Shown: positions 1-64,000, counted from the stretch's first letter. The stretch is 64,000 bases of DNA from a virus (IMGVR_UViG_3300043409_000928:124001-188000); one strand, 5' to 3'. Translations and numbers: made by a program. The notes: a model not told the origin generated them from the sequence alone.

Positions 1-166
1 CGTTAACAATGGTGGTCTTACCTACACCGTTTCTAGCACCGTCGCCGCCTAAGTCTAAGTTATGCCCTAACACAAGAGTCAATCCATACTGATCCAGTAG
101 AAGGGCCTGGGTAACATTACCCACGCTCATGAAGTTTTTGATTGTTATATTTTTAAACTTGATCAA
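1..166 (-). CDS. gp46: Recombination endonuclease large subunit, gp46-type SbcC-like ATPase (partial, N-terminus only)
   Basis: Only the first 55 codons lie in the window; the gene runs off the left edge. The product begins MIKFKNITIKNF and reaches an ABC/SMC-type Walker A, GARNGVGKTT, near residues 43-52, as expected for the ATPase subunit of the phage Mre11-Rad50-like complex that processes DNA ends during recombination-dependent replication. The start codon appears to be TTG (166-164), overlapping the TGA stop of the gp47 gene as TTGA, so the two subunits are translationally coupled. The order 47 then 46 matches T4 and relatives. I see no other ATG that would keep the conserved N-terminal beta strand. 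The identity is secure because of the Walker A and the neighbour. Confidence 0.88.
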   Translation of the reverse strand, partial: MIKFKNITIKNFMSVGNVTQALLLDQYGLTLVLGHNLDLGGDGARNGVGKTTIVN

Positions 167-1185
167 TGTGTAAGTCCTTGATAGATATGTGCCAGTATTT
201 GCTTATCAATTTGAGCAGAGTCAATTGCTTGTATCTGATTTAATACAATAGCATCAACTGATTCAAACTGTAGTTCGCCACCCTTCCATTCAGTTGAGTG
301 TTCTTCTTTCTTGGTTGGCATTAGACTAAGCTCTCGCATTCCATATTCGTTGACCCATTTTTCTTTAATATAGGTTGCTTCTTCAAACGAAATATCAACA
401 TCAATTGTAACACGGGCAAAAGTATGTTCATCAAACAAACTCTCATGTTTATCAATTGCATCTGTTAGTGTTAGTGTTCTAAATTTTGGGGCACTGGGCC
501 AGTTTTGGAATTCTGGTTGACCACCATATTCTAAAAACATGCAACCACGCTCGTCATCCCACGCATCGGCGTAGTTGTGCGGGAAACAATTTCCCATGTA
601 TACAACATTACCTCGCTTTTGTCGTTTATGAAAGTGTCCAGAAAATACAAGCTCTTGGTTGGGAAAGTGTCCTTCGTTCAATCCGCCATGGTCTGGCATT
701 TCTACCATGGCATTCATTTTAAAATGTGGAAGTTCAAAGTGTCCAAATACATAACGACTCTTTAACTTTTTCATGTTCTCCCATTCACTGCCAACAAGCC
801 AAGGAACAATTGTCATATCACCGATGGTTGTAATCTCATCAATCAAGTTAACATTGCTCAAGTGTCTAGCAAACGGGAGTGAGTTGATTTCACGCTTCTC
901 TCTATATGCCAAATCATGGTTACCCATAATAATGTATACCTGCTCAAAGTTTTCTGAAAGGTACTTGACATTTGAAGTAGTGTAGTTGAGTGTGCTCACA
1001 TTCACAGTGGATCTGTTGTTGTGCCAATCGCCAAGGAAGATGCAAGTTTCAGCACCTGCTCGTTTGGCTTCTTGGGTCATCCATTTTATAAAGTTCTCAC
1101 AATCATCATTGTGAGCTCTACTGTTGTTTCTTAAGCCAAAATGAATATCTGTAAAGCACACAGCTTTTTTAAAAGGTTGAGTCAT
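163..1185 (-). CDS. gp47: Recombination endonuclease subunit, gp47-type Mre11/SbcD-like phosphoesterase
   Basis: This 340-residue protein carries the metallophosphoesterase signature in order: TDIHFG (residues 12-17), LGDWHNN (about 51-57), MGNHD (about 91-95), GHFE and SGHFHKR (about 181-187). These are the metal ligands of SbcD/Mre11 nucleases, and the length matches T4 gp47 (339). It should act with gp46 on DNA ends in recombination and replication, and on host DNA breakdown. The gene overlaps the TTG start of gp46. A sigma70-like -10 element TATAAT lies only 5 nt before the ATG, so its mRNA may be leaderless; I see no Shine-Dalgarno sequence. Confidence 0.93.
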   Translation of the reverse strand: MTQPFKKAVCFTDIHFGLRNNSRAHNDDCENFIKWMTQEAKRAGAETCIFLGDWHNNRSTVNVSTLNYTTSNVKYLSENFEQVYIIMGNHDLAYREKREINSLPFARHLSNVNLIDEITTIGDMTIVPWLVGSEWENMKKLKSRYVFGHFELPHFKMNAMVEMPDHGGLNEGHFPNQELVFSGHFHKRQKRGNVVYMGNCFPHNYADAWDDERGCMFLEYGGQPEFQNWPSAPKFRTLTLTDAIDKHESLFDEHTFARVTIDVDISFEEATYIKEKWVNEYGMRELSLMPTKKEEHSTEWKGGELQFESVDAIVLNQIQAIDSAQIDKQILAHIYQGLTH

Positions 1186-1190
1186 CAGTA

Positions 1191-1220
1191 ATTATAGCAT
1201 TTCTATTGTTGTAGGACAAT
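1191..1220 (-). promoter_or_regulatory. Sigma70-like promoter for the gp47-gp46 genes
   Basis: On the minus strand a perfect -10 TATAAT (1196-1191) follows a partial -35 TTGTCC (1220-1215) after 18 bp. Only 5 nt (TACTG) separate the -10 from the ATG at 1185, which puts the expected transcription start at or within the start codon. The -35 is weak (4 of 6), so the site rests mainly on the -10. Confidence 0.6.
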
Positions 1221-1234
1221 GACATATCTGCCCG

Positions 1235-1918
1235 TCATTGGTTTGATCCATAGTTGTATATACTCATTGTATATGTAGGATCTCTAAAAATTGCATTGGA
1301 GACTCTGATCTCCAATCTTGTCTTACCAGAATAAGCTTTAACTTGTGCAAATTTGGGATCAATAACAGATAGTACTTTCATTGACTTTTTTGTAAAAATA
1401 CAATCAGACTCTGTAAAATTTACTTGATCGCCGCCAACTTTAAAACCGGCCAACGAACAATTGAGTGCATTGTCTCGAAAAATTGTCAGCATGTAGTATT
1501 CTTTGACTGTGGATACTTTTTTGAACCATCCATCAACAAATAAATTCCATAAGGCCTGTTTATCTTTATTACCAAAGTCAACAGTTGATTTTTCTTGCAA
1601 TGCCAATGGTTGATACATGCTTGCTTCTGTGGTGTAGTTGCCAATAATTTGCATACTTTTGACATCACACTTGATGTTGTCACTCAAGCTGACATCAGCA
1701 ATACCTTTGCCGGCGCCACACCAAGTGGCATTGGCAATACTGTCAGCCACAGCGTATTCCCACAGTTCTTTTCCCATACTAAGCGGTCTGCCAATGGCAA
1801 CATTTTTTCTATAAGGTTGCAAGTATAAATCCATTTCAGACTGAAACGTATTAATAAATGCTGTACCTATTAGTTGTTGCAATTCAGTTACAGCCAATGG
1901 GGTTAAGTAATACGCCAT
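1235..1918 (-). CDS. Hypothetical protein, possible PD-(D/E)XK-type nuclease
   Basis: This 227-residue protein has no family I can name with confidence. A weak restriction-nuclease-like pattern is visible: a glutamate in the helix GKELWEYAVAD (about residues 49-59), then GIADVSL (about 73-79) and CDVKS (about 84-88), which could be the E...D...(D/E)xK core of the PD-(D/E)XK fold. The rest is mixed alpha/beta with no membrane segment or signal peptide. It sits between gp47 and the DUF465-like gene in a minus-strand series of DNA metabolism genes, which fits a nuclease. The start ATG (1918) is 6 nt after the upstream stop and has no clear Shine-Dalgarno. A wholly different function is possible. 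Confidence 0.45.
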   Translation of the reverse strand: MAYYLTPLAVTELQQLIGTAFINTFQSEMDLYLQPYRKNVAIGRPLSMGKELWEYAVADSIANATWCGAGKGIADVSLSDNIKCDVKSMQIIGNYTTEASMYQPLALQEKSTVDFGNKDKQALWNLFVDGWFKKVSTVKEYYMLTIFRDNALNCSLAGFKVGGDQVNFTESDCIFTKKSMKVLSVIDPKFAQVKAYSGKTRLEIRVSNAIFRDPTYTMSIYNYGSNQ

Positions 1919-1924
1919 CTACTG

Positions 1925-2119
1925 TTAGATCATTTCTGCTAACGTGATACGACAGCGAGATAGTTCATCTTTGACAAATAACTTTTTCTTCTTAAGAGTA
2001 CGTGCAACAGGAGTATCATTTTGATGATGCTGTTCTAAAATTGATAGCTGTCTCTCAAGGTTGACGTGAAAGTCTTCCAAGTGATCAATATGTTTTTTTA
2101 AACTGTCTGGATGATGCAT
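1925..2119 (-). CDS. Small DUF465/YdcH-like helical protein
   Basis: This 64-residue protein is almost entirely helical and charged. It has an early HIDHLEDFHVNLERQL helix, a break with several polar residues, and then LKKKKLFVKDEL. The pattern of a long helix, a short turn and a K-rich xLKKxKLxxKDE helix is that of the small DUF465 (YdcH) family, whose function is unknown. A strong Shine-Dalgarno GGAG lies before the ATG (2119). It is the second gene after gp55 and lies just 2 nt from the MazG-like gene, so all are probably co-transcribed from the promoter at 3499-3527. Confidence 0.6.
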   Translation of the reverse strand: MHHPDSLKKHIDHLEDFHVNLERQLSILEQHHQNDTPVARTLKKKKLFVKDELSRCRITLAEMI

Positions 2120-2121
2120 TG

Positions 2122-2493
2122 TTACTCCTTCTTTAAAAATGATGTAAGATTAGGAGGTACCCAGCCTAGTGGCTTAAGGACCTTACCGTCTTCACGCTTA
2201 CGAACTTTACCAGTCTCTCGATCAATCTTGGCAAAGTTTGTGCTCATAACTTCTTTCCATGCCCCTTCACTATCAGCACCAAAACTATGAATGGCACCTA
2301 TTGTTACAACCAGAATGTCTATAAGTGCATCCAATTGTTCTACACGGTCATCTGATAATGTAGCTTCCAATAATTCCTGATGTTCTTCGTCAATGAGTTT
2401 AACATACATTGCATACTGTAGTTCATTAAATGAGTCTACAGTTTGATCACAGGCTCGCATAAACTTTTCTTGATCACGAAACGGGTTTGTCAT
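2122..2493 (-). CDS. MazG-like / phosphoribosyl-ATP pyrophosphohydrolase-like NTP pyrophosphatase
   Basis: This 123-residue protein has the all-alpha NTP-pyrophosphohydrolase pattern: EEHQELLEA (about residues 36-44) with the metal-binding ExxE, followed by EQLDALIDILVVTIGA (about 52-67) giving the downstream D/E ligands. Such enzymes hydrolyse (d)NTPs or signalling nucleotides to monophosphates and are common in T4-like phages. The C-terminus TGKVRKREDGKVLKP matches phage members of the family. Its ATG overlaps the stop of gp55 (TAATG) and has an AAGGAAG Shine-Dalgarno. A second MazG-like gene lies at 53177-53449. The exact substrate cannot be read from sequence. Confidence 0.78.
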   Translation of the reverse strand: MTNPFRDQEKFMRACDQTVDSFNELQYAMYVKLIDEEHQELLEATLSDDRVEQLDALIDILVVTIGAIHSFGADSEGAWKEVMSTNFAKIDRETGKVRKREDGKVLKPLGWVPPNLTSFLKKE

Positions 2494-3479
2494 TATACTT
2501 CTTCCTTATCCTCTAAAACAATTTCAGTAAGTTCAATATCTGCATCTGGATCAATTTCTAGATCCTTGTTGGCTTCTGCCAAAGCCTCTTCAACTTTAAG
2601 AGCATTAAGTCTTTCAACTTCAGCATGATGATGCTGTGAACTTTCCATTTGTCTTGTCCAACTTGGCATCTGTCCTGAATCTTGTAGCATGTCGTCTCGA
2701 ATGTCTCGTTGACGCTTTTCTACATTAAGCACACGGGTAAAGCTATTGGTCACAGCGGCAGTATAATAAGCAAACGGATTTTGACTTTTACCTTCATCAA
2801 ACTGTAGTGCAATTTGTGTCAGCTGAATCAATGCCTGTCCACGCATTTCATCTACATAGCTATATCCGCGCCAGTTGCTTCGTAAACTATAACGCTCACA
2901 CAGCTTTAGAAACATTGCGCCAAGACGATTTGTAATTTGTCCGTGGTCAACACTGAACTCTCCAGTTTGTAAGTCTCCCTTCCAATGACTACGCAACACT
3001 TCACGCCATGTACCATCTTCATCAATGACAAAATGTTTAAATGGAGGAAAGTTTACTTTACTGCGATGATCAGCAAGACTCTTAGGATTATTTTTGCGGC
3101 CTGGTGCCAGCGGGATATGGTCAAAAGTCATTAACCGTACTACAAGATCAGCAGTGGGAATCTTTTTAGCTAAAATTTCAGACTCGTCTGCTTTTGGCTT
3201 AATACTGGCTTTGCCGCCTGCGGCTTCCCAAGCGGCCAATGCCGCTTTGTGTGCTTCTGAGGAAAGTCTATTTGCTCTAGCCGCTTTGGCCAGATTAACA
3301 GCACCTTCAGGACAGGCCTTAGTTTTTCTATTATGAAAACTTTTCAATTCGTATAGAATGTAATCGTATTGCTGATATTCCGGACTGGCAATCCAGCAAT
3401 ATTTCATTTTACTACGATGTATTTCTGCTAAAATGTCTTTATTTTTAAGATAAACAACTTTTACTTTTTCTTCTGTCAC
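2493..3479 (-). CDS. gp55: RNA polymerase sigma factor for late transcription, gp55-type
   Basis: This 328-residue protein is longer than T4 gp55 (185). The recognisable sigma-2-like region lies in the middle: YSYVDEMRGQALIQLTQIAL (about residues 217-236), then the NPFAYYTAAVTNSF core (about 246-259) and the basic KRQRDIRDDML (about 267-277). This pattern is shared with late sigma factors of marine T4-like phages. It should bring RNA polymerase to the TAAATA late promoters seen throughout the window. The N-terminal 130 residues, which include an Ala-rich AAxAA stretch and a KKKP-like region, are an extension of unknown role. The start is GTG (3479), with an AAGGAG Shine-Dalgarno 8 nt upstream. 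Confidence 0.85.
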   Translation of the reverse strand: MTEEKVKVVYLKNKDILAEIHRSKMKYCWIASPEYQQYDYILYELKSFHNRKTKACPEGAVNLAKAARANRLSSEAHKAALAAWEAAGGKASIKPKADESEILAKKIPTADLVVRLMTFDHIPLAPGRKNNPKSLADHRSKVNFPPFKHFVIDEDGTWREVLRSHWKGDLQTGEFSVDHGQITNRLGAMFLKLCERYSLRSNWRGYSYVDEMRGQALIQLTQIALQFDEGKSQNPFAYYTAAVTNSFTRVLNVEKRQRDIRDDMLQDSGQMPSWTRQMESSQHHHAEVERLNALKVEEALAEANKDLEIDPDADIELTEIVLEDKEEV

Positions 3480-3498
3480 AGGTAGCTCCTTATTAGTA

Positions 3499-3527
3499 AG
3501 TATAGCAGATTCAGTTCACCTTGTCAA
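3499..3527 (-). promoter_or_regulatory. Sigma70 promoter of the gp55 operon
   Basis: On the minus strand a consensus -35 TTGACA (3527-3522) and -10 TATACT (3504-3499) are separated by 17 bp. They are followed by an approximately 13-nt leader with the Shine-Dalgarno AAGGAG. It is divergent from the late promoter at 3556-3561, so an early and a late transcription unit meet back to back here. Confidence 0.85.
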
Positions 3528-3555
3528 TGGTAAAGTACCTAGATAATTCAAACGG

Positions 3556-3561
3556 TAAATA
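3556..3561 (+). promoter_or_regulatory. Late promoter element TAAATA, leaderless configuration
   Basis: The element GGTAAATA on the plus strand ends exactly 5 nt before the ATG at 3567, and there is no Shine-Dalgarno between them. In T4 the TATAAATA element is centred near -10, so initiation here would fall on or next to the A of ATG. Confidence 0.75.
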
Positions 3562-3566
3562 GGTGT

Positions 3567-4214
3567 ATGAAGATTACTGATCTAGCACCCCGTATCATTG
3601 CCGTATATGCTGGCCGCTTTCACCCATTTCACCATGGACATGCGGAAGTTTTTCGCGAACTTGCAAGTAAGTTTGGCATTAACAATACTTACATCACCAC
3701 TAGCGGCAAGGTAGACCCGAATAAGAGTCCGTTTTCATTTGATGAAAAGAAAATAATGATGCAGGCCGCTGGCGTACCAGCAGGCAATGTTGTTGAAGAA
3801 ATTGTTCCGTATGCGCCAGTTAATCTTCCACAAAAATTGACAGCAGATCCCAATAGAGATATCATGGTATTTGGTGTAGGGCAAAAGGACATGGCCGAAG
3901 ATCCTAGATTTGCATTTACCCCACTAAAAGATGGAACAGCCAGTTTCTTTCAAAAGTACACAGGTAAAAACATGATGCCGTTCAGCAATAAGAAAAATGA
4001 TGATGGTACCCGAGCCGGCCACGGATATGTAATACCTGTGGCCGATGTTGAATTCAGCATTGCTGGTAAAAAGATAAACAGCGCAAGTCAAATTAGAGAG
4101 TTGTATAAGTCTGCTGATGTGGAGCAACGATTGCAAATTTTAAATGAGCTATACCCCAACGGTGGCGCAAAAGTTAATAGTATCAAACGTATCTTTGATG
4201 CTAAACTAGGATAA
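3567..4214 (+). CDS. Nucleotidyltransferase-like protein (cytidylyltransferase / NMN adenylyltransferase fold)
   Basis: This 215-residue protein opens with a strand and the nucleotidyltransferase signature GRFHPFHHGH (about residues 17-26), the HxGH motif that binds the nucleotide phosphates. A late segment, INSASQIRELY (about 170-180), plays the part of the second ISSTxIR-like motif. The family joins a nucleotide to small phosphorylated substrates (NMN, pantetheine-P, glycerol-P, sugar-P). The substrate cannot be told here. It is the first gene after the promoter divergence, apparently translated from a leaderless late mRNA, and is followed 4 nt later by a baseplate gene. Expression with structural genes is odd for a metabolic enzyme and suggests a virion-linked or late role. 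Confidence 0.72.
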   Translation: MKITDLAPRIIAVYAGRFHPFHHGHAEVFRELASKFGINNTYITTSGKVDPNKSPFSFDEKKIMMQAAGVPAGNVVEEIVPYAPVNLPQKLTADPNRDIMVFGVGQKDMAEDPRFAFTPLKDGTASFFQKYTGKNMMPFSNKKNDDGTRAGHGYVIPVADVEFSIAGKKINSASQIRELYKSADVEQRLQILNELYPNGGAKVNSIKRIFDAKLG

Positions 4215-4218
4215 CGCC

Positions 4219-4851
4219 GTGGCAAAATTAGGCTCTCAAGTTACACTTGAATTCAAAGCATTTGCAGATATGGGCACAAGAGATGCCAGTGGTCGAATGA
4301 CTGGTGAAAACGACGAACGATCACCCACTTACAAAAAAAATGAAAAGCACATTCTGACATGGCCAAGTACACCTAAGATTGCACAGTCAATTGAAGTTAA
4401 TTACAGTACTTGGGAATTACAACATACCAACTACCAGCCAAGCGCATTTGGTAATCGTTCAACACCTATTGTTACCATCAGTGGGCAGTGGTTCAGCCGA
4501 GACATAGCCGAGGCAACAGCAACATTACAGGCTATTCATTTACTGCGCTCAGCAACAAGTATGTTCTATGGTCGCGAAGATCCTAAGAAAGGAACTCCTC
4601 CCCCAATTGGAAGATTAAATGCTCACGGACTGTATAATAACACCCCGGTGGTGATAAAAACATTTCAATATGATTTTCCAAACGATGTTGATTATATCAC
4701 AGTACCTATGTTTAGTAGTAACCAAAGTGTTCCTGTGCTATTTGAAATGAGTATAAGCTTGATTGTGCAAATTAACAGTATTGATACTGTTAAAAATTAT
4801 ACACTTGAAAAATTTGTTAAAGGTGATTTACTTGGCGAAGGGTACATTTAA
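4219..4851 (+). CDS. Probable baseplate / tail-tube junction protein
   Basis: This 210-residue protein has no signal peptide or membrane segment. It is beta-rich with a long central stretch, TPIVTISGQWFSRD (about residues 74-87), and a C-terminal block VPVLFEMSISLIVQINS (about 172-188). It resembles proteins found just upstream of gp53 in T4-like phages, in the position of the tail-tube cap/initiator proteins (gp48/gp54). That assignment is from context and overall feel, not a diagnostic motif. The start is GTG (4219) with AGGA 7 nt upstream. Confidence 0.5.
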   Translation: MAKLGSQVTLEFKAFADMGTRDASGRMTGENDERSPTYKKNEKHILTWPSTPKIAQSIEVNYSTWELQHTNYQPSAFGNRSTPIVTISGQWFSRDIAEATATLQAIHLLRSATSMFYGREDPKKGTPPPIGRLNAHGLYNNTPVVIKTFQYDFPNDVDYITVPMFSSNQSVPVLFEMSISLIVQINSIDTVKNYTLEKFVKGDLLGEGYI

Positions 4852-4857
4852 AATATT

Positions 4858-5157
4858 ATGGCAACCACAGGATTAAACCAATACTCGGATACCCGCATTA
4901 CAGATTTTTATTTAAATCTTGCAAAATTGCCAACAGCCGATGATTTGCTTGCTGGCAAGACTGCACAATTTATAACAGTTGAGCCTAGGTTTCAACACAG
5001 ATTAGATTTACTAAGTCACTCCATATACGGTACCAGCGCATACTGGTGGGTAATTGCATTGTTAAACAGAAACCAGTTACAAGATCCCATTAGAGATTTG
5101 AAAACAGGCATGGTACTAAGAGTATTGTCATCGAGTGATATCAAAGGGGCTATTTAA
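4858..5157 (+). CDS. gp53: Baseplate wedge protein, gp53-type
   Basis: This 99-residue protein has the typical gp53 pattern: an initial loop, a FxxVEPRFQHRLDLLSHSIYG segment (about residues 39-60), the WWVIALLNRNQLQDP motif (about 63-77) and the LysM-like tail DLKTGMVLRVL. Family members are small baseplate wedge subunits whose LysM-like fold sits next to gp6/gp25 in the wedge. The short form (T4 gp53 is 196) is usual in marine T4-like phages. The last base of its TAA stop is the A of the next gene's ATG. Confidence 0.82.
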   Translation: MATTGLNQYSDTRITDFYLNLAKLPTADDLLAGKTAQFITVEPRFQHRLDLLSHSIYGTSAYWWVIALLNRNQLQDPIRDLKTGMVLRVLSSSDIKGAI

Positions 5158-7496
5158 TGGCCGCACCAAAACCAACATACAATGATGATATTGGTTTACC
5201 AGACATTCATTACAACCCTTTACAAAATTATCGTAATGTAACCTATAACACCAGGTTAACAATGATGCCGGCCAAAGAAGCCACACTTGAAAGACCATTA
5301 CGCTCGTATGATTTCAAGAAAGGAATCATCATGTGGGAAACTGGTGGAGCAGGCACAGTATTCTTAGAAGAACTGCAGGTTGAAACAGTTGGCACAGGCT
5401 CAGCAACCGGAGCATACGCTTCGCAACAGTTCCATAATTTTAGTGGTAAACTAGTTGAGCCAATTGGTGGAAGATTTATAGAAGCATTAAGTTTAGGAGC
5501 ACTGACATTAGGCTATGCAAATAACTCTGGTGCAGTCTATTTGTTTGAAATATACTTTAGCGGATATAATCCTGATTCAGACATGCCCGAACAATGTAAA
5601 GGTTGGGATGGTGAGGAACTGATATTCCGATGGTATGTAACACTTAAAGAACTCAAAATGAAACTGGACTACAAAGGTAGTACCTATGACTTTACTATGT
5701 TCGTGTCTACAGCAGAGGCAGGCCTAAGTGACCACACCCACTTAGAACAAGGTTTTAAAATGGAAGGTAGTCCCAACACCATTGGCGAATTTTGTACAAA
5801 ACTTGAAAAAGCATTGAATGACAGAGAAAAAGAAAAGGTCAAGTCTCAACAAAGATGTCACGCACATGTCTATAAAATTTCAGCACATAAAGAAATTGCA
5901 AACTTAAAATATGACTATGGTCTATTTTCGTTGAATACATTGTCCTTTGGAATGTACAAGGGACAAATACAAGTTCCGTCTGGCACCACAATACAAAGTT
6001 TTGTATTAAGTTCTATGCCAAACAGCAAAGATATTTTAAAATTTTTGCATAAGGTTCCTGAGAAAAAAGATTTCAACAGCACAAATACTAAAAAAGATAC
6101 AATGCATCTGATTGCAAAAAACTTTAGTATCATCTCTGGTTCAAAGGACCTTGAAAAGGGAGGCAATCCTTTATTTGACAATAGGATTGGCACAACCGCC
6201 AAAGAAGTACACTATTTCATAACAACCAAAGAAGATGCAAAAAATGTTATTGGTCCACAAGAATACGAAGATGCATGGGAAACTACCAACAGAGACAAGC
6301 GAGTTGATAATTGGATTAAAAAAGGTCTTCTAAGAAAAGTATACAAGTGGATTTACACAGGTGAAAACACAGAAGTTATCAATTGTGATATCAAACTAGA
6401 CTACCTATGGAGAACAGTTCGACCACTGTGGCTGGACAAAGATGGCAATCCGGTATCGGCACAAGCTCAACAGCCGGCAGCAAAAGCATCTAAAGGCGGC
6501 TCCCCTGCACCAGTGGCATGTATAGATGCAAGATCGGTACAAGCATTTAACGACGGCAAATCGCAGTTGTATGTTGAAGACATGCCGTACAAAGAAGGGC
6601 AAGATTTGGATATTAATCCTAAAAAAGGTTGGTATCCACACATGCCACAAACTTCGATTGTTAACACCACTGTCCAAGAAGGTAGTGGACAAGGTGCTCT
6701 GTCACCACAGAGCGCCACGGAATATAGTGTGTTTAGGCAACTTGGTAATGGTCAAGCAACCGGTGTTGAAGACATGTTTCAAATAACCCTGGAGGTAGTT
6801 GGTGATCCGTATTGGCTATTTCAAATACCAGGAAAGCCAGGAGCCGCACCCTGGGAAGAAGATGTGTGGGAATACGAAAAAGAACAGTTAACTGAAGATA
6901 TGATGGCAGAGAAAAGAAAGAAAACTGCCAGCCATAACTGGTTGCCTTTTATCTACTTTCAAGCACAGGCACCTTCTGCTGATTTAACAGCAGACGACCT
7001 AATGAATCTTCGCAAAGCAGATGCAATTACTGGAATATTTTCAGCTAAGAAAGTAACAAATAAATTTGTAAAAGGTAAATTCACAACCACACTAGAGTGC
7101 TTTAGAGATCAGTTGTCAAATCCTTGGGGTAAAACAAGTAAGAAATCAACTAGTAGTTCGTTTACACCAAAGTCCGGCGCCGGCGAAGCATCAGCAACTG
7201 GCCCAACTAATGCCAGTCCGCCCAACCCAAGTGGTACATATGATCCAAACAGAAATGATGGTGGCACCGCTTACCAACCAGGCGAACGGGAGTATGCACA
7301 ACAGTCGGCCGCGGCCGGTAATTTAAGAGAAGCAGAACGAGTTCGATCGGGTGCCACCACTACAGTAATAGGGCAGGTACCTGTAGAGCAAGTACCTGCA
7401 GGAAGCCCAGTCACTGGCAATCAAAATCCGGGGGTTCCTGCAACTAGAACTGCACCGCCCACTGAAGCTGAAATCCGGCGCAGATACGGAAACTAA
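5157..7496 (+). CDS. Large baseplate hub-like structural protein
   Basis: This 779-residue protein lies between gp53 and the gp5-lysozyme gene. The first 400 residues are beta-rich. Near residues 620-650 there is FSAKKVTNKFVKGKFTTTLE, the kind of strand pair found at the end of hub proteins of the gp27/gpD type, where the last strand leads into a Thr/Gly/Pro-rich tail (about 660-779, low complexity and probably disordered). From this and its position I infer the role of gp27, the trimeric hub that holds gp5. The start ATG directly follows the gp53 stop, with AAAGGGG upstream. No enzyme motif was seen. Confidence 0.55.
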   Translation: MAAPKPTYNDDIGLPDIHYNPLQNYRNVTYNTRLTMMPAKEATLERPLRSYDFKKGIIMWETGGAGTVFLEELQVETVGTGSATGAYASQQFHNFSGKLVEPIGGRFIEALSLGALTLGYANNSGAVYLFEIYFSGYNPDSDMPEQCKGWDGEELIFRWYVTLKELKMKLDYKGSTYDFTMFVSTAEAGLSDHTHLEQGFKMEGSPNTIGEFCTKLEKALNDREKEKVKSQQRCHAHVYKISAHKEIANLKYDYGLFSLNTLSFGMYKGQIQVPSGTTIQSFVLSSMPNSKDILKFLHKVPEKKDFNSTNTKKDTMHLIAKNFSIISGSKDLEKGGNPLFDNRIGTTAKEVHYFITTKEDAKNVIGPQEYEDAWETTNRDKRVDNWIKKGLLRKVYKWIYTGENTEVINCDIKLDYLWRTVRPLWLDKDGNPVSAQAQQPAAKASKGGSPAPVACIDARSVQAFNDGKSQLYVEDMPYKEGQDLDINPKKGWYPHMPQTSIVNTTVQEGSGQGALSPQSATEYSVFRQLGNGQATGVEDMFQITLEVVGDPYWLFQIPGKPGAAPWEEDVWEYEKEQLTEDMMAEKRKKTASHNWLPFIYFQAQAPSADLTADDLMNLRKADAITGIFSAKKVTNKFVKGKFTTTLECFRDQLSNPWGKTSKKSTSSSFTPKSGAGEASATGPTNASPPNPSGTYDPNRNDGGTAYQPGEREYAQQSAAAGNLREAERVRSGATTTVIGQVPVEQVPAGSPVTGNQNPGVPATRTAPPTEAEIRRRYGN

Positions 7497-7499
7497 CAA

Positions 7500-9677
7500 A
7501 TGGCAAGAGCAACCTCATCCGGCAATAAATTAAGCCATCAAAATTCATCAAGTGCAGGTGCTGGAAATAAACAGCACGGCATTTTTGTTGGCAAGGTTAA
7601 AGAAAACATAGATCCCAAAGGCCTTGGGCGTTTGCAAGTATGGATTCCGCAACTTAGTGCAGTTGGCGAAGCAGATAAAACTGGTTGGTTTACTGTTCGT
7701 TATTGTCCTCCAATGGCCGGCGCCGGTGACGAAGGCGGTGAAGCAAAGGCCAACGATGCAACAAAGTACAAGCAAACAAATCAAAGTTATGGAATGTGGA
7801 TGGTTCCACCTGACAAGAATGTACAGGTAATTTGTGGATTTTTAAATGGTGATATACACCAAGGTATATGGTGGGCATGTATGCCGCCAGACGGACATAC
7901 CCATGCATTGCCTGGTATTGCATCAGGCAGTACACACGAAGGTGCAGTATTACCTGTAGCCGAGCGTAATAGATATAATAATGCAGATCCGCAAAATGAA
8001 AATCGTCCGGAGCATATTGTTAGCAATGTTATTAAAGGACAAGGTCTAGAAAAAGATAGACAGCGTGGCCATACTAATGCAGGCCCGTTTAGAAATGCCG
8101 CAAAGCACACAGGCAAAGCCTATGGAGTACTAACACCTGGACAGCACCAGTTTGTTATGGATGATGGGCCAGATGGTCACAGCGGTCAAATTAGATTGCG
8201 TACACAAAGCGGTAACAGTATTATCATGGATAACAACTGTGGCTTCATTTATGTTATTAATGCCAATGGTAGTGCATGGTTGCAACTGGATAAAAAAGGT
8301 AACATTGACTTTTACGCGGCCGGCGACTTTAGTGTCAATGCAGAAGGCAGTATTAACCTAAGAGCAAGTGAAAATATTAACCTAGATGCCGGTATCAACA
8401 TTAATGCTGGCGCGGTTAAGAATTTCAACCTGGAAGCATGTGAAATTTTTAATGCAACTGGCACAACTGGAATGCGTTTGAGTACAGCACAAAACATGAA
8501 CATATATGCAGATAGCCAGGTTAAAGTAACGGGACAACGAATTGATTTGAATGGCCCAATTGCAGATCGTGCCACTCTTCCAACGCCAAATGCATTGATA
8601 ACAAATAGTACAGTGGGCAAGAGCATAGCTGGCCGTGTTCCAGAAGCAGAGCCGTACGGAGGACACGACTGTCGAAATCAAGGTGAACAGCCAACCGCCG
8701 CACCCGGAAGCGCAGGTGTACCAGATTCCGTGATTGAACCAGCAAAGGAAAGTTATGAAGACACGCCTGCACCAACAGAAACAAATGCAATTGATTGTGT
8801 ACCTGAACCTACACAGTCAAGACTAAGCGATGATGGATTTAAGATTCTAAAAAGCCGTGAAGCCTATCGAGGAATGATGTATAGCGATGTACAAGGACAA
8901 AGTATTGGTTACGGCATACGCTTGGATATTTTTGGTCCAAATGGTGGCGGCAAAATTGATTCTGATTTAAAACAAGCCCTAGGCGCAGGCCCGAGCGAAG
9001 CCGAAGCAAGACTGGCCAGCCGTCAGATTCTTGATAGAGAAAACACACCAAGGGTAATGCGAGCAATAGAAAAAGCCAAAGCCGGTAAAAATGCTTGTTT
9101 AACACAATCACAAATTGATGCTCTGATCATGGCATCATATGGCAGTCCAGTAAATGCAGATAAGATGGCGTTGGCACTAGTAGATGCGGCCGCCAGTCGA
9201 CCAGATGGCAAAGCCACCAACGAAGACATTGCTAAAATTTGGGCAAATACCCCATATAATAACGATAGCAAAACTAGAAATAGTGATGCAAAATATGCAA
9301 TGACTGGCAAGCCAAATCCAGATACAGTAATTAAGGAACCTGAAAAACTTCGAAATGAAGGAACTTCAATTGATCAACGAAATTACAAGAGCAACAAATG
9401 TCAGTTGCCAGCAGATACAAGTGCATGGAAAACTCCATACGGTAACGGTGGCGCATGGGCGGCCAGCACTGGCAACGCATATGGTCCACCTTCAACCGTA
9501 CACCAAGGCCAATTTGAGCGCAGTCAATATCTAAATACAGGCAATGTACCATACGGTTCTAGCTTGACAGTACAGCAATTGCGGGACAAGTACGGAGCAC
9601 CACACCTAGGGGGTAACTATCCACCAGGTGCAAATACAAAAGTAGCAGGTAATGCATCCAACAGCAATGTTGGTTAA
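7500..9677 (+). CDS. gp5: Baseplate central spike, gp5-type with lysozyme domain
   Basis: This 725-residue protein has three recognisable parts. An N-terminal OB-fold domain (about residues 25-130) starts GIFVGKVKENIDPKGLGRLQVWIP. A middle segment, about 215-370, has repeated short strands rich in INxxAxxxINL, the shape of the needle-like beta-helix. A GH24 lysozyme-like domain (about 445-600) has SREAYRGMMYSDVQG and SIGYG; Glu454 and Asp463 match the T4 lysozyme Glu11 and Asp20 in spacing. A Ser replaces the usual Thr26. In T4 gp5 the lysozyme lies between the OB domain and the needle; here it lies after the beta-repeat region. It pierces the envelope and cuts peptidoglycan during injection. 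Confidence 0.85.
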   Translation: MARATSSGNKLSHQNSSSAGAGNKQHGIFVGKVKENIDPKGLGRLQVWIPQLSAVGEADKTGWFTVRYCPPMAGAGDEGGEAKANDATKYKQTNQSYGMWMVPPDKNVQVICGFLNGDIHQGIWWACMPPDGHTHALPGIASGSTHEGAVLPVAERNRYNNADPQNENRPEHIVSNVIKGQGLEKDRQRGHTNAGPFRNAAKHTGKAYGVLTPGQHQFVMDDGPDGHSGQIRLRTQSGNSIIMDNNCGFIYVINANGSAWLQLDKKGNIDFYAAGDFSVNAEGSINLRASENINLDAGININAGAVKNFNLEACEIFNATGTTGMRLSTAQNMNIYADSQVKVTGQRIDLNGPIADRATLPTPNALITNSTVGKSIAGRVPEAEPYGGHDCRNQGEQPTAAPGSAGVPDSVIEPAKESYEDTPAPTETNAIDCVPEPTQSRLSDDGFKILKSREAYRGMMYSDVQGQSIGYGIRLDIFGPNGGGKIDSDLKQALGAGPSEAEARLASRQILDRENTPRVMRAIEKAKAGKNACLTQSQIDALIMASYGSPVNADKMALALVDAAASRPDGKATNEDIAKIWANTPYNNDSKTRNSDAKYAMTGKPNPDTVIKEPEKLRNEGTSIDQRNYKSNKCQLPADTSAWKTPYGNGGAWAASTGNAYGPPSTVHQGQFERSQYLNTGNVPYGSSLTVQQLRDKYGAPHLGGNYPPGANTKVAGNASNSNVG

Positions 9678-9705
9678 CGATAAAACCCAGCTTTATTGAT
9701 ATTGG

Positions 9706-9711
9706 TAAATA
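9706..9711 (+). promoter_or_regulatory. Late promoter element TAAATA before gp25
   Basis: GGTAAATA ends 5 nt before ATG 9717, with GGCTT between and no Shine-Dalgarno. The arrangement repeats that before 3567, including the preceding GG. Confidence 0.72.
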
Positions 9712-9716
9712 GGCTT

Positions 9717-10097
9717 ATGCCAATATTCACATCAAAATTTAGGGGTTATAGCTCAGTTGGGACTAGTTTTCTTAGTCCAACTCGATATGACATGGACCTA
9801 GCAAAACAAGACTTAATGAATCATTTTAACACTCGTAAGGGCGAGCGTGTGATGATGCCTGAGTTTGGTAGTATAATTTGGGATCTGTTATTTGAACCGT
9901 TGGATGATCAAACTAAAAAATTAATTGATGAAGATGTTCGTCAAGTTATCAAAAATGACCCACGCTGGCAACTAATTTCAGTAACAATATCTGAAGCACC
10001 CAATGCACTTAACCTTGAAGTTATAATGACATATTTGCCAGCAGATGAGACAGTACAATTACCCCTGATCTATAACAAAGGAACTAATACAGTATGA
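9717..10097 (+). CDS. gp25: Baseplate wedge subunit, gp25-type
   Basis: This 126-residue protein is of the gp25/W lysozyme-like wedge family. Motifs are the N-terminal TRYDMDLAKQDLMNHFNTRKGERVMMPEFG (quoted here in part: residues about 23-52) followed by IIWDLLFEPLD (about 54-64) and IDEDVRQVI. The family forms the ring that initiates sheath assembly. I chose ATG 9717 rather than the upstream in-frame TTG (9696), because 9717 lies 5 nt after the late promoter element and the intervening codons would lie in the promoter itself. It is followed by gp6 with an ATGA overlap. Confidence 0.88.
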   Translation: MPIFTSKFRGYSSVGTSFLSPTRYDMDLAKQDLMNHFNTRKGERVMMPEFGSIIWDLLFEPLDDQTKKLIDEDVRQVIKNDPRWQLISVTISEAPNALNLEVIMTYLPADETVQLPLIYNKGTNTV

Positions 10098-13000
10098 GCC
10101 AATCTCGACGCCTTGGTCAACTAAACGCCGCTGAAAGTTGGCTGAATAATTACCGATACTTAACAAATGCAAACTTTAAGGCCTACGACTTTGATAGTCT
10201 TAGAGCCGCATTGTTATTGCATATACAAACAAATTACCCAGAAGATTTTAACGACTTTATTAACTCAAGTGAATATGTTGGTTTAATTGATCTAATGGCA
10301 TTTATTGGACAAAACTTAGCATTCAGAAGTGATTTGAATCTTCGCGAAACTTTTCTTGAAACTGCTGAAGTACGAGGCAATGTATTAAGTATTGCCCGTC
10401 AACTTGGCTATAAGCCATTCCGCAATGGCGGTGCTTCAGGATTCTTAAGACTTAAGGCAATTAATACCACACAAAATATCTATGATAGCAAAGGAAACAA
10501 CTTGGCTGGGCAGACCATTGTTTGGGGTGATCCTCTAAATTATGATTTTAGCGAACAGTTTATTACAATTATCAATCAGGTGTTGAATAAATCCAATCCA
10601 GTTGGACGCCCTATCAGTAGCATTGTTGACAACGGCACAATTCGTCAATTGTATCAAGTTGACCAGCTGGAAAACAGAACAATGGTCGAAACATTAGGCC
10701 TACCATCAAGAAATAACACAACCTATCCATGTGAAATTATTCCAGTAAACATTGACGTAGACACACAGCTTTCAATTGAAAGCGAACCAAATCCCTACGG
10801 TTATCTGTCAATGTTGTTCAACAACGACGGTACTGGATATGCAAATACTGGCAATGGATGGTTCTTTATGTTCAAGCAAGGTAGTTTGAAATTTGAGGAT
10901 TATGTAATTACCGACTTGGTTGAAAATCGTGTGATTGACATTCAAACAGATAATATCAACGAAACAGATATCTGGGTACAAAGTATTGACGGCGATGGCC
11001 GCATATTGAGTACATGGACACCAGTTCCAAGTACCGTAGGTAAAAATATTATATTCAACGGTGTTGATAAAGACAACAGAAACCTTTATGAAGTAATTAC
11101 TAGAGAAAACGATTCCGTATCTATTAAATTTGGAGACGGTACATTTTCAAATATACCAACAGGTAACATTCGTGTTTGGTTCCGTCAAAGTGCAAACGAG
11201 TCTGTAATATTCAGCCCATTGGATGTAGCCGGAACACAAATTGCATTACGCTACCTTGACAGCACAGGAGCTTCACAAGATCTAATTTGTACATTAGAGT
11301 TAACAGATATTTCAGCCAGCACTCCAACCGAAACGCTATCACAAATTAAAAATCGTGCAAGTCGTACAGCAGCCAGTCAAGAACGAATGATCACTGCAAG
11401 TGATTATAATGTGTATCCTGAAGGAAAAGTAGGTGGCATAGACAAAATTAAAGCGGTCAATAGAACACATGCTGGTCAAAGCTTGTTTACAGACTTTCAA
11501 GATCCAACTGGAACCTATCGTCCTGTGATTTCACTTGCTGATGATGCATTTATATACTCAACTGAAATTATTCAACAATACACAGTCAATGGAGATATGG
11601 GCAAAGAAGAAGTGTTTTCGTGGATGGAGAATCTCTTGCTAGAAAGAGGAATTCACCAGTTATACTACAGAAAATATCAAACGGTTATGCCTATAGACAT
11701 AGTATATTGGATGAATACAGATTCTGCAAATAGCGCAAGCCACGGATATTTTACACTGGACGACGGCACAGGTTTGCCATTGAGAATTGGCAAAGGTAAC
11801 CCAGACCTGCTGTATAGAACTATCAAGAAAAATACTCTTATTAAGACAATTGATGGCAAATGGTCTAAGATTTTAGATGTTTATAGAGAAGGGTTTGGCC
11901 TTACCGACAACACAGGAACTAATACAGGACTTCGTGCAAACGGTCAAGGCGCGATATTTTTAAATACTATCATTGACGCAGACGCACCGTTGCGAGTAAC
12001 TGAATGGTTCCCGTCGTTACGTAGCATTTTTGCACCAACAGAAAAAATAGAAATTTTAAGAGAGTTAGAAAGTTTTCGTTCATTTGGACTGCGATACGAT
12101 CAAACTTTTGATCGCTGGCGCATAATTCGTGCAGACAATATTGATACTAGCAACAACTTTAGTTTAACTCGTGCAGGGGACAATACAAATCAATCACTTG
12201 ATGCCAGTTGGCTAATCCGTATGGATTATGATACTTTAACAGGTATTTGGAATGCAACTACTCGTAAAGATCAAACGGTACTTGGAAGTGTTAACCAACT
12301 TGCATTTTATAATCAGCGATTTGGCAAAGGCATTGATCAAAGTGCTAGAAAAATTATTACCGACCATATTAAGATTTTAAAAATCAATGAAGATATCACT
12401 GAAGAGCTTGAGCTAGACATTGCAGATTATTTTAAATTAGACGATGGCCGTTACGATTCAAACAGAGTTATATTGTGGATGCCTGGTATGGCCCACGGGC
12501 TAGTCCCCAATGATCCTTATATAATTAATAAACTCCTTGGCACCCGAACCCTTATGTTGGAACGATTGCCTTACCTGGATGCAGTTGGACAGTATACACT
12601 GAAACCAGTTGCTGGCGAAACTACAAATACTAAAGTTGGACCGTTGTCTGGCAGACAAGGCATTAAGATTCAATACAACCATGTGCCATTGAGAGATACA
12701 CGAGTAAATGCAACAACAACAAATATCATGGACATGTTTGTTCTAACTAGTGAATATAACGCTACCTTTAGAACATGGGTTGCTGGTGGCGCTCGGACCC
12801 GACAGGAACCTCTGGCATTAGATTCTTACAGCCTTGGTGTGTTAATGGCAGATATTATTCCTTATAAAAGTGTAAGCGATACAATCATTTTCCACCCTGT
12901 TAAGTATAAGATTATTTTTGGGCCAACTAGTACTTTAAGAAACCAAGTAAAAATTCGTGTAACCAAAACAGATGGAACAAAGATCAGCGATGCTGAAATA

Positions 13001-13273
13001 CGCTCGCGTGTCATTCAATCAATCAATGATTACTTTAGTGTTGACAACTGGGATTTTGGAGAATCATTCTTCTTCACCGATATGGCATCCTGGGTGCATA
13101 CACAGTTAAATGGTATGATTACAAGCATTGCATTAATACCTCGACAAAACGGTCTAACACCAAACGACATGTTTCAAATTCGTTGCGAAGACGATGAGCT
13201 TTTAATTAGTAGCGCCACAGTAAGTGATGTCGAAGTTATTAACAGCACTATGTCTATTACAACAAGCGTTTAA
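10094..13273 (+). CDS. gp6: Baseplate wedge subunit, gp6-type
   Basis: This 1059-residue protein is much longer than T4 gp6 (660). It begins with a helical SLRAALLLHIQTNYPEDFNDF segment (about residues 34-55) and RETFLETAEVRGNVLSIARQLGYK (in part) typical of gp6/gpJ wedge proteins. The C-terminus (about 985-1040) has RSRVIQSINDYFSVDNWDFG and FFFTDMASWVH, also typical. It should form the inner baseplate ring with gp25 and gp53. Its ATG overlaps the gp25 stop (ATGA). The extra central 400 residues, with several beta-rich segments, are an insertion relative to T4. Confidence 0.85.
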   Translation: MSQSRRLGQLNAAESWLNNYRYLTNANFKAYDFDSLRAALLLHIQTNYPEDFNDFINSSEYVGLIDLMAFIGQNLAFRSDLNLRETFLETAEVRGNVLSIARQLGYKPFRNGGASGFLRLKAINTTQNIYDSKGNNLAGQTIVWGDPLNYDFSEQFITIINQVLNKSNPVGRPISSIVDNGTIRQLYQVDQLENRTMVETLGLPSRNNTTYPCEIIPVNIDVDTQLSIESEPNPYGYLSMLFNNDGTGYANTGNGWFFMFKQGSLKFEDYVITDLVENRVIDIQTDNINETDIWVQSIDGDGRILSTWTPVPSTVGKNIIFNGVDKDNRNLYEVITRENDSVSIKFGDGTFSNIPTGNIRVWFRQSANESVIFSPLDVAGTQIALRYLDSTGASQDLICTLELTDISASTPTETLSQIKNRASRTAASQERMITASDYNVYPEGKVGGIDKIKAVNRTHAGQSLFTDFQDPTGTYRPVISLADDAFIYSTEIIQQYTVNGDMGKEEVFSWMENLLLERGIHQLYYRKYQTVMPIDIVYWMNTDSANSASHGYFTLDDGTGLPLRIGKGNPDLLYRTIKKNTLIKTIDGKWSKILDVYREGFGLTDNTGTNTGLRANGQGAIFLNTIIDADAPLRVTEWFPSLRSIFAPTEKIEILRELESFRSFGLRYDQTFDRWRIIRADNIDTSNNFSLTRAGDNTNQSLDASWLIRMDYDTLTGIWNATTRKDQTVLGSVNQLAFYNQRFGKGIDQSARKIITDHIKILKINEDITEELELDIADYFKLDDGRYDSNRVILWMPGMAHGLVPNDPYIINKLLGTRTLMLERLPYLDAVGQYTLKPVAGETTNTKVGPLSGRQGIKIQYNHVPLRDTRVNATTTNIMDMFVLTSEYNATFRTWVAGGARTRQEPLALDSYSLGVLMADIIPYKSVSDTIIFHPVKYKIIFGPTSTLRNQVKIRVTKTDGTKISDAEIRSRVIQSINDYFSVDNWDFGESFFFTDMASWVHTQLNGMITSIALIPRQNGLTPNDMFQIRCEDDELLISSATVSDVEVINSTMSITTSV

Positions 13274-13281
13274 GGTAACAA

Positions 13282-16200
13282 ATGGCTAAGAATCCTAAAA
13301 AATTAAATCCAATTGATCCATTGATTAAAACATGGCCAGGCCAATCGTTAAACACGGGAGTTGTTCCTGCCACAACTGATCTACTTCCTGGCATTTTTAG
13401 AACTGACACCAATAAGAAAGTTATTAGTGCAATCATGGAAGACTTATTTCAACCTGCGTCTTTAGAAACACTAAACTTTTTAGTTGGAAGAAATACATCC
13501 AGAAGCAAAGACAATAACTTTTTACCACATCCAACTGCCCGTCGCCAATTAGAAGCTGGTCTTGTTGTATTCACCAATGATGGTGTTGAGACTTTAAGTG
13601 CTGACGATGTTGCTAGAGGTTGGGAATTTAACAACAGAGAAAATGAATTACCTGTTCCATTGGGAGTATTAAATTTACCTATTGATCCAGATAAATTTGT
13701 GAACTGGTCTGATTATTATTGGATTGAAGAAGGCATGCCTTCTGTTAACGTAACAGGCGGCACCCAAGAACAATACTACGACATCAGTAGAGACATTGTT
13801 GGCAGCAGATATTATACACTTCCTATACAGCGCAACGGCCGCGCACTAGAATTAAAAAATGGCATGCGTTTGATTTTCCAACAGCATCCATTCCAAACAG
13901 GTATTGCCGCAGACGAACGCATTGCCTATGTTTCAACTGGTGCAATGGCTGACTCATTGCATTTTGAATTACTAGGATACGATAAACAACTTATTAGCAT
14001 TAGTGTCACTACTGACAGTATTGACGAAGTTACAAACTTACCAATCAGGAAAACCATCCAGCAAGTACAAGGCACGGACTATAGTATCTATGGCAATGAA
14101 ATACAATGGATTGTTAGACCAACAGTAGGCGACAATATCCATGTATTTCTATTAGATTACTATCTGACCAGAGATGACTACAAGCAAATGCGTGTCTGGC
14201 AAGTAGAAGGCGTTGGATCAGAAAAAGGTATTCGATTATTAGGCCGCTCTCACCAAATAACAAATACTGTTTATAGTAAAATAACACAAGGCCTTTGGGA
14301 TCAAACTGCAATACCATGGGACCGCATTGAATGGGATGGCAACATCTTGGGTATCAATGCAAAACATTATGTACTACAAAAAGTAGGTGCAGAAAATAGA
14401 AACGCACACAGCCGAGTTAATGTATGGTATCACAAGGATACCATACAGACTTTAGCAACCTTCTTAGACATCCCGTTTAATGACATTGCTAAGCCATCCA
14501 GCAAGGGTCTTCGCCCAATCTTGGAATTTGATCACAGACTGGAATTATGGAATCATGGAAAGACATATCGTCCATGGGTCAACAGTGTTGAGTCTAGTAA
14601 GTCGTCTCCAAACACGTATGTGGGAATGCCTTTAAAAGAATTTAGCATTGAACAAAAGATTGCAAATGAAGATACACTTGACTATCAATTGAATACCGCT
14701 CCACGAATCTTATGGTTAACAACAAATAGTACTGTTGTTAACAAAATTATCAATTTTATTTCAGAAGACGGTGTTATTACTGGCTATTTTGTCGAGACTG
14801 CAAATGCAGATGATGCAGTGGTTGTGGCTAATCCTTTTTATGTCAGCGGCCTTTCGTACACTGAATACTATTGGTTACCAACTGGCGAAGCAAGATTGGC
14901 CAACTACAGAAAAACTAGAACCACTCATCCTCTGTTTGAATTATACAGTAGAGATGGTATAAAATTAAGTGATCCTGCCAGCACTACTACAGGAACTCGA
15001 CCAGGAGTTGTTAACAGTACAATTATACAATTAGCATCAAATGGAGATACAGTAGATAACGAATCAGGTTATAAATTGAAATTTTTAACTAGTCAATTCA
15101 ATCAACTAAGCGAAGGCAACATTGCTAAAAATGCAATGTATGATATCTCATATGAATTTACTCAACAGGTTTATGCTGTATATTTTGAAGCGGGTGCGGC
15201 CAAGACCGTGCCAGGCCCGTATTCGTATAGAATTATACAAGGTAAGCCGCTTGAATACGAACTTAGTAACGGTTGGAAAAGGGCATGGTTTAGATTAAAG
15301 TCATGGGCAATTCGACGCATTGATATAACAGGCGATACTGTTATCCCACTTGATACCACAATGTGGCCAACATATAACTGGGGAATTTCTCCAATTGCCG
15401 GAGAAGCAAAATTTATTCATCTGGACGACTTTAAACCGGTGGTTGAAAATTGTGCAGTTGTTGCTCGCGGCGAGTTGGCCATATTTGATATGTACTTCCC
15501 GCTGGTCTCGTCTGTAATTGTTAACTTTGGCTCGGCTGAAATTGAACTCGATGTAGTCAACGGCAAACTCGAATTTGTAGTGCCATCAACAGCTAGCGAT
15601 ATATGTACAATCAGCTGGCTCAATAATAAATTAACTTTCAGAGTAATTGAAACCTATCAAGATCCGAGAAATGTAAAAGTCAAATTGAACGGCCTTCCAG
15701 CAGAGTATGAGTTTAATGTAGTAAGAGCAGGCACTGACATATTATCTGTGTCGCTGGTTATGACCGGCACAGGCACAATAGATATAATGCATCAGGGCAA
15801 CAGAGTAGAAACTGATATTTTAACAGCCATTCCAGGATTTGATCTTAATGCAGACCAGCTGACGGGTTTTGGCAATGTTGCATTGTCTACTTCTTCACTT
15901 TCTGTTGGTCGACTAGTTGGTGGGCTACAAGCAGAAATTGAAGCAACCAAAAGAAAAGGTCAGTCATGGATTGATTGTATGGCAGTTGGAGCAATGAGTG
16001 GCATATTGATGGCACAACACAGTTCTATCCGTGCCGCCTGGGCTACTTTTAAATTAAACCCGTCGTTGGACAAATTACTAATTGCAAGATCAATGGCATC
16101 ATGGCGCTGGTATCGTCGATTTATCAACAAGCTAGAAGAAAGTTTAACAATTTTAGATTTAGACAACACAACTACTGCATCTGCGCTAGATAGGATACTA

Positions 16201-19200
16201 GAAGAATTACTACTGGGAACCAATTACAGTTCAACTGATGCAGTCACTGGCATGGCATTTACTACCAACGGAATGCTACCAACGGAATATAATGTTACTG
16301 TGTTGCAGTCACGCTTTGCACTGGCATCACTGCTAGAGACTGGTATAAATGGAAACGACCATGTATATTTTTACTTGAATGGCCAACTATTAAAGAACAG
16401 AGTTGATTACACATTTGATACTGTATCAAATGAAGTAGTTTTAAAACTGCCTGCATCCGTTGGAAGCACAGTTACAATATTTCAGGCCAATGAAGCAGAT
16501 GTGTTTACCGCTATTCCAGCAAGCCCTGCCAAGTTAGGTCTTTCTGGAGTATACGAGCCTAAGATTGTTGTTGAAGCATGGGGAGATGAAACTAGAACAT
16601 TAATACAAAGACACGATGGTTCTAGGATAACAGCATATACACCGCCAGATGAATCAACAGTTGAAAATTATATTCTTAATAAGATTATTCTTGAATTTGA
16701 AACACGGGTATTCAATGGTATTATAAAAACAGTAGGCGACATTGGCGTACAACTTCAAGTCAACAATTTTAACAATAAAGATCCGTTAGAAGCACTGGCA
16801 AGGGCACAACTTGAATGGTATTCTACTAACAGTATTAATTTTAGAGATCGTTCAGATTTTAAACTGACAGATCCATGGACATGGAACTATAGTGGATACA
16901 GTTGGAGAGGCATGTACATTAACTATTTTGGAACATACAATCTAAATACAGCACCGTGGGAATCGCTAGGTTATAGTATTATGCCAGCATGGTGGGATAG
17001 TCATTATTCGTGGACTGACGCAGGCAAGCGAGCTAGCTTAGAATTTGCATTGCAAAATGGTATTACAAGCAGTCCTGCAGATGCATTAACAATTAACCCT
17101 GCGTTTGTTCGCAATGTTGATTCTTTCCCAGTTGGCACAGATGGAAAGTTATTGGATCCAGTAATCTGGGGAATTGATGCACCAACAGCAGACGAAGCCG
17201 AACAGCCTTGGGAAATTGGTTCTTGGGGAACTGCTGAAACAGCATGGAGAAGAAGCATTGCCGGAGCATGGGCCGGTGTGCTATATGCTGTCAATGACTA
17301 CGCATACCTGAGCGAGTTTTTTGACAGCTCAGTTGATCCGTTCTCTATGCAATTGCAATTTGATAATGATAGTGTTAAACCTAAAAGCTTTAATTCTATG
17401 AGTCCAAGTCAATTCTTTCAAGACCGCCCAACAGTTGGCATAGGTGCAGTGATATTTGAAGCTTATAGAGAATTTAATTTAATTGGCGAAACTCCACTAA
17501 TTGATCTGATGTCAATTAACATTCGTGTCGGATTTGGCATAGGTGGATTTAGCGACAATGATTTCACATTAAAAATGCCATTTGCTAAATTTCAAATTGG
17601 TAGTTATGTACCGGACGAAGATGTATTAATGACTCTAAGCGAAGGCGTAGCATTGCCAGCATTACGATACACTGCGGTTCGCATTGAAAAAGACAATGAA
17701 GGTTTCAGAGTCTATGGATTTGATCCAGGCCAACGCTACTTTACTATTTTTCAGCCATCTACTCGTAGTAGCACTGGCAATTTTCCAAGTACACGACAAC
17801 AACTGGTAACAAGCTATGGTACTTTTATAGAATACTTAGAATGGGACCAAGCTGGGACTGTGGTACCGTATGGACAGCTTGTTTCAAACAAACAGGACCT
17901 GTTGACATTCTTACTGGGCCTAGGGGAATTTCAAGCCAGCAAGGGACTGATGCTGGATCAAATTAACGATCGAGGAACAGTTACCACATGGAAGCAGGCT
18001 GCAATTGACGCATTTGCATGGATTGAAGAAAATTGGGGTGACCGTCACTACTGTGTGGTTGGTGTTGCAACCAATGATGGTTTAAAGTTTTATCACGAAA
18101 GAGGTATGCTAGACAGGCTTGACAGTGAAGTAGGACAAAGCGGTAAAATTTTATTCAACTCGGGCAGATCGGCTCTTGCAAATGAAATTCTAATCACACG
18201 CGAGTATGAGCCTAATGTGGATAAAATTTCTCCGGCAAGCGATGAACAAATTGTGTTTGCTGATATTAGATTGCGCGAATATGAACATGTAGTTTATATC
18301 AATAGAAGAACTAAGTTCAGCGATACCATTGTTGACTTCTTAACAGGAGCAAGACTTGATAGTTTAAAATTCTCTGGTCGTAGGTCATACGCTTGGACAG
18401 GCCGCCCCAACGCCCGAGGCCTAATTCCAAATGAAACCGGAATTGTGCCCAGTTTTGATGCAATAGTATCTGACATCATTGAAAGTCATAAACCTGAATC
18501 AAGCGCATTTGATGGGTTCAAGAGTCGTGTGTCGCGAGCAAACTCAGTGCCGTCTAAGGACACAGTTGTATTTGATATTATACAAGATCCCAATGCGGCA
18601 TTTTTATATAGACAAGGTTTACAAACAGCATCTGGTACCAACTTGGCAATTGATGCATTATTTAGAAATGTAAATTTTGATATTCCAGGTCGTCTACAAG
18701 ATGTAAGTGTTAACGAACAGTGGATGTTTGATACAGGCAACTATGGTCGCCTTGGTGAACAAAAAATTTGGGAAATTGAATTACGCAAAGAAGATTTTAC
18801 TGGCAATAGACAAATTATTCGATTTAAAGAAGTTAATACAGCAGTAGACTTGCAAGGCGACAATATTATTGATATCATTGGCGTAAATGATCCGCGCTGG
18901 GTTACACGGCCAACCAACTCGGTTGACTTCAGAACCATCTCTCGTAATAACATAACGCTCGAGTATAGCAAACAAAACGGATGGTTACCAAGTGCTGGTA
19001 TTGCCGAGTTAACAGATACCAATATACAAATAGTCACTTTAGATGACCTAAACTATAGTGATTTGCTAGGACTAACAGACATTGCAAATAATGTAACCAA
19101 TACATTAACTACAGGTAAACTATTTGCAATCAGGTCATTCAGCAAATACGGTGATTATGAAGTTGGCGACTATACATGGTATACTGGTATTTTATATCAA

Positions 19201-21888
19201 TCAATTGAAAAATATCGTGGCTCTGTTACAGGAGCATTTGATTCCACAATGTGGGAAAGTGTCCCAGTAACTGGCAATTTGCTTCCATCTGCATGGATCA
19301 GTGATTACAATGGCAACGGCTGGAATGTATTACAAGTGCTTGCCCCTATGTACGTTGAAGAAGTTTGTCCCAATGCACTAGAGCAGTCGTTAAACGAAAG
19401 CAAGGCTACATTTGCTAGCCCACACGGACTGATTGTTGGAGAAAAAATCATCTTAGGCGGAAGCGGAGACGGGGCATATGATAGTGTACATGTAGTAAAA
19501 GAAGTAGTTGACGATTATAACATTTTAATTCCAGCCAGAAGTACCAGTGGCGAAATTGTTTACGATATGGTAGCCTATCGCTTGGTTGAAGTTAAATTTA
19601 ATTCTGAAGCAGAATGGCAACAATCTGGTATTAATTTTTCAGCCGGAATGAAAGCGTATATTGACTATGGTGATACAGAAGGTACATGGAAAATTGTATC
19701 TTATGTGGCTGATGGTACAAGCACTCCTGCCATTGTAACAGAGTACAGCGGGCCAATGGTGGCCAGCGGAGATATTACAACAGTACAGCTTACTGATTAT
19801 TATACACAAACTGTAGTTTCTGACGTAGAAGTATTTGATCCTTATAAAGGATTAACAATTGACCAAGTGGCTATACATTTAGATTATAAAGGAATTGTAG
19901 ATCCTGCAACTTATAATGTAACAGACTTGGGAACAACAGATGAATATGCAGTTGAAAGCTGGGGTGCAGATGAAGTTGGTAAACTGTGGTGGGACTTGAC
20001 TAAACTTCGTTACATTGAATACGAACAAACAGATGATATACAATATCGTGCAAGCCATTGGGGAGAGAAGTTTGCAAATACAAAGGCTGTGGTATATGAA
20101 TGGACAGGCACTGACAGCCTGCCTAATACCACAGATTACCCATTTGCCAGATTGGATACAAGTAGTGGACCACAAGGCCAAATTCGTTACAGTGAAAACG
20201 ACGAAACTGATTTTGACACTAGTGGAACAACTACACGCTACTATTTCTGGAATGGCAATGTTGACACAGTACCAGTAGGAATAGACCGGCCGGCCGCAAA
20301 TGCAATTGAATCAATCTTAAATGATCCAGATGCAAACGGTGTAGCTTGGATGTCGCCAATTGATACTAATGCATTTGTTATTTCAAATATCAATGACTTC
20401 TTCAATAACACTGACCGACTTGTATTAAGAATAGAACAAAATACAAATGTTGATCAAATTTACAACTTTAGTAAAATTGTTACTGAAGGATTTGCTGGCG
20501 ATGTAATTGACGACTATTTTTATAATCGATTAGAATCATCAGTTGCTGGGCGAGACAACTACAGAGAGTTGTACATCATCAAGCCATATGTGGGCGGCCA
20601 GTCTTATACCAAAGGCGACTACATTGTTAACTTTAACAATGGATATTTTAAAGCAGTGACAACACCAGGTGCGTACGGCACTAACGAGTTTCCATTGCTG
20701 ACAGGAATATCAGATCGCAGAGAAGATATCAAACGAGTATGGACAGCAAAGCCCGGGCTCGACCATAAAATTTTTATAGCGGCAAAAAACTTTGTGGCCA
20801 ATGGAACTGTTGCAGTTGATCGCGCCAGCAGAGTTATGGTGCGTAGTGCGGCAACAGCACTGATTACAAATATTTTAGAATCATTGTCACCAGAGTATTA
20901 TGCTGTGGTAAACAATCGACGAGCAGTACCAAGTAAGAAACTGCATCCGTTACGCAGATATGGCAATAAGTATTTTCCATATCCACAAAGTTGGTTTAGT
21001 AATTTGACCAATGCTCGACGAACTCTTGTTGTTGCGGCAAATGATTCTTTATTAAAGATTGATACAGTTAGTAAGGCCAATTGGGACTTCTATCTAAGAA
21101 CATACCGACCATTGTACGGAACGTACTCAAGAGACCTTAGTAAATTTTGGAAATATGTTGACTATGCAGTTGATGGATATATTCCAGGCAGCGAAGCCAA
21201 CCGGTTGACTTCATTTATACAAGTCCAAGACTTGGATAGTACAGCAACTAATTTTGCAATTGTTGACAATGCTAACAATACCATCGAAGCATACAATCGT
21301 GATGGCACAACCATTGAATTGGTATACAGAAAAAATGGTACCATACAGTTCTTGGACACAGTATGGAACGGAAGTTTAGGTGATGCATGGGACAGGAGTA
21401 GATGGGATAGAACTCCGTGGGATGACGATGGCAGTGAAATTATTGAAAGTATTTTACGAGCTCTGCGACTCAACATCTTCACAGCAACAGATGAAGGATA
21501 CTTCAATCTGCTATTCTTTGCAATGATAAAAGAAAGCCTGGTTCAAATTCCGTTTGCCAATTGGGTAAGCAAAACTACCTACCTGGATGTGGCACAAACC
21601 AGTTCAAATTCGTTGCTTAAAGTTGGCACATTCTTCAACAAGAATGACTCTACGATCAAGAAGTATTTGAATGAGGTTAAACCTTACCACAGTAAAATTG
21701 TTGACACCAATCAATACAGCAAGTCTTCATTTGCATTTGATGTTAAATTAGACGAAATCATTGCGTTAAACATTACAACTGTAACGCTTATTACAACAGA
21801 AGGTGAAGATATACTTCAAACTGAATCAAATCAGGGCATTGCTTACAAGTTTGATACTGTAACGCAGAGCCTTACAGAAGAAGGATAA
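13282..21888 (+). CDS. Giant virion structural protein, probably baseplate wedge/periphery
   Basis: At 2868 residues this is the largest gene of the window. It follows gp6 directly, in the slot held by gp7/gp8 in T4 and by very large structural proteins in marine T4-like phages. Recurrent Trp-Asp-rich turns are seen, for example WSDYYWIEEG (about residues 138-147), PWDRIEWDGN, PWTWNYSGYSW, and WDRSRWDRTPWDDD near residue 2710, and a C-terminal EVKPYHSKIVDT (about 2798-2810) seen in related proteins. These point to many beta-rich repeated modules rather than an enzyme; I see no catalytic signature. It may form the wedge arm or attach tail fibres. The assignment is by position. Confidence 0.6.
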   Translation: MAKNPKKLNPIDPLIKTWPGQSLNTGVVPATTDLLPGIFRTDTNKKVISAIMEDLFQPASLETLNFLVGRNTSRSKDNNFLPHPTARRQLEAGLVVFTNDGVETLSADDVARGWEFNNRENELPVPLGVLNLPIDPDKFVNWSDYYWIEEGMPSVNVTGGTQEQYYDISRDIVGSRYYTLPIQRNGRALELKNGMRLIFQQHPFQTGIAADERIAYVSTGAMADSLHFELLGYDKQLISISVTTDSIDEVTNLPIRKTIQQVQGTDYSIYGNEIQWIVRPTVGDNIHVFLLDYYLTRDDYKQMRVWQVEGVGSEKGIRLLGRSHQITNTVYSKITQGLWDQTAIPWDRIEWDGNILGINAKHYVLQKVGAENRNAHSRVNVWYHKDTIQTLATFLDIPFNDIAKPSSKGLRPILEFDHRLELWNHGKTYRPWVNSVESSKSSPNTYVGMPLKEFSIEQKIANEDTLDYQLNTAPRILWLTTNSTVVNKIINFISEDGVITGYFVETANADDAVVVANPFYVSGLSYTEYYWLPTGEARLANYRKTRTTHPLFELYSRDGIKLSDPASTTTGTRPGVVNSTIIQLASNGDTVDNESGYKLKFLTSQFNQLSEGNIAKNAMYDISYEFTQQVYAVYFEAGAAKTVPGPYSYRIIQGKPLEYELSNGWKRAWFRLKSWAIRRIDITGDTVIPLDTTMWPTYNWGISPIAGEAKFIHLDDFKPVVENCAVVARGELAIFDMYFPLVSSVIVNFGSAEIELDVVNGKLEFVVPSTASDICTISWLNNKLTFRVIETYQDPRNVKVKLNGLPAEYEFNVVRAGTDILSVSLVMTGTGTIDIMHQGNRVETDILTAIPGFDLNADQLTGFGNVALSTSSLSVGRLVGGLQAEIEATKRKGQSWIDCMAVGAMSGILMAQHSSIRAAWATFKLNPSLDKLLIARSMASWRWYRRFINKLEESLTILDLDNTTTASALDRILEELLLGTNYSSTDAVTGMAFTTNGMLPTEYNVTVLQSRFALASLLETGINGNDHVYFYLNGQLLKNRVDYTFDTVSNEVVLKLPASVGSTVTIFQANEADVFTAIPASPAKLGLSGVYEPKIVVEAWGDETRTLIQRHDGSRITAYTPPDESTVENYILNKIILEFETRVFNGIIKTVGDIGVQLQVNNFNNKDPLEALARAQLEWYSTNSINFRDRSDFKLTDPWTWNYSGYSWRGMYINYFGTYNLNTAPWESLGYSIMPAWWDSHYSWTDAGKRASLEFALQNGITSSPADALTINPAFVRNVDSFPVGTDGKLLDPVIWGIDAPTADEAEQPWEIGSWGTAETAWRRSIAGAWAGVLYAVNDYAYLSEFFDSSVDPFSMQLQFDNDSVKPKSFNSMSPSQFFQDRPTVGIGAVIFEAYREFNLIGETPLIDLMSINIRVGFGIGGFSDNDFTLKMPFAKFQIGSYVPDEDVLMTLSEGVALPALRYTAVRIEKDNEGFRVYGFDPGQRYFTIFQPSTRSSTGNFPSTRQQLVTSYGTFIEYLEWDQAGTVVPYGQLVSNKQDLLTFLLGLGEFQASKGLMLDQINDRGTVTTWKQAAIDAFAWIEENWGDRHYCVVGVATNDGLKFYHERGMLDRLDSEVGQSGKILFNSGRSALANEILITREYEPNVDKISPASDEQIVFADIRLREYEHVVYINRRTKFSDTIVDFLTGARLDSLKFSGRRSYAWTGRPNARGLIPNETGIVPSFDAIVSDIIESHKPESSAFDGFKSRVSRANSVPSKDTVVFDIIQDPNAAFLYRQGLQTASGTNLAIDALFRNVNFDIPGRLQDVSVNEQWMFDTGNYGRLGEQKIWEIELRKEDFTGNRQIIRFKEVNTAVDLQGDNIIDIIGVNDPRWVTRPTNSVDFRTISRNNITLEYSKQNGWLPSAGIAELTDTNIQIVTLDDLNYSDLLGLTDIANNVTNTLTTGKLFAIRSFSKYGDYEVGDYTWYTGILYQSIEKYRGSVTGAFDSTMWESVPVTGNLLPSAWISDYNGNGWNVLQVLAPMYVEEVCPNALEQSLNESKATFASPHGLIVGEKIILGGSGDGAYDSVHVVKEVVDDYNILIPARSTSGEIVYDMVAYRLVEVKFNSEAEWQQSGINFSAGMKAYIDYGDTEGTWKIVSYVADGTSTPAIVTEYSGPMVASGDITTVQLTDYYTQTVVSDVEVFDPYKGLTIDQVAIHLDYKGIVDPATYNVTDLGTTDEYAVESWGADEVGKLWWDLTKLRYIEYEQTDDIQYRASHWGEKFANTKAVVYEWTGTDSLPNTTDYPFARLDTSSGPQGQIRYSENDETDFDTSGTTTRYYFWNGNVDTVPVGIDRPAANAIESILNDPDANGVAWMSPIDTNAFVISNINDFFNNTDRLVLRIEQNTNVDQIYNFSKIVTEGFAGDVIDDYFYNRLESSVAGRDNYRELYIIKPYVGGQSYTKGDYIVNFNNGYFKAVTTPGAYGTNEFPLLTGISDRREDIKRVWTAKPGLDHKIFIAAKNFVANGTVAVDRASRVMVRSAATALITNILESLSPEYYAVVNNRRAVPSKKLHPLRRYGNKYFPYPQSWFSNLTNARRTLVVAANDSLLKIDTVSKANWDFYLRTYRPLYGTYSRDLSKFWKYVDYAVDGYIPGSEANRLTSFIQVQDLDSTATNFAIVDNANNTIEAYNRDGTTIELVYRKNGTIQFLDTVWNGSLGDAWDRSRWDRTPWDDDGSEIIESILRALRLNIFTATDEGYFNLLFFAMIKESLVQIPFANWVSKTTYLDVAQTSSNSLLKVGTFFNKNDSTIKKYLNEVKPYHSKIVDTNQYSKSSFAFDVKLDEIIALNITTVTLITTEGEDILQTESNQGIAYKFDTVTQSLTEEG

Positions 21889-21909
21889 AGTGGGTTATTT
21901 CAAGTAAAC

Positions 21910-21915
21910 TAAATA
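21910..21915 (+). promoter_or_regulatory. Late promoter element TAAATA, leaderless configuration
   Basis: AACTAAATA ends 5 nt before ATG 21921 (spacer TGCTT). The element's own last A with the next two bases makes an ATG at 21915, which would place the start inside the promoter; 21921 is therefore preferred. Confidence 0.72.
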
Positions 21916-21920
21916 TGCTT

Positions 21921-22547
21921 ATGAACAAGATTCAATTACCAGTCAGTATCGAAACATTTATTGTCATCAAAGATGCCGATACCGGAGAAATATTGCGTGA
22001 AGGCTCCAATGCCATTCACCAGGAAAACATGAGCACCGCCATTGCAACGGGACTGTCCCGTGGTAATAATCACTTTATCAGTGAAATACACTTTGGCATT
22101 GGTGCAAGTATTACAGGCATTGACGGAGTAATTACATACCGCAAGCCCAATGTAACTGGCATTGACGCCAACTTACACAAAGCAACATATTTTAGGGTAG
22201 TCGACGACGAAGACCTAAACAATCCAGACGCAGAAGCAAACAATGTGACTGTGACACATACAACAGGCACAACCTATGCAGATACTATTGTGACCGCAAC
22301 AATTGATTATAGTGATCCGTTGGTAAACGACAGCACATATAACATTGTTAACGGTACACAACAAAGCTTAGATGCCACAACCAGTGTTGACGGTGAGGTT
22401 GTGTTTGATGAAATTGGATTAAAAACCAAAGGGACAACTGGGGTCAATACAGGTAATTTGCTCACGCATTTTATATTCCACCCAGTTGAAAAGCAAATTA
22501 ATCAGCGTATACAAATTATATACACACTGAGAGTGCAGACCGGTTAA
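21921..22547 (+). CDS. Virion structural protein, gp8-like position
   Basis: This 208-residue beta-rich protein has no enzyme motif. Recognisable segments are FIVIKDADTGEILREGSNAIH (about residues 12-32), FGIGASITGIDG and, at the end, LLTHFIFHPVEKQINQRIQI (about 184-203). The pattern of a short strand-rich domain, ending in a FHPVxK hairpin, is that of conserved structural proteins that follow the giant wedge gene in marine T4-like phages. The likely site is the baseplate periphery. ATG 21921 is used because it lies 5 nt downstream of the late element; the ATG 6 nt upstream lies in the element. Confidence 0.5.
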   Translation: MNKIQLPVSIETFIVIKDADTGEILREGSNAIHQENMSTAIATGLSRGNNHFISEIHFGIGASITGIDGVITYRKPNVTGIDANLHKATYFRVVDDEDLNNPDAEANNVTVTHTTGTTYADTIVTATIDYSDPLVNDSTYNIVNGTQQSLDATTSVDGEVVFDEIGLKTKGTTGVNTGNLLTHFIFHPVEKQINQRIQIIYTLRVQTG

Positions 22548-22560
22548 AACGGGTATCCGC

Positions 22561-22566
22561 TAAATA
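22561..22566 (+). promoter_or_regulatory. Late promoter element TAAATA with normal leader
   Basis: GCTAAATA precedes ATG 22600 by 33 nt. The expected leader is about 28 nt and has an AAGGA Shine-Dalgarno 9 nt before the ATG, in contrast to the leaderless sites. Confidence 0.65.
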
Positions 22567-22599
22567 TACAAAGGCAATAAGCCAAAAGGACATGAGAAA

Positions 22600-23667
22600 A
22601 TGGCATACGAAGTAAACAAAAGCAACGGTGATATATTAGTTAACTTGATTGATGGTGAAGTTGACAATACTACTACGCCCTTAAATTTACTAGGTAAAAA
22701 CTACCTGGGATATGGCGAACTAATCGCTGAAAACTTTGTTCACATGCTTGAAAATTTTTCAAGCAGTTCAGAGCCTGTGAGCCCTATTACCGGTCAGCTA
22801 TGGTTCAACACCGGTGAGAACAGATTGGCAGTACAAGATACTGATGAACATTGGAAAACGCTGGCCCATTTGGTGAGTCGTCAGAATAGACCAACTGATA
22901 CTGCTCGCTTAGGCGACTTTTGGTGGGATACAACAAACAAAGCATTGAAGATTTATGTTGGAACAACAAGTGCAGATCAAGTACTTCCGGGCTACAATTC
23001 TGGTTGGGTAAATGCCAGTGCGTTCCAAGGCAACAGCGGTATCAGCTTTGCAGACTTACTAGATACAAACGGAACCACACACAGGGTAGTTCGTTTTAAT
23101 GTAAATGGAATCTGCGTTGTAATTCTTAGCACTGATGCAGAGTTCACAATTGCACAGTCACATGCTGTTAATGGATTTCTTAGAATTGGTAAAGGTATTA
23201 ACATGAATACCACAGGCAACGACACACAGGCATTTAATCCAAATGCGTTTAAGTTGCGCGGTATTAGTATGGAAGCTGAATTTGCTGACGTGGCTGAAAT
23301 TTATGTTGGCGATGCTACATATGAGCCAGGTACATTGGTAAGCTTGGGTGGAGTAGCAGAAGTAACACAAACAGTTGGTGTAGCAGATCAAAATATCTTT
23401 GGTATTGTTTCTACTAGACCAGCTTACTTGATGAATGCACGACAAAAGCACGAAATAAATGCAATGCCAATTGCTGTTGCAGGACGAATCCCAGTCAAGG
23501 TCACTGGCATCGTAAACAAAGGCGACAGATTAGTTGCAAGCGATATCCCTGGAGTAGCACAATCTGCCACAGTTGATGTTCCAGCCTGGAGCATTATTGG
23601 TCGTAGCTTACAAAATTTCAGCGGAGAAGGCGTCGGTAAAGTCGAAGCTACAGTTGGAGTTAGGTAA
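22600..23667 (+). CDS. Tail-fibre-like structural protein
   Basis: This 355-residue protein starts with NKSNGDILVNLIDGEVDN and PITGQLWFNTGENRLAVQD (about residues 64-82), a repeat-like block that recurs in fibre and neck proteins of marine T4-like phages as GQLWFNTxxxxLxVxD. A second copy, LGDFWWDTTNKALKIYVG, follows at about 104-121. The C-terminal half (about 225-355) has ADVAEIYVGDATYEPGTLVS, GRIPVKVTGIVNKGDRLV and related blocks shared with the ends of many fibre proteins. A distal tail-fibre or baseplate-spike role is likely. The Shine-Dalgarno AAGGA precedes ATG 22600. Confidence 0.6.
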   Translation: MAYEVNKSNGDILVNLIDGEVDNTTTPLNLLGKNYLGYGELIAENFVHMLENFSSSSEPVSPITGQLWFNTGENRLAVQDTDEHWKTLAHLVSRQNRPTDTARLGDFWWDTTNKALKIYVGTTSADQVLPGYNSGWVNASAFQGNSGISFADLLDTNGTTHRVVRFNVNGICVVILSTDAEFTIAQSHAVNGFLRIGKGINMNTTGNDTQAFNPNAFKLRGISMEAEFADVAEIYVGDATYEPGTLVSLGGVAEVTQTVGVADQNIFGIVSTRPAYLMNARQKHEINAMPIAVAGRIPVKVTGIVNKGDRLVASDIPGVAQSATVDVPAWSIIGRSLQNFSGEGVGKVEATVGVR

Positions 23668-23672
23668 GCACA

Positions 23673-26600
23673 ATGTCTACCAAACGCTATATTGTTGCTG
23701 TCAATAAAGATGTAGTCGATCTGAATCTATTTTGGAATCAGGTTGAGTCTGCCACTGCTGGCATTGCAAACATTCCTGACCGCCCAGTTGCAATAGCAAA
23801 CAATCGAAGTGCGTTTACACGAATTTGCGAATATGAGTTAACTGAAGCTGAAGCTGAACAGTTACGCAATGATCCTAGGGTGTATTCGGTTGGGCGACCT
23901 TATGAAGATTTACCTTGGATTACAATAGCACCAAACTCTATTACTCAATCTGATAATTTTACAAAACCGGCCAATGGTAACAGTAGTAACAGCTTTGTAA
24001 ATTGGGGAATGCCTCGACACAGTAGTACTAGCAATGTTTATGCAACTAATTCAAATCCACCATACATTTATGATCTAGATGGAACTGGTGTTGATGTTAT
24101 TATTTCAGACTCTGGCATACAAGCAGACCATCCTGAATTTACAGATGCTAATGGCAACACCAGAGTCTACAATCCAAATTGGGATAACATTGCTAGTCAA
24201 ATTGGTGCATCTGCTACAAGTGGATGGGATACAGCAAGTTATATCTATGGTAACACATCAAGTGTTGCAGGCCACGGTACCCATGTAGCTGGTACAGTAG
24301 CAGGAAAAACATACGGTTGGGCAAAGAATTCAAGAATACTATCATTAAGATCAACTGGGGAATTACCAGGTGACATAGCTGATGTATTTTCTATGATAAA
24401 ACATTGGCATCAAAATAAGGGCAGTAATAGACCAACCGTAGTTAATATGAGCTGGGGTACATCAATTAGTGCTAATGATCTGGGACTAACAGATCCAAGT
24501 CAAACTTCGTTGGTAAAACAGATCATTGATTCTGTAACATATCGAGGTACCACATATACTACAAATGGTTCAATTGAATCAGATAACTTCTATCAGTCTA
24601 AGGGGCTACTAGTAGGTTCTGACAATTTTGCATGGGCATCTTTGCTTAATGGTTTACCAATCCATGATACAACATATGACACTTTTATTAGTGAAATGCT
24701 AAGTGCTGGAATAGTCCTGACACATTCAGCTGGTAATAGTAGCTATAAAATTGATATACCCACTGGGCTAGATTATAATAATAATTTTTTAATAAACATT
24801 GATGCTATTTTTCCAGGATATGGAACACTTACAGTTTATTATAATCGAGGTAGCAATCCATCAGTTCCTATTACTGTAGGTAGCTTAGATAGTGTTACAT
24901 CTGGATTAACTGATCAAGCCGCAACATATTCAATGAAAGGCCCAGGCGTCGATATATGGGCCGCTGGTACTAATATTATGAGTGCCTGGGCAAACAATGA
25001 TGGTAGTAGCGTAGCGTATTTTAAAAATTCTAGCTTTAAACAAAAAAACAATACAGGTACTAGTATGGCTAGTCCTAATATTGCTGGTATAGCCGCATTG
25101 TACCTGCAACAAAATCCAACAGCAACACCTGCACAAGTTAAAGCGGCTTTATTGGCTAACGCCACCAACACAATTTTAAACACTGGAACCACAACTGATT
25201 ATACCAATGGCAGATCATTGCTAGGCAGTAGTCCTAAGGTTGCCTATATTAATACAGTAACAACTACACCACCACCAACAACCTACACATTAACTGTAAT
25301 CAAGACTGGCTCTGGCGACGGAACAATAACAAGTTTACCAGCAGGTATTACAGGTCCAGGTACAGCAACATTTGCCGCAGGCACAGTTGTTACCTTAACC
25401 GGAGCACCACAAGCAAATAGTTCTTTTGCTGGGTGGTCTGGAGCCGCAACAGGTACTGCTCCTGCAAGCATTGCAATGAATGCTAACAAAACAGTTACAG
25501 CAACATTCAATGCAATCAATGTTCCTTCTTATACAATTACAACAGCACCTACGCAACTCAGTGAAGGCGCTACAGCACCATTTGTTGTTACAACAACCAA
25601 TGTTCCAAACAATGCAACATTGTATTGGAGAATTGTCAACGGTGCCAGCAACTTTACGCAAGCAAGTGGTTCATTTACTATCGCTTCCAACAGCGGAACA
25701 TTTACAGTAACGCCTAATACAAATACCATAGTTGATGGCAATAGAACATTCGTTGTTGAAATTAAAACAGTTTCAACCAACGGGGTAACAGTTGCTACCA
25801 GCAATCCCGTTACCATTGTGGATATGAACTCATACCCAGTGGCCGGAACAGAACTATCAACATTCTGCAGAGACTATGATCAATGGGCAATGATTGCAGA
25901 TGGCGCAGGTGGGCAAACTGAACAACTTAAACAAGCAGACAGCACAAACTGCGGATATGATCCAACATGGCCAGCCAAGGACTCTATCATAAGTGAAGGC
26001 TGTGTCCCAGGTACATATACCTATAGAGTTACTCGAGCAAACGGATACAATGGAACATACAACGAAAACGAAATCAACAGTATCCGTTGTGGTTACCAGG
26101 CAACTGGCACACCAATGGGCGAACCTTATTGCCTGGGTCTTGATCGATACCAGGACTATGCAGACGGTTATGGTGGAAGATACAACCTGGTAATTGAAAG
26201 GAATAGCACACTATGCGGATATGTACCACGAATAAGACCAGCCGAAACAAAACCACAACCAGAAAAGAAGATAACAGAGCACTGGTACAATACACTAACA
26301 ACAGAAGTGAATGAGTTGTTTGGGGATATACATGCTGGCAAAGGACCTAGTGCGGATGTGACTGTGCAAGAAAGTGCAATCAAATGGGGCTGGGGCGGAG
26401 AGAATGTTGCCCAAGTTGGAGTCTCTGAAAAGATAACAGCGGTTCATACCAATAAACTTGTAAATCGTGTTAACTTGAGTACATTAAGAACTGGCAGTAG
26501 TGATCAAGAATTGGTCATTGTTTCTAAAGGTGGCAGGCTAACTGATGAGTTTTTCAAAACTGTAACAGATTTACTAGATACTGCCAGGGAAATAAAGAAC

Positions 26601-27389
26601 ACTGTTGAACCAAGTATGACCGAATTAAGCGTACTTGGATCATACAACAGCACTGAAAATTGGACCAACATTTTACAAACAGAAGTTCAATTGGACTTTG
26701 GCACTTACGAAGATGCTCGACATTTCTTTAACGCAGGCGGTGATATCAGACTTAGTTTTAGCACACAAGATGGTTACGGTCCAGGTTACCATAATTGGCG
26801 CTGTATCTTTTTTGATCAAGGAACATTAAAATTAAATGTTGATAGTCTACTCAGCTTGAACTCCCGTGGTATTACACAGGATAAAGGCTTTGCCCAGATC
26901 ATTGAAGAAGAACAATTGCTATACACTAGTCCTAGTGCCAGCGGTGGTAGTGGAGGCTATGGAGGCTATGGAGGCTATGGCGGCTATGGAGGCTATGGAG
27001 GCTATGGCGGATATGGAGGCTATGGAGGCTATGATAATTGCCACACTGGCGGATATGGAGGCTATGGAGGCTATGGAGGCTATGGAGGCTATGGAGGCTA
27101 CGGCCACCAGCATCATGACCACAGCGGATATGGCGGCTATGGCGGATATGGCGGATATGGAGGCTACGGTGGTTACGCATCCAGCCGCTTAAAAGTATAT
27201 GGTTCAATTGTCAACGATAAACTAATTTTAAGAGTAATCCTTGATAATTCTGGACTTGGAGTAAGAATTCGAGGCATAATGAAAATGGCAGTTTCTGTGA
27301 CTCATCCTTCAACTGTGACCGAAAACAATGTCACATTAACATTGCCAGTTCCTACTATAGAACTGACACAAGGCTGGACTGAAATCTAA
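23673..27389 (+). CDS. Subtilisin-like (S8) serine protease fused to virion adhesin-like domains with Gly-Gly-Tyr repeats
   Basis: This 1238-residue protein joins several domains. Residues about 1-80 resemble an inhibitor-I9-like propeptide. About 135-525 are a subtilase domain with Asp146 (ISDSGIQ), His201 (GHGTHVAGT), oxyanion Asn355 (SAGNSS) and Ser464 (GTSMASPNIAG), all in canonical order, so it looks active. About 535-610 match a divergent InlB-type B-repeat (SFAGWSG...NKTVTATF). About 615-705 are an Ig/cadherin-like strand block. About 715-855 hold Cys-containing repeats (ITSIRCGYxxTGTP-like, three copies). About 860-1090 resemble a virion structural domain (HFFNAGGDIRLSFSTQDG). About 1092-1168 are Gly-Tyr repeats with a His-rich break, followed by a beta-rich end. 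It lies among fibre genes, so the protease is probably on the virion. Confidence 0.85.
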   Translation: MSTKRYIVAVNKDVVDLNLFWNQVESATAGIANIPDRPVAIANNRSAFTRICEYELTEAEAEQLRNDPRVYSVGRPYEDLPWITIAPNSITQSDNFTKPANGNSSNSFVNWGMPRHSSTSNVYATNSNPPYIYDLDGTGVDVIISDSGIQADHPEFTDANGNTRVYNPNWDNIASQIGASATSGWDTASYIYGNTSSVAGHGTHVAGTVAGKTYGWAKNSRILSLRSTGELPGDIADVFSMIKHWHQNKGSNRPTVVNMSWGTSISANDLGLTDPSQTSLVKQIIDSVTYRGTTYTTNGSIESDNFYQSKGLLVGSDNFAWASLLNGLPIHDTTYDTFISEMLSAGIVLTHSAGNSSYKIDIPTGLDYNNNFLINIDAIFPGYGTLTVYYNRGSNPSVPITVGSLDSVTSGLTDQAATYSMKGPGVDIWAAGTNIMSAWANNDGSSVAYFKNSSFKQKNNTGTSMASPNIAGIAALYLQQNPTATPAQVKAALLANATNTILNTGTTTDYTNGRSLLGSSPKVAYINTVTTTPPPTTYTLTVIKTGSGDGTITSLPAGITGPGTATFAAGTVVTLTGAPQANSSFAGWSGAATGTAPASIAMNANKTVTATFNAINVPSYTITTAPTQLSEGATAPFVVTTTNVPNNATLYWRIVNGASNFTQASGSFTIASNSGTFTVTPNTNTIVDGNRTFVVEIKTVSTNGVTVATSNPVTIVDMNSYPVAGTELSTFCRDYDQWAMIADGAGGQTEQLKQADSTNCGYDPTWPAKDSIISEGCVPGTYTYRVTRANGYNGTYNENEINSIRCGYQATGTPMGEPYCLGLDRYQDYADGYGGRYNLVIERNSTLCGYVPRIRPAETKPQPEKKITEHWYNTLTTEVNELFGDIHAGKGPSADVTVQESAIKWGWGGENVAQVGVSEKITAVHTNKLVNRVNLSTLRTGSSDQELVIVSKGGRLTDEFFKTVTDLLDTAREIKNTVEPSMTELSVLGSYNSTENWTNILQTEVQLDFGTYEDARHFFNAGGDIRLSFSTQDGYGPGYHNWRCIFFDQGTLKLNVDSLLSLNSRGITQDKGFAQIIEEEQLLYTSPSASGGSGGYGGYGGYGGYGGYGGYGGYGGYGGYDNCHTGGYGGYGGYGGYGGYGGYGHQHHDHSGYGGYGGYGGYGGYGGYASSRLKVYGSIVNDKLILRVILDNSGLGVRIRGIMKMAVSVTHPSTVTENNVTLTLPVPTIELTQGWTEI
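26950..27177 (+). repeat. In-frame 9-bp tandem repeats encoding Gly-Gly-Tyr
   Basis: The unit GGAGGCTAT, with a few synonymous variants (GGCGGCTAT, GGCGGATAT), occurs in three runs of about 9, 6 and 5 copies, divided by segments encoding DNCHT and HQHHDHS. All copies keep the reading frame. Long runs of identical 9-mers point to growth by slippage or recombination, so copy number may vary between relatives. Confidence 0.92.
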
Positions 27390-27402
27390 TTGGACATTCC
27401 AC

Positions 27403-27436
27403 ATTATATACGCTGATAAATAACAACGTATATAAT
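27403..27436 (+). promoter_or_regulatory. Late promoter (GATAAATA) inside a perfect inverted repeat
   Basis: Two perfect 10-bp arms, ATTATATACG (27403-27412) and CGTATATAAT (27427-27436), enclose a 14-nt loop containing GATAAATA (27415-27422). Transcription would start near 27428, in the right arm, giving an approximately 20-nt leader to ATG 27448. No T-run follows, so a terminator is unlikely; an operator or cruciform is possible. Confidence 0.65.
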
Positions 27437-27447
27437 ATTGGAATTAA

Positions 27448-27792
27448 ATGGACAGTAAAATCACAGATGCACTTGCATTTGCCAATTATAGATTAACCCT
27501 ACAAGTACAGCGCCAAAATATTGAAGCGCGAGTCCAAACGGCCCTATTGTTGTCTTATCAAAGTGCAATTTTTAAAACTACACAAGAACTAATTTCTTTT
27601 GTTGATACAAAATTGCGACTTGGTGGCAACCTTTTTGTTCAAGACCAAACCAATAATGTAATTTCCATTCTTAATCCAGCTGAATTTTTAAGCTGTTTAA
27701 TTACAACATATGATTCAGCAATGGAAATGAAGCAAACCGAGCAACATAAATTAAAGTCAGCAAGAAGCACAGCTAAAATTGTAGGACTCTAA
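27448..27792 (+). CDS. Conserved phage hypothetical protein
   Basis: This 114-residue protein is mostly helical. The core is ALAFANYRLTLQVQRQNIEARV (in part, residues about 9-28), then FVQDQTNNVISILNPAEF (about 63-80). No family name applies. It begins the plus-strand block after the virion protease, under its own late promoter, and its stop lies 2 nt before the glycosyltransferase gene. It is likely a late protein; a chaperone or accessory role for fibre assembly would fit the position but is not supported by motif. Confidence 0.5.
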   Translation: MDSKITDALAFANYRLTLQVQRQNIEARVQTALLLSYQSAIFKTTQELISFVDTKLRLGGNLFVQDQTNNVISILNPAEFLSCLITTYDSAMEMKQTEQHKLKSARSTAKIVGL

Positions 27793-27793
27793 A

Positions 27794-28672
27794 ATGAGTA
27801 CCAAAGGCTTTATGATGTTTGCTTACAATAACGAACAATTGGATTACACCCAACTGGCGTTAGTAGCGGCATACGCTGTAAAAAAACACATGCCAGACTA
27901 TCCAGTTGTGCTAGTCACGAATCAAGCCAGTCTGGAACATTGTAAAAATACACATGGCCCTGCAATAATGAATGCCGCATGGGATGATATCATATTAACT
28001 GATCCAGGCTATGAAAAGAATATGCGACTGCACCACGATGGCGCATATTATAGCTTTAATGCACAGTTTACAAATACAAACAAGCATGACATTTATAATC
28101 TAAGTCCGTTTGACGAAACTATTTTAATTGACACAGACTACTTGTGCGGCAATGCCAACTTGTCAATGCTGTTTGACAGCCAATATGATGTTGCCATGTA
28201 TAGAGATGCTCGCAATCTTCGTTATGAAGAACCCTACACAACTGAACGATGGTTACACTATGCAGGTATTCGCATGTGGTGGAGTACTGTGGTATATTGG
28301 CGCAAGAGCGAAGAAGCCAAACACTTCTTTAATATTTGGGCCGAAGTTAAAAAGAACTGGGAATATTATCGCTTCTTGTATAAGTTTCCTGGTACATTAT
28401 ATCGCACAGACTATTCAGCCAGCATTGCCGCGCACATGTGTGATGGTTGGCAAGATGGTGGCTTCATTGGCCAAATTCCTAACTTCATGCGTTACCAAGA
28501 TCAGCGCGATGATATAGTTGAAGTAAAGGGTCCTAATAGTTGGGTAATGTTAAGCAATTTACCCGACGAATGGAAGAACATGGTAGTTGAAATAGCCGGG
28601 GAAGATGTACACTTGATGAATAAAAAAAGCATACTTCGCAACTATGATCAAATTATGGAACTGTTGGCATGA
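27794..28672 (+). CDS. Glycosyltransferase, GT-A fold (GT8-like)
   Basis: This 292-residue protein has the GT-A layout. FMMFAYNNEQLDYTQLALVAAYAVK (in part, about residues 6-30) is the first strand and helix. PVVLVTNQAS (about 36-45) follows. The DxD metal-sugar-nucleotide motif is in ETILIDTDYLCGN (about 106-118). A second region has AMYRDARN (about 132-139). It should transfer a sugar from a nucleotide donor to an unknown acceptor. It is the first of a chain of overlapping genes (the next start overlaps by 4 nt) and probably works with the later glycosyltransferase-like proteins at 30343-33157. Confidence 0.72.
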   Translation: MSTKGFMMFAYNNEQLDYTQLALVAAYAVKKHMPDYPVVLVTNQASLEHCKNTHGPAIMNAAWDDIILTDPGYEKNMRLHHDGAYYSFNAQFTNTNKHDIYNLSPFDETILIDTDYLCGNANLSMLFDSQYDVAMYRDARNLRYEEPYTTERWLHYAGIRMWWSTVVYWRKSEEAKHFFNIWAEVKKNWEYYRFLYKFPGTLYRTDYSASIAAHMCDGWQDGGFIGQIPNFMRYQDQRDDIVEVKGPNSWVMLSNLPDEWKNMVVEIAGEDVHLMNKKSILRNYDQIMELLA

Positions 28673-29373
28673 CAACCATACATGTATTGGTATACGAAGG
28701 CCAGGCCGACTTATATAAAGTGACCGAGCAAGACGCTAAACAAGTAGACACACTCAATCAGTACAATCAAATAAATTTATTTGGATCATATGTTGATCAA
28801 CTAAAAACGCTAGCGCAGGTAGAATATCAACCAGGAGATGTTATTTGTTTTGCAGGTGCCTGCATACGACAATTTACTCAGCACATTGGCAACATTGCTA
28901 GAAATTCTAAATTAAATTATATGCCTGGACATGGAGTGGATCATAGAGGGCAACCAATACCATTTGCCAGGATTAGTCGACGAATTCCAATTGATAAAAA
29001 TTTCTATGAAGTATGGCCGTCATTGATGGTCATTGGTTGTCCTGAATCTGCTCGGTTAAGTTTTGAGACTCTGGCACAAATTGACAGCAGTCTATGCTGG
29101 CCTCACTATGAGCCAGAAAATCCAACACTAGAACATTATCTTGCAGTATTGCCATATGCGTTTGATAGTTGGATTGCGCCACACTGGTTTAAAATTGTTG
29201 ATATGAGTGTACGAGATTTAGAAGTAGTTCCAGTCATGTATGCAACGCATCGTTGGCACGATTGGATTTCTTTTTATCCTGCCAATAAAAATTTCAAGTT
29301 AGAAAATCATACACAACTCTATCCAGTTTGGCTAGCAGGAAGTAGCAAGCCATTGGAGTATTGGAATGACTGA
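28669..29373 (+). CDS. Hypothetical protein in the glycosyltransferase operon
   Basis: This 234-residue protein has no family I recognise. It starts TTIHVLVYEGQADLYKV, continues with GDVICFAGACIRQF (about residues 56-69) and has several aromatic patches (for example PHWFKIVDMSVRDLEVVPV, about 167-185). A cysteine pair, CFAGAC, lies in the first half. It is coupled to both neighbours by ATGA-type overlaps (4 nt upstream, 8 nt downstream), which indicates joint function with the glycosyltransferase. I would not assign more. Confidence 0.45.
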   Translation: MTTIHVLVYEGQADLYKVTEQDAKQVDTLNQYNQINLFGSYVDQLKTLAQVEYQPGDVICFAGACIRQFTQHIGNIARNSKLNYMPGHGVDHRGQPIPFARISRRIPIDKNFYEVWPSLMVIGCPESARLSFETLAQIDSSLCWPHYEPENPTLEHYLAVLPYAFDSWIAPHWFKIVDMSVRDLEVVPVMYATHRWHDWISFYPANKNFKLENHTQLYPVWLAGSSKPLEYWND

Positions 29374-30346
29374 TGAAATTCAGTTTGTATTACGGACTAG
29401 GAAAAAAACTCAAGCAGAAATCTGGTCCGTAGGGTTTGACTCTAATACTGGTAATATCTTAGAAATTGTACCGGGTAATGCCAGTAAAGAAAGGGCAACA
29501 ATACAAGTTTCGTACGCTTCTGTTAAAGCAATACTTGCTGGCACAAAAAATCAAAACGACTATCGCGTAGTTTTTAATGAATCAATCGGGGCATTAGATC
29601 TGGTAGATATAAAACTGCCTACAAAAATTAAAAGAAAACACATTAACACCGGTTGGCTAAGCAACGGGGAGTATCAAGGCGAGTTAGATAGTGATATAAG
29701 AACTATACTTTTCAACGACTCGGGGATGATACGAGTTGAAGCCACAAGACAGTGGTCTACACACATTAAAGAACGCATGGAAACAAATTCACTAGAAGAA
29801 ACAATTCCGTTTTTTATCACTGACATTGAAGATCCTCATCAGCTATTTGGTAAAGGCGACATACGCCTAATAGATATAGTTGAGCGTGGATTCTGGGAAA
29901 GCCGGCTATGGGCATTTATGGATCATGATGTAGTACAAAAAATATTATACCACGGACAAAAAGTTAGGATTAATTTGCCGCCAATTGCAAAATCATTATT
30001 CTTTACAAGGCTTGGAGAATATTCACAGTTTAGTGGAGTAGTCGATGATCAGACTGTAATGAGTCATATTGGCCCAGGCAAGCACATTTCTATATTTGTC
30101 AAGGATGGCATATTATGGGCACAAAGTCATTATCAGCCCGGATCACCAATTGACAATCTGACAGGAAATTTAAAATTAGCAGTATTAAAATCAAACGACA
30201 CCGAATCCTTTGTACAATGGACACAGTTACCAGCCCTACTGCTAAGACAACATGCACCATTTGAAATTTCAAGTAAATGGCCATACAAAGGACACCCATA
30301 CATGTTATATAAAGCAAACAACCTAGATATTGGAGTACTAAATTGA
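29366..30346 (+). CDS. Hypothetical protein in the glycosyltransferase operon
   Basis: This 326-residue protein has no clear family. Beta-rich N-terminal half (QFVLRTRKKTQAEIWSVGFD, residues about 5-24, as the first hairpin), then a mixed half with GDIRLIDIVERGFWESRLWAF (in part, about 163-182). No signal peptide, metal motif or membrane helix is visible. The Shine-Dalgarno GGAG precedes ATG 29366, which overlaps the upstream stop, and its own end overlaps the next TTG start. It may be a structural or scaffold protein for the sugar-modifying proteins around it, which is only context. Confidence 0.4.
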   Translation: MTDEIQFVLRTRKKTQAEIWSVGFDSNTGNILEIVPGNASKERATIQVSYASVKAILAGTKNQNDYRVVFNESIGALDLVDIKLPTKIKRKHINTGWLSNGEYQGELDSDIRTILFNDSGMIRVEATRQWSTHIKERMETNSLEETIPFFITDIEDPHQLFGKGDIRLIDIVERGFWESRLWAFMDHDVVQKILYHGQKVRINLPPIAKSLFFTRLGEYSQFSGVVDDQTVMSHIGPGKHISIFVKDGILWAQSHYQPGSPIDNLTGNLKLAVLKSNDTESFVQWTQLPALLLRQHAPFEISSKWPYKGHPYMLYKANNLDIGVLN

Positions 30347-31314
30347 AAACCCCTATTACAGAATTTGATGTAGTATTCATCAGCTATGATGAACCAAATG
30401 CTGATGAGAACTATGCAGACCTATTAGAAAAATGCCCTTGGGCCAAGCGCAGTCATGGTGTGTATGGTAGCGATGCTTGCCATAAGGCAGCGGCCAAGCT
30501 GGCAGAAACAGAACGCTTTATCACAATTGATGCAGATAACAAAGTGCGAGCAGACTTCTTTGAAATGGAACTGGATTTGACCAAGTTTGATCGCAGTGAT
30601 GTACTAAGCTGGTCAGGCAAGAACGTGGTCAATGGTTTAGTTTATGGCAATGGCGGTGTTAAGCTGTGGCCCAAGAAAGTTGTTGAACAGATGCGTACAC
30701 ACGAAGCAGTTGATTCAGGCGCTGGCGCTGTGGATTTTTGTTGGGATATACATTACCATCAGTTAAACAACATCTATTCAGATGTGTACAACAATGCAAC
30801 ACCATATCAAGCATATCGTGCAGGTTTTAGAGAAGGTGTTAAACTAGCATTACATGATGGTCGTCCAATGGACTGGCGTCAAATTGCAGATAGAAATAAT
30901 TTTAAAAATCATCGTAGACTACTGGTCTGGATGAGTGTTGGCGACGATATTGACAACGGTTTGTGGGCCATGTATGGTGCCCGCTTGGGTTGTTATCTAA
31001 CCAACTTGCGAAAAGATTGGGACTACAGGCTAGTAGCCGATTTTGAATGGCACAATGCATACTGGCAAGAAGATGTTATGCCGCAGTTTGCTGGTGACGA
31101 AATTGTATGTCCAAAGTCAAAATATGCTTGGAGTAAAACAAAATTAATGGCCGAAACAATTAAGTTGGGTAAAGCATTGCATCAAGACCTGCGCCTAGAC
31201 ATTGCCACGTTAGATGCCGCTGGCAGTAAATTCTTCAAGGCAAGTTATTTCAATCCTCATCGCCTTGGCCCAACTGTCAAGGAAAGCGATGTTGAACAAT
31301 TTATTGCGGAGTAA
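30343..31314 (+). CDS. Glycosyltransferase-like protein, paralogue 1 of 3
   Basis: This 323-residue protein shares four blocks with the two next genes: FISYDEPNADENY (about residues 12-24), the acidic motif ITIDADN (about 64-70), VYGNGGVKLW (about 102-111) and VDFCWD...AYRAGFREGVKLA (about 128-168). IDADN has the form of a GT-A DxD, and the SYDEPN opening is like that of GT2-type nucleotide-sugar binding strands. I infer a nucleotide-sugar or similar transferase. Start TTG (30343) has GGAG 7 nt upstream; the upstream stop overlaps by 4 nt. Confidence 0.62.
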   Translation: MKTPITEFDVVFISYDEPNADENYADLLEKCPWAKRSHGVYGSDACHKAAAKLAETERFITIDADNKVRADFFEMELDLTKFDRSDVLSWSGKNVVNGLVYGNGGVKLWPKKVVEQMRTHEAVDSGAGAVDFCWDIHYHQLNNIYSDVYNNATPYQAYRAGFREGVKLALHDGRPMDWRQIADRNNFKNHRRLLVWMSVGDDIDNGLWAMYGARLGCYLTNLRKDWDYRLVADFEWHNAYWQEDVMPQFAGDEIVCPKSKYAWSKTKLMAETIKLGKALHQDLRLDIATLDAAGSKFFKASYFNPHRLGPTVKESDVEQFIAE

Positions 31315-31317
31315 AGT

Positions 31318-32190
31318 TTGTTAGACGTTTTCTTTATCAGTATTGGCGAACAAGAGGCAGAAGAAAACTTTGCACGACTGCAAGAATTTGTTCCAAATGC
31401 CAAGCGTATAACAAATGTCACAGGCATTTATAATGTGCATAAGGCATGTGCTGAATTAAGTGCCACAGAAAACTTTTGGGTAGTTGATGCTGATGCATGG
31501 ATTGTGGACGGATTCGACTTTGATTGGGAACCTGATATATCTGTAATACACTGGGGTGTACCTGAAACTGAATGTGTGGCTATTTGGCCAAGTGTCAATC
31601 CAGTTAATTATTTACAGTATGGATACGGTGCAGTAAAAGTGTTCCCACGCAAACCCTTTATTGAAAACAGGCCATGGCATATTGATATGACTTCGTCCAT
31701 TGCAAATATTATTATCAATAAAGGAATTGTCAGTTGCGAAACACGATTCAACGCAACTCCTGAAAGTGCCTGGATTGGGGCATTTAGAGAATGTGCAAAA
31801 CTTGCTTCACTTTCAATGATCAAGACTCGTGTCAACAAAGCAAAAGCCGCTGAAAAGGCCGAATTGGAAGAGGTAGTAAGGTACTCTGTTGAACAAGACT
31901 GGGATTACGACAAGAAACACAACTATCGCAGAAGCAGGGCCTTGCTGGTTAAAGACAGGTATAAAAGAGAAAAGGATATCTTCACCTATTGGGATGAAAT
32001 GGTCACGGGCGGCCAAAATAAACTAGTATGGTGTACCAAAGGATGGGATAATAAAAACGGCAAGTATGCAATACTTGGCGCACAGGCAGGATCTAAATTT
32101 GGACTGATCAACAGTGACAATTTAGAAGTGCTTGATTTGATCAATGATTGGAATTGGTTAAGAAAGGAATTTAAAAATGTCAATGTTTAA
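31318..32190 (+). CDS. Glycosyltransferase-like protein, paralogue 2 of 3 (divergent)
   Basis: This 290-residue protein is the diverged middle copy. It keeps FFISIGEQEAEENFARL (about residues 4-20), VVDADAWIVDGF (about 57-68), YGYGAVKVFPRK (about 100-111) and GAFRECAKLAS (about 151-161), which line up with blocks in the flanking paralogues. The N-rich ADN of the acidic motif is ADA here, and the C-terminal half is more basic (KAKAAEKAELEEV). It could have another substrate or be a non-catalytic partner. The start is TTG (31318) with GGAG 6 nt upstream; there is no ATG that keeps the first strand. Confidence 0.55.
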   Translation: MLDVFFISIGEQEAEENFARLQEFVPNAKRITNVTGIYNVHKACAELSATENFWVVDADAWIVDGFDFDWEPDISVIHWGVPETECVAIWPSVNPVNYLQYGYGAVKVFPRKPFIENRPWHIDMTSSIANIIINKGIVSCETRFNATPESAWIGAFRECAKLASLSMIKTRVNKAKAAEKAELEEVVRYSVEQDWDYDKKHNYRRSRALLVKDRYKREKDIFTYWDEMVTGGQNKLVWCTKGWDNKNGKYAILGAQAGSKFGLINSDNLEVLDLINDWNWLRKEFKNVNV

Positions 32191-33157
32191 TATTAAAACG
32201 ACAACTGGTGATTCATCAATTGCTAATTCATCAATAGTCAATATTCCGGTAGTGTTTCTTAGCTTTGATGAGCCAAATGCCGACCTGCATTGGGAAAATT
32301 TACAGTCAATTGTACCACACAAGAAAATTGCCAGGGTACATGGGGTAGTGGGATTTGATACTGCACACAAAGCCGCCGCCGCAGAGTTTCCAACAAGCAA
32401 ATACATCATCACAGTTGACGCAGATAATATTGTTGATCCTAAATTTTTTAAATTGACTATTCCTGGAAAGGCAGATGGCCAAGTCAGTTACACCTGGGGC
32501 GGCAGACAATATACAAATGGCCTAATGTACGGAAACGGTGGTTTAAAAATGTGGAGCACAGAACATCTTGCCAACATGAAAAGCCATGAGCTGGCAGATG
32601 ACCAACGTGATGCTGTAGATTTTTGTTGGGACTTTGAACGCTACAAAGACTTACCAGGTTGCTATTCTAATGTATACACAAATGCCAGTGCTTACCAAGC
32701 ATTCCGTGTGGGCTTCCGCGAAGGTGTAAAGCTGTCAATGGAACAAGGTCGTGTGCTGGCATTTGACGAATGGATAACTACAATGCATGCCGCAAACTAC
32801 CAACGATTAATAACTTGGATGACAGTGGGTGCTGATGTTGAGCATGGCATGTGGAGTGTGTACGGAGCACGACTTGCAGTGAAATTTTTGCAATATGATG
32901 ATTTTGACTTTGTAAACATACGCGACTACGCATGGTTCAATGAGTTCTTCAAACAACATGGGACAGTTGATCCAGTTAAAGGTAGTAAAGTACTGGGCAA
33001 ACAAATTAGTGAGGGTCTGGGTTGGATACTACCTGATTTTGATAGTGAACAAAGTTCGTTTATTAAACAAATACAATTGCATCCAGCCAAAGCACTCACA
33101 CACGAAGATGTTGTATGGCGTACCAATTTAAGTTTATATGGATGGTTCCGTGGATAG
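32177..33157 (+). CDS. Glycosyltransferase-like protein, paralogue 3 of 3
   Basis: This 326-residue protein is close to paralogue 1: VFLSFDEPNADLHWENL (about residues 27-43), IITVDADNIVDPKFF (about 76-90), MYGNGGLKMW (about 117-126), DAVDFCWDFERY (about 144-155), AYQAFRVGFREGVKLSM (about 171-187) and ITWMTVGADVEHGMW (about 213-227). It has 20 extra N-terminal residues, possibly a linker. ATG 32177 has AAAGGAA 7 nt upstream and overlaps the upstream gene by 14 nt. The DxD-like DADN supports GT-A chemistry. Confidence 0.62.
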   Translation: MSMFNIKTTTGDSSIANSSIVNIPVVFLSFDEPNADLHWENLQSIVPHKKIARVHGVVGFDTAHKAAAAEFPTSKYIITVDADNIVDPKFFKLTIPGKADGQVSYTWGGRQYTNGLMYGNGGLKMWSTEHLANMKSHELADDQRDAVDFCWDFERYKDLPGCYSNVYTNASAYQAFRVGFREGVKLSMEQGRVLAFDEWITTMHAANYQRLITWMTVGADVEHGMWSVYGARLAVKFLQYDDFDFVNIRDYAWFNEFFKQHGTVDPVKGSKVLGKQISEGLGWILPDFDSEQSSFIKQIQLHPAKALTHEDVVWRTNLSLYGWFRG

Positions 33158-34319
33158 AAATACAGAATTGAGAAATGCCCTGCTGTTCTTTACAGATGAA
33201 GCATTGGGGTTTCGTAAAAGCCTGCACCATTTACACAGATGGTTTGAGTCTGGAGAGCAACACGATCTAGAATTACTAATAGCCGAAGTGGGGATAGAAC
33301 ATCATATTAATTTTTGGCCACTGATACACTATGCAAACGGCCAGTCAGAATTAAACGATCAAGATGTAAAGACATTATTTTTAAAGAATTTACATGTGCC
33401 ATTGGAATGGAATCCAGACGGTTGTATACTTTCACCGTTTACTCCTTTTGCATTTTCAAGCCCATCATTACCTATCATTGACAGAGTTGACAATTTTTGG
33501 AAAATTAAACAGTGGATCGAAGATAATCCACACTTTGAAAACCCCATGACAATGGTAGCTCACTGCCTGCAAACGATACAAGAGTCCAGACAAGACTTTA
33601 CAAAATTAGTTGACATTCTTAACATGTTACTTGGTCCAACAATTGTTTCTTGTGTTAAAAATAACGACATTAACTTTTTAAGTGAGATGGTTGCAAACTA
33701 CTATTCCAATGCACCAGCATTTGTTAAAAATCTAGGAGCAGTTGTCAATGACACTCCGGATTTAAATTGGACAGATGCACTCAGCAGGAATCAAATACAA
33801 AGTAAAGTATGGCTCTTGGAAAAATTAAAAGAATCGGGCGTATTATCTAAATCTCGACCAGTAACAGAGAAACCTGCAACAACTATCATTGTTGGCGGAT
33901 GGGTGGGCATGTTACCCATGCTGGCGGCCATGCATAAGATACACTTAGGCGATGTTATCAATGTTGATTCTGATAAATCTGTGCATAGTGCTTCTATGAA
34001 CTTGAATATAGCACATAACAAATCTTATAAAAGTGTTGATAAGGATATCAAACAGTATCCATTTAACAAGCACAAGGAACTGTTGGTCATCGACACTATA
34101 GTTGAACATTTTGAAAATCACGGCGAATGGATTAAAACATTGCCCAAAGGAACCACCGTGGTGCTACAGGGCAATGATATGTTTAATCTACCTGATCATG
34201 TAAACTGCCATCGATCGTTAGAAGAGTTTTTATCCGACTGTGGCTTAAATACTATTCTATGGGCCGGCGAACTTAATTTATATAAGTGCAACAGGTTCAT
34301 GGCAATAGGAAAAGTTTAA
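33138..34319 (+). CDS. Protein with C-terminal Rossmann methyltransferase-like domain
   Basis: This 393-residue protein has a helical N-terminal half of unknown role and a C-terminal half (about residues 248-393) that begins TTIIVGGWVGMLPML, a glycine-rich loop like SAM-methyltransferase motif I, followed by DVINVDSDKSVH (acidic residue at the end of strand 2) and LLVIDTIVEHFEN (motif IV). A small-molecule or protein methyltransferase is the best guess. Start ATG 33138 overlaps the upstream gene by 20 nt with no clear Shine-Dalgarno; GTG 33150 is an alternative. The next gene overlaps by one base (TAATG). Confidence 0.55.
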   Translation: MDGSVDRNTELRNALLFFTDEALGFRKSLHHLHRWFESGEQHDLELLIAEVGIEHHINFWPLIHYANGQSELNDQDVKTLFLKNLHVPLEWNPDGCILSPFTPFAFSSPSLPIIDRVDNFWKIKQWIEDNPHFENPMTMVAHCLQTIQESRQDFTKLVDILNMLLGPTIVSCVKNNDINFLSEMVANYYSNAPAFVKNLGAVVNDTPDLNWTDALSRNQIQSKVWLLEKLKESGVLSKSRPVTEKPATTIIVGGWVGMLPMLAAMHKIHLGDVINVDSDKSVHSASMNLNIAHNKSYKSVDKDIKQYPFNKHKELLVIDTIVEHFENHGEWIKTLPKGTTVVLQGNDMFNLPDHVNCHRSLEEFLSDCGLNTILWAGELNLYKCNRFMAIGKV

Positions 34320-34837
34320 TGTCAGCTGACTCAAGGTTTAAAAAGTACAACTTTCAAATTGATTTAGAGCGTTTAAAAGAAGAAACTGAACGGCTTCTTT
34401 TTGATTCTTCTACGGGCAAATATCGTACACAAATGTCCCTGCAAACAAACGGAACAACTGATTGGGATTCTAGCACAGGTACAAGAGAAGGTGATGATGA
34501 AGCACAGTGGGATCAAATACATCCTGAATTGGCAGGCACCTGGTGGGATGATTTCTTAAAAGGATTTCCATTTAAACTGTATCGCGCTCGACTAATGACA
34601 ATGCATCCACGTACCTGTTATAGTATACATACTGATATGAATCCCAGGATACACATTGCCATCAAAACCCATCGGCAGGCCCGTTTTATCTTTACAGCAC
34701 CACCGTCAAACACACACCTTCCAGCCGACGGGAGTGTATGGTGGATCGATACCACAAAAGAACATTCAGCAATGAACGGTAGCATGGAAGATCGCATTCA
34801 TTTAGTTGCTTGCTTGGTAAACACAGCAGAAGAATAA
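34319..34837 (+). CDS. 2OG-Fe(II) oxygenase-like (aspartyl/asparaginyl beta-hydroxylase type)
   Basis: This 172-residue protein has the double-stranded beta-helix pattern of Asp/Asn beta-hydroxylases: YSIHTDMNPRIHIAIKTHRQ (about residues 97-116) gives the HxD metal pair and a basic residue; VWWIDTTKEHSAMNGSMEDRIHLV (in part, about 137-160) gives the distal His (EHSAMN) and the Arg that binds 2-oxoglutarate (DRIHLV). Metal and cofactor residues appear intact. The substrate may be a protein side chain or a small molecule. I use ATG 34319 because it couples to the upstream stop and is preceded by AGGAAAA. Three such oxygenases occur in the window. Confidence 0.72.
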   Translation: MSADSRFKKYNFQIDLERLKEETERLLFDSSTGKYRTQMSLQTNGTTDWDSSTGTREGDDEAQWDQIHPELAGTWWDDFLKGFPFKLYRARLMTMHPRTCYSIHTDMNPRIHIAIKTHRQARFIFTAPPSNTHLPADGSVWWIDTTKEHSAMNGSMEDRIHLVACLVNTAEE

Positions 34838-34852
34838 TGTATACATATAGAC

Positions 34853-35470
34853 ATGCACCTGTCTGTAATAAGTACCCACTCTGACAACTTTACAAAACAC
34901 GAAGAAAAGTATGACCAATTTTTACAGTTGGTCGAAAGCAGTGACAGTCCAGCGGCAATCAATATGGGCCATGTGCCACCGGCTGGATTGGTATATCTTT
35001 TAAAAGGCAAGCATCGTTGGAATAAGGGCTCTGGCGAAGTTGCACTATTGCACAACGATACTACAAACAGTATAGTAGGTGTCAGTGCAGTAGAGCATAG
35101 CACCTTGTTACCCAAACTTGGATCAGGCGGCAATCGCTGTTGGCTATTGCCCGAGTACCGAAAACACAATGAAGTAACTAGATTTCTTTTAAAGAGGAAT
35201 CTAGAATGGTGTGTAGAACAAGATAAAAAAGGAATGTTGTTGAGTTTTAACAACTATAATAAACTATTATACGATGCAGTGGTTAAAATTAACAAAGGCA
35301 AGGCCGCGGCAATTGGAACTGTATGGAGCAATTGGTGGAAGGATTGTATTCCATTGCCAAGGCAAATTATGTTGTTCAATACCCCACAATGGGCAGTACT
35401 CAAACCACTGGACAATGAAGACGAAATGTTTAAGTTGGTTGAACAATTGGATAGTATCCATGGAATTTAA
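34853..35470 (+). CDS. GNAT-type acetyltransferase-like protein
   Basis: This 205-residue protein has a GNAT-like core: IVGVSAVEHSTLLPKL (about residues 75-90) as strands 2-4, NRCWLLPEYRKHNEVTRFLLKRNLEW (in part, about 95-114) with the RxxxxxTxxLL acetyl-CoA pyrophosphate loop in variant form, and MLLSFNNYNKLLYDAVVK (about 127-144). The glycine-rich A loop is not canonical, so acetyl-CoA binding is inferred from shape. It lies between an oxygenase and a PP-loop synthetase in a tight operon. The start follows a 15-nt gap with no clear Shine-Dalgarno. Confidence 0.52.
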   Translation: MHLSVISTHSDNFTKHEEKYDQFLQLVESSDSPAAINMGHVPPAGLVYLLKGKHRWNKGSGEVALLHNDTTNSIVGVSAVEHSTLLPKLGSGGNRCWLLPEYRKHNEVTRFLLKRNLEWCVEQDKKGMLLSFNNYNKLLYDAVVKINKGKAAAIGTVWSNWWKDCIPLPRQIMLFNTPQWAVLKPLDNEDEMFKLVEQLDSIHGI

Positions 35471-36418
35471 ATGATTATTAATACCGAAAACAATCACCTT
35501 CATTATTGGTTTAACAGTGACCGCTCTCAAATTTGGAGGCACAGTAACTTTGATACCACAGCAATGAGTGTTGGCGGATGTTTAAGACCAACAATGTCAT
35601 TGCGAGCAGAACTTATTAGAAATGCCCGTTCGATATATAGAAATTATCCCGACCTTACACTTTTTATGAGCGGCGGACTGGACAGCGAAATGGCACTACG
35701 CAGTTTTATGTCAGCTGGAATTATCCCAAAGCTTGCAACAATTAGATTTCCAAACGATAACAATATGTACGATATTGGCCCAATGATTCGAATGGTAGAA
35801 CAACTTAAATTAAAGATTACTGTTATCGACTTTGATCCAAACAAGTTTGTACAATCAGGCGAGTACAAGGATGTTGGATTGCGCTACCAGGCATACACAC
35901 TTTACCAACAGATGCTGTTGCGTGTAGCAGAAGACTATGCGGCTCCAATGATTACCATTGATGAGGTTGAGGTTGAAAAAAATCCATCTATTGACTTTGA
36001 TACTGGAAAAGTCACCAATGAGTGGATCTTTTTAAAAAAGGAAGATCAAGATGGTGTATGGCGGCGTTTCAATGACAAAACTGGGATTCCGGCCTTGAAC
36101 AATTTTTACACATATTCTCCGGAAACAATCCTGGCTTTCTTACAAAATCCCACCGTTGATGATTTAATAAATGATCGTATGCATGGAAAGCTTGGATGGA
36201 CATCTAGTAAAATGAAAATTTATTCTAGCCTGGGATATGAGTTTAGAAAACGACCAAAATGGCATGGAATAGAGAACTATATACACTTGTGGGACGCTGT
36301 CAGATACAGCATGTCAGATTCTGGACTTATTTTCAATTCCAGGGCGTACTCGGTGCCTGCAAACTTGCTCAAAGAGAATCTTATAAATGGAGTTGAAACA
36401 TTATGTCAGGTAGCTTAG
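35471..36418 (+). CDS. Asparagine-synthase-like PP-loop ATP pyrophosphatase
   Basis: This 315-residue protein has the PP-loop SGGLDSEMALRS (about residues 67-78) of asparagine synthases, preceded by a TLFM strand, and downstream YDIGPMIRMVEQLKLKITVIDF (in part, about 97-118). The N-terminal glutaminase domain of true asparagine synthase is missing, as in stand-alone adenylating PP-loop enzymes. The D of the PP-loop is present; the S/T following D is E-free Ser then Glu. It probably activates a carboxylate for amide bond formation. It is followed by a 16-nt overlap with the next gene, so the two may act together. Confidence 0.66.
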   Translation: MIINTENNHLHYWFNSDRSQIWRHSNFDTTAMSVGGCLRPTMSLRAELIRNARSIYRNYPDLTLFMSGGLDSEMALRSFMSAGIIPKLATIRFPNDNNMYDIGPMIRMVEQLKLKITVIDFDPNKFVQSGEYKDVGLRYQAYTLYQQMLLRVAEDYAAPMITIDEVEVEKNPSIDFDTGKVTNEWIFLKKEDQDGVWRRFNDKTGIPALNNFYTYSPETILAFLQNPTVDDLINDRMHGKLGWTSSKMKIYSSLGYEFRKRPKWHGIENYIHLWDAVRYSMSDSGLIFNSRAYSVPANLLKENLINGVETLCQVA

Positions 36419-37047
36419 TACCGTTAACTGTTGAGCACTTGCCAGCATTGCTGGAATTTGCCGCTCACATCTATGAAAATACTGAGCCAGACAAGTATCC
36501 AGATTTTCGTGTATCTGCCGATGTAGATGATGCAAGTAAGAATAGCAAGTTTTTTAGTGCATTTTTGCTACCTGGCGAGTTTAATAATTCCAATATACGG
36601 CAAGCCTATGCACTCATGGATTCCAACGGAGTTTATCAAGCGGCAGTTGGAGTAAAAAGATTTTCACATTTACCAAGTTGGTCAGTGGCCTGGTTGTTGA
36701 GTCCAAGACAAGGCATTTATTTTATTACAGCTTTTAGGCAAACAATGAAGTTGTTGTTTGAACTGCATGAAAATGCAGGCATGTATGAGTTTTATGTGAG
36801 TTATCCCAGCACCAGAGAAGCCGCATACAGTAAAATTATGCTGCCATTTAGAGAACGCTATTATAGTTTTGTTGAATGTACTATTCCAGCCAACACAAGG
36901 AGCCCTTACGGATTTATACACGAACTTATGGGTCATAGTCTGCACCCGCATGATATGAACTTAAGAAGATATATACTAAGGAGACCTAACACAGAAGCAC
37001 CTTCAGAAGGTGGTAAAGTTACTAGATTAGGTATTGAAAAAGAATGA
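36403..37047 (+). CDS. GNAT-like acetyltransferase-type protein
   Basis: This 214-residue protein has strands IRQAYALMDSNGVYQAAVGVKRF (in part, about residues 65-86), then SWSVAWLLSPRQGIYFITAFRQT (in part, about 92-110), the order of strands and helix in GNAT enzymes; LLSPR-x-Y-F could be the acetyl-CoA loop. The C-terminus is MGHSLHPHDMNLRRYILRRP. No diagnostic motif proves it. It overlaps both neighbours (16 nt with the PP-loop gene, 4 nt with the desaturase), so it belongs to the same operon. Alternative: an unrelated alpha/beta fold. Confidence 0.42.
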   Translation: MSGSLVPLTVEHLPALLEFAAHIYENTEPDKYPDFRVSADVDDASKNSKFFSAFLLPGEFNNSNIRQAYALMDSNGVYQAAVGVKRFSHLPSWSVAWLLSPRQGIYFITAFRQTMKLLFELHENAGMYEFYVSYPSTREAAYSKIMLPFRERYYSFVECTIPANTRSPYGFIHELMGHSLHPHDMNLRRYILRRPNTEAPSEGGKVTRLGIEKE

Positions 37048-37949
37048 CATCAGAATTAAACAACTGGCTAACAACTCAGGTTAGCCTTTATAAGAAAACC
37101 AAACAAATTCCTTTTATTGTAGCAATATGGTTTCCTTATCATCTTGCGGCAATAATTGCAATCGTATATGCTGTAACAACTGCATGGTCGTGGTGGTTGC
37201 CTGTTACAGCCATATGTGGCTGGATACTACTGGATGGTGTTGGCAACAACCTAACACTACATCGTTGGTTGAGTCATAAGAGTTGGACTCCTAGAAGGTG
37301 GATGGAACCGTTCTTATTATGGGCCGCTACAATGGTTGGCGAAGGCAGTCCACTATGGTGGGCGGCACTACATCGAGGGCACCATCATCGTGTAAGTGAC
37401 CAGCCAGGTAAAGATATTCATACTCCAGTAGAAAACGGATGGTTACACAGTTATATGGGTTGGCAATTTGGCATTACACAAGATAGTGTGAAATTTAGAC
37501 ATGCAGTTGATTTGCTCAGAGATAAACGAATTACATTCATACATGAAAATTACAACAAGATTATCTATGCCACACTATTGTTAAGCTGGCTATTGTTTGG
37601 ATTAACATTCACCGTTTGGTTTTTTGTAATAGGTAGCTTGATGAGTTTGCATGCCGATGGACTGGTCAACACATTTGGACATGTTCCAGCCGCCGGCTAT
37701 CGAAACTTTGATAATAAAGATGCCAGTACCAATGTATGGTGGATTGGATACTTTCATTGGGGTTCAGGCTGGCACAACAACCATCATAAGAAAGCAAGTA
37801 GCTTTGACTTTGGCACCAGTGTCAGTGGTCGCCCTCACGAGTTTGATCCTTGCATGTTGTTAGTATTGCCGTTTGCTTCATTTAGCGAAATAAAAAGATT
37901 GTGGAGCATCAGAAAAGATGCTATAATTGATAGAAAGGAACTTACATGA
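37044..37949 (+). CDS. Membrane fatty-acid desaturase (delta-9 acyl desaturase type)
   Basis: This 301-residue membrane protein carries the three histidine boxes of acyl-CoA/acyl-lipid desaturases: HRWLSH (residues 73-78), HRGHHH (110-115, an HxxHH box) and HNNHH (about 243-247). Hydrophobic segments lie at about 23-68 (two spans) and 175-205. These enzymes introduce a double bond with O2, iron and electrons from ferredoxin or cytochrome b5. In the phage it should change lipid fluidity or modify a lipid-linked product. Its ATG overlaps the upstream stop (ATGA) and its stop overlaps the thyX ATG. No signal peptide is needed. Confidence 0.85.
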   Translation: MTSELNNWLTTQVSLYKKTKQIPFIVAIWFPYHLAAIIAIVYAVTTAWSWWLPVTAICGWILLDGVGNNLTLHRWLSHKSWTPRRWMEPFLLWAATMVGEGSPLWWAALHRGHHHRVSDQPGKDIHTPVENGWLHSYMGWQFGITQDSVKFRHAVDLLRDKRITFIHENYNKIIYATLLLSWLLFGLTFTVWFFVIGSLMSLHADGLVNTFGHVPAAGYRNFDNKDASTNVWWIGYFHWGSGWHNNHHKKASSFDFGTSVSGRPHEFDPCMLLVLPFASFSEIKRLWSIRKDAIIDRKELT

Positions 37950-38611
37950 ATGTACGACTACTCAGCTACTCAAACCCAACTGAAGAATTTGCAAATTTGG
38001 GCATCACGGATGCACAGGAACTCATTGCGTATTGCGCCCGTGTGTCCAATCCTGCCAACCAACTTAACACTGAGACATCAGAAAAGCTTATCCGATACCT
38101 TATCAAACACAGTCATTGGAGCCCACTCGAAATGGTCAGTGCCTGTATTGAAATCACAACTACTCGAGACATTGCCCGACAAATCTTGCGACACAGAAGT
38201 TTCAGCTTCCAAGAGTTCAGTCAGCGATATGCTGATCCTACTAAAGACCTGTCATTTGTACTTAGAGAAGCACGGTTACAAGATCCCAAAAATAGACAAA
38301 ACAGTATTGACGCTGTAGAGCACGAAACACAAATGGTTTGGCTTGATAAACAACAAACAGTCATTGACGCGGCCACTAATGCATATGATTGGGCCATTGC
38401 TAATGGCATTGCTAAAGAACAAGCAAGGGCGGTGCTACCAGAAGGTAATACAGTTAGTCGCTTATATATGAACGGCACATTGCGCTCATGGATTCACTTT
38501 ATTGAACTACGCTCTGCAAATGGCACACAGAAAGAGCATCAGGAAGTGGCACGGGCCTGTGCCCAAGTAATTGCTGAAATCTTTCCAATGGCAACTGACT
38601 TAGTCGTCTAA
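37946..38611 (+). CDS. thyX: FAD-dependent thymidylate synthase ThyX
   Basis: This 221-residue protein has the ThyX signature RHRSFSFQEFSQRY (residues 82-95), matching RHRxxSxxxxSxRY that binds FAD and dUMP. The length is normal for the family. It converts dUMP to dTMP with methylene-tetrahydrofolate and NADPH, supplying thymidine for phage replication independently of host ThyA. It ends the operon: the ATG overlaps the desaturase stop (ATGA) and its TAA stop overlaps the convergent gene at 38600. All active-site residues visible are intact. Confidence 0.95.
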   Translation: MNVRLLSYSNPTEEFANLGITDAQELIAYCARVSNPANQLNTETSEKLIRYLIKHSHWSPLEMVSACIEITTTRDIARQILRHRSFSFQEFSQRYADPTKDLSFVLREARLQDPKNRQNSIDAVEHETQMVWLDKQQTVIDAATNAYDWAIANGIAKEQARAVLPEGNTVSRLYMNGTLRSWIHFIELRSANGTQKEHQEVARACAQVIAEIFPMATDLVV

Positions 38612-39664
38612 TTCCTTTGTGGCAGTCAATGAACCATCTTCATTCTGCCACAAAAATCCCCAAGCATTGTTGTAACGAGTAATACTTGGCAAACTTGGCC
38701 ATTTGGTTTTATAGTTGAAGTATTGTTCGTTTGCCCATACATCATTAATAATTTGTTTAGCAGGTAGCTTGTAAGTATTCCACTTGCCACCTACCTTGGG
38801 CTCATTTGTATATAATGCCCATTGCTGATAAGCTTCACTATCAAAGAAGTTTACAACATTGCTGGCCATGTATACTGCCTGTTCAGCAGTGGGGCTATGC
38901 ATACTCATACGATACTTAACAGCTTGCCACTTCATTGAGTAGTTCAGCCACCAAAGAAAATCGTGGTTTGTATTGATAGGAACAGGACACGCAGTCACAA
39001 GATCCCATAACATTGATTCTCGTTCATCTCTATAATTGTCACACTTGTCTAAAAGCCACGGTAAGCTTTCTGTTCTATAATCACCATGTATGGAATCAAA
39101 TTTGCCTGTATTATCCATGTAACCTTTTAAGGTTAAACTGCCAAACAAGTTGTCGGCACATTCACCAGTGATGCATACATTGCGTGTGTCGTTGATAATA
39201 CCATAGAAGTTATTACTTGGTAGTAGGCGTTGTCCAAAGTTTGGCAATATGATTTGATCAAAGAATTTTTGATTTTCAAGTTGACTATCTTCGTTTACAG
39301 CACACCATACATTCTTCTTAATAACTTCCCAGTCTGGATGACTAATCAGCAATGTTACAATTAGTGTACTATCAATTCCACCACTAAAAAATATTACTAA
39401 TCGTTCCCTGCCCGGATCGTTTAGTTTGGCAATGCATTCGTCAATGCGTGTATAACTAGCGGCGCTAAAGCTATGCATAATTTCTGGCCTTGGCGGAATA
39501 GGGCTATTATTGTAAATTTCAATGCCCGGGATATCAAGTGTACCAGTTCTATCATTTAAACTGATCCACGGGTTAAACATTTCAACAAACTCTTTGGTAA
39601 CGGGATCAATATTTCTATCACTACGATAGAGTCTATGTGGAATATAATATAATAATTTTTTCAT
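38600..39664 (-). CDS. Second asparagine-synthase-like PP-loop protein
   Basis: This 354-residue protein has the PP-loop FFSGGIDSTLIVTLL (about residues 97-111), more canonical than the copy at 35471-36418. Downstream, GECADNLFGSLTL (about 170-182) matches the E(C/D)ADxLFGG-like region of asparagine synthases. There is no N-terminal glutaminase Cys2. Such stand-alone domains adenylate a carboxylate and make an amide. It is on the opposite strand, convergent with thyX, with 12 bp shared at their 3' ends. The gene follows the next one after 2 nt, so 39667-40287 and this gene form an operon. Confidence 0.66.
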   Translation of the reverse strand: MKKLLYYIPHRLYRSDRNIDPVTKEFVEMFNPWISLNDRTGTLDIPGIEIYNNSPIPPRPEIMHSFSAASYTRIDECIAKLNDPGRERLVIFFSGGIDSTLIVTLLISHPDWEVIKKNVWCAVNEDSQLENQKFFDQIILPNFGQRLLPSNNFYGIINDTRNVCITGECADNLFGSLTLKGYMDNTGKFDSIHGDYRTESLPWLLDKCDNYRDERESMLWDLVTACPVPINTNHDFLWWLNYSMKWQAVKYRMSMHSPTAEQAVYMASNVVNFFDSEAYQQWALYTNEPKVGGKWNTYKLPAKQIINDVWANEQYFNYKTKWPSLPSITRYNNAWGFLWQNEDGSLTATKELDD

Positions 39665-39666
39665 AG

Positions 39667-40287
39667 TTACATCATCATTGTTAAAAAGGAATCTTCTTCC
39701 ATTGCTGTTCTACATTTGGCAATGTCGTCTTTATTCTTGGCATTGCGAATAGCAATTTGGTGCCGTGCTCGTAATCTTTCAAGTTTACGTATTAAAAATT
39801 TTCTGTTTTGGTATTTGTTTACAATAATGCCAGCGGCAACATTAATAGTCAAGCCGCTTTCTTCTGCATAGTCACTGACCATATTGGATTCTCCTACACC
39901 ACTTTCAATCACAGTCATGGCCTGCTTATATTTTTCTTCGTATGCTTCTATTTGCCATTGATTTTGTATTTCAAATCTTTTAAAGCCATGGGCCAAGCGA
40001 TGTTGAAGCTCAACCAGTAATCCTACTTTAGTTTGCAGATTGTGACTTAGTGCTACAAGTTCTAGGTCTTTACGATGCGGCACAAACGTGGTAACCTTAG
40101 GACCTTTAAATTGAATTCTAAAGTCTAAATTAAAATTTCGTAGTTGTTGCGCCGGTAAATCATCAACGCTGTATATTCTAGAAATGGCTCTAAATTCATT
40201 TTGACAAGCACTTTCCAGAACTGATAAATTTTCACACCAAGCGAGTACTTCATTTTCCGCCGTGCAAGCAATTGCTAACCATTGCAT
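39667..40287 (-). CDS. Hypothetical protein upstream of the PP-loop gene
   Basis: This 206-residue protein is not of a family I recognise. The N-terminal part is beta-rich (WLAIACTAENEVLAWCENLSVL, in part), the middle is helical, and the C-terminal helix is highly charged (RKFLIRKLERLRARHQIAIR, about residues 168-187). A segment ESGLTINVAAGIIVNKYQNR (about 146-165) could be a helix-turn-helix, but the match is weak. A Shine-Dalgarno AGGAG lies before ATG 40287. Its stop is 2 nt from the start of the PP-loop gene, so the two are co-expressed. Confidence 0.45.
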   Translation of the reverse strand: MQWLAIACTAENEVLAWCENLSVLESACQNEFRAISRIYSVDDLPAQQLRNFNLDFRIQFKGPKVTTFVPHRKDLELVALSHNLQTKVGLLVELQHRLAHGFKRFEIQNQWQIEAYEEKYKQAMTVIESGVGESNMVSDYAEESGLTINVAAGIIVNKYQNRKFLIRKLERLRARHQIAIRNAKNKDDIAKCRTAMEEDSFLTMMM

Positions 40288-40333
40288 AGTGGTCTCCTAT
40301 ATACTGTTATATACCTATATAATTTAGTTGATG

Positions 40334-40858
40334 TTAACCAATAGAAATATCTGGTGAAAACCGAACACTAAGCATGAGTCTTCTTTTGTCACTGTGATTA
40401 ATAACCTGGTGAGGAACATCTATTTTAACAATTGTGGGCTTATCAACAATGATTGATTGTTGTATTTGTTTTTCTTCGTCCCAGTTAAGTTCTAAATATT
40501 TTAGGCCTTGCGTATTTGCAGTTTCGCTTAGATGAAATTTACCAGAGTACCAAATCATCTCACCAGCATCACAATTGGCAATTGGAATATTCAATGCACA
40601 GTTACTTGCACCCCTACGGTCGACATCATAGCCATCAACATGTATTGCTTGTGTGCTAGTTGGACCTTGCCCAAATACTATTGCACTTTTGAGTTTTAAC
40701 GTACTTCCCAGTGTTGATTCTAATATGTCTGCTAACCAAATGTTATCTTCCTGAGTACAAATATAGCTCTGTTGTGTAGCAACATCGGGCATAAGCCCTT
40801 GGAAACGCTCAACAATGGCTGTACAATTGGCCAGCTCAATGTGTTTATATAATTGCAT
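40334..40858 (-). CDS. 2OG-Fe(II) oxygenase-like protein
   Basis: This 174-residue protein has a cupin-like oxygenase pattern: AIHVDGYDVDRRGASNCAL (in part, residues about 72-90) with HxD as metal ligands, DAGEMIWYSGKF (about 98-109), and IVKIDVPHQVINHSDKRRLMLSVRF (in part, about 144-168), where His in VPHQVINH and Arg in KRRLML fit the distal ligand and 2OG binding. It resembles small dioxygenase-like proteins of marine phages. Its mRNA is probably leaderless: a GATAAATA element lies 4 nt before ATG 40858. It is divergent from the hydroxylase gene at 40910. Confidence 0.62.
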   Translation of the reverse strand: MQLYKHIELANCTAIVERFQGLMPDVATQQSYICTQEDNIWLADILESTLGSTLKLKSAIVFGQGPTSTQAIHVDGYDVDRRGASNCALNIPIANCDAGEMIWYSGKFHLSETANTQGLKYLELNWDEEKQIQQSIIVDKPTIVKIDVPHQVINHSDKRRLMLSVRFSPDISIG

Positions 40859-40862
40859 ATTC

Positions 40863-40868
40863 TATTTA
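40863..40868 (-). promoter_or_regulatory. Late promoter element TAAATA (minus), near-leaderless
   Basis: On the minus strand GATAAATA ends 4 nt (GAAT) before ATG 40858. It is back to back with the plus-strand element at 40897-40904. Confidence 0.65.
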
Positions 40869-40896
40869 TCTTGGCGTAAACAACAAATCTATTATC

Positions 40897-40904
40897 TATA
40901 AATA
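40897..40904 (+). promoter_or_regulatory. Consensus late promoter TATAAATA, leaderless
   Basis: The full T4-like consensus TATAAATA ends 5 nt (GCAGT) before ATG 40910. There is no Shine-Dalgarno. Of all sites in the window it is the best match to the T4 consensus. Confidence 0.82.
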
Positions 40905-40909
40905 GCAGT

Positions 40910-41362
40910 ATGGAATACATTATAACTTTTTTGGTCTGGACTCTCTACTTGTATGTGATTCATCGCGTAATACATGGGGTAGGATTAAAGTTCTTTCCTG
41001 TTGCGTTCAAGGCACACGCTGATCACCACAAATATATTAATACCCACGAGCAAACCAAATGGCACTGGAACAACTTGTTCTTGTTCAACGATACTTGGAC
41101 AAGTACATTGGATCTTTGGATTACAGAAGTCATTCCAACTTTGGTTTTTAGTTGGATAACAGGTTACTGGTGGATCAGCGTATTTTATTATCTATGGGCG
41201 GCACTGGTGCAAGAAACAATTGAACACAATCCAAAATTCAACGTCTATCCGTACCTTACAAGTGGAAAGTGGCACCTAATTCACCATCGAGATACCACTG
41301 CTAATTATGGATTGTTTATTCCGCTGTGGGATAAACTATTTGGCACACTTACTCGTGCCTAG
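40910..41362 (+). CDS. Fatty-acid hydroxylase / sterol desaturase superfamily membrane protein
   Basis: This 150-residue protein has histidine clusters of the di-iron hydroxylase superfamily: HRVIH (residues 18-22), HADHHKYINTH (36-46) and HLIHHRD (about 125-131), in a frame with hydrophobic segments (about 2-20, 75-105). This is the pattern of short carotenoid/fatty-acid hydroxylases. Reaction: O2-dependent hydroxylation or desaturation of a lipid, with electrons from a small carrier such as ferredoxin. Together with the desaturase it gives the phage two membrane di-iron lipid-modifying enzymes. The gene is one ORF under its own promoter; its stop codon shares CTAG with the convergent neighbour. 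Confidence 0.72.
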   Translation: MEYIITFLVWTLYLYVIHRVIHGVGLKFFPVAFKAHADHHKYINTHEQTKWHWNNLFLFNDTWTSTLDLWITEVIPTLVFSWITGYWWISVFYYLWAALVQETIEHNPKFNVYPYLTSGKWHLIHHRDTTANYGLFIPLWDKLFGTLTRA

Positions 41363-42063
41363 GCAAATTGAAACTTTTTAGTTGGCCCAAATCTTTCTGC
41401 CCAGTCGTGGTATGCAAACAGTGTCTGATCGGGTGCTTCAACTTCGCGCTGTAATATTACATTCCATATGTCCATGAAATGTCTTTTAATAAGGCGTTGT
41501 GTATGCATGTCATCAACCGGATATGTTCTAATTGAAACACCGTCACCTGTGTCAATGAAAATTTGTGCAGGCCCGTTTCTAATGCCCATGTCATCTAGTG
41601 CTTTAAATGCATACTCAACTTTATTTACAAACTCTTGAGCTGATTGGTTTTCGAACAATGTCCATTTTCCTTCTTTAAAAGATAAACAGCAATTTAGTAC
41701 GTGCTGGCCTTTGTAAGAAACAGTTTCAAATAAAAATGTCCCTTCTTGTTCACTGCCATTGTACCAATTTTCCAATCGTGCAGTAGCCTTGTCTTTAAGA
41801 TTTGAAAGTAGTATCCTATCTTCTTGCGTTAGCCTTTCAACTAATCGTTGTCCAGCAAGATTACAGCCGATTGCACTTTTGAATGTTGCATCATCACTGA
41901 ATGGCGGGCCAGTATTGTGATTATAAAGAAATTTACTATCAATGCTATAAGAAACTAACTGCCCAGCGGTTACAACAATGTTATAAGTGATGCCTTTTTC
42001 TTTAAAGAAGTCCAGAAAGTTATAGTGATTTTGTGTAGGGTTGACCAACAATATATCAATCAT
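41359..42063 (-). CDS. Hypothetical protein, possible ATP-grasp fragment
   Basis: This 234-residue protein starts IDILLVNPTQNHYNFLDFFKEKGI (in part, residues 2-21), like the N-terminal strand-helix of ATP-grasp ligases. Near the end are ALDDMGIRNGPAQIFIDTG (about 175-193) and GVSIRTYPVD, which resemble the GIxNGPAHxE segment of amino-acid ligases. A catalytic metal site is not obvious; the usual acidic ExN is absent, and it is short for the fold (usual 350-400). It may be degenerate. Start ATG 42063 is used because AGGA precedes it; an upstream start (42108) is less likely. Confidence 0.4.
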   Translation of the reverse strand: MIDILLVNPTQNHYNFLDFFKEKGITYNIVVTAGQLVSYSIDSKFLYNHNTGPPFSDDATFKSAIGCNLAGQRLVERLTQEDRILLSNLKDKATARLENWYNGSEQEGTFLFETVSYKGQHVLNCCLSFKEGKWTLFENQSAQEFVNKVEYAFKALDDMGIRNGPAQIFIDTGDGVSIRTYPVDDMHTQRLIKRHFMDIWNVILQREVEAPDQTLFAYHDWAERFGPTKKFQFA

Positions 42064-42067
42064 TGTA

Positions 42068-42370
42068 TTATTCCTGATTAAAGTGAGTGGCCAATAGTGC
42101 TCCAACAAATCTTGTCACTTTTGATTTGATCAGCTCACTGTTCATCATTACTTCAAAGTCTACAATTTGGTCTAAGTATTGCTCTAATTGTTTGATCCCA
42201 AGTACTTCTTTACTTGTTTTAATATCGCTTAGGTCTTTTTGTTTGAAGATAATTTCTGTGCCATCTGCAAGATATACTTTGATCCAATCTATATATTCAA
42301 CAGGCACTTCTTCAACATGAACTTCTCTAAGCATGTCTTCAAAACTACGATCTTTCTTGCGGATGCTCAT
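42068..42370 (-). CDS. Conserved phage hypothetical protein
   Basis: This 100-residue protein is acidic, mixed alpha/beta, with VPVEYIDWIKVYLADGTEIIFKQKDL (in part, about residues 18-40) and QIVDFEVMMNSELIKSKVTRFV (in part, about 67-88). No family recognised. It lies 5 nt upstream of the ATP-grasp-like gene, and its ATG (42370) has a short GGA upstream. Small proteins of this type occur in the same neighbourhood of other T4-like phages, but I cannot say what it does. Confidence 0.42.
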   Translation of the reverse strand: MSIRKKDRSFEDMLREVHVEEVPVEYIDWIKVYLADGTEIIFKQKDLSDIKTSKEVLGIKQLEQYLDQIVDFEVMMNSELIKSKVTRFVGALLATHFNQE

Positions 42371-42413
42371 TTATTATTCCAAAAAGATTTAATACGGCCA
42401 AGTAACGATGGAT

Positions 42414-43040
42414 TTATGCCACCATCTTTACCTTTGTTGGTCTGCCACGGCCCCTCTTGTTTTCGGTCGCTGTCAATGAGGCTTGATTTTCTTGGACGAC
42501 CGCGACCGCGCCTTTTGGGTCCAGTTTCTCAGCCTCCTCACGCAGGCGTCTTACTTCGACTTCAAATGTATTTGCTTGTTGACGAAACTTTGCCGCTAGA
42601 GATTCATCTGTAATAACTCCTGTGGAGTTGCTTGGCAAATTTTGTGCAATGTCAGCAGACCTAGTTCCAGTTGCTGCCTGAGTGTTTGCAATACCTTTAA
42701 GCTGTTTGTTCAGTTCAACAAGATTAATTTCAACACCGGACTGTGGCGTCATCATAATACTCTTAGTTGGAACCTTAACCATCCATCCGCGTTGATGAAT
42801 GGTATTCAGCATATTTGTACCATCGGTAAACTGTTGCCTAAACAACCAGTCACTCGGGTCTAGCATATCTTGACAACCAGATGTTTCAATAGCTCTAATT
42901 AAGTCATCGTGGTATAACGCAGTCAGCATTCCAGTTGGAACTACCAATGCATGTTCTGGATCTCCAGGAACTTCACGAAATACAACTACAACTTTGTTAC
43001 CTTGTCCATTGATTCCGACATGTTTAATAAATTTTGCCAT
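42414..43040 (-). CDS. Conserved phage protein with C-terminal AT-hook-like motif
   Basis: This 208-residue protein begins MAKFIKHVGINGQGNKVVVVF and has a PTGMLTALYHDDLI segment (about residues 38-51), an early domain shared with marine T4-like phages. The middle is a coiled-coil-like helix (KFRQQANTFEVEVRRLREEAE, about 151-171). The end is KRGRGRPTKVKMVA, containing the AT-hook core RGRP, a minor-groove DNA-binding motif. A DNA-binding role is a fair inference, but the family function is not established. ATG 43040 has a clear AAAGGAG; an upstream in-frame start (43139) lacks one and would overlap the preceding gene. Confidence 0.6.
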   Translation of the reverse strand: MAKFIKHVGINGQGNKVVVVFREVPGDPEHALVVPTGMLTALYHDDLIRAIETSGCQDMLDPSDWLFRQQFTDGTNMLNTIHQRGWMVKVPTKSIMMTPQSGVEINLVELNKQLKGIANTQAATGTRSADIAQNLPSNSTGVITDESLAAKFRQQANTFEVEVRRLREEAEKLDPKGAVAVVQENQASLTATENKRGRGRPTKVKMVA

Positions 43041-43062
43041 CTTAGCAACTCCTTTAATGTTG

Positions 43063-43329
43063 TTACTCGGTAACTTCTGCAGGTACCTCTTCTCCAGCTG
43101 GTGCTGGTGTACTCTCTGGTGTTGCAACCATTGGTTCATTTGTTTTTAAGAAATTCGCCAACTTGTTATAAGTGGCCCCAATAATTTCCATTTCATTTGC
43201 ACGGAATGCTCCACGCTGTGCGCCCAACTCTACTGCACCTGCAAGAACTTTCATATCTTGTAAAGTCAGTGTAACTGGTGCTGGTTGTGCTTCTTGTGCA
43301 ACTTCTTGTGTATCTTGTACTTGTTCCAT
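43063..43329 (-). CDS. Small conserved acidic hypothetical protein
   Basis: This 88-residue protein has acidic, proline-rich, probably disordered ends (TQEVAQEAQPAP; PAPAGEEVPAEVTE) around a helical core LQDMKVLAGAVELGAQRGAF (about residues 23-42) and ATYNKLANFLKTN. A similar core is common in T4-like marine phages. A Shine-Dalgarno AGGAG precedes ATG 43329. It is first in the pair with the AT-hook gene (22 nt apart), so a shared function is possible. Confidence 0.5.
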   Translation of the reverse strand: MEQVQDTQEVAQEAQPAPVTLTLQDMKVLAGAVELGAQRGAFRANEMEIIGATYNKLANFLKTNEPMVATPESTPAPAGEEVPAEVTE

Positions 43330-43405
43330 TTAAAATCTCCTAGGTTAGAACGGAATATCCATCACGAATACTTATAGTGCTATTCTACCTAGATTTAACC
43401 AAAAA

Positions 43406-44284
43406 TTAGGCGCTAACAATTCTTATTTTCCTACGATCCTTTTCACTTCTACACTGATTCATTGTGCAGGCAAATGGTTGTGTAGGTGGACACCATGCAG
43501 GATCAAACGCATTGAAGTGCTCGTTTCTGCCACCACATTGACTGTATGATACAAATCCTTTGGGGTTTATATATAACCAATCAACCCCTGCATAGCAAGG
43601 CATTCCTGTATACACAGGATCTGTGTCATTGACTATTCGTAAATCAATGTACCTAGGATCTGGCAAGTTTAGATCAACAATAACGGGCTCTGATATATAA
43701 TCATCAGGTCTGCCAAAAATTCTGTTTTCATCAATTGTACTGTATCCGCTGTACAGCTCGCCATTTTCGTTATACAATATTTGTTCACAGCAGTGGTACC
43801 CTAAGTTTTTAAAGTACTCTACTTTTTGTCTAAACTCAAAAACACGACCCGGAACTAACGGAACTTCAATTGATACTTCTATGTTTTTTTCTTGACATTG
43901 CTCCAATATAAATCCAACCACATCATCGTTTTGCCATTCGTGGTAAGTGAGTTTAAGTCTATCAATTAAATTTAACACCCCGTACAGTGCAAAATACGTA
44001 TCATCACCACTGGTATCTAATCTTATAATACAAGGCTGTTCTCTCATTTTTTTTAGCAATGTACTCAGGTCAGGGAAGTTCAGTGGTTCACCGCCACCTA
44101 TCTTCCAAAGTATTTTAGAGTGATGTTGTAGTCTTGTATTTTGTAATTTTTCAATGACAGAGAGATACTGGTCAACGGGCCTGTCTAAATTTCCAGTTCT
44201 AAATTGTGGCTGGCAATAAGAACATTGTAGTTTGCAATGAGCATTTAAAAGCCAAGTTACCTCTGCATGGTCTAGTTCTATCAT
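43406..44284 (-). CDS. Radical SAM protein with SPASM-like C-terminus
   Basis: This 292-residue protein has the radical SAM CxxxCxxC (C17, C21, C24 in NAHCKLQCSYCQ) and GGGEPLNFPDL (about residues 63-73). The C-terminal part has further Cys (CYAGVDWLYINPKG, SYSQCGG, CTMNQC), in an arrangement like the SPASM or twitch cluster for an auxiliary [4Fe-4S]. Such enzymes modify peptides, proteins or small molecules; substrate unknown. It stands alone, directly below a terminator and its own leaderless late promoter. It is not QueE (a separate gene at 52315). Electron supply could come from the phage ferredoxin. Confidence 0.78.
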   Translation of the reverse strand: MIELDHAEVTWLLNAHCKLQCSYCQPQFRTGNLDRPVDQYLSVIEKLQNTRLQHHSKILWKIGGGEPLNFPDLSTLLKKMREQPCIIRLDTSGDDTYFALYGVLNLIDRLKLTYHEWQNDDVVGFILEQCQEKNIEVSIEVPLVPGRVFEFRQKVEYFKNLGYHCCEQILYNENGELYSGYSTIDENRIFGRPDDYISEPVIVDLNLPDPRYIDLRIVNDTDPVYTGMPCYAGVDWLYINPKGFVSYSQCGGRNEHFNAFDPAWCPPTQPFACTMNQCRSEKDRRKIRIVSA

Positions 44285-44289
44285 GTGTA

Positions 44290-44295
44290 TATTTA
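44290..44295 (-). promoter_or_regulatory. Late promoter element TAAATA (minus), leaderless
   Basis: On the minus strand GTTAAATA ends 5 nt (TACAC) before ATG 44284. It lies just downstream of the terminator of the preceding operon. Confidence 0.7.
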
Positions 44296-44303
44296 ACTAA
44301 GCC

Positions 44304-44331
44304 AAAAAAAAACGCACTCCAAGAGTGCGTT
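44304..44331 (-). terminator. Rho-independent terminator
   Basis: On the minus strand a perfect 9-bp stem AACGCACTC / GAGTGCGTT with a 3-nt loop is followed by a run of 9 T. It lies 16 nt after the stop of the VWA-metallopeptidase gene and closes that operon. It has no T-run on the plus strand, so it is one-directional. Confidence 0.93.
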
Positions 44332-44347
44332 AAAGGAGCTCAGCAAA

Positions 44348-45556
44348 TTAATGCTTGGGTGGCACGTAATTGGCAGTGATACCAAACGGTGCAGTGATAT
44401 CTTTGCTACCATGCACAACAAACAGCGTGTCGCAGTAGTCTGGGTCTCCCCATGAACCGAACGGGTAGCCGTCTGTAAAGAATACCAATTGGTGCGGCTG
44501 AACTTCGTTGTCTTTCATCCATTGCCATACACAAGCAAAGTCTGTACCGCCCCCACCTTTAATACTGTATTCAGCCATGCTTCGACCATCGTCGCCGGTA
44601 AACGTGTCTTCGTTGTAAACGTCTGTGTCAAAGGTAACTACCTGCACCTTGTAACTTGTAAACTGATCCAAGCTACCTTGTACCATACCTAAGAAGTCAC
44701 GCAACATGCCTTCATCAATGGAACCGGATGCATCTAGTGCCACTACAATGTCAAGTTCCTCACCAGGTAACTGTCCTGGAAGTACTGCACCGGTGTGCCA
44801 GCCCTTGCGGTTGGGACGCATCCAAGTGTAATCGCTTTTTACTGATCCACTAAACTGAATACGCAACAGATCTTTAAGATCCATTACAGGTGCAGTAATA
44901 TCTTTAACCAGTCTTTCAATATCCATTGGGACATTGCCAGCGCCTGCATTTTTCGTTGCCTGTATAACTGCTTCACGCCATTCATCGCGCAAGGCTTTCT
45001 GTTCTTCTTCGCTTAACTTCTTAAACTTTGGCCTGCCCTTGCCAGGAATAGGATTGCCATTGGCATCAGTTTCGCCATCGCCTTCTTCGCCATCGCCTTC
45101 CATGTCTAAGTGATCATCTAGCGTCATTTGGATTTTGACAGCGTTTTTCATTAAGTCATCATATACTTCGTCGGCAGTCTTGCCTTCATACTTACGATCT
45201 TCTAAGATTGGGACGGCAGTAATGCGAGTTCCAACGCTTTCACGGATCAGCATGTTGTTGATAACATAGTCACCTGCCATGTTCCAAATCTGTGGTTCCC
45301 GACTACCACGGCGTGTCATGTGATCAAAAATAATGTGTCCAAGCTCGTGTCCAAATCCAAAAATTAACTCGCCATCTGACAGCTTCTGGACAAACTCTTT
45401 ATTGTAGTAGAACTTGCGGCCGTCTGTTGCAATAGTTTTGCACCATTCTACTTCTTCTAATTTTAGGCGAGCGGCCAACGGTCCCCAAAATGGATACTTT
45501 AAGAGCATGGCAACACGGCTCTTAATTAAACGATCTCTTGCAGGCATTTTAGACAT
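44348..45556 (-). CDS. VWA-domain metallopeptidase-like protein (DUF2201-type)
   Basis: This 402-residue protein has an N-terminal zinc-peptidase-like motif HELGH (residues 70-74, within FGFGHELGHIIFDHM) and a C-terminal VWA-like domain with the MIDAS start VALDASGSID (about 262-272). The acidic linker (about 155-180, DGEEGDGETDANG) joins the two. This architecture pairs with MoxR-type AAA ATPases, here the gene at 45913-47013, as in AAA-VWA chaperone or chelatase systems. It may load metal or remodel a protein complex. It has its own sigma70 promoter and ends at a strong terminator. Start ATG 45556 with GGAG 7 nt upstream. Confidence 0.78.
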   Translation of the reverse strand: MSKMPARDRLIKSRVAMLLKYPFWGPLAARLKLEEVEWCKTIATDGRKFYYNKEFVQKLSDGELIFGFGHELGHIIFDHMTRRGSREPQIWNMAGDYVINNMLIRESVGTRITAVPILEDRKYEGKTADEVYDDLMKNAVKIQMTLDDHLDMEGDGEEGDGETDANGNPIPGKGRPKFKKLSEEEQKALRDEWREAVIQATKNAGAGNVPMDIERLVKDITAPVMDLKDLLRIQFSGSVKSDYTWMRPNRKGWHTGAVLPGQLPGEELDIVVALDASGSIDEGMLRDFLGMVQGSLDQFTSYKVQVVTFDTDVYNEDTFTGDDGRSMAEYSIKGGGGTDFACVWQWMKDNEVQPHQLVFFTDGYPFGSWGDPDYCDTLFVVHGSKDITAPFGITANYVPPKH

Positions 45557-45584
45557 ATAATGGCTCCATTTACTTTATGTATAT

Positions 45585-45613
45585 ATTATACTGTTATTTA
45601 GGCTTTTGGTCAA
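45585..45613 (-). promoter_or_regulatory. Sigma70 promoter for the VWA gene
   Basis: On the minus strand TTGACC (45613-45608), 17 bp, TATAAT (45590-45585). The spacer includes a TAAATA at the stop codon of the upstream gene, so late sigma may also use it. Expected leader about 20-25 nt. Confidence 0.75.
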
Positions 45614-45938
45614 CCTGATTTTTTATCAAATCTGGACCTGACAAGTCCCAAATCATAGCCACTTGTGGATCCCTGAACCAAATAGATTGCTTTGGTATAA
45701 AATCCCAATCCAGTCGCTTCAATCCTTGTTCTCTGGCCCATTTGGTAACTTCATTAATTGTGGCATTGGTTGGGTAAGATCGGACGGACCAGCTCTTCCT
45801 TTGTTCGCGGAGCCACTCGCTAACATCAGATGGGGCAGGGGGCTGATCCGCCCAAACTTGGCGGGCTTCTGAGCCATACATTATTTCAAGTACGGCCCAG
45901 TTCCGTTGTCTCTTACTCGTCTGTGAGTAAGTTGGCAT
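45594..45938 (-). CDS. Hypothetical protein between the AAA and VWA genes
   Basis: This 114-residue protein has many Trp and basic residues: QRNWAVLEIMYGSEARQVWADQPPAP (in part, residues 11-31), WLREQRKSWSVRSYP (about 42-56) and RLDWDFIPKQSIWFRDP (about 75-91). No family is known to me. It overlaps the end of the AAA gene by 26 nt and lies before the VWA gene's promoter, so it may be an adaptor of the AAA-VWA pair, though this is only inferred from position. Confidence 0.45.
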   Translation of the reverse strand: MPTYSQTSKRQRNWAVLEIMYGSEARQVWADQPPAPSDVSEWLREQRKSWSVRSYPTNATINEVTKWAREQGLKRLDWDFIPKQSIWFRDPQVAMIWDLSGPDLIKNQVDQKPK

Positions 45939-47013
45939 AGCGTTTGAAGAAGTCAGGGAAGTTAGTCATCTTCTTACGATCAAACACCACCTTGTAAGAC
46001 TTCAATACAGTATGGGCACCCATGATAACCATTTCTGGTTCAAAGTTCGCCATCATAAAGCCCAGCCAGTTGTCTGCACTCTTGTTGAACTCGTCTAACT
46101 TGCCAGACCGCTTGCCTGCTTCGTAACGTGTACGAAGTTCGTAGCTCAGGCTGGTGACCATTGCATAAGCGGCACTTACCTCTTTGCTCTTAAAAGTGGT
46201 AACTTTACCTGACAGCACATCTTCTGGAGCAGGCAAGTCCGCGGCATGTTTACGATGGCTCATAAACTTAATTGCCATTCCTTCACCAACCAAGCCAGAT
46301 ACCATATCTGTGTTGGCACTGGCCGGCATGTCGTCGTCCAGCATCTCGCTGACAAAACTCCAGGTGCGAGGAGTAGCAAAGGCACGGTCGTGTTGCGTAG
46401 GATCAAAGTTGTATAGGTCGCCTTTGAACTGCTTCAAGAAGCCAACCACGTGCGGATGGACTTCGTGCATGATGGCCCATTGTTCCCAGTCTTCAAAGTC
46501 CACTCGGATTTCCAAGTGCATGAAACGGTTGGCTAGTGGGCTAGGCATACGATAGGTAACACCCTTATCGCCCATTCGGTTACCTGCGGCAATTAGAACC
46601 ACATTGTCGGGCAATTTGTATTGTCCAACCTTGCGGTTAAGGATAAGTTGGTAAGCCGCGGCTTGTACAGCAGGAGGAGCACTGTTAAGCTCATCTAAGA
46701 ACAAGAACACAATGTCGTATTCTTTTGCAAATTCCTCAGTAGGCAATTCTGAAGGGGTAGCCCACTTCATAGTATTGTCACCTGCACTATAATAAGGGAC
46801 ACCCTTAATATCTGTAGGATCCATTAGGGCCATACGCAAGTCCACGACTGCGGAGTTGGGCCATTCTGCGGCAACTTGGTTCACCATATCCGACTTGCCT
46901 ACTCCGGGAGGTCCCCAGACAAAGACAGGTCGGCGTTTTGCAACGGCTCGGCGTAGAATTGGTTTGCACTCGCTAATTTTTACGGTGCGGGTTTCGACTG
47001 TATTAGATCCCAT
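45913..47013 (-). CDS. MoxR/CobS-like AAA ATPase
   Basis: This 366-residue protein has Walker A GPPGVGKSD (residues 34-42), Walker B FLFLDELNSAP (about 103-113), sensor 1 IAAGNR (about 141-146) and a post-sensor MPSPLANRFMHLEI (about 154-167). This is the MoxR/CobS class often annotated as CobS-like in marine T4-like phages. It should use ATP to remodel a partner, most likely the VWA protein encoded downstream. A consensus sigma70 promoter is at 47052-47080. The start ATG 47013 has GGAG 7 nt upstream. The AAA+ identity is certain; the metal-chelatase role is speculation. Confidence 0.85.
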   Translation of the reverse strand: MGSNTVETRTVKISECKPILRRAVAKRRPVFVWGPPGVGKSDMVNQVAAEWPNSAVVDLRMALMDPTDIKGVPYYSAGDNTMKWATPSELPTEEFAKEYDIVFLFLDELNSAPPAVQAAAYQLILNRKVGQYKLPDNVVLIAAGNRMGDKGVTYRMPSPLANRFMHLEIRVDFEDWEQWAIMHEVHPHVVGFLKQFKGDLYNFDPTQHDRAFATPRTWSFVSEMLDDDMPASANTDMVSGLVGEGMAIKFMSHRKHAADLPAPEDVLSGKVTTFKSKEVSAAYAMVTSLSYELRTRYEAGKRSGKLDEFNKSADNWLGFMMANFEPEMVIMGAHTVLKSYKVVFDRKKMTNFPDFFKRYANLLTDE

Positions 47014-47051
47014 TTGGTGGCTCCAGCTTAGGGTTTGTTGAACATGTATTT

Positions 47052-47080
47052 ATTATAGCAAACACAGGGGTTGTTGTCAA
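47052..47080 (-). promoter_or_regulatory. Perfect-consensus sigma70 promoter for the AAA gene
   Basis: On the minus strand TTGACA (47080-47075), 17 bp, TATAAT (47057-47052). A TAAATA (47052-47047) overlaps the last base of the -10, so the site could serve both sigma70 and late sigma. The -35 lies within a palindrome (47064-47087). Confidence 0.85.
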
Positions 47081-47087
47081 CCCCTGT
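47064..47087 (-). repeat. Perfect inverted repeat overlapping a -35 element
   Basis: 10-bp arms ACAGGGGTTG and CAACCCCTGT with a 4-nt loop. It follows 5 nt after the stop of the gene at 47093 and covers the -35 of the next promoter. It has only a short T-poor tail (GTTTGC), so it may be a weak terminator, an operator, or both. Confidence 0.65.
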
Positions 47088-47092
47088 TGTTA

Positions 47093-47449
47093 TCACGCAA
47101 CTGCTTCTGCAGAAACTACAGGACTAACTTGTGCAACAAACTCAGAAGCATCAATAGCTTCTTTGGTCATTGCAAAAGGCAACTCCACAAACTTAACATC
47201 GGTGCAACCTGCACGGACCAAAGTGCGAGTCCGGCGCTTGTCGTTTGTGTAACGAACTGCACCTTTACCATTTTTGCTGACAGCATATCCAACATGGGTA
47301 AAAGTCTCACCATTGGTAACTGCTTCAATTGCGGCAGTGACAACAGCAGGTGCAACTGGGGCAACAACAGCAGATGCCATAATTTTGGCACGGGCACGAG
47401 CTTCACGCTTGCGGATTGCAGTAGGGGTCTGCGAAAGAACTTTAGACAT
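47093..47449 (-). CDS. Small basic hypothetical protein
   Basis: This 118-residue protein starts MSKVLSQTPTAIRKREARARAK and has an Ala/Val-rich middle (VVAPVAPAVVTAAIEAV, residues about 28-44) and a lysine/arginine-rich part, SKNGKGAVRYTNDKRRTRTLV (about 59-79). No family recognised. It is probably nucleic-acid-binding, from its charge. Start ATG 47449 has AGGAG; upstream in-frame starts would lie in the leader hairpin region. The leader has an unusual 5' hairpin (47479-47497). Confidence 0.5.
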   Translation of the reverse strand: MSKVLSQTPTAIRKREARARAKIMASAVVAPVAPAVVTAAIEAVTNGETFTHVGYAVSKNGKGAVRYTNDKRRTRTLVRAGCTDVKFVELPFAMTKEAIDASEFVAQVSPVVSAEAVA

Positions 47450-47471
47450 AAAAATACTCCTGTGTGTGTTT

Positions 47472-47497
47472 AAAAACATTGCAGAACCGTTCCGCAA
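47472..47497 (-). promoter_or_regulatory. 5'-terminal leader hairpin with T-run (possible attenuator)
   Basis: On the minus strand the sequence TTGCGGA-ACGGT-TCTGCAA forms a 7-bp stem (one G-U pair) with a 5-nt loop, followed two bases later by TTTTT. It begins close to the expected transcription start (about 47498) of the promoter at 47505-47533. It could be a transcription attenuator or an mRNA-stabilising 5' hairpin. Confidence 0.45.
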
Positions 47498-47504
47498 TAT
47501 GTAT

Positions 47505-47533
47505 ACTATACTACAGACCCAGATCCTTGTCAA
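47505..47533 (-). promoter_or_regulatory. Sigma70 promoter for the gene at 47093-47449
   Basis: On the minus strand TTGACA (47533-47528), 17 bp, TATAGT (47510-47505). It overlaps the end of the upstream 54-residue gene. The leader of about 48 nt contains a hairpin and a Shine-Dalgarno AGGAG. Confidence 0.8.
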
Positions 47534-47675
47534 CCTGTTTTTGGTTCTTAGCGGTTCTTTTGTAGACTTTTTTGCTGTCCACAACTTTGGCCCTAAAAGG
47601 ACTGTCAGCATGGTACAGCTCAATAGCTCTACGCTTTGGCGCTTTAAACTTTAAAGTAAGGATCGTCCGTTTCAT
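47511..47675 (-). CDS. 54-residue basic protein, possibly ArfA-like
   Basis: The product MKRTILTLKFKAPKRRAIEL... is strongly basic. The segment HADSPFRAKVVDSKKVYKR (about residues 21-39) resembles the ribosome-rescue factor ArfA, whose members have a PLFRxRVxxxKKxKxxYxRK block that enters the mRNA channel of stalled ribosomes. The match is short and I cannot rule out chance; ArfA has a longer C-terminus. The upstream ORF extension (from a TTG at 47696) lies inside the -10 element, so ATG 47675 is the start. The transcription start expected from the promoter is about 3 nt before the ATG. Confidence 0.5.
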   Translation of the reverse strand: MKRTILTLKFKAPKRRAIELYHADSPFRAKVVDSKKVYKRTAKNQKQVDKDLGL

Positions 47676-47684
47676 AGTGTTACT

Positions 47685-47713
47685 ATTATATGGCAACTAG
47701 AGCCAAGAGTCAA
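47685..47713 (-). promoter_or_regulatory. Sigma70 promoter, near-leaderless
   Basis: On the minus strand TTGACT (47713-47708), 17 bp, TATAAT (47690-47685), then 9 nt to ATG 47675. The mRNA leader would be only about 2-4 nt. Confidence 0.8.
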
Positions 47714-47730
47714 CCTGTTTTTTGACTATT

Positions 47731-47752
47731 TTTGTTGTATTTTTACAACAAA
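47731..47752 (-). repeat. AT-rich perfect inverted repeat
   Basis: 9-bp arms TTTGTTGTA / TACAACAAA with a 4-nt loop, 5 nt beyond the stop of the gene at 47757. It lacks a T-run on the minus strand, so it is a weak terminator at best; it may protect the 3' end of the mRNA. Confidence 0.55.
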
Positions 47753-47756
47753 CTGC

Positions 47757-48191
47757 CTAATTCTGACGAAATTTTAGGTTTTTTACTTGCCTTAGCACCC
47801 GGCTCATAAACTTAAAGTTAGCACTCACTAACTCCAATAGTTCATCGGCAGGATTGGTACTGGTGCTGGCCATACCAAATGCTATCTCACCTACATCAGA
47901 AAAGTATTGTAAGGTGGGCCAGCGTCTTTGCTTTATTTCCCATGCATCAATAAACAAACATTCTTCACCAATACCACGCATAATTGGTTGCCGCTGTCTT
48001 CCTGGCAAGTTCTGTGCCGACAGCATTTTAATTGCAATCGGCTGTTCCCATAGGTCAGTGCGTTCAAATGTTCTGGCCACAGTATGTACCAAGAAGGCTT
48101 CTACATCAGGCTCCAAATAAGTCTGACTGACACCTTGGGCTTCAACTACCAACTCCCACCCAGCTTTTACATATGGTTGCCAATTCTGCAT
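47757..48191 (-). CDS. Hypothetical protein (late, leaderless)
   Basis: This 144-residue protein begins MQNWQPYVKAGWELVVEAQG and has EAFLVHTVARTFERTDLW (about residues 31-48), RQQRQPIMRGIGEECLFIDAWEI-like segment and ELLELVSANFKFMSRVLRQV (about 119-138). No family known. I choose ATG 48191 since it lies 5 nt after GCATAAATA and the longer version (from 48269) would run through the promoter and overlap the upstream gene. The earlier codons are therefore probably not translated. Confidence 0.5.
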   Translation of the reverse strand: MQNWQPYVKAGWELVVEAQGVSQTYLEPDVEAFLVHTVARTFERTDLWEQPIAIKMLSAQNLPGRQRQPIMRGIGEECLFIDAWEIKQRRWPTLQYFSDVGEIAFGMASTSTNPADELLELVSANFKFMSRVLRQVKNLKFRQN

Positions 48192-48196
48192 AGAAA

Positions 48197-48202
48197 TATT
48201 TA
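48197..48202 (-). promoter_or_regulatory. Late promoter element TAAATA (minus), leaderless
   Basis: On the minus strand GCATAAATA ends 5 nt (TTTCT) before ATG 48191. It lies in the 35-bp gap after the upstream gene's stop. Confidence 0.7.
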
Positions 48203-48226
48203 TGCAGTATTTGGAAGTTACCGGAG

Positions 48227-48610
48227 TTAACCTTTTCCCTGCGCTCGTCTGCTTAGTCCGTCCAGCCAAAGAATGATGTCATCATTTACCAAACGAATTT
48301 CCATAGCATCATTTTCACCAAATATACGAAAGTAGCCGGCGCCGTGGTAGTAAGGCCAATCCAGGTGTTTCTCTAAACCTATTAGATGACCAGGTTTTGG
48401 ACTCCAGCCAACAGGACACTGATAAGACCAATACCTAAAATGAGGTCGCATCAGTTCCCAACCAAATGCAGTTAAACGAAGTCCTTTTTGTTTTTTTGGT
48501 TGGTAATTTTTAAACACCGTGTAAGGCGTTATCTTAGTGCTTTCCCAAATGTGTGGGATAGGATATTGAGCAAGATACTCAGTTATCCTTGTAGCTATTT
48601 CCTGCTTCAT
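48227..48610 (-). CDS. Hypothetical protein
   Basis: This 127-residue protein is rich in aromatic residues and Pro (FKNYQPKKQKGLRL, about residues 33-46; HFRYWSYQCPVGWSPKPGHLI, in part, about 57-76; WPYYHGAGYFRIFGE, about 84-98). No family known. It overlaps the 3' end of the upstream gene by 32 nt with no strong Shine-Dalgarno, so it may be translated by coupling. A DNA- or sugar-binding role would fit the aromatic richness but is unsupported. Confidence 0.45.
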   Translation of the reverse strand: MKQEIATRITEYLAQYPIPHIWESTKITPYTVFKNYQPKKQKGLRLTAFGWELMRPHFRYWSYQCPVGWSPKPGHLIGLEKHLDWPYYHGAGYFRIFGENDAMEIRLVNDDIILWLDGLSRRAQGKG

Positions 48611-48890
48611 TGATACGCCGCCCTTGCTTTAATTCTACCACACTAAAGTCTTCAGCTTTAAATAAATTATTCAAACGATCAGCTAGATTAAAAGCATGTC
48701 CAGGATTAGAAAAGCTGACTTTTTTGTATTTAGGACCTGGATAGCTTACCAGGCTGTTTAGTGTACGAAGATTAATAGGCTTATCTTTGTAGAATACAGC
48801 ATAGATAGCGTCAGCCGCCAGCACTTCCTCGCTTTTGTAAGTGCGAGGGTTTGTATTGGTAAGGAGGATAGTTGGCTTGGGTCTGGACAT
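48579..48890 (-). CDS. Conserved phage hypothetical protein
   Basis: This 103-residue protein has the core YAVFYKDKPINLRTLNSLVS (about residues 30-49) then GPKYKKVSFSNPGHAFNLADRL (in part, about 52-71), a pattern found in other marine T4-like phages as an uncharacterised family. Start ATG 48890 is taken over the upstream one (48905) because a GATAAATA element ends 5 nt before it. It is the first gene of the small late cluster 47757-48890. Confidence 0.55.
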   Translation of the reverse strand: MSRPKPTILLTNTNPRTYKSEEVLAADAIYAVFYKDKPINLRTLNSLVSYPGPKYKKVSFSNPGHAFNLADRLNNLFKAEDFSVVELKQGRRINEAGNSYKDN

Positions 48891-48895
48891 GCAGT

Positions 48896-48901
48896 TATTT
48901 A
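48896..48901 (-). promoter_or_regulatory. Late promoter element TAAATA (minus), leaderless
   Basis: On the minus strand GATAAATA ends 5 nt (ACTGC) before ATG 48890. No Shine-Dalgarno. Confidence 0.72.
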
Positions 48902-48938
48902 TCAAAACAGCATATTTAATGACTGGATAAACTACCGC

Positions 48939-49295
48939 TTAAATGAATGTTTTAGCTTTAAAAGATCTTAAATTTTTACCAGTTAATACCACACAACTTA
49001 AACTGGTTTTACTATCATCAGTTGACATACCGGATGCAACTATAGTCCAATTACCTGTAGATCTACTTGCCCATACAGTCATTAATAAATCTAGTGAATC
49101 AACTTCACCGGTAATAATAAGCTCTTCACCAACACTGGCCAGTCCACCTACAACTTCTTCACTGGTGGCACAGGTCAATGTGATATTACTTTGAAATACC
49201 GCGGCCAGAGCAGGCAAGCACAATGACAATGTCAGTGCTATTATTAAAATTTTAGTTGTAGCTGGCCGCCAGCCATTCTGTATGTTGTTGAGCAT
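48939..49295 (-). CDS. Secreted or periplasmic small protein with signal peptide
   Basis: This 118-residue protein has a typical signal peptide: N-region MLNNIQNGWRPATTK, hydrophobic core ILIIALTLSLCLPALA (about residues 16-31) and an ALA-A cleavage site near residue 31. The mature part is about 85 residues, beta-rich, with two Cys (CATSEEVV and LSCVVL) that may form a disulfide. It should reach the periplasm of a Gram-negative host; the role (superinfection exclusion, lysis helper, other) is unknown. Start ATG 49295 follows AGAAGG by 9 nt; it lies within the 3' end of the exonuclease gene (44-nt overlap). Confidence 0.68.
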   Translation of the reverse strand: MLNNIQNGWRPATTKILIIALTLSLCLPALAAVFQSNITLTCATSEEVVGGLASVGEELIITGEVDSLDLLMTVWASRSTGNWTIVASGMSTDDSKTSLSCVVLTGKNLRSFKAKTFI

Positions 49296-50235
49296 TGTCA
49301 CTTGCCTTCTGTAACTGATACTTACCGCAGAACTTCATAAAATGAGGTCCTACGCCGGTATTTCGTTGTCGCTGTACAGAGGTAGCAATAGTCTCGTTCA
49401 ATACTTCTTTGATATTATCAGGCTGTGCTGATAAATCAATGATGTCTCGGTTGCGTTCGTAGTCATCCCGCACCAAGTGTTCAACATCATTATGGTCGGT
49501 CCAGCGTTGCAACATTAGATTGTTCCACAGGAATCCTTTGTTATGACGATCAGCAAAGGCTTCCTCGAGACCAACCTTATTTTTACTCCCTTTTGTGCGT
49601 ACTCCCGGATAAGCTGAAAATATGTTGTCAGATGTATCACCTCGCATACATTTTTCAAACAGGAGCCACTCTGGATTTGGTGCGGCTTTAATAGCCTTAG
49701 TTTTTTTATCAACAATTGATTTACCTTTGTCATCATAATACCCTTCGTGAGTAGTAAGAACGCCAGCAATGCCATTGTATAACTGAACATTGGGTGCAAT
49801 GAGTTGTTCAAAGTCTCCATCGCTTGAAACAATGGTATGATTGTCACTTGGGTGCAGTTGTATCCAACGAGCAATAAAATCGTCAGCTTCGCATACCGGA
49901 TTACGCAATACTGTTACATTGGTACGAGTGCTAATGTATTCATAAAAATTATCAAAGCTTTCCCAGAACAGCTTTTCTTCCTCAGCTTCCTTGACTGTGT
50001 GTTTGGCACGGGCATCTGAACGCTGTGCCTTATAAGGTTTATAAACATCCTTACGCCAGCTTCGTCCTTCGAAGCAGAACACAACATGCTGACCCTGGCG
50101 CTCTTTCCATTGTTTAAGAACAGCAGAAAGAATAATATGATAACTCATAGCAACCCGTTCCTCAGGATCACCAGAACGGATCACATGACGGGCACGGAAG
50201 AAAAGATTAGCGGCATCGACGATTAAGTAGCTCAT
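49252..50235 (-). CDS. 5'-3' exonuclease (FEN/RNase H-like)
   Basis: This 327-residue protein has the FEN-family acidic pattern: LIVDAANLFF (residues 3-12), VVFCFEGRSWRKDVYKPYKAQR (in part, about 51-71), CEADDFIARW (about 118-127), IVSSDGDFEQLI (about 138-149) and GDTSDNIFSAYPGVRTKG (about 199-216). It matches the phage T4 RNase H / 5'-exonuclease class that removes RNA primers and flaps during replication. All metal-binding aspartates are visible. It has a strong sigma70 promoter with the -10 6 nt before the ATG, so the mRNA may be leaderless. Confidence 0.88.
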   Translation of the reverse strand: MSYLIVDAANLFFRARHVIRSGDPEERVAMSYHIILSAVLKQWKERQGQHVVFCFEGRSWRKDVYKPYKAQRSDARAKHTVKEAEEEKLFWESFDNFYEYISTRTNVTVLRNPVCEADDFIARWIQLHPSDNHTIVSSDGDFEQLIAPNVQLYNGIAGVLTTHEGYYDDKGKSIVDKKTKAIKAAPNPEWLLFEKCMRGDTSDNIFSAYPGVRTKGSKNKVGLEEAFADRHNKGFLWNNLMLQRWTDHNDVEHLVRDDYERNRDIIDLSAQPDNIKEVLNETIATSVQRQRNTGVGPHFMKFCGKYQLQKASDNAQQHTEWLAASYN

Positions 50236-50241
50236 GTAATT

Positions 50242-50270
50242 AGTATAACATTAAAAAAAAAGTTTGTCAA
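50242..50270 (-). promoter_or_regulatory. Sigma70 promoter, leaderless configuration
   Basis: On the minus strand TTGACA (50270-50265), 17 bp including a T9 run, TATACT (50247-50242), 6 nt (AATTAC), ATG 50235. Initiation at the usual +1 would start the mRNA with the ATG itself. Confidence 0.85.
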
Positions 50271-50274
50271 CTAC

Positions 50275-50970
50275 TCAATATCTGACAGTAGGATCAAAAT
50301 TAAGATCTGGCACTGGCAATATAGTAGGATCAGTTAGATTATGCAGTTGAAATTTTCCGCTGGACCAGTGATATAATGAAAGTGCCATAGGTTCGTTAGG
50401 TTCAATTATTTCAATTATGTCACCAACTTTGACAATGCCAGACTGTATTACCTGTGTAGCAAGTCCTATCTTTGTCTGGTCAAATTTGTTGTAATCAATG
50501 CTTGTGAAGTTGCCGTTTCCACAAAATGGTGAAATAAATCCACCACACAAAGATCTACGGCCCACAACTTGTAAAAGAACTTCATCGCCTATTTTTAGTA
50601 TTGTGTTTAAAGATAGGTAGTTGATATTGGTGCCGTTGACTAATATATTTTCTCCAACTGCACCGCCAAGTACATCAGTACCAAATTTTTCATTTAGACT
50701 GTCAAGCTCTTCTTTACTAAAAATATTAACCTCATTGATTCGTCGACGCATGTAGTCTAGGCCATTTTTCTTTACAGGCATGGGCGGGAAATAATAAAAA
50801 TCATTTAATATACCACCAAGCATTACTGTTATCCAAGTGTGTTCTCGTCTTGTGGTAGGAGGATAGTTGTGCTGACTTAGTTTCACTCCGGGCGTACTTG
50901 CTATCTTACCTAAAGTGTATAATTGTGGTGATTTATCTTTGGTATATACACCCAATACTTTCAAAGTCAT
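50275..50970 (-). CDS. MOSC-domain protein
   Basis: This 231-residue protein has the MOSC pattern (MOCO sulfurase C-terminal): VNIFSKEELDSLNEKFG (about residues 75-91), GGAVGENILVNGTNINYLSL (about 97-116), LKIGDEVLLQVVGRRSLCGG (about 120-139; the R.x.C of the family). MOSC proteins bind sulfur-containing ligands or act with molybdenum cofactor and similar carriers. What it does in a phage is unknown. The N-terminal 74 residues include a short beta region (TWITVMLGGILNDFYYFP). It overlaps the 3' end of the next gene upstream by 4 nt (ATGA). Confidence 0.75.
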   Translation of the reverse strand: MTLKVLGVYTKDKSPQLYTLGKIASTPGVKLSQHNYPPTTRREHTWITVMLGGILNDFYYFPPMPVKKNGLDYMRRRINEVNIFSKEELDSLNEKFGTDVLGGAVGENILVNGTNINYLSLNTILKIGDEVLLQVVGRRSLCGGFISPFCGNGNFTSIDYNKFDQTKIGLATQVIQSGIVKVGDIIEIIEPNEPMALSLYHWSSGKFQLHNLTDPTILPVPDLNFDPTVRY

Positions 50971-51293
50971 TTTTGATTTTTAGTTTTTGCGTTTGTAGCA
51001 ATACGACCGCCATCAGCAATGAATGAGCCATCAGCCATGCCGTCCATGCCCACATTACGGCAAAGGTCAGTAAACCATTGGTCTACAATTTCTTCGGGAC
51101 TTGGACCTGTGTAACCATTTGAAATTAGAAACATTACAAATGCAGGATTCCATTCGAGTTCAAAGTATCCTTGTTTAGGATTAGAAGGATCTACATGAGC
51201 CTTGACAACATTAACCCAGGGCTCCAGGCTATCTTTCATTGACTTTGCAGTCGGCTTTCTCTTAAAGAGAGTTTTAATTGATTCAAACATCAT
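50967..51293 (-). CDS. Conserved phage hypothetical protein
   Basis: This 108-residue protein has KDSLEPWVNVVKAHVDPSNP (about residues 20-39), GYFELEWNPAFVMFLISNGYTG (in part, about 42-62) and EEIVDQWFTDLCRNVGMDG (about 67-85), a pattern of a family shared by marine T4-like phages and without known function. The beginning is basic (SIKTLFKRKPTAK). It overlaps both neighbours by 4 nt (ATGA), so it is part of the MOSC operon. Confidence 0.52.
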   Translation of the reverse strand: MMFESIKTLFKRKPTAKSMKDSLEPWVNVVKAHVDPSNPKQGYFELEWNPAFVMFLISNGYTGPSPEEIVDQWFTDLCRNVGMDGMADGSFIADGGRIATNAKTKNQK

Positions 51294-51502
51294 TCATCTC
51301 CAAATGCAAGGTCTTCTCGCTTTTTAAGTTCAAGTAATACATTTTCTCTCCATTCTGTTGTTTCGCTGTACCATAACATGCGCTCTTCATCAGAACGAAA
51401 GCACCCAATGCAACGCCCTTTGTCATCATTTGAACAAATACCAATACAAGGGTTAGTGGTATTTGCATGTTTATCCAGTTCTGTCACGAAATTCTGCTTC
51501 AT
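51290..51502 (-). CDS. DUF1289-like small cysteine protein
   Basis: This 70-residue protein has NPCIGICSNDDKGRCIGCFR (about residues 17-36), the typical DUF1289 arrangement of PCxxxC...GxCxGCxR, followed by SDEERMLWYSETTEWRENVL (about 37-56). The four Cys suggest a metal-binding (Zn or Fe-S) fold; function unknown. The family is common in proteobacteria. It overlaps its upstream gene by 32 nt. Confidence 0.75.
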   Translation of the reverse strand: MKQNFVTELDKHANTTNPCIGICSNDDKGRCIGCFRSDEERMLWYSETTEWRENVLLELKKREDLAFGDE

Positions 51503-51731
51503 ATTCTTCGGTTAATGTTTTAGTTTTTATCGGCCGGAACAGCGCCGCAATTTTATTTCTACTACGTTCAATAAACGAATACTCTGGCTCTGCGGTTACC
51601 AAGTAACCACCATGCCGCAAAGAATGTACTGTGCTGTTGATATGACAAAACTCACAGATTCTGTTGTATTCAAGAAGCAGATATGTTCCAGAGTGTGAGC
51701 AATGATGTGTCCAGGTTTCGTTTTTCTGCAT
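51471..51731 (-). CDS. Small putative zinc-ribbon-like protein
   Basis: This 86-residue protein has His/Cys clusters HHCSHSG (about residues 8-14) and ICEFCH (about 26-31), which could bind a zinc ion. The C-terminal half is charged (FRPIKTKTLTEEYEAEF, about 65-81). No family known to me. A TATAAG 5 nt before ATG 51731 looks like a -10, but I find no -35. Overlap of 32 nt with the DUF1289-like gene suggests coupling. Confidence 0.48.
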   Translation of the reverse strand: MQKNETWTHHCSHSGTYLLLEYNRICEFCHINSTVHSLRHGGYLVTAEPEYSFIERSRNKIAALFRPIKTKTLTEEYEAEFRDRTG

Positions 51732-51748
51732 AGTATCTTATATAGCTG

Positions 51749-52108
51749 TTAATTAGTAAGTTTGTTATTCATACGGAATGTTCTAACATCTTTGATTGCA
51801 GTCTTCAAAGTCTCTGCATAATTAAGAGCCTGCTGTTCTTTCATGATAATTGTGGCCTCATATTCAATGTATCCTCGAGTCAGTAAAGTCCATATCTTTT
51901 GCCAACGATTCAATGCCCACCACTTGCTTTTTTGTTGTGTGTATGTTGTTACAGTAACGCCTGTATCATCAGCTTCAATCCATACATTATGATCGTGATT
52001 ATCATCGCCACATTCGCATACCACTTGATAGGTCATGGCGTCGCCCCAATCGCTTCTCTTCAATATACCTTCTGCTGGTACTTGCGCTTTTAATGTGTTA
52101 GTAGCCAT
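51749..52108 (-). CDS. Hypothetical protein
   Basis: This 119-residue protein has a metal-like VCECGDDNHDHNVWIEADDTG (about residues 29-49), with two Cys and two His close together, then KWWALNRWQKIWTLLTRGYI (about 62-81) that could be a surface or membrane-associated helix, and NYAETLKTAIKDVR. The CECxxxNHDH is an unusual motif. No family recognised. Shine-Dalgarno AAAGGA precedes ATG 52108, and the coding region overlaps the next upstream gene by 19 nt. Confidence 0.48.
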   Translation of the reverse strand: MATNTLKAQVPAEGILKRSDWGDAMTYQVVCECGDDNHDHNVWIEADDTGVTVTTYTQQKSKWWALNRWQKIWTLLTRGYIEYEATIIMKEQQALNYAETLKTAIKDVRTFRMNNKLTN

Positions 52109-52314
52109 ATCAAATGTTCCTTTTTATCATGATAACGGAATTCAACAACTGCTTCTTTTGTGCCAGCCCATATAACTACACCTTCCACTGCATATCTCAA
52201 CCACAGCAACTTTCCTGTTAGTTCACATCTGCGTGGCTTCCAAAGAAATCTTGATTTCCAAAATGCTTTATCGTGAAAGGAAGACATCTGCGTACGACTG
52301 TAATAAAACGGCAA
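52090..52314 (-). CDS. Small conserved phage hypothetical protein
   Basis: This 74-residue protein has SSFHDKAFWKSRFLWKPRRC (about residues 11-30) and LTGKLLWLRYAVEGVVIW (about 32-49). The pattern FWxSRFLWxPRRCxLTGKxLWL is recurrent in phage proteins of unknown function. The start is uncertain: TTG 52314 directly follows the QueE stop, and ATG 52287 (second methionine) is an alternative. Located right after QueE, so possibly co-translated. Confidence 0.5.
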   Translation of the reverse strand: MPFYYSRTQMSSFHDKAFWKSRFLWKPRRCELTGKLLWLRYAVEGVVIWAGTKEAVVEFRYHDKKEHLIWLLTH

Positions 52315-53184
52315 TCACTTGCCCCAACCATTGGACCAAATGTCAACATGCAACCTGGGACTATAACGATAGCCTCTGGCCAGTGCTTCATCAGCAATGT
52401 GTCTTGTGTTAGAAAAGTATGCTTTGTCTGTGCCGCCTACCGGCATCACATAAACTTGTCCACCAAAGCCTGCGGCACGGTATTCACTTACTGCTTGGTC
52501 TACTTCTTTAAAGTCCATGATGTTATCAATTACAAATTTTAAATAGGTGTAACCAAGAGTTTGGTATTCAACAACTACACCTGGCTTAATGGCATCTGAC
52601 CACTTCTCACCACTGGAAGTCAGCTTGGGGCTAACACTGAATGTAAGATAGTCTCGGTCTCGGCCAAACCTTGTCCATTCTTCAAACAGATAGGTATGAA
52701 AGTCATCATGCAACTTCTGAGTACCATTTGTTTCAAATGTCAAATTGGCCAAGTCACTCATACGGCTATTGCTTAACAATGCAGGATACAATTGTTGCCA
52801 GCCCAGCAAGGGCTCACCGCCTGTGATGACCAAATGTACATCATTGCCATTGTTCTGTTCCCAGTGATTGTTGGGAGTTAGATCCAGCATAGCATCAACA
52901 CTTTGTTCAACACTGTAGTTAGGACTTAGATGTTTGAATGCAGGATGCCAACTGGCGTAACTGTCACAACCGGTATTGGCCAGTGGTAGATCATTAAAGG
53001 TTGGATATAGGTGTACTACCTTGCCAATGTCATCTGGCTCTGTGGTCTTTTCACCTGTGGGCAATCCAAAGCCTGCACACTTAAAGTTACAACCAAATGT
53101 TCTAAAGAACACACTGGGTACGCCAACAAAGCGACCTTCGCCTTGTGCGCTGTAGAATACTTCGCTTACTTTAAATTCATTCAT
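52315..53184 (-). CDS. queE: 7-carboxy-7-deazaguanine synthase QueE (radical SAM)
   Basis: This 289-residue protein has the QueE layout: SEVFYSAQGEGRFVGVPSVF (about residues 7-26), the first Cys of the radical SAM cluster in FGCNFKC (C32, C36), a third Cys in TGCDSYASW (C73), and ITGGEPLLGWQQL (about 120-132). A 36-residue insertion lies between the second and third cluster Cys (C-x3-C-x36-C instead of C-x3-C-x2-C). QueE makes 7-carboxy-7-deazaguanine from 6-carboxytetrahydropterin, for queuosine tRNA or deazaguanine DNA. FolE and a QueD-like protein are in the same genome window; QueC is not seen. Confidence 0.85.
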   Translation of the reverse strand: MNEFKVSEVFYSAQGEGRFVGVPSVFFRTFGCNFKCAGFGLPTGEKTTEPDDIGKVVHLYPTFNDLPLANTGCDSYASWHPAFKHLSPNYSVEQSVDAMLDLTPNNHWEQNNGNDVHLVITGGEPLLGWQQLYPALLSNSRMSDLANLTFETNGTQKLHDDFHTYLFEEWTRFGRDRDYLTFSVSPKLTSSGEKWSDAIKPGVVVEYQTLGYTYLKFVIDNIMDFKEVDQAVSEYRAAGFGGQVYVMPVGGTDKAYFSNTRHIADEALARGYRYSPRLHVDIWSNGWGK

Positions 53185-53449
53185 ATATACTAGACCATTT
53201 CTTTAGTTTCTCAAACTTGGCTTGCTTTGCGGCTTCCATGCCTTCAACTGTTACTACATTTAACGATTGTAACAGGTCTACCATGGCAAGTAAATCACCA
53301 ATTTCACCTTCTAAGTGCTGTGCATTAGTTAGCGGCTTGCCTGGCTTCATATTGTCCAAGCCAAAACGATTGCATTTGCTAACGGCCTGAATCACCTCAG
53401 CACATTCTTCACTTAGAATGTTCATTACTTCGTATAGTTTATTGTCCAT
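53177..53449 (-). CDS. MazG-like nucleotide pyrophosphohydrolase (short)
   Basis: This 90-residue protein has the EExxE motif in LSEECAEVIQAVSKCNRFG (about residues 12-30) and downstream HLEGEIGDLLAMVDLLQSL (about 45-63), matching the ligands of MazG-type all-alpha pyrophosphatases. It is about half the size of a full MazG monomer, as is common in phages. It may clean nucleotide pools or lower (p)ppGpp. It overlaps QueE by 8 nt. A second member of this superfamily lies at 2122-2493. Confidence 0.75.
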   Translation of the reverse strand: MDNKLYEVMNILSEECAEVIQAVSKCNRFGLDNMKPGKPLTNAQHLEGEIGDLLAMVDLLQSLNVVTVEGMEAAKQAKFEKLKKWSSIYE

Positions 53450-54339
53450 TATACCTCCAATACTATGTTAGGGTTCCAGCCTGTGTCTTCGCTGTAACCA
53501 TTATGATGATAGCCTCGTGGGTTACATACCACCCTTGTCTCACCAATCTCATAATCAAACGGATGATGAGTATGTCCATGTGTCCACAATTTAATTTGCG
53601 GGTGATCCAAGATAAACTCACTCAACTCACTGTGGTAGCCACCGTTCATCAATTTATCGTTTCCATACATTGGATGACAACTTTGAAAACTTGGAGTATG
53701 ATGTCCAACTACCACAACCTTTTTGTCCTTGTGTTCTTGCACAATGTGTTTGATATAGCCCAGTGTCTTATCGTGACGAATAGCAACATCCAACGCACTC
53801 ATGGTGGCAAAACTTCTTTTATCGTTACGGATGATACGAAAGTCGTTCATCATACCTTCAATGGCATGCATGGTCAGCGGATCACGCCGGTTCATATCAG
53901 TCCATAAGGTACCACCTACAAACACTACATCAGAGACTTCACCAGTTTTGCGATTTCTATCTTGAATAATTTTTGTATCGTTTTCTAACATATAGATGTT
54001 AGGGTACCGGGCTAGTTCCTCACGCATATAGTCAATGCCCGCAAAGAACTTACCGTTGTAAAATTCGTGATTACCCATAATATAAATCACATGGGGGAAC
54101 TGAAAACTGCAACGCTTGAAAAAATCTCTAAAACGCTGTGCGGCCTGCTGTCTGCGACCCAGTCCAGTACTGTTGGCAATGGCCGCTTGATCCGTAGTAT
54201 TAGCAGGCTCGGGGTGGTCGTGCAGGTCCTGGGCGATACAAATGTCGCCACCTAAGATTAGAACATCACAGTTGTCATCGTTATTAATATAAACATCTGA
54301 GAATTCTAAATGTAAATCACTAACCAGCTTTATCTTCAT
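53449..54339 (-). CDS. Calcineurin-like metallophosphoesterase
   Basis: This 296-residue protein has all five blocks of the family: LVSDLHLEF (about residues 4-12), LGGDICIAQD (about 29-38), IMGNHEFYNG (about 86-95), VVGHHTP (about 205-211) and THGHTHHPFDY (about 252-262). Long spacing between blocks fits a cellular phosphoesterase rather than the gp47 nuclease. Substrate may be a nucleotide, lipid or protein. It overlaps the preceding gene by 20 nt and touches the MazG-like gene at a shared base. Confidence 0.82.
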   Translation of the reverse strand: MKIKLVSDLHLEFSDVYINNDDNCDVLILGGDICIAQDLHDHPEPANTTDQAAIANSTGLGRRQQAAQRFRDFFKRCSFQFPHVIYIMGNHEFYNGKFFAGIDYMREELARYPNIYMLENDTKIIQDRNRKTGEVSDVVFVGGTLWTDMNRRDPLTMHAIEGMMNDFRIIRNDKRSFATMSALDVAIRHDKTLGYIKHIVQEHKDKKVVVVGHHTPSFQSCHPMYGNDKLMNGGYHSELSEFILDHPQIKLWTHGHTHHPFDYEIGETRVVCNPRGYHHNGYSEDTGWNPNIVLEV

Positions 54340-54613
54340 TGTCGTCTTCTAGTTTTGCTATTGAATTAAGACCGCTTACTGGAATACCATCCTCATCAAC
54401 AATCGCAAAGCCATCAAATATAAAACCAGCGCCTTTGCAGAAATCTGAAAACGCTTGTAAAATTTCTTCAAGATTCTCGTGACTGTGATCTAAGATAAGT
54501 TTTCTAGTACCATCATTGTAGCATATTAACCATTGTGTGTCAAGCGAATGTTTCTCAATATCGTTCATAGAACGCAATGCTTTTTTAATTGAGTCCCAGT
54601 CGTTAGTTGCCAT
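54320..54613 (-). CDS. Small hypothetical protein
   Basis: This 97-residue acidic protein has WDSIKKALRSMNDIEKHSLD (about residues 6-25), TQWLICYNDGTRKLIL (about 26-41) and EILQAFSDFCKGAGFIFDGF (about 50-69). No family known. It overlaps the upstream dehydrogenase gene by 11 nt and the phosphoesterase gene by 20 nt, so it is part of this operon. It may be a regulator or adaptor of one of these enzymes; nothing in the sequence tells. Confidence 0.42.
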   Translation of the reverse strand: MATNDWDSIKKALRSMNDIEKHSLDTQWLICYNDGTRKLILDHSHENLEEILQAFSDFCKGAGFIFDGFAIVDEDGIPVSGLNSIAKLEDDNEDKAG

Positions 54614-55400
54614 CGGGTCTTATTTCTGCATTAAGATTCAATACTGCGCGGGCCAAATCAACATGAACTCCAGCTTTGACCAATGCAGTTTCAAAAGTCT
54701 GCATGTCTTTGGGAAAACACTTGCCACCAAATCCTGCTTGTCCATCTGGACCGGGACTTTGCCAATGACTTGCACCTAATCGGCCTTCATTAGCAAGCAA
54801 CTGACTAACGACATCATACGAAATATTATATTTTTCGCACAACATTCTAACTTGATTTGCAAAAATAACCTTGGTTGACAAGAAAGCGTTGGTGCTAAGT
54901 TTTGCAACCATTGCTTCAACTGGATCAGTAATAACAAGCTTGCCTGTATAGGTTGATTCAAACAAAGAAGAAAATTCTTCAGCACGATCGCCACCAAGTA
55001 CAACCATTGGTGGAGCAATACTATCTGCTTGCCAGGTCGCTTCTCGAATATACTCTGGCCACATAATAAGATTTTCACCTAGTTGTGTTAACAGCATAAT
55101 TGCACTTTCAACGCCAATGGTACTGCGAACCACTACCGGTCCAGTATATCCTTTGCCAAATGCATAGTTAATAGCGTTATCAAGATTTGCAGTATCGTTT
55201 TCTGGCAGATCTAAAGAAGTATTTAGATTGGAATTAACACATACAACAACATAGTCAACACCAAGCCACTGACTATCTTCTAACACAAGGTCCTTGTACG
55301 GATCGTTAAACAAGATTTCAAGATCTTGGTTGTGATGTTTAAGAAACATCTCGGTGGACTGTCCAACTGTTCCTTTTCCTAAAATTACAATTTTGGTCAT
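54603..55400 (-). CDS. Shortened UDP-glucose/GDP-mannose dehydrogenase-like protein
   Basis: This 265-residue protein has an NAD-binding Rossmann start IVILGKGTVGQSTEMFLKHH (residues 4-23), VVVRSTIGVES (about 94-104), the central KLSTNAFLSTKVIFANQ (about 174-190) and the catalytic Cys segment GFGGKCFPKDMQTFE (about 231-245). The C-terminal UDP-binding domain of normal UGDs (total 390-430 residues) is missing, so it is about 60 percent of the usual length. It may still oxidise a nucleotide sugar or work with another subunit. Located near other sugar enzymes (60389-62595). Confidence 0.72.
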   Translation of the reverse strand: MTKIVILGKGTVGQSTEMFLKHHNQDLEILFNDPYKDLVLEDSQWLGVDYVVVCVNSNLNTSLDLPENDTANLDNAINYAFGKGYTGPVVVRSTIGVESAIMLLTQLGENLIMWPEYIREATWQADSIAPPMVVLGGDRAEEFSSLFESTYTGKLVITDPVEAMVAKLSTNAFLSTKVIFANQVRMLCEKYNISYDVVSQLLANEGRLGASHWQSPGPDGQAGFGGKCFPKDMQTFETALVKAGVHVDLARAVLNLNAEIRPDGN

Positions 55401-56161
55401 TTTTCTCTCAATACATAGTTGGGGTATTTTACCATACTGGCATCTAATAATGCTTCAAGCCTATCAATATCAACCCAACCCTTTACCACTACCAGAATCT
55501 TTCTGTATTTTGGATCAAAGTCGGCACCATGCAAAAAGTTTTCGTTATTCCATGCAAATGCATTTGTATCACTTGGCAGTTTTACATACATTCTTCCATC
55601 CAGTGGCACAGGCACTTTAGAATTTGGTTGATATTTTTCTTTAGAGCACAACCAAAATGTTTCTGTTGGATTTTTGTCATCTAACATAATTCTAATTTCG
55701 GTGGGGAAAAACATTTTCTTATCTAAGAATGTTGGCATGTTTCCATCAAAATGAGGAGGAATATTAATGTGAGCACTCCAACATCTAATAGATCTAATTT
55801 TGGCAAACGGCATCAACTCAAAAATTGATTTTACATAGTTAGGTTGCGAGTCGGCTAACTCTTGGCAAACTTTAGTCCTCCATGCCGCATTATCTAATAA
55901 TGTTTCGTCTTCATACATTGCCAGCCCATCCCAGTGTGTTGTATGCATTTTAGGTTCTGACACACCAACTGCACCACGATCAATATGCTGGCGATCTACT
56001 CTAACCAATTCTTGATTCCAGACATGCCAAAATGCATCCGGCGAATCTAATTCAAATTTTGGCATTGCCAATGGCAGTCCTGCAATATCCTTATACTTTT
56101 CATTTAGTCTTGGACATTCGGATAATTTTATTAATTTTATTAAATCATTTTCATTATACAT
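55397..56161 (-). CDS. 2OG-Fe(II) oxygenase-like (aspartyl beta-hydroxylase type)
   Basis: This 254-residue protein has NIPPHFDGNMPTF (about residues 132-144) with an HxD metal pair, TEIRIMLDDKNPTETFWLC (about 154-172), and FAWNNENFLHGADFDPKYRKILVVV (in part, about 203-226), where His in LHGAD and Arg in YRKILVVV fit the distal ligand and 2OG binding. This is the third oxygenase of the class in this window. It might hydroxylate a host or virion protein. The ATGA overlap with the dehydrogenase and the TAATG with the ferredoxin gene indicate co-translation. Confidence 0.68.
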   Translation of the reverse strand: MYNENDLIKLIKLSECPRLNEKYKDIAGLPLAMPKFELDSPDAFWHVWNQELVRVDRQHIDRGAVGVSEPKMHTTHWDGLAMYEDETLLDNAAWRTKVCQELADSQPNYVKSIFELMPFAKIRSIRCWSAHINIPPHFDGNMPTFLDKKMFFPTEIRIMLDDKNPTETFWLCSKEKYQPNSKVPVPLDGRMYVKLPSDTNAFAWNNENFLHGADFDPKYRKILVVVKGWVDIDRLEALLDASMVKYPNYVLREK

Positions 56162-56484
56162 TATCTTTCCAACAAGTGGCCTTTGTTTTTAACATCTTTA
56201 AATTCTTCAGCAGTATCAAGTGGCGCCTTACTTCTAGTAATAACAGGCCAAATTTTGCTAAGTTCAATGTTGATTGGTAGCCAGGGTTTTTGTTCTTCTG
56301 TCATGTCTCGATCTGCAACAATAGCATCCACTGGACATTCAGGAATACAAACGCCACAGTCAATACATTCGTCAGGATCTATAACAAGAAAGTTTGGCCC
56401 TTCTTTAAAACAATCAACAGGGCATACTTCAACACAATCAGTATACTTGCATTTAACACAACTTTCAGTCACGACATAAGTCAT
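56161..56484 (-). CDS. fdxA: FdxA-type [3Fe-4S]/[4Fe-4S] ferredoxin
   Basis: This 107-residue protein has the seven-iron ferredoxin pattern [18 protein letters not shown] (C9, C12, C17, C21, C25 in the first block) and [18 protein letters not shown] (second block, C38-C49), followed by the approximately 50-residue C-terminal extension typical of proteobacterial FdxA. Length and spacing match the family. It carries single electrons at low potential. In the phage it may feed QueE, the radical SAM protein at 43406 and the desaturase. Shine-Dalgarno GGAAG precedes ATG 56484. Confidence 0.93.
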
Positions 56485-56485
56485 T

Positions 56486-56899
56486 TTATATCTTCCAATT
56501 CTGTTCTATGCGTTCTTTGTTGTTGGGTCTGTTACCAGTTAACCCCAACATACCTCTATATGTCTGCCAAGCTTCCTGTACCATTGGATCTTCATGTCCG
56601 CCGGTAGGAAACAAATCAGCCCATACAGCATTTTCTGGCATCATATTTCTATATGTGCCAAAGTTACGAGGTTGGTGTATCTTCCCTTCTCGGAACAGCA
56701 CACTGGCCACACCTTGACACGCTGTCTCGTCTAATCCTTCTAAGTATCCAGTGCGATACATATATTCATTCACAATTGGAACCAGTTGTTCCTGTGTTTC
56801 AAATCGTGTGCCAGATACAATAACTACAACATCGTTGATATCAACAACATCTGTAACAATGTCACGAATACAACGGCCTAGGCTAAATCCCACTTTCAT
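56486..56899 (-). CDS. Conserved phage hypothetical protein
   Basis: This 137-residue protein starts [20 protein letters not shown] and has [20 protein letters not shown] (about residues 23-42), [20 protein letters not shown] (about 59-78) and [13 protein letters not shown] (about 89-101). The core is common in marine T4-like phages without known function. I use ATG 56899, 17 nt inside the upstream phosphoribosyltransferase gene and preceded by AGGAG, rather than the longer frame that begins at 56968. The stop lies 1 nt before the ferredoxin ATG. Confidence 0.58.
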
Positions 56900-57401
56900 A
56901 TGTGCTCCTTGTCCACCAAGACTCCCACGGGAAGTCGATCCATACATCTTTTTCAACTTTGTTAACACTCATACCACAATAGTCAGTATACTGGTCGCTA
57001 GCCTCATTGTCAACCAAAACGGCTAAACGAACTGATTTATGCCAATATTTATCAATAAAATCTGGCTCTACGCCAGCTACAGCACCGGCCCAATCTTCCA
57101 TGAGCCATGCTTGAGTTGCTCCTGAATCATTGATGTCATCAACTAATAAAATATTCTTACCAGCAAGCACTTCTTCTGGTGCCCATAACAACGACTCAGT
57201 ATCTTTGAAATCTCTAAGCGAGACTTTAACTGTGGCATGTGGAATCTCCAGGTACTGACTGAGCATGTTACTGAGAATTAATCCACCACGATCAATGCCA
57301 ATGATAAGATCTGGTCGCCAACCACTTACATTGATATCACGAATAATAGTATGGGCCAGATATTCTATATCGCCCCAGGACAATGAACATTTTTTTAACA
57401 T
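56883..57401 (-). CDS. Phosphoribosyltransferase-like protein
   Basis: This 172-residue protein has the PRPP-binding motif ILLVDDINDSGAT (about residues 84-96), with preceding PDLIIGIDRGGLILSNML (about 30-47) as the PPi loop region. This fits type I phosphoribosyltransferases of the xanthine/hypoxanthine group, which salvage purine bases into nucleotides. The usual hood domain is short. The gene's ATG shares a base with the preceding stop (TAATG). Confidence 0.8.
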   Translation of the reverse strand: MLKKCSLSWGDIEYLAHTIIRDINVSGWRPDLIIGIDRGGLILSNMLSQYLEIPHATVKVSLRDFKDTESLLWAPEEVLAGKNILLVDDINDSGATQAWLMEDWAGAVAGVEPDFIDKYWHKSVRLAVLVDNEASDQYTDYCGMSVNKVEKDVWIDFPWESWWTRSTYESGI

Positions 57402-57934
57402 TATTTTTCTTCCGACGAATCTGGGCCGCCTAATAGTTTTTCCATTGCTTTATACTCGTTGTACATTTCCTTGAGCATGGGATACTTTTCATGCATTTCA
57501 AAGTTTGGTGTAATGATTAGTAAACGCTTCTTTAATGTAGTCATCATATCAGCCAGCTCGTCAATATCAATTTCGCTCTTGGCTGTCTTGATAGTGTTCT
57601 TACCATACATGGTAGTGTCTGCAGAAAGAATTGAAGCACTGGTATTGTAACTGATGTTGCCAGTCAATGATGATCCTATAGGACCTATAGTATATGCCCC
57701 GCCCATAGTATTTCCAGCACTTCCACTGCCAGTAATTGTAAGGCCAGTACTGAGTCCGATATTAGTTAGGTCAATACTGTCCATGCCAATATCGCATAGG
57801 TCTCCGGTAAAAGTAATGGCAGAAACATCCTGTGCAATGACGCCAACAGTTGTATTGGTCTCGTCCCATTTAAACTCAACAGGATCTATAGTAGACAGCA
57901 CATCTTTCAATTTGTTTTTAGTATCATCGTTCAT
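57401..57934 (-). CDS. Conserved phage protein with fibre-chaperone-like N-terminus
   Basis: This 177-residue protein begins KNKLKDVLSTIDPVEFKWDE and GVIAQDVSAI (about residues 27-45), similar to the peptidase-S74 chaperone ends of tail fibres (PVxFxWK...GVIAQDV). A Gly/Ser/Thr-rich beta-like middle (about 60-105) resembles fibre repeats. The C-terminal part IITPNFEMHEKYPMLKEMYNEY (in part, about 142-161) is a separate helix shared by marine phage proteins. It may be a chimera of a fibre fragment and that helix. It overlaps the stop of FolE's neighbour region only by context; its start follows FolE's stop by 3 nt. Confidence 0.5.
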   Translation of the reverse strand: MNDDTKNKLKDVLSTIDPVEFKWDETNTTVGVIAQDVSAITFTGDLCDIGMDSIDLTNIGLSTGLTITGSGSAGNTMGGAYTIGPIGSSLTGNISYNTSASILSADTTMYGKNTIKTAKSEIDIDELADMMTTLKKRLLIITPNFEMHEKYPMLKEMYNEYKAMEKLLGGPDSSEEK

Positions 57935-57937
57935 AGT

Positions 57938-58816
57938 TCACCGTGGAGCAAATTCTTGTTGCATTTTAATGTTATCAAAGAATTCTTTCTTTGTACCTGC
58001 ATCGTCCTTGAACGAACCTTTGAGTACAGTGGTCTGTGTTAAACTACTGTGTGCCATAATGCCACGATTCTCACAGCATCCATGCGTGGCCTGAATGTAC
58101 ACGCCTAAATTTTCTGCTCCGGTGGCTTTTTGTATTTCCCTAGCAATGTCATTACAAAGTTCCTCTTGTAAAGTACCACGCCTAGCACACCACTGAGCAA
58201 TGCGAGTATACTTAGATAAACCAATGAGCTTGTTGGCAGCGATGATTCCAATATAAGCCACGCCTGTAACAGGCTGGTGATGATGACTGCACATACTGCG
58301 AAGTTCACTACGTACAACCAACATGCCTTCATAACGGTCCTTTGTATCATTTGGAAATGCTGTTGCGTCTGGTGCAGTAACATATCGTCCTTCCATTACT
58401 TCGTTAAAATACATCTTAGCCAATCGCTTGGCTGTGCCTTTGCTATTAGGATCGTTCTCACGATCAATCAGCAGTCGATCCAACACTAGTTCAAATGCTT
58501 CTGCGGCTTCGTTGATCAGTTGTTCTTTATTTTCTTCGGTGACGTATTCGCTAATATTGTCGCCTGCCCAAAATCTCTTACCTTCACGTTTCATTTTGAA
58601 ACGTAGATGATCGCCTAGGTAGGCTTCTTTGTAATCTTTGTCGTCATCACCCTGCTGTTCTGCACCAGCAAGTGCGTTTCTTATTTCTTGATCTCTTTTC
58701 AAGAGTTCAGGTGGTGTTGGATTTCCCATATTATTCTCCGCAGGATGTAAAATTGGATCTGGTTTAAATGTTCTATCTACTTTGTCTGCGTGAATAGGAA
58801 CGAATTTGTTTTGCAA
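57938..58816 (-). CDS. folE: GTP cyclohydrolase I FolE
   Basis: This 292-residue protein has the FolE core: SMCSHHHQPVTGVAYIGII (in part, about residues 183-201) with zinc-binding Cys and His, LIGLSKYTRIAQWCARR (about 206-222), and YIQATHGCCENRG (about 248-260; second zinc Cys). It converts GTP to dihydroneopterin triphosphate, the first step to tetrahydrofolate and to 7-deazaguanines. An unusual N-terminal extension of about 85 residues, acidic and helical, precedes the catalytic part. Start TTG (58816), with GGAG about 9 nt upstream. A sigma70 promoter lies at 58858-58886. Confidence 0.9.
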   Translation of the reverse strand: MQNKFVPIHADKVDRTFKPDPILHPAENNMGNPTPPELLKRDQEIRNALAGAEQQGDDDKDYKEAYLGDHLRFKMKREGKRFWAGDNISEYVTEENKEQLINEAAEAFELVLDRLLIDRENDPNSKGTAKRLAKMYFNEVMEGRYVTAPDATAFPNDTKDRYEGMLVVRSELRSMCSHHHQPVTGVAYIGIIAANKLIGLSKYTRIAQWCARRGTLQEELCNDIAREIQKATGAENLGVYIQATHGCCENRGIMAHSSLTQTTVLKGSFKDDAGTKKEFFDNIKMQQEFAPR

Positions 58817-58857
58817 TGTTTTTTCTCCGAGTTACTGTCGTGGATGACACTTTGTTT

Positions 58858-58886
58858 ATTGTAACAGATAGTTAGTCATTAAGCAA
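58858..58886 (-). promoter_or_regulatory. Sigma70-like promoter for folE operon
   Basis: On the minus strand TTGCTT (58886-58881), 17 bp, TACAAT (58863-58858). It overlaps the last codons of the upstream gene. The leader would be about 35 nt and carries the Shine-Dalgarno of folE. Confidence 0.65.
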
Positions 58887-59156
58887 TACCTCGCTTGGCC
58901 AACTTAGAAGATAAAGCATAAGGTCCTCTGATCTTTTAAAATGTACTATAATGGTAATGTTCATTTCTGCCAAGTATTGCTGTTGCCAACTATCTACCTT
59001 TCCCAACTTACGCCAATTAAAACTATAACCTTTGTAGTCAGTTGCTGACCAACGATTGTTACAATTATCAACTAGCCACCGCCTAATTTCTTTAAGTGTG
59101 TTTACAGCAACTACTGTTTTCGCCCCATATTGATTAGCCACCAATGTGTCGAGCAT
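58872..59156 (-). CDS. Small hypothetical protein
   Basis: This 94-residue protein has TLKEIRRWLVDNCNNRWSATDYKG (in part, residues about 21-43) and NITIIVHFKRSEDLMLYLLSWPSE (in part, about 67-89), with several Trp. No family known. ATG 59156 is used; it overlaps the end of the glutaredoxin gene by 23 nt. Translation is probably coupled to that gene. Nothing shows the function. Confidence 0.42.
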   Translation of the reverse strand: MLDTLVANQYGAKTVVAVNTLKEIRRWLVDNCNNRWSATDYKGYSFNWRKLGKVDSWQQQYLAEMNITIIVHFKRSEDLMLYLLSWPSEVLLND

Positions 59157-59382
59157 ACAACTCACTTTTACGCAGATCGTCCCAGCCACCAATTAACGCA
59201 CCATCAATGATGATTTGCGGAACTGTTCTGGCAGTTGGTACTGCTTCTAATAAATTTTCACGAGTAAAGCCATTATGGCCTACTCGGTGCTCAGTAAAGG
59301 ACAAGCCTTTACTGTTCAACCAGGCCTTGGCCTGATCGCAATAGGGGCAATGGTCCTTGCTATAAACTACAATTGTTGTCAT
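59134..59382 (-). CDS. Glutaredoxin
   Basis: This 82-residue protein has the redox motif CPYC (residues 12-15, in HCPYCDQAK), TVPQIIIDGALIGGWDDL (about 58-75) with the cis-Pro (VPQ) and the GG. It is a classical phage glutaredoxin, likely reducing ribonucleotide reductase or protein disulfides with glutathione. Overlaps the next gene downstream by 23 nt; overlap with the upstream gene is 4 nt (ATGA). Confidence 0.92.
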   Translation of the reverse strand: MTTIVVYSKDHCPYCDQAKAWLNSKGLSFTEHRVGHNGFTRENLLEAVPTARTVPQIIIDGALIGGWDDLRKSELYARHIGG

Positions 59383-59543
59383 ACTCCTGATCCGTCTTCA
59401 AATAAATTCTTTTCGTATTCGTCTAGTGCTGTTTGGTACTGCTCTTCTGTTAGGCCATGCCAGCCACAGCACTTGCCATCTGGACTACGACCGCAACCAC
59501 ATCTACCAAATTCTTCTGGATTCTCTCTTACTCTGATTTGCAT
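59379..59543 (-). CDS. Small CxCxxS...CxGxH protein (CDGSH-like)
   Basis: This 54-residue protein has RCGCGRSPDGKCCGWHGL (about residues 14-31), a Cys/His array like a CDGSH iron-sulfur site (CxC..S....C.G.H) with D replaced by C and S replaced by W. The C-terminus is helical and acidic (EEQYQTALDEYEKNLFEDG). The same array is seen in other phage proteins of unknown function. Start ATG 59543 has AAGG upstream. Overlaps glutaredoxin by 4 nt. Confidence 0.55.
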   Translation of the reverse strand: MQIRVRENPEEFGRCGCGRSPDGKCCGWHGLTEEQYQTALDEYEKNLFEDGSGV

Positions 59544-59544
59544 A

Positions 59545-59973
59545 TTATGCCTTAGATATATCGTAGGTCTGTGCAAAGATGTCTTTCTTCACTGCACCGT
59601 AATCGCCGGTACCGTGACGCACAATGTAATCATTGCCTGTGGTATAGTTTAAGTCGCCCCAACTGGTATGGATAACACCATCATGGTCAGCAAGTTTGGC
59701 CGTCTTAGGAATCTTCTTAGGAGTAGCAATGCCGTTACCTTGATCATCTTTGAGTGTGTTAAACTTCTCAGCAGTAATAGGATACTGCTCACCTTTGGGA
59801 CCAGTCATGATATAATGGCCTGCTTCATATTGAACAGGACCTTCAAGAGTCTGTACAGTTCCAGCTTGCTGTGCAACTTCATACTTTTCTTGTGCAGGCT
59901 TTTTGAATGTATCAAAGCCACCTTGCTTGAACCAAGTATCGTTGATGCCGTTTTCTAATTCATTGATTTTCAT
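59545..59973 (-). CDS. PGDYG-domain-like protein
   Basis: This 142-residue protein has GHYIMTGPKGEQYPITAEKF (about residues 47-66) and, at the end, YIVRHGTGDYGAVKKDIFAQTYDI (in part, about 116-138), with a GDYG motif that marks small PGDYG-type proteins; related modules occur twice, perhaps two copies of the same fold. Function unknown; some phage members lie next to nucleotide-modifying enzymes. Start ATG 59973 has AAAGGA upstream and overlaps the end of the nucleotidyltransferase gene by 4 nt. Confidence 0.6.
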   Translation of the reverse strand: MKINELENGINDTWFKQGGFDTFKKPAQEKYEVAQQAGTVQTLEGPVQYEAGHYIMTGPKGEQYPITAEKFNTLKDDQGNGIATPKKIPKTAKLADHDGVIHTSWGDLNYTTGNDYIVRHGTGDYGAVKKDIFAQTYDISKA

Positions 59974-60392
59974 TTTTTTTCCTTTTCTGCTTCATAAACT
60001 CTTTTACGAAGGCTACTGGATGAGAAACTATGGGCGCGACCGTTAAAGTATAAATCAATGTTTCGCTTGTGACAAATTTCGCGGCCGGTAAACTCTTTAC
60101 CCTCATATTCCACACCTAAAATGCGTACATTAAGTGGTAGTGTTAAAAGTAAATCTTCTAGATCTTTTTCTGTATTGTAGACCCAAATTTCATCAACATA
60201 CTTATTCCCACGCAGTTGCATTTGACGTTCAATGATTGTTTGTACAGGTTTATTTTTTGTTGTTCTGTCCAGAGTTGGATCATTTTGTAATCCAACAATT
60301 AGATAATCACATTGCGTCTTTGCTTCTTGTAACATGGCCACATGCCCTGCATGAAGTAAGTCAAAGGTCGAACAAGTAAAACCTATTTTCAT
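59970..60392 (-). CDS. Cytidylyltransferase-family protein (TagD/HldE-C-like)
   Basis: This 140-residue protein has STFDLLHAGHVAMLQEA (about residues 7-23) with the HxGH motif and a final FSSSSLRKR (about 123-131) as the ISST-like motif. This is the short form of glycerol-3-P cytidylyltransferase or the ADP-heptose-synthase C-terminal domain. It likely makes a nucleotide-activated sugar or polyol. It lies next to galE and a glycosyltransferase. ATG 60392 overlaps the galE TGA (ATGA); the longer frame from 60431 would start inside galE. Confidence 0.75.
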   Translation of the reverse strand: MKIGFTCSTFDLLHAGHVAMLQEAKTQCDYLIVGLQNDPTLDRTTKNKPVQTIIERQMQLRGNKYVDEIWVYNTEKDLEDLLLTLPLNVRILGVEYEGKEFTGREICHKRNIDLYFNGRAHSFSSSSLRKRVYEAEKEKK

Positions 60393-61384
60393 GCCCGATC
60401 CTGATACAATGACGAGTTGTACCAGTCCCATGCGGTCTTAACAATGTTATCAACTCCACTTGCTTCTGGTTTCCATTTTGTGGTTTTTGTAAAGCTATAT
60501 GCGCTTGCTACCAAGGTAGCAGGATCACCTTCTCTGCGTGGTCCAGTATGTATTAATGGAACTTCTCCTGTGATCTTTTCGACACTAGAAATAATTTCTC
60601 TAATACTAATTCCTTTACCAGTGCCAAGGTTAAACTCTTTACTGGTACCCTTATCTAAACCAGATCCATACAAGCTTCCTAGGTAATGTGCATTTGCAAT
60701 GTCTTCTACGTGTAGATAATCACGCACACATGTTCCATCATGTGTATCATAATCAATGCCATTTAAAGTGAATACGTCCTTGTTAATTATACTTTCAATA
60801 ACCCGAGCAATCAGGTGTGTGGCCTGTTTTAATTGTCCATGTCTTACTTGGCTATCGGCACCAGAAGCATTGAAGTATCTAAATGATATAGTGTTAATAT
60901 TATATGCTTTTGCACAATCACGCAACAGTTGTTCTACCATTAACTTGCTATGTCCGTACGGGCTAATTGGTAAAGTTGGACTATTTTCTTTTAGTAAACT
61001 TTCTGAGGGGTTACCGTATACTGCGGCACTACCAGAAAATATGAAAGTGCCTTCCCATTTAATGCCAGCAAGCTGTACCATAAACCTAGCAGTCTGTCCA
61101 ACATTATTCATATAATAGACAGCCGGATTTGTAACACTTGGACCTACTAAACTTGTGCCAGCACAATGTACAATTGTAGCTGGCTTTAGGTCTAAGATTT
61201 GGTGCAGGAACATTGCATTTGTAAAATCACCAGGGATATATGAATCACAAATATCTCTAATCCAAGAAGATGTATTACTACGATCGCACCCAAGGACTGA
61301 ATATCCCATGTCTTTAAATTTTAATACTGTTTGTCCACCAATGTATCCACCGGCTCCAGTAACAGCAACCCATTTTTCAGCCAT
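60389..61384 (-). CDS. galE: UDP-glucose 4-epimerase-like SDR protein
   Basis: This 331-residue protein has the NAD-binding GAGGYIGGQT (about residues 9-18), the SDR catalytic YGHSK (about 144-148, Tyr/Lys), the SGSAAVYGNP region (about 115-124) and a C-terminal TTKWKPE near 310. This fits the extended SDR family of GalE. It interconverts UDP-glucose and UDP-galactose or related sugars. The likely start is ATG 61384, sharing TAATG with the glycosyltransferase stop; the frame from 61438 would overlap that gene. Confidence 0.85.
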   Translation of the reverse strand: MAEKWVAVTGAGGYIGGQTVLKFKDMGYSVLGCDRSNTSSWIRDICDSYIPGDFTNAMFLHQILDLKPATIVHCAGTSLVGPSVTNPAVYYMNNVGQTARFMVQLAGIKWEGTFIFSGSAAVYGNPSESLLKENSPTLPISPYGHSKLMVEQLLRDCAKAYNINTISFRYFNASGADSQVRHGQLKQATHLIARVIESIINKDVFTLNGIDYDTHDGTCVRDYLHVEDIANAHYLGSLYGSGLDKGTSKEFNLGTGKGISIREIISSVEKITGEVPLIHTGPRREGDPATLVASAYSFTKTTKWKPEASGVDNIVKTAWDWYNSSLYQDRA

Positions 61385-62595
61385 TAATACTTTGCTCCAG
61401 CAACATGATCTCGATAGCGGTTGCCTGAACGATTCCATTGTGCGGCCTTACATTCCATGCCGCCTTCAGCAACGGTGCCAGCAGTTTCCATAATGTCGCA
61501 GATGCGATCAATCGTTCCATTGTTCCAGTCACTGATCTTACCTTGACGAATATGAGCTCCGGACAATTGTATACGAAGCTTTTGCATTGCATCTTCTATG
61601 CTCCATGGCACATACATTCTTGTGTGATCATTTGCAAATGTCTCAGGAAAGCTACGATAAGCAGGATACAGCACATTACAACCCAATGCATCAGCTTCAC
61701 TTACAGTATTGCTAACCCAGTCTTGTAACGCACAGTTAAACAGCACACGGCTGTCATTTACAATGTTATAGTAGTCGTTCTTTTGCAAATCTTTATAAAT
61801 CTTTAACTTGCCGTCTGCTTCCATCTGCCAAGCACGTTCAATATATTTAGGATTGTTGCTACGCAACGGTCCACCACTTAGTACTGCAAACTCAACTGGA
61901 TAGTCTGCATGTTGCTTGTGCCAAGCCTCGATCAAGTCCATAAAGAAGTCTGGTTGCTTCTCTTGGTCAAACCTTGCGGCAAATACAACACGATTGGCTC
62001 GCTCCGGCCAAGATTTTAGTTTGTTATCAACGCGACCAAGTACTTCTTCTTTACCAAATGCCAATCCTGAAATATTATAGATAGGAGCACTCCAACCTGC
62101 AATACGCATGTGGGCTACCATCTCTTCATTTGTGGCCAGTACACCTGTAACAAATTGATTGACCATTTGTTCATACAATCCCATCCACTTACTCATGCCC
62201 CATACATGAACAAAGTCATCTGGGTCAATTGCTTGTGCAAGACAACGAACAAAAATTCTTGGACGTAAGTTATGTGGAACCTGATTGAGAATGTAAGGCA
62301 AACTTTCAATACCTGGTTGGAACATGTCTTCAAAGTAGATGACATCTTCATTTGTAACATCACCACTACGCATCATCTGCACCAGGTTCATCATTTGACT
62401 CATACCAAAGTAGCTTCGACCATGTGCGTCTAACACTTGGCCTACACTGATTGCTCGGGTATTGTCAATTGTGCTACCAGGCACAATAACATAATTAATG
62501 TTGCGGCGTTTGAATACTGCTTCATTCCAATCTTGGAGTTGAAGAGTATACCGACCTTCATAGGGTTCTAGACCCATGTAGTAAAGCTTACGCAT
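61384..62595 (-). CDS. Glycosyltransferase, GT-B fold (GT4-like)
   Basis: This 403-residue protein has a GT-B-like C-terminal half: RVVFAARFDQEKQPDFFMDLI (in part, about residues 203-222), FAVLSGGPL (about 237-245), KIYKDLQKNDYYNIVNDSRVLFNCALQDW (in part, about 266-291) and SEADALGCNVLYPAYRSFPE (about 297-316), the ExxxxGxxV nucleotide-sugar region. It transfers a sugar from a nucleotide donor, acceptor unknown. Together with galE, the cytidylyltransferase and the dehydrogenase-like gene it makes a sugar-modification set. Confidence 0.78.
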   Translation of the reverse strand: MRKLYYMGLEPYEGRYTLQLQDWNEAVFKRRNINYVIVPGSTIDNTRAISVGQVLDAHGRSYFGMSQMMNLVQMMRSGDVTNEDVIYFEDMFQPGIESLPYILNQVPHNLRPRIFVRCLAQAIDPDDFVHVWGMSKWMGLYEQMVNQFVTGVLATNEEMVAHMRIAGWSAPIYNISGLAFGKEEVLGRVDNKLKSWPERANRVVFAARFDQEKQPDFFMDLIEAWHKQHADYPVEFAVLSGGPLRSNNPKYIERAWQMEADGKLKIYKDLQKNDYYNIVNDSRVLFNCALQDWVSNTVSEADALGCNVLYPAYRSFPETFANDHTRMYVPWSIEDAMQKLRIQLSGAHIRQGKISDWNNGTIDRICDIMETAGTVAEGGMECKAAQWNRSGNRYRDHVAGAKY

Positions 62596-63047
62596 TACTG
62601 CTCCTGGCGGTCTAAACGATTAGGCATACAACACATGCCATCTGCACTATGCATGGTCTCAGAACACCATGCGCTCTTGTAAAAGCCCACATGGATCTTG
62701 AGTGCCTTGCTAGCACGATCCTCTGCACTTTGGATATTGACCGTATATGTAAAGCTACGGTCACCACTTGCCTCGTGAATACGAGATTCTGGCATATTGA
62801 TGGTATAACCATAAATGTAGTTGCCACGCACCAAGTCCATTAGGTACTTGTTGTAAAAGTCCAAAGGCAAGTGCCCAAGGTCTTCTGTTAATACACCGTC
62901 ATATAACTCACTAATTTTTAGCAAGTCAAACTTGATGTGGTTAAGGTTAAGACCAGTCCGACGTGGCTGGAATTGTGGATTATAGTTTCCACGATCTTTA
63001 CGTTCAAAACGAACACGAGTATTAAGAGTACTGTTTAAGGCATCCAT
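62595..63047 (-). CDS. Conserved phage hypothetical protein
   Basis: This 150-residue protein has TRVRFERKDRGNYNPQFQPRR (in part, about residues 10-29), LDFYNKYLMDLVRGNYIYGY (about 61-80), and a C-terminal Cys-rich end KSAWCSETMHSADGMCCMP (about 126-144). The three Cys and His might bind metal. I considered QueF but the active-site motif is absent. The start is either ATG 63047, 9 nt after GAGG, or ATG 63056. It overlaps the QueD-like gene by 26 nt. Confidence 0.5.
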   Translation of the reverse strand: MDALNSTLNTRVRFERKDRGNYNPQFQPRRTGLNLNHIKFDLLKISELYDGVLTEDLGHLPLDFYNKYLMDLVRGNYIYGYTINMPESRIHEASGDRSFTYTVNIQSAEDRASKALKIHVGFYKSAWCSETMHSADGMCCMPNRLDRQEQ

Positions 63048-63393
63048 TTTCGCCATCCTCTGAAATGTCAATCCAAACTTTACGATCTGTGTACTTTGAT
63101 GAAATTTGACCATATAGATCATCTGCCATCATTTCGCAGGACTTGTGATTCAATTCTAGTGTTCCTTGGGTATATAAATTTTCCAACCAACGCTTGAACT
63201 GAATAAACTCAACATCTCGATCGTCATGAAAGATTTCGAGATACACTTTAAAGTGGAACATGTGTCGATGAGGATGTCCTAAAAAAGAAACATCATACTC
63301 GTCACCTGTTGCCAACTTGGGATCCGTAAGTGCCGCCGGATACCTGTGGATTCCTTCCTTGCGAAAGGTAACCCAAATCATGTCTTGTGACAT
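63022..63393 (-). CDS. QueD / 6-pyruvoyltetrahydropterin-synthase-like protein
   Basis: This 123-residue protein has GHPHRHMFHFKVYLEIFHDDRDVEFI (in part, about residues 39-60), where GHPHRHMFHF gives a His cluster like the zinc site of PTPS/QueD, then FKRWLENLY (about 62-70) and LELNHKSCEMMADDL (about 76-90; a Cys after H like the catalytic Cys). QueD makes 6-carboxytetrahydropterin, the substrate of QueE. The spacing differs from E. coli QueD. The start ATG 63393 follows AAGGA by 6 nt. I rate the family as probable, the exact role less so. Confidence 0.55.
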   Translation of the reverse strand: MSQDMIWVTFRKEGIHRYPAALTDPKLATGDEYDVSFLGHPHRHMFHFKVYLEIFHDDRDVEFIQFKRWLENLYTQGTLELNHKSCEMMADDLYGQISSKYTDRKVWIDISEDGENGCLKQYS

Positions 63394-63402
63394 AACCATT
63401 CC

Positions 63403-63579
63403 TTATTTAATAATACCATCTTTTTTTGCGTAAGCCCACAACTTGTAATCAATGTCTTTTGACAATTTTACCAAATCTTCTAAATTTTTATTGATCTGTT
63501 TTAAAAGATGTATAACAACTTCTGATTCAGACTTTGCAGGCTCAACAGCAAGTAAATTTTTAGCAGTAGGCTTGTTCAT
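63403..63579 (-). CDS. Small helical protein, paralogue of the next gene
   Basis: This 58-residue protein starts MNKPTAKNLLAVEPAKSESE and ends LEDLVKLSKDIDYKLWAYAKKDG. The C-terminal half aligns with the end of the protein from 63588-63800 (KLDAVVKHLQAIDWKIWVYLKANN), so the two are tandem duplicates. The start ATG 63579 has no clear Shine-Dalgarno; it lies 8 nt after the stop of the upstream copy, so coupling is likely. No function known. Confidence 0.6.
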   Translation of the reverse strand: MNKPTAKNLLAVEPAKSESEVVIHLLKQINKNLEDLVKLSKDIDYKLWAYAKKDGIIK

Positions 63580-63587
63580 ATACGCAA

Positions 63588-63800
63588 TTAATCAATGTAG
63601 TTGTTAGCTTTTAAATAAACCCAAATCTTCCAATCAATTGCCTGGAGATGCTTTACTACTGCATCTAACTTTGCATTTAATTCAGCATTGCTAGGAGAAG
63701 CAGAACTCTCCTGTGCGGCATCATCAGCTACAACTGATTTAGGAGTTGGACGCTTGTTTGGTTTGTTAAAATTACCAACTTTAACTTCTTCTTCGCTCAT
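63588..63800 (-). CDS. Small helical phage protein
   Basis: This 70-residue protein has a disordered, charged N-terminal part (VKVGNFNKPNKRPTPKSVVADD) and a C-terminal helix NAELNAKLDAVVKHLQAIDW (about residues 39-58) ending KIWVYLKANNYID. The I-D-W/Y-K-I/L-W-x-Y core is shared with the next gene (63403-63579). It has AAGGA before the ATG 63800. A coiled-coil or scaffold-type role is possible but not shown. Confidence 0.6.
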   Translation of the reverse strand: MSEEEVKVGNFNKPNKRPTPKSVVADDAAQESSASPSNAELNAKLDAVVKHLQAIDWKIWVYLKANNYID

Positions 63801-63813
63801 TTTATTTCCTTAG

Positions 63814-63993
63814 TTAATTAACAGGGTTGTCGCCTTGGTAGGCACTCCAGGGTGTAAATACTTCTCGGTCCATAAGTTTATGTAACGAGTGGCACCACAC
63901 ACCAGGATTGGTTTGATTGAAGCCTTTGTCATCAATCTTAATCGTTGTATTATAGTTAAGCAGTTTAGTATAGGGTAGTTTGACCGAAACCAT
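63814..63993 (-). CDS. Hypothetical protein (may be partial at the right edge)
   Basis: The reading frame gives at least 59 residues, starting from ATG 63993 as MVSVKLPYTKLLNYNTTIKI, then NPGVWCHSLHKLMDREVFTP (about residues 30-49), ending GDNPVN. The frame stays open to the window edge, so the true start could lie beyond it. The core GVWCHSLHKLM has a Cys and two His. No family known to me. The next start (63800) follows its stop after 13 nt with AAGGA, so they form an operon. Confidence 0.5.
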   Translation of the reverse strand: MVSVKLPYTKLLNYNTTIKIDDKGFNQTNPGVWCHSLHKLMDREVFTPWSAYQGDNPVN

Positions 63994-64000
63994 TGGAATT

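Follow-up and report, generated by a model that had tools for sequence, protein, structure and literature searches.

The window analysed here comprises 64 kb (G000:C1:124001-188000) of a 285,304-base virus record. The record encodes a major capsid protein of the gp23 type (PF07068, E 2.6e-97), and gp5-, gp25- and gp6-like baseplate genes, identified by PHROG matches, lie inside the window. By sequence, the source virus can be classed as a T4-like jumbo phage. A cyanophage origin was rejected because a search of the record found no photosystem reaction-centre gene and because the gp6-like protein is nearest to those of the jumbo phages Atu_ph07, SCTP-2 and Phosso and of large Escherichia phages (~29-36% identity). 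Downstream of the baseplate genes, a single ATG-initiated open reading frame, from now on referred to as gene X, fills positions 23673-27389 exactly (Table 1). Its start codon is located 5 bp past the stop codon of a 355-aa fibre-type gene, which is a conserved partner of gene X in its relatives. The placement of an N-terminal protease on a large protein within a T4-like baseplate and fibre gene run, as put forward in the original prediction, is confirmed. No support was obtained for the late control proposed at the same time: the T4 late motif TATAAATA is found only once in the 64-kb window, at 40897, which is below the chance expectation of 4.6, and a scan ahead of the gene X operon found no T4-type late promoter TATAAATA. 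Two further S8 genes are present in the same genome, and no paralogue of the C-terminal part of gene X was found there.

Table 1 Features of gene X and its upstream neighbourhood (positions in the window, residues in the gene X protein)
Feature	Position	Strand	Evidence
gp5-like hub/lysozyme, gp25-like and gp6-like baseplate wedge genes	7500..13273	+	PHROG matches
2868-aa virion structural protein (phrog_10938)	13282..21888	+	PHROG match
210-aa conserved gene (phrog_11259)	21915..22547	+	PHROG match
355-aa fibre-type gene, directly upstream of gene X	22600..23667	+	PHROG matches including tail fiber protein phrog_19602
Gene X, 1238 aa: prodomain, S8, InlB repeat, Ig-like segment, CGY repeats, core	23673..27389	+	ATG-started ORF
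N-terminal prodomain, residues ~1-76, inhibitor-I9-like beta-alpha-beta-beta-alpha-beta	23673..23900	+	AlphaFold; kept in phrog_9158
S8 (proteinase-K-like) catalytic domain, residues ~110-530	24000..25262	+	PF00082; Foldseek proteinase K/aqualysin
Catalytic Asp146	24108..24110	+	Invariant 81/81
Catalytic His201	24273..24275	+	Invariant 81/81
Oxyanion-hole Asn355	24735..24737	+	Invariant 81/81
Catalytic Ser464 (GTSMASP)	25062..25064	+	Invariant 81/81
Divergent InlB B-repeat (PF18998), residues 542-615	25296..25517	+	E 9.5e-8, over cut-off
Ig-like linker segment, residues 616-720	25518..25832	+	Weak Ig_3 match, E 0.04
Three cysteine repeats GT..C....DG.GG......CGY, residues 721-850	25833..26222	+	CGY at 760, 806, 848
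Core domain, N-terminal portion (residues ~870-1090): helices followed by a beta-sandwich	26280..26942	+	AlphaFold pLDDT >90 in most blocks
Gly-Gly-Tyr repeat tract, residues ~1094-1168, predicted disordered loop within core	26951..27160	+	TRF period 9; pLDDT <50
Core domain, C-terminal portion (residues 1168-1238): beta strands	27174..27386	+	Conserved in alignment; pLDDT >90

The N-terminal part of gene X encodes a complete subtilase. Pfam Peptidase_S8 (PF00082) matches residues 137-502 (E 7e-28, 98.2 bits against a cut-off of 21.8), and all four active-site residues named in the original prediction are present and invariant in an 81-row alignment consisting of the window protein and 80 viral-contig homologues. 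An AlphaFold model of residues 1-615, generated from a 66-row alignment (mean pLDDT 82.8), supports the domain order, with an I9-like prodomain followed by a subtilisin fold. The best PDB matches identified by Foldseek are proteinase-K-like enzymes (2b6n, 4dzt and proteinase K; E 1.7e-18, TM 0.80 on target). Proteinase K and aqualysin (MEROPS S8A) share their fold and catalytic residues with gene X; however, they are secreted cellular enzymes carrying signal peptides, whereas a signal peptide is absent from the gene X protein. The predicted elements of the prodomain are E4-10, H17-25, E41-43, E51-56, H58-65 and E70-74 (pLDDT ~90+). The Pfam Inhibitor_I9 profile stays below its threshold (12.5 bits against a cut-off of 21.2, E 0.24), and I9-like therefore describes the predicted topology; going by the model, the prodomain may act as I9 does though it falls outside the I9 family. 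The profile of phrog_9158, a functionally unassigned phage family covering the S8 module, spans residues 3-646 from the prodomain to the S8 end (E 1e-66). Median dN/dS among close pairs of S8 homologues, which are non-independent, is 0.13, indicating that the protease family is maintained by purifying selection.

The C-terminal part consists of a series of repeats and a core domain. The InlB B-repeat is poorly modelled by AlphaFold. Over the Ig-like stretch, tblastn gave a weak 82-aa match to a structural virion protein of a cyanophage, obtained with a query that was inexact in its first few letters, outside the matched region; tblastn searches of annotated phages with other C-terminal queries found nothing. 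The CGY repeats also occur in relatives of gene X. For the core, a fold search against the PDB returned no match (best E 0.19), no Pfam or PHROG family matched, and the strong BFVD matches are exclusively uncharacterised or unnamed phage proteins (E 1e-49, 4e-16 and 3e-14). The core, relatives of which are encoded in at least 245 viral-contig stretches, is by these comparisons an uncharacterised phage-only domain. The protein had been described as ending in Gly-Tyr repeats, but the tract is internal and followed by a conserved segment of about 70 residues. The description of the C-terminal part as fibre-like holds insofar as this part is phage-only and encoded in a structural context, but not with respect to a known family or solved fold, as no fibre, spike or adhesin family was matched in Pfam, PHROG or the PDB. 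Because no structural relative with a known function was recovered for the core, attachment to the virion has to be judged from context.

Relatives of the S8 module were identified in 45 phage records, mostly of T4-like cyanophages, several of which label the protein as a subtilisin-like serine protease, and in at least 569 viral-contig stretches. A search for a bacterial source in about 85,000 bacterial and archaeal genomes yielded a mere handful of near full-length relatives, all on environmental MAG contigs that are possibly phage, and the S8 family is therefore essentially viral. An active protease had been considered unusual among T4-like phages; instead, the phrog_9158 S8 module occurs widely among T4-like cyanophages and in viral contigs. 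The majority of the viral-contig homologues (68 of 80) are stand-alone proteases with fewer than 100 aa beyond the match, which could act unattached. S8 homologues are almost always encoded directly 3' of another gene, often of the fibre type. A fibre-motif regular expression, which proved too narrow, detected 13 of 79 upstream genes; these genes were judged by reading their C-termini by eye, their alignment being too diverse to interpret.

Among annotated phages, the closest systems are the phrog_9158 proteins of the T4-like cyanophages S-H38, S-CREM1, Sf-FR1 and P-SSM2, annotated as subtilisin-like serine protease, which share the prodomain and S8 domain with gene X at 28-34% identity over residues ~2-490 and are likewise encoded immediately downstream of a structural gene, of the gp9/gp10 type or another. 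These proteins are 550-611 aa long without a large C-terminal extension, whereas gene X has InlB and CGY repeats and the core added. More similar in overall layout is gp144 of Synechococcus phage S-SCSM1, a large protein encoded in a structural cluster that also begins with a prodomain and S8 domain. Its C-terminal part, however, is of the Laminin_G/ConA lectin type without the core, and it is annotated as a baseplate wedge subunit. Agrobacterium phage Atu_ph07 gp329 and the S8 peptidase of Sinorhizobium phage Phosso resemble gene X in size (~1250-1290 aa) and in having an N-terminal S8 domain followed by Ig-type repeats, but their S8 domains are distant (25-26% identity), the repeats are He_PIG, and there is no sign of the core. 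Tailspike and fibre depolymerases are virion-displayed enzymes as well, with modules exchanged between close relatives; they cut polysaccharide and are usually located toward the C-terminus of trimeric spikes, whereas gene X carries a protease at its N-terminus.

Orthologous loci were gathered with the fibre-type neighbour and the core as search queries. They share a common gene order in which the fibre-type gene is followed by gene X and the same downstream genes. The core is found in every closely related orthologous locus readable throughout, while the N-terminal slot differs. The slot is empty in L104, L107, L113, L144, L154 and L170 (323-353 aa), contains CGY repeats only in L099, L102 and L106, InlB and CGY repeats in L109, and an Ig-like segment in L143 and L152. 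In L116 it is occupied by BP74_N (PF23621, E 2.3e-27). S8 heads are found in the window, L103, L110, L016/L147, L149, L160 and L167, and S53 sedolisin heads in L150 and L163. The head of L163 matches Peptidase S53 kumamolisin (1t1g, E 1.2e-35), the E..D, GD and GTSA motifs being aligned, and L150 was assigned to S53 based on its close sequence similarity to L163. The domain string of gene X recurs in L103, L110, L149 and L160; homologues thus do not uniformly lack the domains originally called fibre-like, and the homologue search also recovered S-SCSM1 gp144, with lectin-type domains in place of the C-terminal ones of gene X.

Pairwise comparisons show how sharply the slot is delimited. The alignment of L102 with L103, which covers 10 kb at 83% identity, stops at L103:10070 and restarts at L103:12335, the gap corresponding to an S8 head module present in L103 and missing in L102. 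L160 (S8) and L163 (S53) share 85% identity up to the gene start, none through the head, and then 93% and 87%; the headless L170 matches both loci at 87-90% identity on each flank. DNA neighbours with 85-90% identity thus differ only in the slot, and the breakpoint is the start codon. In a tree of the fibre-type neighbour from 29 loci, well-supported branches force at least five gains or losses of S8. Head exchange is therefore recent and precise. The presence of a kumamolisin-type S53 protease in the slot otherwise used by S8 makes proteolysis itself the likely object of selection, and the swapping of proteases at one spot suggests an exchangeable protein-digesting tool on the virus particle. 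While the S8 protease module itself was already known from phage annotation, its fusion to an uncharacterised core and the use of one swap site by two protease families are new here.

Evidence for a virion location comes from homologues. S-SCSM1 gp144 (1411 aa, S8 and two Laminin_G/ConA stretches) carries a '(virion protein)' tag in its record, where 47 such tags were counted. Mass spectrometry of CsCl-purified S-SCSM1 particles identified 45 proteins (PMC9602691). The tags very probably mark detection, because they include non-structural proteins named in that study, and gp144 was thus probably detected in virions, although the 47 tags and the 45 proteins differ slightly in number. For Atu_ph07, CDS 284-329 form one of three clusters holding the majority of virion proteins identified by mass spectrometry (PMC6102473). 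The protein gp329 (S8 and He_PIG, 1251 aa) is encoded by the last gene of this cluster, and from the cluster boundary we infer that it was detected in virions. By analogy with these homologues, a virion location of the gene X protein is plausible. The literature searched contained no direct report of a virion subtilase in phages.

We consider it probable, if only modestly so, that the gene X product belongs to the virion and presents a self-maturing, exchangeable protease head with which host surface proteins are digested. The conserved C-terminal core (residues ~870-1238) would represent the structural part and the N-terminal S8 domain the exchangeable head. The protein, which lacks a signal peptide, would be made in the cytosol as a zymogen that the I9-like prodomain keeps inactive; the fold of the prodomain is predicted, and its zymogen behaviour is presumed. 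The prodomain would then be removed by autocatalytic cleavage within the linker (about residues 76-110). As suggested by gene order and homologues, the core may dock at the periphery of the tail or baseplate beside the product of the fibre-type gene. The displayed protease could then digest host surface proteins, for example of the surface layer, sheath, pilus or matrix, and so aid adsorption, much as polysaccharide depolymerases act on capsules.

The original prediction also offered processing during assembly, in which the S8 protease would cleave both its own chain and nearby tail or fibre proteins during morphogenesis, as a tail counterpart of the prohead protease. Such a role would fit the usual position of S8 genes beside a fibre-type or structural gene and the self-cleavage implied by a prodomain. 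It is nevertheless unlikely, because a required processing step would not vanish or be replaced so freely: sister loci with 83-90% identical neighbouring genes lack S8 or carry S53 instead, and no S8 was found anywhere in the 177.7-kb, possibly incomplete, record of L099. Adsorption modules are the phage parts that change by such exchange, and the replacement of S8 by S53 or by nothing in near-identical phages therefore argues for a host-facing job instead of fixed assembly processing. Equally improbable, in our estimation, is an intracellular or injected protease that degrades host proteins in the course of defence, takeover or lysis, with the core only packaging or delivering it. Many homologues are indeed stand-alone enzymes of ~520 aa without an anchoring domain, and the missing signal peptide would agree with action inside the cell, but the protease is here fused to a core encoded in a baseplate and fibre gene run, and the repeat-rich InlB, Ig and CGY partners, like the lectin-type ones, better suit an exposed location. 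That the subtilase fold serves merely as a binding adhesin with incidental catalysis, as might be suggested by slot heads that are not known enzymes (BP74_N, Ig-like), is very improbable given the catalytic residues invariant in 81 of 81 sequences, the differently built S53 protease in the same slot and the retained zymogen-type prodomain.

The enzymes with which phages gain access to the cell are known chiefly as cutters of polysaccharide or peptidoglycan. A broader reading is possible, though somewhat doubtful, that in T4-like phages the phage-only core with its Gly-Tyr loop is a dedicated docking protein whose N-terminus serves as a swap site for S8 and S53 proteases, and that proteolysis of host surface proteins is a general, horizontally exchanged adsorption strategy, comparable to that of capsule depolymerases but not yet described as such. 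The locus offers a function-oriented handle on an uncharacterised core with its many relatives, together with near-identical natural phages whose only difference lies in the head. With a protease module that is intact, under purifying selection, found in hundreds of viral contigs and swapped for a second protease family at one exact position of a conserved structural protein, proteolysis by virions would become a general strategy open to testing.

The protease at the N-terminus of gene X, ahead of its phage-only core domain, is exchanged for other heads in viral contigs. Two versions carry an S53 (kumamolisin-type) protease in place of S8, with the core domain as in the S8 versions, and in a third the N-terminal slot is occupied by a BP74_N domain; loci L116 and L151 represent one and the same gene of this last type. 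At a further viral locus, L117, the S8 part lies in one ORF (557-3730) and the core part in a second, overlapping ORF (3727-5268), with an Ig-like domain apparently divided between both. This arrangement reflects either a frameshift, real or due to sequencing, or a split gene. The Gly-Gly-Tyr tract of gene X differs in length among relatives and is missing in distant core homologues. Downstream, three neighbouring paralogue-like genes follow additional conserved genes (window 27794-30346) and are kept in relatives.

Features associated with gene X and further S8 genes of the same genome
Feature	Location	Strand	Details
Gene X, S53 head	L150:1624-4083		
Gene X, S53 head	L163:1507-4020		
Gene X, BP74_N head	L116:669-2324		PF23621, E 2.3e-27
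Tandem repeat	window 26951-27160		9-bp unit, encodes Gly-Gly-Tyr
Paralogue-like trio	window 30343-33157		323, 290, 326 aa; 'VFISYDEPNADENYADLLEKCPWAKR' type, uncharacterised
Second S8 protease	L003:1360-2910; G000:C1:244716-245720	(-) in L003	516 aa, phrog_9158, stand-alone
Third S8 protein	L001:505-2574; G000:C1:38221-39144	(-) in L001	689 aa, different branch

The same genome encodes two further S8 proteins. The second S8 gene immediately follows a 274-aa fibre-type gene with sub-threshold matches to YadA-head repeats. The third protein apparently carries a signal peptide. Its C-terminus, judged by eye, resembles an outer-membrane barrel and gave no match in Pfam; such a protein is odd in a phage.

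Four viral loci (L050, L070, L076 and L093) encode S8 proteins of great length (1362-2114 aa) whose C-terminal parts are of other kinds: glycine-rich, Reeler and Calx-beta (matches in L070 and L093). These are additional protease fusions to adhesin-like domains.
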